Positions 1-30,654 of a stretch of 30,654 nt of DNA are shown in pieces; the stretch's first letter is position 1, and each line of letters begins with the position of its first letter. A program made the position numbers and the translations under genes. This DNA is from Sphingobium sp. GTDB taxonomy: Bacteria; Pseudomonadota; Alphaproteobacteria; Sphingomonadales; Sphingomonadaceae. Under the pieces are notes generated by a model. That model was not told where the DNA came from and made no database searches. It saw nothing but the letters and a program-made list of their open reading frames with translations. Location of the stretch: contig JASBTC010000045.1 of the NCBI GenBank assembly GCA_030148625.1, positions 1-30,654 on the forward strand, read 5' to 3'.

Positions 1-170
1 CCGAGACCGTCAAGGCGGCGGCGAAGGAAGCCGAGAAGAACGGCATTCTCGGGCATGGCCTCAACCACCCGTTCGAATCGATGTTCGAGGATGTGTTCGA
101 GGAAATGCCATGGCACCTGCGCGAGCAATGCGCGCAGATGCTCGAAGAGCAGAAGGCGGCCGGACTGTGA
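1..170 (+). CDS. Branched-chain 2-oxoacid dehydrogenase E1 alpha subunit, C-terminal end (partial)
   Basis: The first in-frame codon is at position 3 and the stop is TGA at 168-170, leaving the last 55 residues. The visible tail (NHPFESMFEDVFEEMPWHLR, then an acidic and basic helix ending KAAGL) is typical of the alpha subunit of 2-oxoisovalerate dehydrogenase. That subunit binds thiamine diphosphate together with E1 beta and decarboxylates the 2-oxoacids from Val, Leu and Ile. The call depends heavily on the next two genes, which encode E1 beta and E2. The stop overlaps the E1 beta GTG start (GTGA, 167-170), suggesting translational coupling. The start lies outside the window. Confidence 0.85.
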   Translation, partial: ETVKAAAKEAEKNGILGHGLNHPFESMFEDVFEEMPWHLREQCAQMLEEQKAAGL

Positions 171-1222
171 GCGACGCGAAAGATCTTGCCGTTGCCGAAG
201 AGGCGACGGGCACCCGCATGAACATGATCCAGGCGATCAATTCCGCCATGGACGTGATGATGGAGCGCGATCCCAATGTGATCGTGATGGGCGAGGATGT
301 CGGCTTTTTCGGCGGCGTGTTTCGTGCAACCGCAGGGTTGCAGAAGAAATACGGCAAGACCCGCGTGTTTGATACGCCGATCACCGAATGCGGCATCATC
401 GGCGTCGCGGTGGGCATGGGCGCCTATGGTCTTCGCCCGGTGCCGGAGATCCAGTTCGCCGACTATATCTATCCCGCGCTCGATCAGCTCGTCTCCGAAG
501 CCGCGCGCTTGCGCTACCGTTCGGGTGGCGAGTTCACCGCGCCGATGACGGTCCGTTCGCCATTCGGCGGCGGCATCTTCGGCGGTCAGACGCACAGCCA
601 GTCGCCCGAGGGCATCTTCACGCATGTCTCCGGCGTGAAGACGGTGATCCCGTCGACGCCCTATGACGCGAAGGGCCTGTTGATCGCGGCGATCGAGGAC
701 AATGATCCGACGATCTTCTTCGAGCCGAAGCGGATCTATAACGGCCCGTTCGACGGCCGTTATGACAAGCCGGCGCGCAACTGGTCGGCGCATCCGGCGG
801 GCGAAGTGCCCGAGGGCTATTATCGCATCCCGCTGGGCAAGGCGAACATCGTCCGCGAGGGCGAGGCACTGACCGTCCTGTGCTACGGCACGATGGTGCA
901 TGTCGTCGAAGCGACGATCGAGAGCCTCGGCATCGATGCCGAGATCGTCGACCTGCGCACCCTGGTGCCGCTTGATATCGAGGCGATCGAGGCGTCGGTG
1001 AAGAAGACCGGCCGCTGCCTGATCGTGCACGAGGCGACGCGCACCTCCGGTTTCGGCGCCGAGCTTTCAGCGCTGGTGCAGGAACGCTGCTTCTATCATC
1101 TCGAAGCGCCGATCGAGCGCGTGACCGGCTTCGACACCCCCTATCCACACAGCCTCGAATGGGCCTATTTCCCTGGTCCCGTCCGTATCACCGAGGCACT
1201 CAAGAAGATCCTGAAGGACTGA
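167..1222 (+). CDS. Branched-chain 2-oxoacid dehydrogenase E1 component, beta subunit
   Basis: This 351-residue protein matches the usual size of E1 beta chains of 2-oxoisovalerate/pyruvate dehydrogenases (transketolase-like pyrimidine-binding domain, then transketolase C-terminal domain). Hallmarks seen are IVMGEDVGFFGGVF near residues 38-52, DTPITECGIIGVAVGMG, YPALDQLVSEAARLRYRSGG, and RSPFGGGIFGGQTHSQSPEG. The C-terminal part has DLRTLVPLDIEAI and HEATRTSGFGAEL. I chose GTG at 167 because it overlaps the alpha-subunit stop; an ATG at 220 would cut off a short nonconserved leader and cannot be excluded. With E1 alpha it forms the heterotetramer that loads the acyl group onto E2 lipoate. It could be a pyruvate-type E1, but the single lipoyl E2 and the LPDIGEGISEAEIV opening of E2 favour the branched-chain complex. 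Confidence 0.93.
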   Translation: MSDAKDLAVAEEATGTRMNMIQAINSAMDVMMERDPNVIVMGEDVGFFGGVFRATAGLQKKYGKTRVFDTPITECGIIGVAVGMGAYGLRPVPEIQFADYIYPALDQLVSEAARLRYRSGGEFTAPMTVRSPFGGGIFGGQTHSQSPEGIFTHVSGVKTVIPSTPYDAKGLLIAAIEDNDPTIFFEPKRIYNGPFDGRYDKPARNWSAHPAGEVPEGYYRIPLGKANIVREGEALTVLCYGTMVHVVEATIESLGIDAEIVDLRTLVPLDIEAIEASVKKTGRCLIVHEATRTSGFGAELSALVQERCFYHLEAPIERVTGFDTPYPHSLEWAYFPGPVRITEALKKILKD

Positions 1223-1227
1223 TCGGC

Positions 1228-2502
1228 ATGGCACGTTTCACGTTCAAGCTTCCCGACATCGGCGAGGGTATTTCCGAGGCCGAGATCGTCGCCTGGCACG
1301 TCAAGGTCGGCGACCTCGTCGCCGAGGACCAGCAGATTGCGGACATGATGACCGACAAGGCGACTGTGGAGATGGAATCTCCGGTCGCCGGAACCGTCGT
1401 CGAGATCGGCGGCGAGGTCGGCGACGTGATCGCGATCGGCTCCGCGCTGGTCGTGATCGAGACCGAAGGCGAAGTCGCCGAGGAAGAGGCGGTCGAGGAA
1501 CGCATCGACGCCGAGACCCCCGACGCGGCGACGGTCGCCGTCGTCGAGGCCGCTGCGCCTGAGCCGGAACCGACTCCCGAACCCGCGCCTGCGCCCAAGG
1601 CCGTCGAGGTGCCTGCTGCACCTGTATCCGCTCCGGTCGCATCCGGCCGCCATGTCCTGGCGTCGCCCGCCGTTCGCGAGCGTGCGCGTGCGCTCGGCAT
1701 CGATCTGGCCGAAGTGAAGGTGTCGGGCGATCGTGTCCGCCATGCCGATCTCGACGCCTATCTCACCTATAATGCCGGCCAGGGCTTCCGCCCGGCGGGC
1801 GCGGCGCGCGCCGACGAGGCGATCAAGGTCATCGGCATGCGTCGCCGCATCGCCGAGAACATGGCCGCGTCGAAGCGCAACATCCCGCACTTCACTTATG
1901 TGGAGGAGATCGACGTCACCGACCTCGAGGCGATGCGTGCGGACCTCAACGCCAATCGCGGCAATCGTCCCAAGCTGACGATGTTGCCGCTGATGATCGT
2001 CGCGATCTGCAGGGCGCTGCCCGAATTCCCGATGATCAACGCCCGCTATGATGACGAAGCGGGCGTGGTGACGCGCCATGGCGCGGTCCATCTCGGCATG
2101 GCGACGCAGACCGATGCCGGGCTGATGGTGCCGGTGATCCGCGATGCGCAGGCCAAGAATGTCTGGCAGCTGGCGAGCGAGATCATCCGCCTGGCCGATG
2201 CCGCGCGCAGCGGCAAGGCCAAGTCGGAAGAGCTTTCGGGGTCGACCCTGACGATCACGTCGCTGGGGCCGCTCGGCGGCATTGCGACGACGCCGGTGAT
2301 CAATCGTCCGGAAGTCGCGATCATCGGCCCGAACCGCGTGATCGAGCGTCCGGTGATCCGGAATGGCGAGATCGCGGTGGCGAAGCTGATGAATCTTTCC
2401 ATCTCGTGCGACCACCGCGTCGTCGACGGCTGGGACGCCGCAAGCTACGTGCAGGCGATCCGCAAGCTGCTCGAGACGCCGGTCCTGCTGTTCGCGGACT
2501 GA
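1228..2502 (+). CDS. Lipoyl-containing dihydrolipoamide acyltransferase (E2) of branched-chain 2-oxoacid dehydrogenase
   Basis: The 424-residue protein starts at ATG 1228, five bases after the E1 beta stop, giving the standard N-terminus MARFTFKLPDIGEGISEAEI. Domain order: lipoyl domain at about 3-80 with the lipoylated lysine Lys44 in MTDKATVEME; a Glu/Pro/Ala-rich linker at about 81-140; a peripheral subunit-binding domain at about 142-180; and the catalytic acyltransferase domain to the end, with the active-site motif HRVVDG (His396, Asp400). E2 is the core of the complex and transfers the acyl group to CoA. Only one lipoyl domain is present, as usual for branched-chain and 2-oxoglutarate E2 proteins. 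No E3 (lpd) gene lies downstream, so the dehydrogenase must be encoded elsewhere or be shared with other complexes. Confidence 0.95.
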   Translation: MARFTFKLPDIGEGISEAEIVAWHVKVGDLVAEDQQIADMMTDKATVEMESPVAGTVVEIGGEVGDVIAIGSALVVIETEGEVAEEEAVEERIDAETPDAATVAVVEAAAPEPEPTPEPAPAPKAVEVPAAPVSAPVASGRHVLASPAVRERARALGIDLAEVKVSGDRVRHADLDAYLTYNAGQGFRPAGAARADEAIKVIGMRRRIAENMAASKRNIPHFTYVEEIDVTDLEAMRADLNANRGNRPKLTMLPLMIVAICRALPEFPMINARYDDEAGVVTRHGAVHLGMATQTDAGLMVPVIRDAQAKNVWQLASEIIRLADAARSGKAKSEELSGSTLTITSLGPLGGIATTPVINRPEVAIIGPNRVIERPVIRNGEIAVAKLMNLSISCDHRVVDGWDAASYVQAIRKLLETPVLLFAD

Positions 2503-2810
2503 TGAAGCATTTCTTGCTGAGCTACGAGCTGGCGCCCGATTATATCGAGCGCAGGCCGCTCTTTCGCGCGCCGCATCTTGCGCTGGCATGGCAGGCGGTG
2601 GAGCGGGGCGAACTGCTCCTCGCCGGCGCGCTCGGCGATCCGGTCGAGGGCGCGCTGTTGCTGTTCCAGGGCGAAAGTGCCGCCGTGGCCGAGGCCTTTG
2701 CGCGTGCTGATCCCTATGTGACGAACGGCTTGGTGACCGGCTGGCGTGTCCTGCCCTGGGCGACCGTTGTCGGAGATGCGGCGGTGGATCCGGTGCGTCC
2801 CACCGAATAG
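2502..2810 (+). CDS. YciI family protein
   Basis: This 102-residue protein starts at an ATG that shares one base with the E2 stop (TGATG, 2500-2504), so it is probably coupled to the dehydrogenase operon. It begins MKHFLLSYELAPDYIERRP and contains the YCII-type pattern of an N-terminal beta strand, a conserved His in RAPHLALAWQAVERGELLLA, a glycine-rich ALGDPVEGALLLF strand, and a late ADPYVTNGLVTGWRVLPW segment. This is the ferredoxin-like fold shared with muconolactone isomerase-type proteins. Family members are mostly uncharacterised, and the substrate cannot be told from sequence. Being last in the operon suggests a side role in acyl or amino-acid catabolism, but that is inference. Confidence 0.85.
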   Translation: MKHFLLSYELAPDYIERRPLFRAPHLALAWQAVERGELLLAGALGDPVEGALLLFQGESAAVAEAFARADPYVTNGLVTGWRVLPWATVVGDAAVDPVRPTE

Positions 2811-3417
2811 GCTGGGTTGCTGTCCGGGACGGGCTGTTTGAGGCATGTGGGCGGTTTGCTCCAGGCGTCCAAACAAGCGGCGTCATTCCGGCGAAAGGCT
2901 CTCCTGAGCGAAGTCGAAGGCCCCGAATCTCCTGCCCAATGTCGGAGAAGATTGACCTACGGTCGACTACGTCTCCGGTTTGCGCCCACTGCTGTCCGGG
3001 ATTGTCTTGGCGAAGGTTGGCGTAAGCCAGACAATCCCTGGGGATGAGCCCGTCATGCTGTCGCCGAGACAGGATCCGGGCTTGCCGCAACCCTCCTCTC
3101 CGCGTCTCTGCGCCTCCGCGTGAATCATTCCGGCTCGGCAAATGTCCCAGGCTAATAAGTTGACGCGGAGACGCGGAGGATCGCTCTTAAGCGATACGCC
3201 TCTTTCGTCGCCTCATCTCTTCCTGCTTCGCGTCTTCGCGCCTTCGCGTGAACCCGATGATTCCGGCACAGTCACCGAACTCGCATGGCACATGCGAAGG
3301 CGCGAAGGCGCGAAAGCGCGAAGGTCCTTGATGTCTGGGTTTGAAGCCCTTTCGGAAAATCCCGGACACCAGTGGGCTTGCGCCGGAATGGTGCTGCATA
3401 GTTCATGGTGATTATTA
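2811..3417. repeat. Repeat-rich spacer with nested inverted repeats
   Basis: No convincing gene lies here. Outer arms at 2982-3003 and 3358-3378 are inverted copies agreeing at about 19 of 22 positions and enclose about 400 bp. Inside are GC-rich, imperfectly periodic words built from CGCGTCTTCGCGCC-like sequence: plus-orientation copies at 3093-3124 and 3226-3252, each ending CGCGTGAA and followed within a few bases by ATTCCGGC (TGATTCCGGC after the second), and complementary copies at 3162-3180 and 3294-3324. A perfect small hairpin, ATCGCT-ctta-AGCGAT, sits at 3180-3195. The block reads as two inverted-repeat units, each a plus-word followed by its complement. Short open frames at 2817-3047 and 3142-3411 follow the repeats and look noncoding. 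Confidence 0.7.
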
Positions 3418-3431
3418 AACCGATCGGTTGA
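3418..3431 (+). promoter_or_regulatory. Operator 1 for the ArsR-type regulator
   Basis: AACCGATCGGTTGA contains a perfect 12-base palindrome (3418-3429). It shares AACC-N4-GGTTGA with the second site at 3457-3470, starting 39 bases downstream, and it covers the first bases of the predicted -35 element. Binding here would block RNA polymerase. The assignment to the ArsR-type protein is inferred from position. Confidence 0.6.
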
Positions 3432-3456
3432 CCTTTTGGTCGCATCGTCGTAATAC
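3428..3456 (+). promoter_or_regulatory. Sigma-70 type promoter of the ArsR/DUF1428/AHSA1 operon
   Basis: A TTGACC hexamer (3428-3433), a 17-base spacer and a TAATAC hexamer (3451-3456) closely match the bacterial consensus. The expected transcription start is at about 3462-3464, on the ATG of the first gene. No Shine-Dalgarno sequence precedes that ATG, which fits a leaderless message. Confidence 0.65.
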
Positions 3457-3470
3457 AACCAAATGGTTGA
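3457..3470 (+). promoter_or_regulatory. Operator 2 for the ArsR-type regulator, overlapping the start codon
   Basis: AACCAAATGGTTGA repeats the AACC-N4-GGTTGA pattern of operator 1. Extended by one base on the left, it forms CAACCA-AA-TGGTTG at 3456-3469, a palindrome with perfect 6-base arms. It contains the ATG start codon at 3463-3465 and abuts the -10 element. Two identical half-site sets flanking the promoter fit autorepression by a dimeric winged-helix repressor. Confidence 0.6.
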
Positions 3471-3795
3471 ACGACTCGACATGACATTCCACGCCCTGGC
3501 CGATCCGACCCGGCGCGGCATGCTCGCCAGCCTCGCGCTCGGTGAGAAATCGATCGGCGAACTGGCCGAACCCTATGCGATGAGCTTCGCAGGTGCTGCC
3601 AAGCATGTGAAGGTGCTCGAAAGCGCCGGCCTCGTCGCGCGCCGCAAGGTCGGCCGCGCGCAACTCTGCACCTTGCGCGCCGCGCCATTGGCAGAAGCCG
3701 ACAAATGGCTGCGGCAATGGGAACAGTTCTGGACGTTCCGGCTTGATCGCCTGGAGGATCTGTTGCGCGACGCGCCGAAAGGAGAGGCGAAATGA
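3463..3795 (+). CDS. ArsR-type winged-helix transcriptional regulator
   Basis: This 110-residue protein fits the short ArsR/SmtB-like repressors that often precede AHSA1 genes. It opens MVERLDMTFHALADPTRRGM, followed by a helix-turn-helix at about residues 30-65 (SIGELAEPYAMSFAGAAKHV, then LESAGLVARRKVGRAQLCTL) and a C-terminal amphipathic dimerisation helix containing WLRQWEQFW. I see no cysteine-rich metal-binding motif of the classical ArsR or SmtB type, so the inducer is unknown and may be organic or a stress signal. The gene heads a four-gene operon and probably represses its own promoter through the two AACC-N4-GGTTGA sites. The stop overlaps the next start (ATGA, 3792-3795). The ATG is probably the mRNA 5' end. 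Confidence 0.9.
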   Translation: MVERLDMTFHALADPTRRGMLASLALGEKSIGELAEPYAMSFAGAAKHVKVLESAGLVARRKVGRAQLCTLRAAPLAEADKWLRQWEQFWTFRLDRLEDLLRDAPKGEAK

Positions 3796-4163
3796 GCTAT
3801 GTCGACGGTTTCGTGCTCGCCGTGCCGACCGCCAATCGCGAGGCATTCCGCGCAATGGCGGCGCGGGTGGCGAAGATCTTCACCGATCATGGTGCGCTGC
3901 GCGTGGTCGAGAATTGGGGTGACGACGTCTCTGACGGGAAAGTGACCGATTTCAGGCGCGCGGTGCAGGCCCGGGAGGATGAGACCGTGGTCTTCTCATG
4001 GGTCGAATGGTCATCCAAAGAGGCGCGTGACGCGGGCAATGAGGCCATCGCTGCGGATCCCCGGCTCGTGCCGACCCCGGAAGAACAGGCGATCATGGAT
4101 TCCCAGCGGATGATCTTCGGCGGCTTCGTTCCCGTCGTCGATGAGAAGGGGGACGGCAAATGA
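3792..4163 (+). CDS. DUF1428 domain-containing protein
   Basis: The 123-residue protein begins MSYVDGFVLAVPTANREAFR and contains the DUF1428 hallmark runs VVENWGDDVSDGKVTDFRRA and FSWVEWSSKEARDAGNEAIA, ending near MDSQRMIFGGFVPV. DUF1428 proteins adopt a dimeric alpha/beta-barrel-like fold and have no established function. They frequently accompany ArsR/AHSA1 operons, as here. The start overlaps the repressor stop by four bases and the stop overlaps the next start by four (ATGA at 4160-4163), so the gene is translationally coupled on both sides. No signal peptide or membrane segment is visible, so it is probably cytoplasmic. Confidence 0.88.
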   Translation: MSYVDGFVLAVPTANREAFRAMAARVAKIFTDHGALRVVENWGDDVSDGKVTDFRRAVQAREDETVVFSWVEWSSKEARDAGNEAIAADPRLVPTPEEQAIMDSQRMIFGGFVPVVDEKGDGK

Positions 4164-4612
4164 GCGGTGCCGAGCCCGTCATCCTGACCGTCCGCCATGA
4201 TTATGCGGAATCGCCCGAGCGCGTGTTCGATGCCTGGCTCGATCCGGAGATCGCACCGCGCTTCCTGTTCGCGACGCCCGATGGCGAGATGATCCGGTGC
4301 GAGATCGACGCCAGGGTTGGCGGGCGCGGGTTGATCGTCGAGCGCAGGGCGGGCGGCGATGCCCATCATCGCATGAAATATGAGGTGATCGAGCGTCCGG
4401 AACGCCTCGTCTTCCTGTTTTCCGCCGATCCCGCCGAAGATGGCGAATGGACCCGCGTCACGATCGCGATCGCGCCGACCGCGTCGGGCTGCAATTTGGT
4501 CCTGACTCACGAGATGGACCCGCAATGGGCCGCATATGAAGAACAGACCCGCAGCGGCTGGACGATGATCCTCGACAGCCTGGGTCGCATGATGGAGACC
4601 GAAGATGATTGA
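4160..4612 (+). CDS. SRPBCC/AHSA1 domain protein (first copy)
   Basis: At 150 residues this is a single-domain START-like (SRPBCC) protein of the AHSA1 type. It opens with a beta strand and ESPERVFDAWLDPEIAPRFL, continues with MIRCEIDARVGGRGLIVERR and YEVIERPERLVFLFSADPAE, and ends with the long helix GWTMILDSLGRMM that closes the hydrophobic pocket. The family binds hydrophobic ligands; the exact ligand cannot be read from sequence. It shares the operon and repressor with a second AHSA1 protein that follows with an eight-base overlap. The two are divergent enough that they probably have different ligands or act as a heteromer, which is inference. Confidence 0.87.
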   Translation: MSGAEPVILTVRHDYAESPERVFDAWLDPEIAPRFLFATPDGEMIRCEIDARVGGRGLIVERRAGGDAHHRMKYEVIERPERLVFLFSADPAEDGEWTRVTIAIAPTASGCNLVLTHEMDPQWAAYEEQTRSGWTMILDSLGRMMETEDD

Positions 4613-5132
4613 TGTCGAACGGATCGCCCCGGATACGCTTCGTTTCGAACGGATGCTCGATGCGCCGGTGGAGACGGTCTGGCGCTATCTGACCGAATCC
4701 GAGCTGCGCAAGCAATGGTTCGCCGCAGGCGAACTGGAGCCGCGCGAGGGTGGAGCGGTCGAACTGATCTTCGATCACGACAATCTCTCGACCGAGGAGG
4801 TCCCCTATCCCGAGGATTATGCCAAATGGAAATGCGCGGTCGGGCACGAACGGGTGGTGAAGATCGATCCGCCCCGCCTGCTGTCCTTCACCTGGGACGA
4901 AGGCAAGGAAGGCGTGGCGACGTTCGAGCTGTTCGGCGAAGGCGAGAGGACCCGGCTGGTGCTCACCCATAATGGCATCACCGGACCCGGCCCGATGGCC
5001 AGTTTCGGCGGTGGCTGGTACTCGCATCTTGCGGTGCTCGTCGGGCGCCTCAATGGCGATCCCGTGCGCAATTTCTGGGCGATTCACGACGAGAGCGAAG
5101 CGGCCGTCGCGCGGATGCTGGCGGTGTCCTGA
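4605..5132 (+). CDS. SRPBCC/AHSA1 domain protein (second copy)
   Basis: The 175-residue protein has the AHSA1 pattern: FERMLDAPVETVWRYLTESE near residues 11-30, a pocket strand with LEPREGGAVELIFDHDNLS, PPRLLSFTWDEGKEGVATFE, then LVLTHNGITGPGPMASFGGG and a closing helix that starts WYSHLAVLVGRLNGD. It is longer than the first copy because of an insertion around YPEDYAKWKCAVGHER. It starts inside the end of the preceding gene (eight-base overlap, ATG at 4605) and is the last gene of the ArsR-controlled operon. It is probably cytoplasmic; the ligand is unknown. Confidence 0.87.
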   Translation: MIDVERIAPDTLRFERMLDAPVETVWRYLTESELRKQWFAAGELEPREGGAVELIFDHDNLSTEEVPYPEDYAKWKCAVGHERVVKIDPPRLLSFTWDEGKEGVATFELFGEGERTRLVLTHNGITGPGPMASFGGGWYSHLAVLVGRLNGDPVRNFWAIHDESEAAVARMLAVS

Positions 5133-5260
5133 TCCGATGCGCACATGGCACGGTCGATGCGGCGCCGGCGTATCGACCGTTCCGGGTGCTGCGTTTGACA
5201 CGATCAGGCCGTCGGCGGATGACCCTGTGACCTGAAACCGTTCAGACAGGAGAGTCGCCG

Positions 5261-7366
5261 GTGCGAATCGCCCTTGCCGCGCTTGCCGCCGTGGCTATGC
5301 AAACCATCATGCCCGTATCCGCCCAGACGCCCGCCGACGATCCCTATATCTGGCTGGAGGATTGGACGGGGCCGAAGGCGATGGCCTGGGTCGAGTCGGA
5401 GAATGCCCGCACGCTCAAGCGGCTGCAGGCGGACCCGCGCTACAAGGCCTTTTACGGAGAGGCGCTGACGATCGCCGCCGCCAAGGATCGCATTCCTTAT
5501 CCCAGCCTGCTCAACGGCCGCATATTCAATCTGTGGCGCGATGCCGAGCATCCCCAGGGCATCTGGCGGCATACCAGCGCGGCCGGCTATGCCGCCGCCG
5601 AACCGGAATGGACGACGATCCTCGATCTCGACGCCCTGTCGAAGGCCGAGGGCAGGAAATGGGTGTGGAAAGGGGCCGCCTGTCTCGACCCAAACGAGCG
5701 GCTGTGCCTGCTCAACCTGTCCGACGGCGGCGAGGATGCCGTCACCTTGCGCGAGTTCGATCTTCAGGCGGGCAAGTTCGTCGATGGCGGCTTTGCGCTG
5801 CCGACCTCGAAGCAGAATGTGGCCTGGCTCGACAAGGACACGCTGCTGATCGCGCGCGACTGGGGGGCGGGGACGATGACGACCTCGGGCTATCCCTTCG
5901 TTCTCAAGACCTTGAAGCGCGGCCAGCCAGTGTCGGCCGCGCAGGAGATTTACCGTGGCGAGACGGGCGACCAGGTCGGCGTCTGGCCCTTCATCCTGAG
6001 CGACGGGCAGGGCAATCGCGCGGCATTCGTCCGGCGCGGTACGACATTCTTCACCAACGAGACATTCCTGCTGACGCCCCAGGGGCCGAAGAAGCTGCCG
6101 CTGCCGGGCAAGTCGAACATTCAGGGCATGGTCGACGGTCACATTCTCATCCAGACCAGCGAGGAATGGAAAACGGATGGAGTCACCGTGCCGACCGGCG
6201 CGGTGGCAATGGTGGCGCTGAAGGATATCGAAGATGGCGGTGCGCTGGCGCCCACCATCCTCTTCGCGCCCAATGCCCGCCAATCGGTTGACGGCGTGAC
6301 CGCGACGAAGACGCGCGTGATCGTGGCGATCAACGACAATGTCCGCGGCCGTGCGCTGGTGTTCGCGCCCGGACCGAAGGGGTGGACCTCGACCCCGCTC
6401 ACGCTTCCCGACAATGCATCGATCGGCGTGGTCGCGGCGACCGACAAGAGCGACCTCGCTTATGTGAACGTCACCGGTTTCCTCGATCCCACCACGCTCT
6501 GGTCGGTCGATGCCGCCAATCCTGCGCCGAAGCAGGTGAAGGCGCTGCCCGCCAAGTTCAACGCCGCCAATCACGTCGTCGAGCAGTTCGAGGCGGTCTC
6601 GACCGACGGGACGAAGATCCCCTATTTCATCGTCCATCGGAAGGACATCCCGCTCGACGGCTCCACGCCGACGCTCATGACTGCCTATGGCGGGTTCGAG
6701 GTTGCGAACACGCCCAGCTATGGCGCGATCACCGGCAAGCTCTGGCTGGAGCGGGGCGGCAGCTATGTGCTCGCCAATATCCGAGGTGGCGGCGAGTTCG
6801 GCCCGGCCTGGCATCAGGCTGGGCTCAAGACCAGGCGCCAGATCATCTATGACGATTTCGCTGCGGTCGCGAAGGACATCTTCGCGCGCAAACTCTCGTC
6901 GCCCAGGAAATTCGGCATCTATGGCGGCTCGAACGGGGGGCTGCTGATGGGGGTGGAATTCAACCAGCATCCCGATCTGTGGAATGCGGTCGCGATCCAG
7001 GTGCCGCTGCTCGACATGATCCGCTACGAGAAGATCGCGGCCGGGGCGTCATGGGTCGACGAATATGGCAGCGTTTCGGTGCCCGCGGAAAAGGCGTTCC
7101 TCGAAAAGATCTCGCCCTATGCGAACATCCGGAAGGGCGTCGCCTATCCCGAACCCTATATCTGGACGACGACCAAGGATGACCGGGTCGGCCCGCAGCA
7201 CGCCCGAAAATTCGCGGCGCGCCTCAAGGAATATGGCCTGCCCTATCTGTTCTATGAGGACACGGCGGGCGGCCATTCGGGCGATGCCGACATCGAACAG
7301 GGTGCCCGGCTGCAGGCGCTGCAGATGACCTATTTCGCCGAGAAGCTGTTCGGGCCGGCGCAGTAG
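5261..7366 (+). CDS. Exported prolyl oligopeptidase family serine peptidase (S9A)
   Basis: The 701-residue protein is close to the usual length of prolyl oligopeptidases (about 700). A GTG start at 5261 is set by an AGGAGAG ribosome-binding site at 5248-5254 and gives a signal peptide (about residues 1-21, ending VSAQ), so the enzyme is probably periplasmic. The N-terminal part (DDPYIWLEDWTGPKAMAWVE) is the family signature preceding the beta-propeller. The C-terminal alpha/beta-hydrolase domain holds GGSNGG with nucleophile Ser557, TTKDDRVGPQHA with the catalytic Asp at about 640, and GGHSG with His672. It cleaves proline-containing oligopeptides and may serve peptide scavenging alongside TonB-dependent uptake. 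TTGACA at 5195 lacks a good -10 partner, so no promoter is called. Confidence 0.93.
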   Translation: MRIALAALAAVAMQTIMPVSAQTPADDPYIWLEDWTGPKAMAWVESENARTLKRLQADPRYKAFYGEALTIAAAKDRIPYPSLLNGRIFNLWRDAEHPQGIWRHTSAAGYAAAEPEWTTILDLDALSKAEGRKWVWKGAACLDPNERLCLLNLSDGGEDAVTLREFDLQAGKFVDGGFALPTSKQNVAWLDKDTLLIARDWGAGTMTTSGYPFVLKTLKRGQPVSAAQEIYRGETGDQVGVWPFILSDGQGNRAAFVRRGTTFFTNETFLLTPQGPKKLPLPGKSNIQGMVDGHILIQTSEEWKTDGVTVPTGAVAMVALKDIEDGGALAPTILFAPNARQSVDGVTATKTRVIVAINDNVRGRALVFAPGPKGWTSTPLTLPDNASIGVVAATDKSDLAYVNVTGFLDPTTLWSVDAANPAPKQVKALPAKFNAANHVVEQFEAVSTDGTKIPYFIVHRKDIPLDGSTPTLMTAYGGFEVANTPSYGAITGKLWLERGGSYVLANIRGGGEFGPAWHQAGLKTRRQIIYDDFAAVAKDIFARKLSSPRKFGIYGGSNGGLLMGVEFNQHPDLWNAVAIQVPLLDMIRYEKIAAGASWVDEYGSVSVPAEKAFLEKISPYANIRKGVAYPEPYIWTTTKDDRVGPQHARKFAARLKEYGLPYLFYEDTAGGHSGDADIEQGARLQALQMTYFAEKLFGPAQ

Positions 7367-7422
7367 ATTGCCTGCTGAGAAATTTATGGGCGTTTATAGT
7401 ATATTGCCTTGATTCTCTCGGT

Positions 7423-7511
7423 GTCATCCCCGCGAAAGCGGGGATCCAGCTTCTTCTTCTTTTTCCGGACGCTTCACGGAATAGCTGGATTCCCGCTTTC
7501 GCGGGAATGAC
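7423..7511. repeat. Long inverted repeat between convergent genes
   Basis: Two 28-base arms, 7423-7450 and 7484-7511, are reverse complements at 26 of 28 positions and are separated by a 33-base pyrimidine-rich loop. Each arm also holds its own inner hairpin around CCCGCGAAAGCGGG. The same arm recurs identically at 23476-23503, and a degenerate short form is at 30062-30085. Its position between the 3' ends of two convergent genes suggests a bidirectional terminator or a REP/MITE-like element. It is likely a multicopy genomic repeat. Confidence 0.8.
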
Positions 7512-7576
7512 GAGAGGGGCTGTGAATCGCCCATGCAACGGCCCCGCCCGTGCCGGAGCGACGGGCGGGCATCCCG

Positions 7577-8248
7577 TCAGCTACCCTGTGTGATCGGCAC
7601 CAGCTTGATCTCGACGCGGCGATTGGCCTGACGGCCCTCCGGCGTATCGTTGCTCGCGATCGGGCGGGTGGCGGCGAAACCCTGGGTGCCGACTCGGGCG
7701 GACTGGACGCCGCGCATCGTCAGATAGTCGGCGACGGCGCGCGCGCGATTTTGCGAGAGCGGCACGTTGATCGTGTCGTTGCCTGTCGAATCGGTGTGCC
7801 CGTACACATCGACGAAGGTCTTGCTATACTCGCGCAGCGTCGAGGCGACCTGGTCGAGCGTCCCGCGGAATTCGGGCTTCACGGTGTAGCTGTTGGTGTC
7901 GAAGGTGACGCCCGACGGCATGTTGAGGATGAGTTCGTCGCCCTGGCGGATCACCTGGACATCGGTGCCGGCGGTCTGCTGACGCAGCTTGCGTTCCTGC
8001 TCGTCCATATAATAGCCGACGCCCGCGCCGGCGAGCGCGCCGATGCCGGCGCCCATGATCTTCTCGGTGCGGTCGCGGCGCCCGCCGACCAGGTCGCCGA
8101 GCAGATAGCCGCCCAGCGCACCGCCGATGCCGCCGATCGCGGCTTTGGAGATACGGCGTTCACCGGTCTGCGGATCGGTGGTGCAGGCGGCGGTCACCGT
8201 CACGGCGGCGAGTGCCGCAACGGTTGCGATCTTGGCAGGTAATTTCAT
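7577..8248 (-). CDS. OmpA family lipoprotein with glycine-zipper region
   Basis: The 223-residue protein starts at the ATG read from 8248, preceded on its strand by AAGGGA. Residues 1-22 form a lipoprotein signal with a lipobox ending TAAC (Cys22). A Gly-rich zipper follows (AIGGIGGALGGYLLGDLVGG and MGAGIGALAGAGVGYYMDEQ), then a C-terminal OmpA domain with the peptidoglycan-binding signature VYGHTDSTGNDTINVPLSQN and a final RQANRRVEIKLVP. This is the architecture of outer-membrane lipoproteins of the YiaD/Pal-like group that tether the envelope to the cell wall. An in-frame open stretch upstream of the lipoprotein start is ignored because it would destroy the signal peptide. The gene is convergent with the oligopeptidase. 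Confidence 0.93.
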   Translation of the reverse strand: MKLPAKIATVAALAAVTVTAACTTDPQTGERRISKAAIGGIGGALGGYLLGDLVGGRRDRTEKIMGAGIGALAGAGVGYYMDEQERKLRQQTAGTDVQVIRQGDELILNMPSGVTFDTNSYTVKPEFRGTLDQVASTLREYSKTFVDVYGHTDSTGNDTINVPLSQNRARAVADYLTMRGVQSARVGTQGFAATRPIASNDTPEGRQANRRVEIKLVPITQGS

Positions 8249-8377
8249 GGGGATCCCTTTCCCTTGCTTGGCCCCCGGAGCGCGGTTCCTGCTCCAGGCC
8301 GTGCGGTCATCTGTCGGATAAACCACTCCGAGCCGCCCTTGTTCCGGATGCGCACTGAATGATGTATGACGGCGATG

Positions 8378-8407
8378 TTGTCGGAATGACAGAATCCCGA
8401 CTATAGG
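8378..8407 (+). promoter_or_regulatory. Possible promoter of the CNNM/CorC gene
   Basis: TTGTCG (8378-8383), an 18-base spacer and TATAGG (8402-8407) precede the gene. If used, transcription would start a few bases before the ATG at 8421, giving a very short leader without the AGGGG sequence at 8405-8409. This is a weak match and no more than a candidate. Confidence 0.3.
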
Positions 8408-8420
8408 GGTGTCGCACGCC

Positions 8421-9734
8421 ATGCAGCCGCTTCCCCCCTTTCCCTGGTCCGACGTCCTGATCATCCTTGCGCTGGTCGCGCTCAACGGCGTCTTCGCGAT
8501 GTCGGAGCTGGCGATCGTCTCGGCGCGCAAGCCCAGGCTGCAGGCGATGGAGAAGAAGGGGAAGACGGGCGCGCGCGCCGCGATCACCCTTGCGTCCGAT
8601 CCGGGCAAGTTCCTCTCCACAGTCCAGATCGGCATCACGCTGATCGGCATCATCGCGGGCGCCTATTCGGGTGCGAGCCTGGGCGCACCGACGGCGGCGC
8701 GGCTCGAACGGCTGGGGCTGGAACAGCAAACCGCCGAAACCCTCGGCTATGCGATCGTCATTGCGATGACCACCTATGCCTCGCTGATCATCGGTGAGCT
8801 CGTTCCCAAGCAGTTCGCGCTGCGAAAGCCCGAGCCGATTGCGGCGATCATGGCGGCGCCGATGCTGTTGCTGGCGCGGGTCACGGCGCCATTGGTCTGG
8901 TTGCTCGATACGACCAGCGCGCTGATCTTCCGCCTGCTCGGCATGAATCGCGAATCGGACGATCATGTCACCGCCGAGGAACTCCACCTGATCGTCGCCG
9001 AGGCGAGCAAATCGGGCGTGATCGAGGAAAGCGAACGCGCGATCATCTCGGGCGTGGTGCGGCTGGCCGATCGGCCGGTGCGAGAGGTGATGACGCCGCG
9101 CACCGATGTCGATTGGATCGATGCCGACAGCGATGGCGATGCCATCCGCGCCCGGCTGCTGGAAACCCCGCATACGCGATTGCCGGTTGCGGAGGGTTCG
9201 GTCGACCAGATCGTCGGCATCGTCCAGTCGCGTGATATCGTCGCGGCGATGATCCGCCGCGAACCCCTCGACCTGCGCCAGCTCATGCGCAAGCCGCCAT
9301 TCCTGCCCGATCAGATCGATGCGATGAATGCATTGGAAGCATTGCGTCAGGCCGAAGTGCCGATGGCGCTCGTCCATGACGAATATGGCCATTTCGAAGG
9401 GCTGGTGACGCCTGCCGATCTGTTGATCGCGATTGCCGGCGAATTCCGCTCGGACAGCGACATCGGCACCGATCCCGCGCTCGTCGAGCGTGAGGATGGG
9501 TCCTATCTCGTCTCGGGCTCGATGCCCGCCGACCAGCTTGCCGAGAAACTGTGCATCGACCTGCCCGAGGACCGCGACTATGCGACCGTCGCCGGGCTCG
9601 TTCTCGCGGTCCTCAGGCATCTGCCCAGGGTCGGCGAACATTTCGTCGAACAGGGGTGGCGCTTCGAGATCGTCGACATGGACGGGCGCAAGATCGACAA
9701 GCTGCTCGTCAGCGAGGTCGACGAGAGGGACTGA
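8421..9734 (+). CDS. Hemolysin C/CorC-type membrane protein (CNNM transmembrane, CBS pair, CorC_HlyC)
   Basis: I start at ATG 8421 (437 residues), with AGGGG eleven bases upstream; an in-frame GTG at 8409 would add four residues. The N-terminal CNNM/DUF21 domain (about 1-190) begins with a membrane segment VLIILALVALNGVFAMSELA, followed by SARKPRLQAM and VQIGITLIGIIAGAYSGASL. A cytoplasmic CBS-domain pair follows (VREVMTPRTDVDWIDADSDG; VGIVQSRDIVAAMI; VHDEYGHFEGLVTPADLLIA), and then the CorC_HlyC transporter-associated domain. Homologues are linked to Mg2+ or other cation efflux; the hemolysin name is historical. The substrate is not readable from sequence. Confidence 0.9.
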   Translation: MQPLPPFPWSDVLIILALVALNGVFAMSELAIVSARKPRLQAMEKKGKTGARAAITLASDPGKFLSTVQIGITLIGIIAGAYSGASLGAPTAARLERLGLEQQTAETLGYAIVIAMTTYASLIIGELVPKQFALRKPEPIAAIMAAPMLLLARVTAPLVWLLDTTSALIFRLLGMNRESDDHVTAEELHLIVAEASKSGVIEESERAIISGVVRLADRPVREVMTPRTDVDWIDADSDGDAIRARLLETPHTRLPVAEGSVDQIVGIVQSRDIVAAMIRREPLDLRQLMRKPPFLPDQIDAMNALEALRQAEVPMALVHDEYGHFEGLVTPADLLIAIAGEFRSDSDIGTDPALVEREDGSYLVSGSMPADQLAEKLCIDLPEDRDYATVAGLVLAVLRHLPRVGEHFVEQGWRFEIVDMDGRKIDKLLVSEVDERD

Positions 9735-9778
9735 GCCTGATCCGACCGGACCAGGCCCTTCTCAAACCCCCGCGCCGA

Positions 9779-10723
9779 TCAGTTCTCGCTGTCGAGCTTG
9801 CCGAACTTCGCTTCGAAGCTCTTCACGTCACCCTTGGCGAGATAGCCCGCCTGCTCGATCCACTTGTCGCGGCCGATCCGGCCCTTGAAGGTGCCGAGCT
9901 GCGGATCGATCCGTGCGATATCGGCGTCACTCCAGCCGGCGATCTGGTCGAAACGGGTGACGCCTAGTCCGGTCAACAAGGTGACGAGCTTGGGGCCGAC
10001 GCCCTTGAGCTGGAGCAGATTGTCCGGTCCCGTCGACGCGGCGGGCGCTGGTTTCGGCTTGGCGGCTGCCGGCTTTTTCTCGGCAGGCGCCTTCGCGACG
10101 GTTGCGGGTGCCTTTTTGGGGGCGGCCTTTGGTGCGGGTGCTGCGACCTGCGTCTTGGCGGGCGCTTTCGCGGCGGTCTTGGGCGCAGCCGCGGGTTTTG
10201 GCGCTGGAGCCGGTTTCGGGGCAGGGGCGGCATTTGCCGGTGCTTTGGCCGGTGCCTTCGCGGGTGCTTTGGCCGCAGCCTTCGCCACGGGCGCTGCTGC
10301 CTTCTTGGCGGCGGCCGGTTTCTTTTCCGCCGGTGCCTTTGCAACCGTGGCGGGCGGCGCGGCCTGTTTCGGTGCGGCCTTGGGTGGCGCAGATGGCTTT
10401 GGCGCCGGAGCCTTTGCGGCAGGTGCGGGTGCGGGTGCAGGTGCAGGCGCCGGAGCCGGTTCCGCCGTCTTCATCTCGGGGGCGGGCGCAGGTGCAGGCG
10501 CCGGCGCTGCCTCGACGGGCGGAACGTCCTTCACCAGGGCCACGGGTGCGACGGGCGCAGCCAATGGCGATGCGGGCGCGGCCTCGGGCAGCGCGGTCTT
10601 TTCGGCTGGCGCAGGTGCGGCGGGCCGTGCCGGCTCGCTGCCTGTCCGCCGGCCGAGCAGCCAGATCAACAATCCGACCGCCACGACGGCGAGAACGATC
10701 AGCAAGACGATGTTGAGGTCCAT
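9779..10723 (-). CDS. Membrane-anchored Ala/Pro/Lys-rich protein with C-terminal helix-hairpin-helix domain
   Basis: The 314-residue protein has one N-terminal membrane segment (about residues 3-24, NIVLLIVLAVVAVGLLIWLL) followed by positive charges, so the rest probably faces the cytoplasm. About residues 28-230 are low-complexity Ala/Pro/Lys sequence, with a tandem-like phrase (TVAKAPAEKKPAA) occurring twice. The last 80 residues contain LLQLKGVGPKLVTLLTGLGV and FDQIAGWSDADIARIDPQLG, a helix-hairpin-helix fold of the type found in DNA-binding and ribosome-associated proteins, ending with IGRDKWIEQAGYLAKGD. The domain may bind nucleic acid or protein, tethered to the inner membrane by a flexible basic stalk. 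No specific function is known to me. Confidence 0.85.
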   Translation of the reverse strand: MDLNIVLLIVLAVVAVGLLIWLLGRRTGSEPARPAAPAPAEKTALPEAAPASPLAAPVAPVALVKDVPPVEAAPAPAPAPAPEMKTAEPAPAPAPAPAPAPAAKAPAPKPSAPPKAAPKQAAPPATVAKAPAEKKPAAAKKAAAPVAKAAAKAPAKAPAKAPANAAPAPKPAPAPKPAAAPKTAAKAPAKTQVAAPAPKAAPKKAPATVAKAPAEKKPAAAKPKPAPAASTGPDNLLQLKGVGPKLVTLLTGLGVTRFDQIAGWSDADIARIDPQLGTFKGRIGRDKWIEQAGYLAKGDVKSFEAKFGKLDSEN

Positions 10724-10886
10724 TGCGGCGACTCCCCTGTCGGCGAGCCATACCCGCCATCTGCGTTGAACCTATCAACTCGTTCCCGACTGTCCAACCC
10801 CGCGCGGACGTTCTGCGCAGGTCGAGCGTCCGGACGGTGCTCGATCCGGTCGGGATGGCCGGTCGGGGCGGCCGGTCAGAACGACA

Positions 10887-12161
10887 TCAGATCTCGCGTT
10901 CGACCTCGCGCCAGCCAATGTCGCGCCGACAGAAGCCGGAGGGGAAATCGATCGTATCGACGGCGGCATAGGCGAGGCGCCGGGCATCGGTGACGCGCTC
11001 GCCGGACGCCGTGACATTGAGCACGCGGCCGCCATTGGCGACGATCGTGCCGTCGACTTGGGCGGTGCCGGCATGGAAGATCTTGGCGCCGTCCGCTTCG
11101 GCCGCCGCGATCCCGCCGATCGTGCCGCCCTTTTCGGGTGTGCCGGGATAGCCCTTGGCGGCCATCACCACCGTCAGCGCATAGTCGTCCGTCATGGCGG
11201 GTTCGGCGCGGCCGGCGAGTTCGCCCGTTGCTGTTGCATGCAGCAGGTCGAGCAGATCATCCTCCAGCCGCATCATCAGTACCTGGCATTCGGGATCGCC
11301 GAAGCGCGCATTATATTCGATCAGCTTCGGCCCCTCGGCCGTCAGCATCAGGCCGGCATAGAGGACGCCGACATAGGGCATGCCCTCCGCCGCCAGCGTA
11401 TCGGCGGTCGGCCGGACGATTTCGTCCATCGCCCGCGCCTCGAGCGCCGCGGTCAGGACGGCGGCGGGGCTATAGGCACCCATCCCGCCGGTATTGGGGC
11501 CGATATCGCCGTCGCCGACGCGCTTGTGATCCTGTGCGGATCCGAAGGGGAGGACGGTCTTGCCGTCGCACAGCGCGAAGAAGCTGGCTTCCTCGCCCGT
11601 CATGAACTCCTCGATCACCACTTCGGCGCCCGCCGCGCCGAAGCCGCCGTCGAACATGTCGGCGATCGCCGCCTCCGCGTCGGCGCGGGTCTCGGCGATG
11701 ATCACGCCCTTGCCGGCCGCCAGCCCGTCGGCCTTGATCACCACGGGCAGGCCGAAGTCGTCGAGCGCGGCGATCGCTTCACCCGCGCTTGCTGTCCGTG
11801 CATAGCCCGCTGTCGGGATGCCGGCGCGCATGCAGAGATCCTTGGTGAAACCCTTGGAGCCTTCGAGTTGTGCCGCGGCCTTGCCGGGGCCGAATACGGC
11901 GATGCCGGCGGCGCGCAGGCTGTCGGCCAGCCCGTCGACCAGCGGCGCTTCGGGGCCGACCACGACCAGCCCGATCGCGTTTTCGCGGCAGAAATCCGCC
12001 ACCGCATTGTGATCGGCGGCATTGAGGGTTACCAGCTCGGCATGCTCGGCGATTCCCGGATTGCCGGGCGTGGCGAACAAGTGCGTGAGCGTGGGCGATT
12101 GCGCCAGCTTCCAGGCGAGCGCATGTTCGCGGCCACCCGAGCCAAGCAGCAGGACATTCAT
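10887..12161 (-). CDS. purD: Phosphoribosylamine-glycine ligase
   Basis: The 424-residue enzyme catalyses the ATP-dependent joining of glycine to phosphoribosylamine, the second step of de novo purine synthesis. The start [20 protein letters not shown] is the family N-terminus, which fixes the ATG at 12161. Other hallmarks are [40 protein letters not shown], the ATP-grasp motif [40 protein letters not shown] followed by GMGAYSPAA, and [17 protein letters not shown]. Length is normal and no motif is lost. The gene is divergent from xseA and the two start codons interlock. The Shine-Dalgarno AGGGGA (12171-12176, minus sense) lies inside xseA codons. Confidence 0.97.
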
Positions 12162-12162
12162 G
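12159..12162. promoter_or_regulatory. Interlocked divergent start codons of purD and xseA
   Basis: The palindrome CATG holds both initiators: CAT at 12159-12161 is the purD ATG on the minus strand and ATG at 12160-12162 starts xseA. AGGA (12151-12154) serves xseA from within purD, and AGGGGA (12171-12176, minus sense) serves purD from within xseA. There is no intergenic space, so each promoter must lie inside the other gene. Confidence 0.8.
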
Positions 12163-13533
12163 AGCGACTTTCCCCTAGACGATTCCAACCGGCTGTTAGC
12201 CGAGGCGGTGCCGGGGGACAACGCGCCTGCATTATCGGTTTCGGAGCTGTCGGGCGCGCTCAAGCGGATGGTGGAGGACAGCTTCAGCCATGTCCGGCTG
12301 CGTGGCGAGATTTCGGGCTATAAGCGCGCGGCGTCGGGCCATGTCTATCTGACGCTCAAGGACGACCGGGCCGTCATCGACGCGGTGATCTGGAAGGGGC
12401 CGGCGGCGCAGATCCCGTTCAGGCCCGAGGACGGCATCGAAGTGATCGCGACCGGCCGGCTCACCACCTATCCGGGGCGTTCCAAATATCAGATCGTGAT
12501 CGAGCGGCTCGAACTGGCCGGGGAGGGTGCGCTGATGCTGCTCCTCGAAAAGCTCAAGGCCAAGCTTGGCGCCGAAGGGCTGTTCGATGCGGGGCGCAAG
12601 GTGCCGCTGCCCTATCTGCCCCGCGTGATCGGCGTGGTGACGTCGCCGACGGGGGCGGTGATCCGCGATATCCTCCATCGGCTGGAGGACCGATGCCCGA
12701 CACGGGTCATTGTCTGGCCGGTGATGGTGCAGGGCCAGGGCGCCGCCGAACAGGTCGCCACGGCGATCCGGGGCTTTGACGGGATCGCGCCGGGCGGGCC
12801 GGTGCCGCGCCCTGACCTGGTGATCGTCGCGCGCGGCGGCGGCTCGATCGAGGATCTCTGGGCTTTCAACGAAGAGGTCGTGATCCGCGCCGTCGCAGAC
12901 TGTTCGATCCCGATCATCTCGGCGGTCGGCCATGAGACCGATACGACATTGTGCGATTATGCGGCGGACCTGCGGGCGCCGACGCCGACCGCCGCCGCCG
13001 AGATCGCGGTACCGGTGCGCGCCGATCTGCTCGCCCATCTGCGCGAACAGGGCCTGCGCATGCAGCGCTGCGCCAATCGCTATCGCGAACGCGCGGGGGA
13101 ACGGCTTCAGGCGCTTGTCCGGCTGCTGCCCAAGCCGGCGCAATTGCTCGACCCGCAACGCCAGCGCGTCGACGACAATGCCGAGCGGCTGCGGCGCGGG
13201 CTGGGCCGTCGGCTTTCGGATGCGCGCGGCGAGCTTGCCCGTGCCGGCGGTGCGCTTCGCCCTGCGGTGCTCACGCAGCGGCTGGCCCGCGACCGCGATC
13301 GGCTGGAACGGACCTGGCGGCTGGCGACTTCGCTCAATCCCAGCAACCTGCTCCAGCGCGGCTATGCGATGGTGGAGCAGCGCGGTGGCGATGTGGTGAC
13401 CAGCGCGGCCGGTGCGCGTGCCGCGGGCGCACTCACGCTGCGCTTTGCCGATGGCGCGGTCGACGCCCGGGTTGAGCGACCGGGCGGCAAGCCCTATGTT
13501 AAGCCTGAAACGCAACAGCCGGAGCTGTTCTAG
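12160..13533 (+). CDS. xseA: Exodeoxyribonuclease VII large subunit
   Basis: The 457-residue protein is the usual length for XseA, which with XseB degrades single-stranded DNA from both ends in mismatch repair and recombination. An N-terminal OB-fold (about 25-125) includes [20 protein letters not shown] and [20 protein letters not shown]. The catalytic region carries [20 protein letters not shown] at 158-177, [20 protein letters not shown] at 223-242 and [20 protein letters not shown] at 254-273, the family signatures. A long helical, Arg-rich C-terminal half follows. The ATG at 12160 has an AGGA at good spacing. xseB is not adjacent. A hairpin repeat (13548-13595) begins 14 bases after the stop. 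Confidence 0.95.
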
Positions 13534-13547
13534 TTTATTGTTTTGAC

Positions 13548-13595
13548 GCGATTTCCGAGTCGTCGGATTGAGTCCATCGGACCGGAAACCGCTCC
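13548..13595. repeat. Dispersed hairpin element, copy A
   Basis: A GCGATTTCCGAGTCG left arm is followed by a self-complementary core and a right arm GGAAACCGCTC. Copies B (23387-23436) and C (25576-25622) share the GATTTC/GAGTCGT left part and hairpin layout. It lies just after xseA and carries the AGGAG used by the next gene at its edge (13596-13600). Confidence 0.6.
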
Positions 13596-13613
13596 AGGAG
13601 CCAGATTATCCCA

Positions 13614-13814
13614 ATGCTGATGTCGCATTCCGGACGCGCCGCGAAACTCCATTACATGGCCAACGCCTTTCGCGTGCTGGTGCCCGGCGATCATGTCGTG
13701 TGCGCCGTAAGCGGCGAGCGGATCCCGCTCGACTCGCTGCGCTACTGGAATGTCGCGCGGCAGGAGCCCTATGCGACGGCCGAGATTGCGGTGCGCGCCG
13801 AGCTGAACGGATGA
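13614..13814 (+). CDS. DUF2093 domain protein
   Basis: The 66-residue protein has the DUF2093 pattern ANAFRVLVPGDHVVCAVSGE then RIPLDSLRYWNVARQEPYAT. The family is small, mostly alphaproteobacterial and without known function; the sequence looks like a compact beta-rich fold. The ATG at 13614 is preceded at 13596-13600 by AGGAG, a rather long spacing, so the in-frame ATG at 13620 is a less likely alternative. The stop overlaps the M23 peptidase start (ATGA, 13811-13814), and xseA lies upstream on the same strand, so the three genes probably form one unit. Confidence 0.88.
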   Translation: MLMSHSGRAAKLHYMANAFRVLVPGDHVVCAVSGERIPLDSLRYWNVARQEPYATAEIAVRAELNG

Positions 13815-14728
13815 AGCGTGCCGCGCTGGCGGCGGTCTCGCTTGCCGGCTCTGCCCTCAACAGCTGTCTGCCCATTCCCGAATCCGCCGCGGCGGCCGCA
13901 CCTGCACCTGTCGTTGCGCCATCCGCCGCCGAACGCCGCACCGCGCCGCCACCTGTGCGCCGCGACTTCCTGCTCGACGGGACTCCGATCCAGGGCGGCG
14001 TCCTGCTCGGCACGGTGCCCGACGACGCTATTTCGCTCATGCTCGATGGACGCCCGGTCGATATCGCGCCCGATGGCCGCTTCCTCATTGCCTTTGGCCG
14101 CGATGCCGGCGCGTCGGCGTCGCTGGTCGCGCGGCTGGCCAATGGCGGCGAGGTGCGTCAGACGCTGACGATCGCGCCGCGTGCCTGGCGCATCGAAAAT
14201 CTCAACACGCTGGCGCGTTTCTCGCGGCCGACCGCGGAGTTCGAGCGGCTGCGCGCGCCCGAACTCGCCGCGATCGAGGCCGCGCGCGCGATCGCGTCGG
14301 ACAGCCAGGGCTGGCGCCAGCGCTTCCAATGGCCCGTCACCGGGCGGGTCACCGGCCTGTTCGGGGCGCAGCGAATCTATCGCGGCGAGCCGGGCGCCTA
14401 TCATTCGGGCGTCGACGTCGCCAAGCCGACGGGGACGATCTTGGTCGCGCCTGCCGACGGCGTCGTCGTCCTGGCGGCGGATCACCCCTTCACGCTGGAG
14501 GGCAATCTGCTGATGATCGATCACGGCATGGGGCTCAACAGCGCCTTTCTCCATCTCTCGCGCATCGATGTGAAGCTCGGCGATCATGTCCGCCGCGGTC
14601 AGCCGCTGGGCGCGATCGGCGCAACCGGACGCGCGACCGGGCCCCATATGCATTGGGGCATGAAGTGGCGCGACCAGCGCATCGATCCGTTGCTGCTCGC
14701 CGGGCCCATGCAGGACGGCGGGCGATAG
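13811..14728 (+). CDS. M23 family metallopeptidase (LytM-type), exported
   Basis: The 305-residue protein has an N-terminal signal (MKRAALAAVSLAGSALNSC); the LNSC sequence could be a poor lipobox, so it is either a lipoprotein or cleaved. A Pro/Ala-rich linker and a beta-rich domain come next, then a C-terminal M23 peptidase domain. The zinc-ligand motifs are intact: HxxxD as His198-Asp202 in YHSGVDVAKPTGT, and HxH as His279/His281 in GPHMHWGMKW. Such LytM proteins cleave peptidoglycan cross-links in the periplasm or act as amidase activators; intact ligands favour real catalysis. The start overlaps the DUF2093 stop by four bases. Confidence 0.93.
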   Translation: MKRAALAAVSLAGSALNSCLPIPESAAAAAPAPVVAPSAAERRTAPPPVRRDFLLDGTPIQGGVLLGTVPDDAISLMLDGRPVDIAPDGRFLIAFGRDAGASASLVARLANGGEVRQTLTIAPRAWRIENLNTLARFSRPTAEFERLRAPELAAIEAARAIASDSQGWRQRFQWPVTGRVTGLFGAQRIYRGEPGAYHSGVDVAKPTGTILVAPADGVVVLAADHPFTLEGNLLMIDHGMGLNSAFLHLSRIDVKLGDHVRRGQPLGAIGATGRATGPHMHWGMKWRDQRIDPLLLAGPMQDGGR

Positions 14729-15061
14729 CCGCTTCAAACCGACGAGCGGGCAAAGATGTCCCCCGTCGCGCAGAAAAATCCGGGTGACGCCGAACCACTA
14801 TGCGAAGTGGTTTGATTCCAATCGGATAGAATCCTCCACTGTCATAAACTGTTGCAAAATTGTGACTGTCGCCGCGCAACCATCGCGATGAGGCCATCCG
14901 CCGCTTTACGTCGATGATCCGATCGGGCAATTCGCCATCAGCCGGATTGGGGGGTCTGGGACGCTGTCGCTTTCCTCCGCTGAAGCTGGCTGCGTCCCCC
15001 CAACGGTGTTGTAACCGCCTCGATATCGGGGCCTGTAGCATCCAGTGAAGGGACTGAAACC
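14729..15061. other. Spacer upstream of TonB-dependent receptor 1
   Basis: No gene is supported in these 333 bases. A hairpin AACCACT-atgcga-AGTGGTT occupies 14793-14812; it may end the M23 transcript or be a regulatory site. It runs into an imperfect structure with GATTC and GAATC arms (about 14806-14838) that may be a degenerate dispersed hairpin. I could not pick a convincing promoter. The receptor's ribosome-binding sequence (AAGGGA) lies at about 15046-15051. Confidence 0.5.
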
Positions 15062-17989
15062 GTGAAAATTGACAGTAAACGCCGCGGGCTTCGCGCCAGC
15101 GCGGCGCCGCTCGTGCTGAGCATTGCGTTGTTCTCGGCGCCGAGCTTCGCGCAGGACACTGCGCCGCAGGCCGCCGAAGAAGCTGGCGCCGAAGAAGCCG
15201 CAATCATCGTCACCGGATCGCGCATCGTGCGCCCCGACCTCGCTGCGTCGGTTCCGCTCGCGACCGTTTCGCAGGAACTGATCCAGGAATCGGGCACCGG
15301 CAACATCCAGGACGCGCTCGCCGACCTGCCGTCGGTCGGCCAGAATATCAGCCGCACCTCGTCGAACTTCTCGACCACGGGTAACGGCGTCGCCACCGTC
15401 AACCTGCGCAACCTCGGTTCGTCGCGCACGCTGGTGCTGGTCAATGGCCGCCGTTTCGTCGCCGGTCTTCCCGGCACGTCGACCGTCGACCTCAACACCA
15501 TCCCGACCGACCTGATCAAGCGCGTCGACGTCGTGACCGGCGGCGCATCCGCGGTCTACGGTTCCGAAGCCATCGCCGGCGTGGTCAACTTCATCCTCGA
15601 CGATCGTTTCGAGGGTTTCCGCTTCCGCGGTCAGGGTTCGATCACCGACAAGGGCGATGCTGGCCGGCAATATGTTTCGGGCACGTTCGGCCATTCGTTC
15701 GGCGACGGTCGCGGCCATGTCACCCTGTACGGTCAGTATGACCGCGACGAGGGCCTGCGCTCGCGCAACCGCAAATTCTCGGCGACCGACATTCCGAACC
15801 GCAGCTCCTTCGCAGCGCAGGGTCTGTTCAGCCTCGACGAACTGAACGTCAATCGTCCGGAGTTTGCGCCCGGCGCCAACTCGTTCACCTATGATGGCCT
15901 CAACAATCTGAAGCAGTATCAGAGCGCGAACATCGACGGCTACAACCGCAACGCCGACCGCTATCTCAGCGTCCCGGTCGAGCGTTACATGGGCAACCTG
16001 CTCGCCGACTACGAGATCACCGACGGCGTCACCGCCTATTTCGAGGGTTCGTACGTCAAGAGCAAGTCGCGTTCGAGCCTCGAGCCGCAGGCCGTTGCCG
16101 ACACCGATCTGGTCTATGCCGATGGCACGCCCTTCGCGGGCATTCAGCTCAACAACCCGTTCATTCCTACGGCCATTCTCAATCGTATCAATGCGCTGAA
16201 CTCGGATGGCGATGCGACGAACAATGTCGGGAACACGCTGTTCTTCCGTCGTCGTTCGAACGACATCTTCAATCGCAGCAATCGCAACGATCGTGAGACG
16301 TGGCGTGTGGTCGCCGGCCTGCGCGGTGACATCGGTTCGAAGCTGAACTGGGATGTCTACTACACCCATGGCGAGACCAAGGACTATACGCGTTCGGAAA
16401 CGATCCTCGGCCCGAACTACATCAATGCGCTCAACGCGGTGCAGGGGCCGAACGGCCCGGTCTGCTCGATCAACGTCGATGCGAATCCGAACAACAACGA
16501 TGCGGCCTGCGTGCCGATCAACATCTTCGGCTTCAATTCGGTCGATCCGCGCGCTGCAGCCTATGTGACCAACAACGGCCAGCTTTCGACCTATAATGCG
16601 AAGATCAAGCAGGACGTGTTCTCCGCGTCGATCTCGGGCGAGCTCTTCGACCTTCCCGGTGGCGCGCTCGGTGTCGCGGGTGGCTTCGAATATCGCCGTG
16701 AGTCGAGCACCGAGGATTTTGACGAGGCGACCAATCTCGGTCTGACCCTCGGCAACTTCCTGTCCGACACGCGCGGCAAGTACAACGTCAAGGAAGGCTT
16801 CATCGAAATCAACGCCCCGATCATCTCGGAGCGTCCCGGTTTCCACTATCTCGGCCTCGAAGGCGCGGCGCGTTATGCCGACTATTCGACGGTCGGCGGC
16901 GTGTGGAGCTGGAAGGTCGGTGGTACCTATGCACCGGTGCCGGACATCAAGTTCCGTGCAGCTTATGCGGAAGCGACCCGCGCGCCGAACATCTCGGAGC
17001 TGTTCTCGGCTCAGAGCGAGACGTTCCCCGCGGTCATCGATCCCTGCGATCAGCGTGCCGGAGAGGGCGATACCGGGGCGATCACGATCCCGCGTTCGAG
17101 CCTGCCTGCGGCTTGCCTTGCCAACCCGGCAATTGCGGCGGCATCGAACACGGCGAATGGTTTCGTCTATTCGACGGCGCAGATCCAGAACATCAACGGC
17201 TTCCTGGGCGGTAACCCCAATTTGAAGGAAGAGACTGCCAAGACGCTGACGATCGGTGGCGTGTTCACGCCGACCTTCCTGCGTAACTTCAGCCTGACCG
17301 TCGATTATTACCGGATCAAGGTGCAGAACGCGATCGGCATCATCGGTCAGCAGACCTCGCTCGACGAGTGCGTCACCGGCAGCGGTGAGGCGATCTTCTG
17401 CGACAACATCGTTCGCGATGCCAGCGGCCGGGTCACGACCGTCAATGCGATCAACCTGAACACGGGTTCGTTCACCGTGGAAGGTATCGATACGCAGGTC
17501 CGTTACCGCACCAACCTGGGCGGCAATGCCAGCCTCGACCTGAACGTCTATTGGAACCACCTGCTCGCGCAGAGCCAGGTTTCGTATCCGGGCGGTCCGA
17601 AGCAGGACGAGCTGGGTCAGCTGGACTGCTATTCGTGCGGTCGTCTGGGCACCGGTTTCAAGGACAAGGTGAGCGCTTCGGCCACGCTGAAGTATGACAC
17701 CTTCTCGCTGAACTGGCGGACCAACTTCTACACGTCGGTGGTTGACGACCTGACCAAGACGACCCCGATCCGTACGGGTTCGTTCTGGTACCATGACGCG
17801 CAGCTGCGCACGTCGCTGGGCGAGAAGAGCGCGTTCGACTTCTACATCGGCGTGAACAACGTCTTCGACAAGAAGCCGCCGGTGTTCGGCGACACCAATG
17901 TTGTGACCTTCCCGGGCGCACAGACCTCGGCGAACACCTACGACCTGTATGGCCGTATGTTCTACGCGGGCGTGGACGTGAAGTTCTAG
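15062..17989 (+). CDS. TonB-dependent outer-membrane receptor 1
   Basis: The 975-residue protein starts at GTG 15062 and has a signal peptide (about residues 1-30, ending APSFA). After an acidic Ala/Glu stretch comes a TonB-box-like AIIVTGSRI at 47-55, a plug domain with TGNIQDALADLPSVGQNISR, LRNLGSSRTLVLVNGRRFVA and TGGASAVYGSEAIAGVVNFI, and a large beta-barrel ending with the family-typical aromatic residue (GVDVKF). Receptors of this size take up large ligands such as oligosaccharides, peptides or siderophores, energised by TonB-ExbBD; the ligand cannot be deduced. No sigma/anti-sigma pair or SusD lies nearby. A strong terminator follows, and the downstream M19-like gene converges on it. 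Confidence 0.95.
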   Translation: MKIDSKRRGLRASAAPLVLSIALFSAPSFAQDTAPQAAEEAGAEEAAIIVTGSRIVRPDLAASVPLATVSQELIQESGTGNIQDALADLPSVGQNISRTSSNFSTTGNGVATVNLRNLGSSRTLVLVNGRRFVAGLPGTSTVDLNTIPTDLIKRVDVVTGGASAVYGSEAIAGVVNFILDDRFEGFRFRGQGSITDKGDAGRQYVSGTFGHSFGDGRGHVTLYGQYDRDEGLRSRNRKFSATDIPNRSSFAAQGLFSLDELNVNRPEFAPGANSFTYDGLNNLKQYQSANIDGYNRNADRYLSVPVERYMGNLLADYEITDGVTAYFEGSYVKSKSRSSLEPQAVADTDLVYADGTPFAGIQLNNPFIPTAILNRINALNSDGDATNNVGNTLFFRRRSNDIFNRSNRNDRETWRVVAGLRGDIGSKLNWDVYYTHGETKDYTRSETILGPNYINALNAVQGPNGPVCSINVDANPNNNDAACVPINIFGFNSVDPRAAAYVTNNGQLSTYNAKIKQDVFSASISGELFDLPGGALGVAGGFEYRRESSTEDFDEATNLGLTLGNFLSDTRGKYNVKEGFIEINAPIISERPGFHYLGLEGAARYADYSTVGGVWSWKVGGTYAPVPDIKFRAAYAEATRAPNISELFSAQSETFPAVIDPCDQRAGEGDTGAITIPRSSLPAACLANPAIAAASNTANGFVYSTAQIQNINGFLGGNPNLKEETAKTLTIGGVFTPTFLRNFSLTVDYYRIKVQNAIGIIGQQTSLDECVTGSGEAIFCDNIVRDASGRVTTVNAINLNTGSFTVEGIDTQVRYRTNLGGNASLDLNVYWNHLLAQSQVSYPGGPKQDELGQLDCYSCGRLGTGFKDKVSASATLKYDTFSLNWRTNFYTSVVDDLTKTTPIRTGSFWYHDAQLRTSLGEKSAFDFYIGVNNVFDKKPPVFGDTNVVTFPGAQTSANTYDLYGRMFYAGVDVKF

Positions 17990-18043
17990 AAACTGCAGTC
18001 AGAGGCGGAGGCGCCAAGCGCTTCCGTCAATGGCGGAAATGAG

Positions 18044-18077
18044 GGGGCGGAACCGAAGGGTTCCGCCCCTTCTTTTT
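18044..18077 (+). terminator. Rho-independent terminator of TonB-dependent receptor 1
   Basis: An 11-base-pair stem GGGGCGGAACC (18044-18054) and its complement (18059-18069) flank a GAAG tetraloop, followed by TTCTTTTTG. It sits 55 bases after the receptor stop and just beyond the 3' end of the convergent gene. Confidence 0.85.
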
Positions 18078-18082
18078 GAACT

Positions 18083-19192
18083 TCAGCCGAGCGCGTCGGT
18101 CAGCACGCGGGCCCAGTTGCCGCCCATGATCCGGTCGACCTCGTCGCTGGTGAAGCGTCCACGCTCCAGCGCACGACGAATGCGCGTCATCCGATCGATG
18201 CTGTTGAGTTCCGGGATCACGACATGTTCGGGGAGCGTCGCGAAGCCGGGGATGCCGGAATCGCGCATCGCGATCCACCAGGGCAGATATTCCTTTACCC
18301 CCTCGCCATTGTCGTTGTTCAGTTTGAGCAGGTTGGTCTGGCCGGCCATCGGGAAATCGTTGGAGATGCCGACGGCGTCGATGCCGCCGACGCGGATCAC
18401 GTGGCGGAGATTGGCGATCAGGTGGTCGACGGTCGGCACCGGATCGCGCGTCAGCCAGAAACTCATCATGAAGATGCCCATCATGCCGCCGCGATCCGCC
18501 ACCGCACGGATCGCCGCGTCGGATGCACAGCGGGGATGGTCGACGATCGCCCTGCAGGCGCCGTGCGAGATCACGATCGGCGTCCGGCTGGACTTCGCCG
18601 CTTCCAGCATCGTCGGTTCGGAGCCGTGCGATACATCCGGAAGGATGCGGAGCCGGTTCATCTCGCTTAGCCCTTCGCGACCCAAGGCGGTCAACCCGCT
18701 CTGCACGCGTTCGAGCGCGCCGCCCGCAAAGAGATTGTTATTGTGATGGGTGAACTGGAGGATGCGGAGCCCCTTGCCGTGGAAACGCGCGATGCGCGAC
18801 AGATCGGTGCCGACGGGTTCGCATGACTGGAACTGCAGAAAGGCCGCGCATCCCGGCCGGCGTCCGATGTCGCTGCCCTTGAGCGCGACGAAGCCGTATT
18901 CGCTCGACCGCAGCCGCGCCGCCGCCTTGTCGAGCGCGGCGTCGTTGACTTCGAACGTCCGCAGATAGCGCGGAATGCCCTGCACATCCTTCACTTCCTG
19001 GACTTCGGATACGTCGCAGATCATTGCCGTCAGCCCCGCCGCGCGGATATCGGCAAGATCCTCGGGCAAGAAGCTGAGGCCGTCGATCATGGGCGGCGTG
19101 CCGCTGCGGCTGGACAGGGCAGTGGTGCAGGCGCTGAGCGTGGCGGCGGTGCCGGCCATGAAGGCTCGGCGTGTCATTGAATGCGAAGTCAT
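18083..19192 (-). CDS. Tat-exported M19 (renal dipeptidase) family protein with altered metal site
   Basis: The 369-residue protein has a twin-arginine signal (MTRRAFMAGTAATLSAC), with a Cys that could also be lipidated, so it is exported folded. The fold matches family M19 dipeptidases: LRILQFTHHNNNLFAGGALE, then LPDVSHGSEPTMLEAAKSSR, IVISHGACRAIVDHPRCASD, and VGISNDFPM. Set against human membrane dipeptidase, His189, His210 and Asp279 are conserved with the same spacing (21 and 69) as His198, His219 and Asp288. The N-terminal HxD is replaced by Leu39 and Phe41 in IDGLSFLP, and the bridging Glu125 equivalent is Gln122. Classical binuclear dipeptidase activity is therefore doubtful. Stop-to-stop it faces TBDR 1. 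Confidence 0.82.
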   Translation of the reverse strand: MTSHSMTRRAFMAGTAATLSACTTALSSRSGTPPMIDGLSFLPEDLADIRAAGLTAMICDVSEVQEVKDVQGIPRYLRTFEVNDAALDKAAARLRSSEYGFVALKGSDIGRRPGCAAFLQFQSCEPVGTDLSRIARFHGKGLRILQFTHHNNNLFAGGALERVQSGLTALGREGLSEMNRLRILPDVSHGSEPTMLEAAKSSRTPIVISHGACRAIVDHPRCASDAAIRAVADRGGMMGIFMMSFWLTRDPVPTVDHLIANLRHVIRVGGIDAVGISNDFPMAGQTNLLKLNNDNGEGVKEYLPWWIAMRDSGIPGFATLPEHVVIPELNSIDRMTRIRRALERGRFTSDEVDRIMGGNWARVLTDALG

Positions 19193-19299
19193 CTTGTCTC
19201 TCTGGGCAGGAGCTATCGCGGCGGACCATATATCGTCCCGTCGAAGACCGCTTCACTCGTTTTCCTGCGCAGGCAATATTCTGGTCTGCCGGAGGGGTG

Positions 19300-19827
19300 C
19301 TATTCGACGCGCTTGACGCGGATGGAACGCCCTTTGTTGACCGAGGCCTTATAGCTGCCGAGCAGACCGGCCTCAATGCGGATCGGTTCGCCGGCCTTCA
19401 CCATGAAACCCAATTGGGATTCCGTCGTCTGCCAGGTCGTTCCGCCTTTCAATCGAAGCAGCCATTTGTCATGGCCGATGTCCCTTGCACTCGTGATGTG
19501 ATCGGTGATCTCGGTGACCTCCGGCTCATCATCGCCGCCGCCGAACAATTTGATGCGCGGCATCGAAAAACCGAAGACCGAACGCTTGGCCTGACGGACT
19601 CCTTCGCGATCGAGGACGACGATCTGACGCCGTTCGCGTGCGCCGGCGATCACCGCTGTGGCGCGATCGAGACAGGCGAGGCGCGCGCCGGAATCCGCAA
19701 TGCCGCGGCATGCGATCAAATCGTCGATCACCCTGCCTGGATTTTCGGCGCGCTCCTGCGTTTGCGCCGTCGCCGGCAGCGTCAGAGAAGTCACGCACAA
19801 TAAGACGCACATTGAAAAGCAACGCAT
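19300..19827 (-). CDS. Conserved hypothetical exported protein
   Basis: The 175-residue protein starts at the ATG read from 19827, which has a GGGAGGGG ribosome-binding site; the frame stays open upstream to 19932 but that stretch lacks one. Residues 1-22 (MRCFSMCVLLCVTSLTLPAT then AQ) form a signal peptide. The first part has VIDDLIACRGIADSGARLAC and LDRATAVIAG, a Cys-containing pattern common in small alphaproteobacterial envelope proteins. The C-terminal half (GTTWQTTESQLGFMVKAGEP then IRIEAGLLGSYKASVNKG) looks like a small beta-barrel. I do not know a function. It lies 108 bases upstream of the M19-like gene on the same strand. Confidence 0.75.
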   Translation of the reverse strand: MRCFSMCVLLCVTSLTLPATAQTQERAENPGRVIDDLIACRGIADSGARLACLDRATAVIAGARERRQIVVLDREGVRQAKRSVFGFSMPRIKLFGGGDDEPEVTEITDHITSARDIGHDKWLLRLKGGTTWQTTESQLGFMVKAGEPIRIEAGLLGSYKASVNKGRSIRVKRVE

Positions 19828-19915
19828 GCAGGCGGCCCCTCCCATGCTCAACCTATTCGAGGTTTCCGATCGATGGCAAGCGGTCGGTTCGATGGTCGGC
19901 GATAGTATATGGTGG

Positions 19916-19933
19916 TGTGATGATTTTATCACA
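19916..19933. promoter_or_regulatory. Palindromic operator-like site upstream of TonB-dependent receptor 2
   Basis: TGTGAT-N6-ATCACA is a perfect inverted repeat in an AT-richer patch between two divergent genes. It resembles a CRP/FNR-type site but has eight rather than six bases between TGTGA and TCACA. The binding protein is unknown. Confidence 0.4.
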
Positions 19934-20052
19934 ACGATGCCGGAATCTCACAAAATGGTAGATTGCGTTTGCGACGGGCATGGGGAGCTAGATAAGTATG
20001 ATCGCATTCTACGTGCTTTCTTGAGGGAAAAGAGAAAGCGCGGGATGTGCAC

Positions 20053-20074
20053 GACGCCGGATGAAATCGGCGTC
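20053..20074 (+). promoter_or_regulatory. Stem-loop just before the ribosome-binding site of TonB-dependent receptor 2
   Basis: GACGCCG (20053-20059) pairs with CGGCGTC (20068-20074) around an eight-base loop, ending four bases before the AAGGGG ribosome-binding site (20079-20084). It could be a 5'-leader structure affecting translation. No known riboswitch was recognised. Confidence 0.35.
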
Positions 20075-20092
20075 ATCAAGGGGTGCTTCAAT

Positions 20093-23000
20093 ATGAAAAC
20101 AGTCTTCCGTTCGCGGTTGCTGGCGACGACTCTCATCGCCGGCATTACTGCCATTTCTACATCTGCCTTCGCTCAAGCCCAGCCACAGGACCAGCCGGCT
20201 GCTGAAACGCCGAGCGACGAGATCGTCGTCACCGGTACGCTGATCAAGAATCCGAATCTCGTCGCTTCGAGCCCGGTCTCGGTGATCGGTTCGGAAGAAA
20301 TCGGCCTCCGCCAATCCAATAACGCCGAAGAAATCCTTCGCGACCTGCCGGGCGCGGTGCCGAGCATTGGCTCGGCGGTCAACAACGGCAATAATGGTTC
20401 GTCGTACGCGGATCTTCGCGGTCTCGGCAACTTCCGCAACATCATCCTGCTGGACGGTGTCCGCATCGCGCCGTCGAGCACGGTCGGCCGTGTCGACCTC
20501 AATAATATCCCGCTCGCCTTGGTCGAGCGCGTCGATACGCTGACCGGCGGTGCCGCGACGACCTATGGCGCAGACGCGGTTTCGGGCGTGATCAACTTCA
20601 TCACCCGGACGGACTTCTCGGGCATCGAGGCCGCTGCCTCGCACCAGATCACCGAAAAGGGCGATGGCGCCTATTTCCGCGCCGACCTTACCATCGGCGC
20701 CAATTTCGACGATGGCCGCGGCAATGCCGTGCTGTCGGTCGGTTATCAGCAGTCCGATCCGGTTTATCAGGGCGCGCGCAAGATCTCGCTTAACAACTAC
20801 ACGTCGACGACGGGTAATCGGGGCGGATCGGGTACTACGGTGCCTGGACGCTTCACCCTGGGCAGCAATTTCAATTCGATCGTGCCAGAAACTGGCACGT
20901 TGCGACCCTATGTCGGCTCGCACGACGGGTTCAACTTCAACCCCTATAACGTATTCCAGACGCCGTTCGAGCGCTTCAACATTTACGGTGCTGGCCGTTA
21001 CGAAGTCTCCGACAGCATTGAGGTCTATGCTCGCGGCATGTTCTCCAAGAACAGCGTGAACACGATCATCGCGCCGTCCGGCATCTTCGGCCAGGTACTG
21101 ACCGTTCCGGTCAGCAATCCCTATCTGCCAGTTGCGGCGCGCAACCAATTCTGCGCCAATAACGACTTCGATTTCAATACGCCGGGTATCCAGTCACTCA
21201 CCCAGGCGCAGTGCGACGCAGCTGCGCTGGCGACCAACCCGAACGACCCGAACTTCCGTGCGTTCACCACCACGGTGGGTCGGCGTACGACTGAAGTCGG
21301 GCCTCGCCTTTCCGAATTCGTGACGCATCATTTTGATTATCGTGCCGGCGCGAAGATCGGCATCACTGACTCGCTGTCGCTCGATCTTTCGGGTTCGTAC
21401 GGCGAATCGGAGAACCGCCAGACCCAGTCCAACTATGTGCTGATCTCGCGGCTTCGCACCGCCGTCTACACAACCAGCACGACGAGCTGCAACCTCGGCG
21501 CGTCACCGACGATTTCCAACCCAAATCCAGCTCTTCCGCCACTCGCCGCTGGCGGTGCTGGAACCAATGCGGGCCCGGGCTGCGTTCCCGTCAACATCTT
21601 CGGTGCCGATGGATCAATTCTGCCGAACCAGGTGCCGTATCTGACCGCAGCGGCTGGTACGTCGCAGGAAACGTCACTGGCGCAGGCCCGTGCGTTGCTG
21701 ACCGGCGATCTCGGCTTCACGATTCCTTCGGCAAGCGATCCGATCGGCTTCGCGCTCGGTGCCGAATATCGCAAATACAAGGCCCGCCAGACCGCCGACA
21801 GCCTGTCGCAGACCGCGGGTGAACTCGGCGGCGCGGGCGGCGCCGTGCCGAACTTCTCCGGCGGCTATGACGTCAAGGAGATTTACGGCGAAATCATTGC
21901 GCCGATCGTTGCTGACAAGCCCTTCTTCCGCAGTCTGACGTTGGAAGCGGGCTTCCGTTATTCGGATTACAAAATCGATGCACCGGGCAATCCGGGCTAC
22001 AGCACAACCACTTATAAAGCAGGTGGTAGCTGGGAGCCGGCCGATGGCTTCAAGATTCGTGGCAACTATCAGCGTGCGGTGCGCGCACCCAATATCGCGG
22101 AGTTGTTCTCGCCCGTTAACACTGGCCTGACCAACTTGGCGATTGATCCTTGTCGCGGCACAAATCCGGCAACCATTCTCGGCAACGCGGCCTATAATGC
22201 GAATCTGGTGGCGGTTTGTCGTGCGCAGGGCGCTCCGGCGGCCTCTATCGGGTCCATCATTAACCCGACTGCGGCGCAGGCCAACGCAACTACGGCTGGC
22301 GGCACCTATCTGCGGCCGGAGACCTCGGATAGCTTCACGATTGGCGTGGTGCTTCAGCCCGACTTCGTGCCGGGGCTGTCGATCACGGTCGATTATTATA
22401 ATATCAAGATCAAGAACGCGATCTCGCAGCCGACGCCGGGCGATCTCATCACGGGCTGTTTTGGCAACAATAACGGCACTGCCGCAAATGTGAGCAATCC
22501 GATCTGTGCGCTGTTCCGGCGTAATCCCGTCACGGGCGGTCTCGATGGCGATCCGGCAACCACGCCGGGCCTCATCTTCCCGTCGTCCAACTCGGGCCGG
22601 ATCCTGACCGACGGTATCGATCTTGGCATCAATTATCGCCGGGATCTTGGTTTCGCGAAGCTGAGCCTGAGCTTCAATGGCAACTGGACACATCGTTCGG
22701 TCTTCCAGTCGCTGGTACCGGGTTCGGTCATTCCGCCAGGCTATCCTGGCGCCGGCGGTCCGCTGCCGGTGACCGACCCACGCGAGTGCGTCGGTCTGTT
22801 CAGCCAGAATTGCGGTTCGCCCGGTTCGGCAGGGCCGTCGTCAGCGGCAGGTTCGCTCCAGCCGGAGTTCACTTGGAACCAGCGCACCACGCTCAGCTTC
22901 GGCGATATCGATGTGTCGCTGCTGTGGCGTCACCTCAGCAGCATGAACGTCGAAGACGGTGTCACGACCTACAAGGGTGTCATCAAATCGGGTGTGCTGG

Positions 23001-23239
23001 CCGGCCGTACGGTCGATTTCGGTCATATCAAGGCATATGATTATTTCGATCTGGCGACGCGCTTCAGCGTCAACGAAAACCTGGACATCACGCTGACCGT
23101 CACGAACCTGCTCAACAAGGCGCCCCCGCTCGTCGGCGGTACCGTTGGGTCGACGTCGTTCAACAGCGGCAACACCTATCCGTCGACTTACGACGCGCTG
23201 GGTCGTCGCTACGCGGTTGGTGCCCGCGTCAAATTCTAA
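20093..23239 (+). CDS. TonB-dependent outer-membrane receptor 2
   Basis: The 1048-residue protein starts at ATG 20093 with AAGGGG at an eight-base spacing; the frame is open far upstream but only this start gives a signal peptide (MKTVFRSRLLATTLIAGITA to AFA, about 1-27). A TonB-box-like DEIVVTGTL follows at 42-50, then a plug with NNAEEILRDLPGAVPSIGSA, LRGLGNFRNIILLDGVRIAP and TGGAATTYGADAVSGVINFI, and a barrel ending GARVKF. The barrel has long Pro/Asn/Gly-rich loops with several Cys, suggesting a bulky ligand. Because it precedes the sulfotransferase/oxygenase cluster, it may import that cluster's substrate, or its loops or ligand may be modified there. That link is positional inference only. 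Confidence 0.94.
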   Translation: MKTVFRSRLLATTLIAGITAISTSAFAQAQPQDQPAAETPSDEIVVTGTLIKNPNLVASSPVSVIGSEEIGLRQSNNAEEILRDLPGAVPSIGSAVNNGNNGSSYADLRGLGNFRNIILLDGVRIAPSSTVGRVDLNNIPLALVERVDTLTGGAATTYGADAVSGVINFITRTDFSGIEAAASHQITEKGDGAYFRADLTIGANFDDGRGNAVLSVGYQQSDPVYQGARKISLNNYTSTTGNRGGSGTTVPGRFTLGSNFNSIVPETGTLRPYVGSHDGFNFNPYNVFQTPFERFNIYGAGRYEVSDSIEVYARGMFSKNSVNTIIAPSGIFGQVLTVPVSNPYLPVAARNQFCANNDFDFNTPGIQSLTQAQCDAAALATNPNDPNFRAFTTTVGRRTTEVGPRLSEFVTHHFDYRAGAKIGITDSLSLDLSGSYGESENRQTQSNYVLISRLRTAVYTTSTTSCNLGASPTISNPNPALPPLAAGGAGTNAGPGCVPVNIFGADGSILPNQVPYLTAAAGTSQETSLAQARALLTGDLGFTIPSASDPIGFALGAEYRKYKARQTADSLSQTAGELGGAGGAVPNFSGGYDVKEIYGEIIAPIVADKPFFRSLTLEAGFRYSDYKIDAPGNPGYSTTTYKAGGSWEPADGFKIRGNYQRAVRAPNIAELFSPVNTGLTNLAIDPCRGTNPATILGNAAYNANLVAVCRAQGAPAASIGSIINPTAAQANATTAGGTYLRPETSDSFTIGVVLQPDFVPGLSITVDYYNIKIKNAISQPTPGDLITGCFGNNNGTAANVSNPICALFRRNPVTGGLDGDPATTPGLIFPSSNSGRILTDGIDLGINYRRDLGFAKLSLSFNGNWTHRSVFQSLVPGSVIPPGYPGAGGPLPVTDPRECVGLFSQNCGSPGSAGPSSAAGSLQPEFTWNQRTTLSFGDIDVSLLWRHLSSMNVEDGVTTYKGVIKSGVLAGRTVDFGHIKAYDYFDLATRFSVNENLDITLTVTNLLNKAPPLVGGTVGSTSFNSGNTYPSTYDALGRRYAVGARVKF

Positions 23240-23262
23240 AGACGGGCAATCACGAAATTTGG

Positions 23263-23292
23263 GGGGCAAGTCGAAAGGCTTGCCCCTTTTTT
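23263..23292 (+). terminator. Rho-independent terminator of TonB-dependent receptor 2
   Basis: GGGGCAAG (23263-23270) pairs perfectly with CTTGCCCC (23279-23286) around an eight-base loop and is followed by six T residues (23287-23292). It lies 23 bases past the receptor stop. Confidence 0.85.
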
Positions 23293-23386
23293 GTCTGCAG
23301 CGTCGAAAGAGAAGGTCAGGCTTCTGGTGTCGATACGGGGGCCGCTTCGGGCAGAAGCGGATTGGCGCGAGATTTCCCTTGCCGCC

Positions 23387-23436
23387 GTGATTTCGGAGTC
23401 GTCAGGTCAATTCGACCGGCTTGAAATCACCTCAGG
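23387..23436. repeat. Dispersed hairpin element, copy B
   Basis: GTGATTTC (23387-23394) pairs perfectly with GAAATCAC (23423-23430). The interior starts GGAGTCGT and includes an inner GGTC/GACC pair. It shares its left arm with copies A and C. Confidence 0.6.
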
Positions 23437-23475
23437 GTCTGATCCAGCACTTCCGTTAAGCTTCCGAAAGAAGAA

Positions 23476-23503
23476 GCTGGATTCCCGCTTTCGCGGGAAT
23501 GAC
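23476..23503. repeat. Single arm of the 28-base inverted-repeat family
   Basis: All 28 bases are identical to 7484-7511. An ATCCAGC word at 23442-23448 is complementary to the outer bases of the arm, suggesting a shortened or decayed partner arm. The inner CCCGC/GCGGG hairpin is intact. Confidence 0.75.
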
Positions 23504-23539
23504 AATGTGGGGTTTGGGGCAATCCAAAGGGATCAAACC

Positions 23540-25189
23540 CTAAGTTTCGGAGCCGAACCGCTCGATCCAGGGAGCAAGGATCGGGTGTACGGACGAGAAC
23601 TCCTCTGCATAGCGCCGCCATTGCCCGCCGCCATTATACAATCCCTTGCGCACCTGCGTTTCGCTGGCGGTCCGAACACCGCGCGTTTTTGCTGTCCGGT
23701 CGAAGCGTAGAAACGCATCCGTCCATTCCAATCCGATAAAGTCGGCGAGTGCGCGCACTGTCGGCTCGAATTCGGCGACAAGCCGATCGTAGCGGACTTC
23801 GCGATAGGCGAGCGGCAGATTTTCCTGGCAGCGGTCGATCAGGCGCATCAGTGCGTCATAATGGCGCGCGGTTTCAGTTCGGTCGCTGAATGCCCATGCT
23901 GCGGCGCCAGGCGTGAAGTTGATTCGAAAACAGCTCAGGATCACGTCGCGCGGATCGCGGCGCATGATGACGATGCGCGCATCGGGGAACAGGCGTGCGA
24001 TGATCGGCAGCTTGATGCCGTTGAACGGGTTCATGTCGACGAGCACCTTGCCGACGACATCGCCGCCAAGCTGGCGCACCCGTTCCCAGTAGGCGGCCCG
24101 GAGCCGCTCCACCAAGGCTGGGTCGAGAGCATCGAGGTCGGGCATGGTTCCGTCATTGGCGAGCAGGGCCGCATCGACATCGGCCAGCGTATCGCGCTCT
24201 TCGAGCGCGATCACGTCGGGCGCGCTCGCCATGACATTTTCGATCAATGTGTTGCCCGATCGCGGATATCCGAGAAGGAAGACATGGATCGCGGCGGCGT
24301 CCGGAACAGGCGAAACCTGAGGCAGGGTGTGCAACACCCCGGTGCTTTCGACCTGCGCCGTGATCTTTTCGATGAAGGATCGGTGCGATGGCCGGCCCGG
24401 ACCGGGTTCGAGCAGCCGACGATAGGTGTCCCGAAAACTGCTCTGCGCGCGCGTATAGGCTGCAAAGGCCTCGACCGTACGACCTTGGCGATCCAGCGCG
24501 TCGCCCAACAGGGTCAGCGTCCGCGTCCGATCTTCCGGCTGCAATTTGGTTGCCAGCAGTGGCTCGAGCAGCGCCACAGCGGCTGCGCCGTCTTTTGCCT
24601 CTACAGCTATAACGGACAACGCGAACACGGCTGCCGGCTCATTGGGATGCAGCGCGAGCGCGCGTTTCGCATGCTGCTCGGCGACTGCGGTATCGCCGCG
24701 CCGTGCTGCGGAATCGGCCAGTTTTCCCAGCGCAGGCGCAAGATTGGGATCGATCGCGAGCGCGCGTTCGTAACTTGTGGTCGCTTCCTCTTCCAATCGC
24801 AGCGCGTCGAGGACATAGCCGCGCTCGAGCCATGCGGCCGAATGCCGCGGTTCAGCCGCCACGACGCGATCGAGCAGGGTAAGCGCTTCTTCCAGACAGC
24901 CTTGCTTGCGCAGCACGGCGCCGATCGAGCCGAGTATCAGCACATCGCCCGGAGAGAGCGCCAGCCCGCGCTGCAGGAGCTTGTGTGCGCTGGCATAATC
25001 GCCAGCCTCTTCCTTTTGCCAGGCCGCAAGATTCAACACCAATGGATCGGCATGTCCGGCCGCAAGTATCGATGTCGCGATCTTCGCCGCACCCTCAATG
25101 TCCCCGCCGGCAAGCAGTTGCTCGAGGCGCGTTCGCTGTAGATGGGGTGCGCCCATGGACTGGCGCCGTTTGCCGACTTTGTTTGACAT
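23540..25189 (-). CDS. Tetratricopeptide-repeat sulfotransferase
   Basis: The 549-residue protein starts at the ATG read from 25189, with AAGGG six bases upstream. Residues about 15-260 are TPR helices (for example LHPNEPAAVFALSVIAVEAK and LGDALDRQGRTVEAFAAYTR), a platform for protein or peptide partners. The C-terminal half is a sulfotransferase domain. The 5'-phosphosulfate loop is GYPRSGNTL at about 307-315, and the 3'-phosphate segment is RRDPRDVILSCFRINF at about 410-425. Such enzymes move sulfonate from PAPS to a hydroxyl or amine, and the TPR part suggests a polypeptide acceptor. There is no signal peptide, so it acts in the cytoplasm. It is divergent from a small exported four-Cys protein, starts 65 bases apart. 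Confidence 0.9.
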   Translation of the reverse strand: MSNKVGKRRQSMGAPHLQRTRLEQLLAGGDIEGAAKIATSILAAGHADPLVLNLAAWQKEEAGDYASAHKLLQRGLALSPGDVLILGSIGAVLRKQGCLEEALTLLDRVVAAEPRHSAAWLERGYVLDALRLEEEATTSYERALAIDPNLAPALGKLADSAARRGDTAVAEQHAKRALALHPNEPAAVFALSVIAVEAKDGAAAVALLEPLLATKLQPEDRTRTLTLLGDALDRQGRTVEAFAAYTRAQSSFRDTYRRLLEPGPGRPSHRSFIEKITAQVESTGVLHTLPQVSPVPDAAAIHVFLLGYPRSGNTLIENVMASAPDVIALEERDTLADVDAALLANDGTMPDLDALDPALVERLRAAYWERVRQLGGDVVGKVLVDMNPFNGIKLPIIARLFPDARIVIMRRDPRDVILSCFRINFTPGAAAWAFSDRTETARHYDALMRLIDRCQENLPLAYREVRYDRLVAEFEPTVRALADFIGLEWTDAFLRFDRTAKTRGVRTASETQVRKGLYNGGGQWRRYAEEFSSVHPILAPWIERFGSET

Positions 25190-25254
25190 GGCTGACCCTT
25201 GATCCCTATCATCACTTTCTTACAGCGGCATAGTCATTTTCTGGAGGCTTTGTT

Positions 25255-25521
25255 GTGCTTGGATTGATGATATCGACTTTTCTTCTCGTCGCGGGCACGG
25301 CCGGCAATGCCGGCTTGCAGGCCGCGCCGGGGGAGCGGGCGGCCGACCCGCAAGACAAGGTGATCTGCAAGCGTTTTGTGGAAACCGGCTCGCTCGTGAA
25401 GGGGCAACGCACGTGCAAGACAAAGCGCGAGTGGGAGCGCGACCGTGACAATATCCGCTCAGGTGGACCAGGCATCAATTCGTGCCGCGATGCCACCAAT
25501 GGCGGAGCGGGCTGCAACTAG
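25255..25521 (+). CDS. Small exported four-cysteine protein
   Basis: The 88-residue protein starts at GTG 25255, strongly supported by GGAGG (25243-25247) at seven-base spacing. A hydrophobic signal peptide (about residues 1-23) leaves a mature chain of about 65 residues with four cysteines. The core VICKRFVETGSLVKG...RTCKTKREWER is a motif I associate with small sphingomonad secreted proteins of unknown role, and the tail is Gly/Asn-rich with CRDATNGGAGC. The Cys pairs suggest two disulfides in the periplasm. It is divergent from the TPR-sulfotransferase. It might be a substrate of the neighbouring modification enzymes, but the family seems widely scattered, so this is speculative. Confidence 0.75.
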   Translation: MLGLMISTFLLVAGTAGNAGLQAAPGERAADPQDKVICKRFVETGSLVKGQRTCKTKREWERDRDNIRSGGPGINSCRDATNGGAGCN

Positions 25522-25575
25522 ATCAAGCTGCATGATTTCGGAATCACATAGCGTGATCTAGGTGTTTGTTCTGCC

Positions 25576-25622
25576 GCGATTTTCGAGTCGTTCGATGGTT
25601 CCATCGAACTGCAAATCACTCT
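25576..25622. repeat. Dispersed hairpin element, copy C
   Basis: It has a GCGATTTTCGAGTCG left arm, a perfect inner hairpin TTCGATGG-tt-CCATCGAA (25591-25608) and a right arm GCAAATCACTC. It lies between two convergent 3' ends. The preceding GTTTGTT run resembles the sequence before copy A. Confidence 0.65.
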
Positions 25623-26679
25623 AGCCGAGAAGCGCGGCCGGTGGAGTGAGGGCCACGCCTGCGCCCGCGGCGACGACTTCCGTCCATCGGGCGACCTTGT
25701 CGATCTCATCCGCGTGAATTTCCGCGGCGTCGCGGTGCTCGGCGGCGCGGTCGTTCGAATCGAACGCATTGCCGGATTTCGAATGGGTTCTAAACGCCGG
25801 TCCCGCGGCAATTTCATCGATGGCGGCTCGTGTGAGGGGGCGGCCGAACAACGTCGCGATCGCTGAAATCGCGGTATGCGGATCCTGCATCAATGTTGCG
25901 CTGTCCAGTGTCCGGATACGAGCCGCCCCGAACTGATGGACAAGCGCTGCGAACAGCTTCTGGTGCGCCAGCCAGGTGACCGCCGCCACCTGAAGATCGG
26001 TATGACCAAGATGATCGCGCGGGGTGAAGCCCAGATCGATCAGCTTGTCGTCGAGCATCCCGGTCAGCAGCGTTCTGATCCAGAGGCGGCCGTCGATTCC
26101 CTTCTTTGCGATCGAGCCGAGAAAGGTGCGCAACGGCGCATAGAGCAGGATCGCGCGCGCCTCGGGGCGCAGCGCCAGCATTGCCGGCGCCAGGCCGTTG
26201 ACGGCCGTCGACGGCTTGATGATCACGGCTTCGTCCGGGGCGAACGGCCTTGTCAGCAAGGCGAGGCTGTCGTCGAGCACGCTCGCCATGTCGGGGCCTT
26301 TGCCGCCGCGGCGTCGCCAGCCGACAATGTCGTTGAGGATGACGGGTTCCTTCAGCCCCATGCCCCAGCCTGGACGATCGACAGCGCGTGCCAGCAAGGT
26401 CGAGCAGCAAAAGGCGGAGTGGAAAAGGAAATGCACCGGCGCGCGCGGCGGTGCCGCGGCAATGGCATCCTTGCGCCGTACCGCCAATGGTTCGAGGCCC
26501 ATTGGCAGATATTCGTCCGTGATGAAGGTCGCCTTGCGATGGTCTTCGCGAGAGACGGGCAGCAGATGGACGGCGTCATGGTCGGGATCGTAGCGATGGG
26601 CGAGCCAATTTGCGTCGTGTATCGCATCGGCGATCGATCGCGGTGGCGGCATGCTGGTCGATGATAAGGGCGGCGACAT
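25621..26679 (-). CDS. Sulfotransferase-like P-loop protein 1
   Basis: I do not recognise a named family with certainty. The 352-residue protein has a loop FHSAFCCSTLLARAVD (about 86-101), placed like the 5'-phosphosulfate loop of sulfotransferases, followed by LKEPVILNDI and later ARAILLYAPLRTFLGSIAKK. The same ordered motifs occur in the protein at 28029-28997 (FHMAHCGSTLLARALD, LREPLALRQT, ARAILLYLPLREYLLAILRS), so the two are paralogues. No signal peptide is seen. The start could instead be the ATG read from 26652 (MPPPRSIADAIHDANW); neither has a clear Shine-Dalgarno sequence. It is divergent from the TPR/aspartyl hydroxylase gene, starts 67 bases apart. An ATP-using P-loop enzyme remains possible. 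Confidence 0.75.
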   Translation of the reverse strand: MSPPLSSTSMPPPRSIADAIHDANWLAHRYDPDHDAVHLLPVSREDHRKATFITDEYLPMGLEPLAVRRKDAIAAAPPRAPVHFLFHSAFCCSTLLARAVDRPGWGMGLKEPVILNDIVGWRRRGGKGPDMASVLDDSLALLTRPFAPDEAVIIKPSTAVNGLAPAMLALRPEARAILLYAPLRTFLGSIAKKGIDGRLWIRTLLTGMLDDKLIDLGFTPRDHLGHTDLQVAAVTWLAHQKLFAALVHQFGAARIRTLDSATLMQDPHTAISAIATLFGRPLTRAAIDEIAAGPAFRTHSKSGNAFDSNDRAAEHRDAAEIHADEIDKVARWTEVVAAGAGVALTPPAALLG

Positions 26680-26746
26680 CTTGGCTATGTGTGTGCTGAA
26701 CCGGCGCGGCGTTGTCTAGTCGCCACGGCGGCGCTATGCCGAGCGG

Positions 26747-28039
26747 GTGGATCAGTCGCAAATCCAGCACATGCTCACGACCGCCGTTCAGGCGCGACGT
26801 GCGGGGCGAATCGACGAGGCAGTTCGCCTTTTCCAGACGGTGGTCACGCGCGGCGGGGAACAGCCACAGGCGCTGAACGCGCTTGGGTTGCACGCGATCA
26901 ATCAGGGCAATTTTGCCGAGGCTGTGCCGCTGCTGCGGCGGGCCATTGCCGCGGATCCGGGGGCGCCCGATCTGTGGATGAATCTCGCAAGGGCATTTCG
27001 CGAACAGCGCGACGATGACGGCGAGGAGGAAGCGCTTCGCGGGGCATTGTCGATCGATCAGCGTCACTTCATGGCGCTGGTGCGGATGGCGGAACTGCTC
27101 GAGCGTCGCGGCGATGATTCACGAGCCGCGGAACGGTGGCGTGGCGTACTCGCGATGGCGCCGATGATCGAGGAACGTTCGCCGGCGCTCGAAGCCATGG
27201 TGGAGCATGCCCGCGACTATGTCGCCCGGCAGCGGGATGGTTTCGCTGGTGCGATCGATCGCAGTCTTTCGGCAGCGCGCGCCGCGGTGGCGCCCGCCGA
27301 ACTTCGCCGTTTCGATGCGTGCATCGATCACGCGCTCGGCCGCCGGGAAATCTACGCCAATCAATGCGCGGGCATGCATTTTCCCTTCCTGCCTGCCGAT
27401 GAATTCTTCGCGCGGGAACATTTTCCGTGGCTTGCAGCCATTGAGGCCGAAACCGATGCGATCCGGGCCGAGCTCGAAGCCGTGCTTGCCGAGGATGCTG
27501 CCGCGATCCGGCCCTATGTCGCGATGGAGCCCGGCACCCCGACGAACAAATGGTCGCCGCTCGACCATTCGCTCGACTGGGGCGCGATGCATCTGTGGAA
27601 GGATGGCCGGCGCGACGATGCGGTCTGCGCGCGGGTTCCCCGCACGGCGGCGGCTGTCGAAAAACTGCCTTTGTCGGACCTGCCGGGGCGCACGCCGACC
27701 GTTTTCTTCTCGCTGCTCAGGCCGGGCGCGCATCTGCCGGCGCATACGGGTGTGAGCAATGTGCGGACGATCATCCATCTTCCCTTGATCGTCCCGCCGA
27801 ACTGCGATTTCCGCGTCGGTGGAGAGACGCGGAGCTGGACGGTCGGCGAGGCCTGGGCCTTTGACGATACGATCGAGCACGAAGCTTGGAATCGATCGGA
27901 TCAGTTGCGGGCGATCCTGATCTTCGACGTCTGGAATCCCCATATCGCGCCGGTGGAGCGCGACCTGCTGCGACGCTTCTATGCGGTCGCGGCGGATGCG
28001 GATGGCGCGCCGTCCGAGGCGATCAGCATTAGCGAATAA
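26747..28039 (+). CDS. TPR protein with aspartyl/asparaginyl beta-hydroxylase-like oxygenase domain
   Basis: The 430-residue protein begins at GTG 26747 (an in-frame ATG at 26771 is the alternative). Residues about 1-145 are TPR helices (MLTTAVQARRAGRIDEAVRL; ALNALGLHAINQGNFAEAVP). The C-terminal 200 residues match AspH: NKWSPLDHSLDWGAMHLWKD, SLLRPGAHLPAHTGVSNVRT, HLPLIVPPNCDFRVGGETRS, and FDDTIEHEAWN. His333 and His378 correspond to the two iron ligands of human AspH (His679 and His725, 46 apart there, 45 here); like AspH, no acidic third ligand is seen. The domain uses Fe(II), O2 and 2-oxoglutarate to hydroxylate Asp or Asn side chains. The lack of a signal peptide suggests a cytoplasmic peptide substrate recognised by the TPRs. 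The 3' end overlaps the next gene by 11 bases. Confidence 0.9.
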   Translation: MDQSQIQHMLTTAVQARRAGRIDEAVRLFQTVVTRGGEQPQALNALGLHAINQGNFAEAVPLLRRAIAADPGAPDLWMNLARAFREQRDDDGEEEALRGALSIDQRHFMALVRMAELLERRGDDSRAAERWRGVLAMAPMIEERSPALEAMVEHARDYVARQRDGFAGAIDRSLSAARAAVAPAELRRFDACIDHALGRREIYANQCAGMHFPFLPADEFFAREHFPWLAAIEAETDAIRAELEAVLAEDAAAIRPYVAMEPGTPTNKWSPLDHSLDWGAMHLWKDGRRDDAVCARVPRTAAAVEKLPLSDLPGRTPTVFFSLLRPGAHLPAHTGVSNVRTIIHLPLIVPPNCDFRVGGETRSWTVGEAWAFDDTIEHEAWNRSDQLRAILIFDVWNPHIAPVERDLLRRFYAVAADADGAPSEAISISE

Positions 28040-28997
28040 GTGCCGATGCGATCAGCCTGTCGCGGGCAGGCGTCTTGCGGGCATGTCGCGCGAGCCAGGC
28101 CTCCGCCTGATCGAACTCCGGCGCGATGGTCCGCTCCACGTCGGCGAGCCGGGCGAGCCGGGCGGCATTGTCGAACGCCAATGTCGGATTCTTGGAATAG
28201 GTGGCGAATAATGGGCTGGCGACGGTTTTCTCCAGCACGGTATCCGAAATCGGCACGCCCAGGTGCCGCGCTGCCGCCTTGAGCACATCGATGGGGTCGG
28301 CGAAAAAGCTTTCGGCGTCGAGCGTGCGGGCATTCGGCATGCGTGCCAGGGTGTCGCCAAAGGCATCGACCTGCGCCAGCCACAGCGCTGCGGCGCGTTC
28401 GGCATCGGTCAATGCGGACAGATCGCCGAGATGGCCGGCGAGCTGTGCGGTGACGTTCCGCAGCCAGGTGCGGTGATTGTCGCTGCGCAGGATTGCGAGC
28501 AGATATTCGCGGAGCGGCAGATAGAGCAGGATGGCGCGGGCTTCGGTGTCGGCAGCGCTCAACTGCGGCAGCAGGAAATTGACCGGCACGTTCGCCTTGA
28601 CCAGCGTTGGGGCATCGGCGCGATAGCGTTTGCCGAGCATCGCCGCGACGAGCCCCAATCGCCCGGCCGCGGGCTGGATCGCCGTCTGCCGCAGCGCCAG
28701 GGGCTCGCGCAGTACCAGGCTGGCGCCCGGATCGTCGAGCGCACGGGCAAGCAGCGTCGAACCGCAATGCGCCATGTGGAAGATCCAGCCGGTCTGCGAG
28801 GGGCGGCGGGGAGCAGCCGTCAGCATCGTGACGGGCAATTTCATCGATTGATCGGCGGCGGGAGAAATCCGACCGTCGAGAAAGATCGATCGATGATAGG
28901 CGGCGCGATCCATCGGCATGAAGAGCGCGGCGTCGCCCTCGAACGAATGCAGGAAATGATCCGGCGAGGCGAAGAGGTCGTCGAGCGTCAAGGACAT
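28029..28997 (-). CDS. Sulfotransferase-like P-loop protein 2
   Basis: This 322-residue protein is a paralogue of the product of 25621-26679. Shared motifs in order are an opening HRSIFLDGR (HRKATFITDEY in copy 1), the loop FHMAHCGSTLLARALDDP (about 73-90), LVLREPLAL, EARAILLYLPLREYLLAILR, then TWLRNVTAQL and a C-terminal helical region including ATYSKNPTLAFDNAARLARL (copy 1: RTHSKSGNAFDSNDRAAEHR). The HCGSTLL loop is like the RSGSTLL loops of bacterial sulfotransferases, though the assignment is by motif only. A TTG at 29000 directly before the ATG is the other possible start. The start is 49 bases from that of the divergent oxygenase at 29047, and the 3' end overlaps the TPR-hydroxylase by 11 bases. 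Confidence 0.77.
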   Translation of the reverse strand: MSLTLDDLFASPDHFLHSFEGDAALFMPMDRAAYHRSIFLDGRISPAADQSMKLPVTMLTAAPRRPSQTGWIFHMAHCGSTLLARALDDPGASLVLREPLALRQTAIQPAAGRLGLVAAMLGKRYRADAPTLVKANVPVNFLLPQLSAADTEARAILLYLPLREYLLAILRSDNHRTWLRNVTAQLAGHLGDLSALTDAERAAALWLAQVDAFGDTLARMPNARTLDAESFFADPIDVLKAAARHLGVPISDTVLEKTVASPLFATYSKNPTLAFDNAARLARLADVERTIAPEFDQAEAWLARHARKTPARDRLIASALIR

Positions 28998-29046
28998 CAA
29001 GCGGGCTATAGCCTATGCCGTTTTGGGCGGCTATCCCTGCATCACT

Positions 29047-30039
29047 ATGCCGCATGTTCATCTGCCGGAAGCCGGCCAACCCCATGTCGTGATCGAGCCG
29101 GATGGCGAAGGCGGCATTGTCGATCTCGATCCGGCGACGATCATCGATCTCTACAAAAGCCATGGGGCGTTGCTCTTCCGCGGCTTTGGCGCGGATGTCG
29201 CCCAGTTCCGCAGTTTCGCGCGGCAATTCTGCTCGACCGCGGTGGTGAATGAGAGCCCGGGCAGACAGCCGATCGATCCGGAGGCCAATATCCATACGGT
29301 CGATGGCGGCGTCGGCGCCTTCTCGCTCCATCCGGAATTGTCGCGCGAACCCTGGAAACCCGATGCGGTTTTCTTCGCATGTCTGTCGGCGCCAAGCCGG
29401 GGTGGGCAGACGACGATCTGCGACGGCGTGGCGCTGGTCCGGGAGATGCCCGAAGCCGTGCGCCGAGGGCTGGAGCGCCGAAGGTTGCTGTACATCAAGC
29501 CGACCTGGCCGGAACTGCTCGACTATTGGCTCGGCACGCCCAATCCGAGCGATGCGCAACTCGCATCACCGCCGGCTCAATGTCCCTATGCCTTTCGGCG
29601 GTTTCCGGATGGCACGATCGTGCGCTTCTTTTCGCGACCCGCCTTGCACAAACCGATGTTCACCGATGATCCGGCATTCGGCAATTTCCTGCTTTTCGCA
29701 CGTTTCAATCATGGACGGCCCGATCACCCGGTTCTCGACGACGGGCATCCGGTGCCCGAAGCGTGGCTGCAGGCGATCAAGGAAACCGGCGATCGCTTGA
29801 GTGTCCCGATCAACTGGCGTGCCGGTGACGTCGTGATGCTGGACAATAGCCGGTTCATGCATGGGCGGACGGCGATCATCGATCCGGCGGAAAGGCTGAT
29901 CGCAAGCTATTTCGGATATCTGCGCTTCGCCATTCCCGATGCCGAGGAGCCCGCGGATCCGATCTGGCGGCGCGAGGATTTCGAGCCGCCGCTACGGCCC
30001 GATCATCCCCGCTTCCGTCCAACTGCAACCGCCGGGTGA
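29047..30039 (+). CDS. TauD/clavaminate synthase-like Fe(II)/2-oxoglutarate oxygenase
   Basis: The 330-residue protein shows the TauD/TfdA fold in the variant with an HxE iron motif, as in clavaminate synthase, AsnO and SyrP-type enzymes. Visible are LYKSHGALLFRGFGADVAQF, the ligands His95 and Glu97 in SLHPELSREPWKPDAVFFAC, RGGQTTICDGVALVREMP, and the distal His272 in VMLDNSRFMHGRTAI. That subgroup hydroxylates amino acids, often free or carrier-bound (Asn, Asp, Arg) in peptide biosynthesis. The ATG at 29047 is used; an in-frame TTG at 29023 would add eight residues and neither has a good Shine-Dalgarno sequence. It is divergent from sulfotransferase-like protein 2 and cytoplasmic as read. 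No NRPS genes are nearby, so the substrate is open. Confidence 0.88.
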   Translation: MPHVHLPEAGQPHVVIEPDGEGGIVDLDPATIIDLYKSHGALLFRGFGADVAQFRSFARQFCSTAVVNESPGRQPIDPEANIHTVDGGVGAFSLHPELSREPWKPDAVFFACLSAPSRGGQTTICDGVALVREMPEAVRRGLERRRLLYIKPTWPELLDYWLGTPNPSDAQLASPPAQCPYAFRRFPDGTIVRFFSRPALHKPMFTDDPAFGNFLLFARFNHGRPDHPVLDDGHPVPEAWLQAIKETGDRLSVPINWRAGDVVMLDNSRFMHGRTAIIDPAERLIASYFGYLRFAIPDAEEPADPIWRREDFEPPLRPDHPRFRPTATAG

Positions 30040-30061
30040 TCCACCTGATTGAATGCCACCA

Positions 30062-30085
30062 TCATTCCCAAGTTCGCGGGAATGA
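30062..30085. repeat. Short copy of the CATTCCCGCGAA-type palindrome
   Basis: TCATTCCC (30062-30069) pairs perfectly with GGGAATGA (30078-30085) around AAGTTCGC. It is a shorter relative of the arms at 7423-7511. Confidence 0.6.
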
Positions 30086-30116
30086 CGGTGAGGGGAGGTG
30101 AGATCCTGAAAATTCT

Positions 30117-30154
30117 GGAACGCCGGGCGTTTTGACTCAATTGCTCGGCGTTCC
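30117..30154 (-). terminator. Probable terminator of clpB
   Basis: On the minus strand GGAACGCCG (30154-30146) pairs with CGGCGTTCC (30125-30117) around a 20-base loop, followed by AGAATTTTC. It begins 14 bases after the clpB stop. The T-run is short and the loop long, so efficiency is uncertain. Confidence 0.5.
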
Positions 30155-30168
30155 AGTTCAATATCTCG

Positions 30169-30654
30169 TCAGCCGGCCGTCAGCACCAGCGCGCCATCGC
30201 CCTCGTCGACCTTTACCGTCGACCCGTCGGGCACCTGACCGCGCAGGATCATGTCGGCGAGCGGATCCTGCAGATATTTCTGCACCGCGCGCTTGAGCGG
30301 GCGGGCGCCATAGACCGGGTCGTAACCGACCCGCCCCAGCCAGTTCCGCGCACCGTCGGTGAGTTCCAGGGTCACCTTGCGATCCTTGAGCAGTTTCTGC
30401 ACGCGGCCGACCTGGATTTCGACGATCGGGCCCATATGCGCCTGGCCCAGCCTGTGGAACAGGATGATCTCGTCCAGCCGGTTGAGGAATTCCGGGCGGA
30501 AATGCGCGCGGAAGATCTCCATCACCTGCGGCTCGACATCGGACACCTTCTGGTCGTCGGCCATGCCCGCGAGATACTGGCTGCCGAGATTCGAGGTCAG
30601 GATGATCAGCGTGTTCGAGAAATCGACCGTGCGGCCCTGGCCATCGGTCAGGCG
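30169..30654 (-). CDS. clpB: ATP-dependent chaperone ClpB, C-terminal part (partial)
   Basis: The frame is open from the window edge to the stop at 30169 and encodes the last 161 residues. It begins inside the second AAA+ domain (LTDGQGRTVDFSNTLIILTS, then NLGSQYL), continues with FRPEFLNRLDEIILFHRLGQ, which contains the arginine-finger/sensor region, and ends with the D2-small domain YDPVYGARPLKRAVQKYLQD and PLADMILRGQVPDGS. The GYDPVYGARPLKR signature with this tail matches ClpB, the disaggregase that works with DnaK, rather than ClpA (no LGF loop is seen). The 5' part lies outside the window. The gene converges on the oxygenase gene. Confidence 0.93.
   Translation of the reverse strand, partial: RLTDGQGRTVDFSNTLIILTSNLGSQYLAGMADDQKVSDVEPQVMEIFRAHFRPEFLNRLDEIILFHRLGQAHMGPIVEIQVGRVQKLLKDRKVTLELTDGARNWLGRVGYDPVYGARPLKRAVQKYLQDPLADMILRGQVPDGSTVKVDEGDGALVLTAG

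Follow-up and report, generated by a model that had tools for sequence, protein, structure and literature searches.

Several outer-membrane receptor genes lie beside a gene for a cytosolic Fe(II)/2-oxoglutarate (2OG) oxygenase, as in the CciT-CciO, PiuA-PiuC and Fiu-YbiX pairs, and in Caulobacter the CciO/YbiX/PiuC dioxygenase is needed by the adjacent TonB-dependent transporter (PMC12004947). For PiuC, YbiX and CciO, a role in converting the substrate of the neighbouring receptor has been proposed, and the question why an outer-membrane receptor should need a cytosolic oxygenase has been posed for CciT-CciO (PMC12004947). Methanobactin loci combine a small ribosomal product (MbnA), in some groups a sulfotransferase (MbnS), and a TonB transporter (MbnT) (PMC3621798). 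The locus described here shares traits with both. It lies in a 30,654-nucleotide stretch of Sphingobium sp. DNA, hereafter the window, with the following features:

19303..19845, minus strand: c6, an exported-looking protein of the same conserved locus, located by a six-frame HMM match and without a Pfam family match in our scan
20093..23239, plus strand: TBDR 2, the TonB-dependent receptor adjoining the cluster, with Pfam matches for plug and barrel
23540..25189, minus strand: TPR-sulfotransferase (TPR-ST), matching Pfam PF13469 (Sulfotransfer_3) at 6e-30, plus TPRs
25183..25212, plus strand: sigma-70-like promoter TTGACA-18-TATCAT upstream of the SMALL gene, from a consensus scan
25255..25521, plus strand: SMALL, an exported-looking small protein with a Cys38-x15-Cys54 beta-hairpin plus helix
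25621..26679, minus strand: STL1, of a sulfotransferase-fold family (AspH-partnered group), assigned by AF2 and fold search
26747..28039, plus strand: TPR-AspH, an Fe(II)/2OG oxygenase with N-terminal TPRs, matching PF05118 at 3e-42
28029..29000, minus strand: STL2, of the same sulfotransferase-fold family (TauD-partnered clade), assigned by tree clade and residues
29047..30039, plus strand: TauD/TfdA-family Fe(II)/2OG oxygenase, matching PF02668 at 4e-31

From TPR-ST to the TauD/TfdA-family oxygenase, the six open reading frames follow the strand order -,+,-,+,-,+ that had been predicted from the letters, and the predicted divergent gaps of 65, 67 and about 49 bases are confirmed, the last being 49 if STL2 starts at the ATG at 28997 rather than at the TTG at 29000. 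STL2 and TPR-AspH are convergent and overlap by 11 bases.

Compared with CciT-CciO, the window encodes a TPR-AspH and a TauD-type oxygenase, with STL proteins, SMALL and TPR-ST added; its oxygenases belong to PF05118 and PF02668, not to the CciO/YbiX family. Because receptor and oxygenase family both differ, the analogy to CciT/CciO is indirect; the YbiX/CciO family is itself one of five oxygenase partners of the STL proteins. The main text of the CciT-CciO paper nowhere uses the word sulfotransferase (PMC12004947). With methanobactin loci the window shares a small ribosomal product, a sulfotransferase and a TonB receptor, but SMALL, judged by eye, seems to be exported by Sec and is predicted to be folded, the oxygenases are of AspH and TauD type, and no MbnB or MbnC was found among the Pfam-annotated neighbours. 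Human AspH resembles TPR-AspH in joining TPRs to a PF05118 oxygenase domain; the window protein is bacterial, lies beside a receptor and shows no signal peptide by eye. In the open-licence PMC literature, searched on receptor/sulfotransferase/hydroxylase, PKHD-type, B12, PF05118 and RiPP themes, we found no paper describing the locus, which does not by itself show its absence from print; in the available text of a paper on sphingomonad TonB transporters, the words hydroxylase, sulfotransferase, oxygenase and clpB do not appear (PMC7142613).

Two modules at a conserved receptor site

Two modules make up the window locus. The first, module A, comprises a TonB-dependent receptor, STL1, TPR-AspH, SMALL and, optionally, TPR-ST, and is mostly found at a conserved xseA–M23–clpB site. 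Module B consists of STL2 and TauD and recurs as a lone pair at other sites: in 9/9 drawn loci its genes were divergent, with 34-54 bases between them (here, as for all STL places, CciO-like pairs and drawn loci, gaps are measured between the ends of HMM matches), and eight of the nine had no receptor of the TBDR 2 type in the fetched stretch. A recognisable SMALL was missing from 7 of the 42 STL+AspH loci of the draw. The original prediction of three divergent pairs thus describes the arrangement correctly, but judged by the relatives the genes form two modules.

The order of the six genes with TBDR 2 exceeds chance, since it is kept in 5/5 named relatives, all of which carry the same receptor at 64-86% identity. 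Co-occurrence across genomes, proposed as a check on the cluster, was borne out for STL and oxygenases, with an oxygenase near STL in 100 of 145 places, but not for the whole set, whose order was found only in the window and these five relatives. Counts were taken from six-frame HMM scans because the ORF caller had chosen antisense frames over some AspH genes. STL1 and STL2 are indeed paralogues, with 30% identity to each other in the alignment and 31-36% in cross-comparisons with relatives. As the original prediction had argued, one simple duplication of an oxygenase/sulfotransferase pair is ruled out: the oxygenases belong to different families (PF05118 and PF02668) and the STLs to separate clades.

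Fold and active-site residues

STL1 and STL2 belong to one unnamed family, here called STL, with the tyrosylprotein-sulfotransferase (TPST) fold. STL1 was placed with TPST by its AF2 model and fold search, and STL proteins show the sulfotransferase fold in a VIA-align look-up that was a second pass over Foldseek's list and not exhaustive. The Pfam scan gave nothing for STL1 and, for STL2, only a hit below threshold (PF13469, E=0.095).

Particular Lys, Arg and Glu residues have known roles in sulfotransferases, AspH and TauD. Although STL1 resembles TPST1/2 in fold, the STLs differ from them at the donor site: in 71/71 aligned sequences the P-loop Lys/Arg (PK/RSGTT, 5'-phosphosulfate) is replaced by F, Y, H or Q, and the Arg position of the 3'-phosphate motif (R-x7-S) is never Arg. 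The Ser of this motif is kept in 31/31 AspH-group, 10/17 PF13661/Btu and 2/12 CciO-type rows and in 0/11 TauD rows, which have Ala (the register is supported by hhalign to the TPR-ST profile and is less sure in the CciO-type rows). Two residues past the P-loop position, 14 of 17 PF13661/Btu-group rows have an Arg, a possible substitute; the window STLs have Cys or Gly there. Of the PAPS site sought in the predicted structures, the fold is present, but the usual P-loop Lys/Arg and 3'-phosphate Arg are missing, so that PAPS use by STL is unproven.

TPR-ST has the canonical residues (PRSG, Glu, RDP...S), and R310, S311, G312, T314, E331, R411 and S419 are invariant in 16/16 aligned sequences. We take R310 to be the P-loop Arg, E331 the catalytic Glu and R411/S419 the 3'-phosphate residues, a set that marks TPR-ST as a putative PAPS sulfotransferase; it matches human TPST2 in the PDB at 1e-9. 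TPR-AspH, which scores 144.5 bits against PF05118 (cut-off 22.6) and also matches TPRs, has the AspH-type residues H333, H344, H378 and R388, invariant in 29/29 and presumably metal and 2OG ligands, and a profile of its family, run against the PDB, finds AspH structures at 8.5e-45. In the TauD-type oxygenase, H94, E96, H271 and R282 are invariant in 12/12, presumably representing the HxD/E...H triad and the distal Arg.

Fidelity between STL and oxygenase

One of five Fe(II)/2OG oxygenase families was found within 3 kb at 100 of the 145 STL places (134 listed, two in the window, eight in L002-L005 and one in L186, with the two of G001 taken from L001), compared with only four oxygenase matches at 5-8 kb; the neighbour HMMs behind these numbers were built from genes near STL, favouring finds near STL. 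In a Pfam check independent of these HMMs, on 40 genomes hand-picked among STL-positive ones, 34 of 81 PF05118 genes lay within 5 kb of an STL, against about 0.3 expected. The remaining 45 places show none of the five families, and 27 of them also lack TBDR and SMALL within 6 kb.

Partner type tracks the STL tree, a quick tree of 144 rows with some long branches, from which matches shorter than 250 residues and identical rows had been dropped. It changes six times over the 99 oxygenase-partnered rows, compared with about 48 changes in shuffles (lowest of 200, 41); the count was seven before the labels of six window-type STL1 rows were changed from TauD to AspH, their divergent partner. TauD-type STLs, including STL2, form a single clade (15 rows, SH-aLRT 100), as do CciO/YbiX-type STLs (SH-aLRT 99); with unpartnered rows counted, the AspH and PF13661 types do not each form one clade (7 and 6 changes). 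The partner modelled as Oxy3 is the YbiX/CciO dioxygenase family, two representatives of which scored above the cut-off of NF003974. STL travels with receptor-linked oxygenases, the CciO family included, and offers a new handle on the receptor-oxygenase question.

A proposed pathway

Gene order, modularity, fold, conserved residues and partner fidelity are computational observations. Our preferred explanation for them, with a probability of roughly 45%, is a TonB-receptor locus at which two oxygenase and STL modules have been joined onto the TBDR 2 site, with oxygenase-then-STL chemistry in the service of the receptor. STL would act in sequence with a dedicated Fe(II)/2OG oxygenase: the oxygenase would hydroxylate a substrate in the cytosol, and STL would then transfer a group to, or otherwise act on, the hydroxylated product. 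The pathway of module A may serve TBDR 2 as CciO serves CciT in Caulobacter, with TPR-ST as a putative extra tailoring enzyme and SMALL, exported-looking and with its own promoter-like site, as a possible substrate or carrier; module B would have been recruited there as a pair in its own right. We infer the order of reactions, the group transfer and the receptor's dependence on these enzymes. The best reading of the STL sequences is that of an oxygenase-coupled transferase, tied in module A to the receptor, and the idea of a coupled hydroxylase/sulfotransferase pathway acting on a peptide or imported ligand is supported in part. As the partnership is kept in many relatives, an undescribed chemical step, linked either to uptake or to a small secreted protein, probably lies behind the cluster.

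It is doubtful whether one may go further and regard STL as a new class of sulfotransferase-fold enzymes with a rebuilt donor site, which would transfer groups onto freshly hydroxylated residues or ligands, with one subclass per Fe(II)/2OG family and with SMALL as the acceptor of module A, making the latter an undescribed receptor-coupled, Sec-exported modified-peptide system in Sphingomonadales. Should the STL donor differ from PAPS, an old fold would have acquired new chemistry.

SMALL as candidate substrate

SMALL is the best candidate for a protein substrate or carrier and, being small and exported-looking, a concrete one that can be weighed by mass spectrometry. It lies within 6 kb of a TBDR in 85 of 101 matches, 83 of them on the TBDR strand, in loci mostly fetched because of STL. 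Its AF2 model is confident over residues 31-70, a hairpin plus helix for which no PDB match was found at E 0.001; its export signal was judged by eye. The window protein has the four Cys originally noted, but only two are general to the family: C38, G45, C54, T56 and W60 are invariant in 36/36. All six window-type loci have the second, C-terminal pair; of 98 tails overall, 21 have two Cys, 76 none and one a single Cys (3 of 101 matches were off the Cys-Cys pattern and dropped). The promoter-like site agrees with the consensus at 11 of 12 positions, the scan finding one site versus 1.4 in shuffles; TTGACA is identical in 6/6 window-type loci and TATCAT in 3/6, the conservation of TTGACA being perhaps partly due to its abutting the TPR-ST start codon. 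PF28279.1 is the precomputed Pfam accession of one SMALL homologue; it is absent from the Pfam scans run here, and the family may therefore already be named elsewhere.

SMALL could also be the substrate proper: a ribosomal, Sec-exported product, hydroxylated by TPR-AspH, further modified in the cytosol by TPR-ST (perhaps STL1), and then exported to bind a metal or ligand, after which TBDR 2 would take it back up in the way that MbnT recovers methanobactin. Methanobactin loci provide the precedent, pairing a precursor with a TonB transporter and, in some, a sulfotransferase (PMC3621798). SMALL adjoins the receptor even without STL: among 20 loci fetched by SMALL alone, hand-picked from the better matches away from STL among the matches listed (G171:C1:43951 left out), 12 had a TBDR, with the genes less than 1 kb apart on one strand in 10. 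The paired tail Cys and the presence of up to four tandem, divergent copies point the same way. So do the turn and post-Cys residues, which vary with the presence of AspH in the locus (Fisher P 4e-5 and 1e-3, counting a single SMALL for each TBDR locus), although relatedness was uncontrolled and these differences may be phylogenetic. Yet SMALL is predicted to be a folded hairpin-helix rather than a free core peptide, and none of its hydroxylatable residues proved specific to AspH loci; a single hydroxylation site is rejected, as no Asn/Asp is common to the SMALLs of AspH loci. On balance we consider this scenario unlikely.

Receptor ligand and genomic context

Somewhat less likely still, the enzymes might process an imported TBDR 2 ligand, such as a siderophore or peptide, to release or detoxify it after uptake. 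This would agree with the role proposed for PiuC/YbiX/CciO at adjacent receptors (PMC12004947), a family with which STLs pair. One STL group, moreover, adjoins not oxygenases but uvrA and the uptake operon btuFCD; of 7 such loci scanned, 3 have a cobalamin riboswitch. Against it, the family-matched cluster genes include no inner-membrane importer, the TPR domains hint at a protein or peptide as substrate, and STL2|TauD as well as most STL|CciO-like pairs lie away from the receptor family modelled here. Vitamin B12 uptake was rejected for TBDR 2: its best PDB match, BtuB, covers the plug region only, and the window, having no Rfam match at gathering score, contains no cobalamin riboswitch. A palindrome located upstream of TBDR 2 is unique in the window when up to three mismatches are allowed.

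That a stable site from xseA to clpB simply gathers accessory genes, which are co-inherited and act separately, would suit the predominance of module A at this site (clpB in the fetched stretch at 24 of the 32 drawn loci with STL, AspH, SMALL and TBDR) but is highly improbable given that STL2|TauD is divergent with a short gap elsewhere too, that STL-AspH-SMALL occurs without receptor, xseA or clpB nearby (L037, L067), that STL and CciO-like matches are at most 38 bases apart in 22 of 24 places, and that partners are faithful on the STL tree. Since module A is largely one syntenic locus, vertical inheritance explains part of the co-location. STL was also sought outside the taxonomic order. Of 289 genomes drawn across the class, nine had a match at 1e-10, but only three of these reached 5e-73, and two of the three (G001, G010) had already been part of the draw from the order.

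Conservation of the gene order

The six genes were found as the original prediction had described them, in three divergent pairs with the strand order -,+,-,+,-,+ and gaps of 65, 67 and 49 bases, and its family assignments for the TPR-sulfotransferase, the TPR-AspH and the TauD-type oxygenase were equally borne out. The two sulfotransferase-like genes (STL1, STL2) gave no significant match in Pfam or NCBIfam, and the small exported-looking protein (SMALL) gave none whatever. The arrangement is genuine, and close relatives share it: when named genomes were scanned with STL1, five loci came up (L001-L005), every one from Sphingomonas or Sphingobium, with a receptor identity of 64-86% across them. 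In 5/5 the order TBDR 2 (the adjacent TonB-dependent receptor), TPR-sulfotransferase, SMALL, STL1, TPR-AspH, STL2, TauD is complete; the full set appears in no other fetched locus.

Among 296 genomes drawn from the same order, 111 carry an STL, at 134 places; the DNA around all of these (two are in L001) was fetched and scanned in six frames with profile HMMs. In the 130 drawn loci, L001 excluded, STL is accompanied by AspH in 42, by AspH and SMALL in 35, by these and the receptor in 32, and additionally by clpB in 24. TauD accompanies STL in nine, just one of which has AspH. Because the full set is confined, among the fetched loci, to the window and L001-L005, while STL with AspH and STL with TauD mostly occur separately, the six genes are a composite: one part is a receptor module that is widespread, the other an STL2/TauD module that can be separated from it.

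Oxygenase partners

We scored 145 STL places for the nearest oxygenase, tallying window-type STL2 copies under AspH (an overlapping or abutting gene), even though the gene they diverge from is TauD.

Nearest oxygenase within 3 kb of an STL
AspH: 51/145 places
YbiX/CciO-like dioxygenase: 24/145
PF13661 oxygenase: 14/145
TauD: 9/145
TPR-PF13759 oxygenase: 2/145
None of these: 45/145

Four oxygenase matches lay at 5-8 kb. The STL tree contains 6 partner changes over 99 oxygenase-partnered rows, compared with at least 41 in 200 shuffles; TauD-type (15 rows) and CciO-like-type (24 rows) STLs each form a single clade, and with partnerless rows included AspH-type and PF13661-type STLs do not (7 and 6 changes). 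STL2 and TauD are divergent in 9/9 drawn loci, with 34-54 bases between HMM match ends; the CciO-like gene lies within 38 bases of the STL in 22 of 24 places and shares its strand in 18. In a control independent of the neighbourhood-built HMMs, 40 STL-positive genomes contained 81 genes of PF05118, the AspH family, 34 of them (from 33 genomes) within 5 kb of an STL, where uniform placement predicts ~0.3; seven genomes had none nearby.

Four loci (L066, L118, L096, L186) hold dense mixed clusters beside receptors, with TPR-AspH, TPR-PF13759 oxygenases, TPR-sulfotransferases, CciO-like or TauD enzymes and STL, resembling a combinatorial toolbox. An STL group of 11 rows directly adjoins btuFCD, often with uvrA too (L093, L126, L128 and related loci). 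Of seven stretches scanned, three have a cobalamin riboswitch ahead of btuB, and the other four gave no btuB match.

In Caulobacter, the dioxygenase CciO is reported to be required for the function of the adjacent receptor CciT, its substrate being described there as not known (PMC12004947). The CciO family pairs with STLs at other loci, not in the window, and this pairing ties the window module to a known kind of receptor-oxygenase partnership, though it does not make the module one of its members. The cluster is a new form of receptor-oxygenase locus in which the partner protein has a transferase fold and belongs to an unnamed family. A second analogy is found in methanobactin loci (PMC3621798).

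Fold and residues of the STL family

The AlphaFold2 model of STL1 is confident, with human TPST1 and TPST2 as top structural relatives by Z; Foldseek also returned sulfotransferases, at modest TM-scores. Profile comparison with the TPR-sulfotransferases (probability 94.5, E 8e-8; alignment gapped at the P-loop) likewise supports homology. F52, S93, T94, E111, P112, K155 and K301 are invariant in 71 aligned members. Since 71/71 lack both the Lys/Arg of the P-loop and the Arg that would contact the 3'-phosphate, we name the STLs by fold only, as a sulfotransferase-fold family, and assign no donor. All 31 AspH-group rows retain the 3'-phosphate motif Ser, for which 11/11 TauD-clade rows have Ala; 14 of 17 PF13661/Btu-group rows have an Arg two residues beyond the usual P-loop place. 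The TPR-sulfotransferase retains the canonical residues. The proposed coupled hydroxylase/sulfotransferase pathway has strong genomic support; sulfonation by the STLs, which lack the usual residues, is putative.

The small exported-looking protein

SMALL-like genes occur in 159 of the 296 drawn genomes. C38, G45, C54, T56 and W60 are common to 36 aligned members, and the Cys-to-Cys spacing is 15 residues in 96 of the 98 matches (out of 101) that fit the pattern; extra Cys in the tails occur as pairs. The model, confident for residues 31-70, shows a helix and a hairpin of two strands that face each other, each carrying one of the two Cys. A receptor is found no more than 6 kb from 85 of the 101 matches, and 83 are on its strand. 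Of 20 loci away from an STL, chosen from the better matches among those listed, 12 have the same receptor type and eight do not. A promoter-like site precedes SMALL, TTGACA being identical in six window-type loci and TATCAT in three. SMALL sequences differ between loci with and without AspH, which may hint at contact, though phylogeny could give the same pattern.

Other features of the window

19917-19932: GTGATGATTTTATCAC, which resembles an inverted repeat, upstream of TBDR 2; present in one copy in the window and possibly an operator
19303-19845 (-): c6, ~180 residues, exported-looking, with an RSLFGFSLP-like motif and no Pfam match; it recurs adjoining the receptor at the xseA-M23-clpB site
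15062-19192: second receptor (TBDR 1) and M19 dipeptidase between M23 and TBDR 2; most fetched relatives differ here
3463-5132: ArsR-like regulator, DUF1428 and, one ORF on, an AHSA1 gene, all on the same strand
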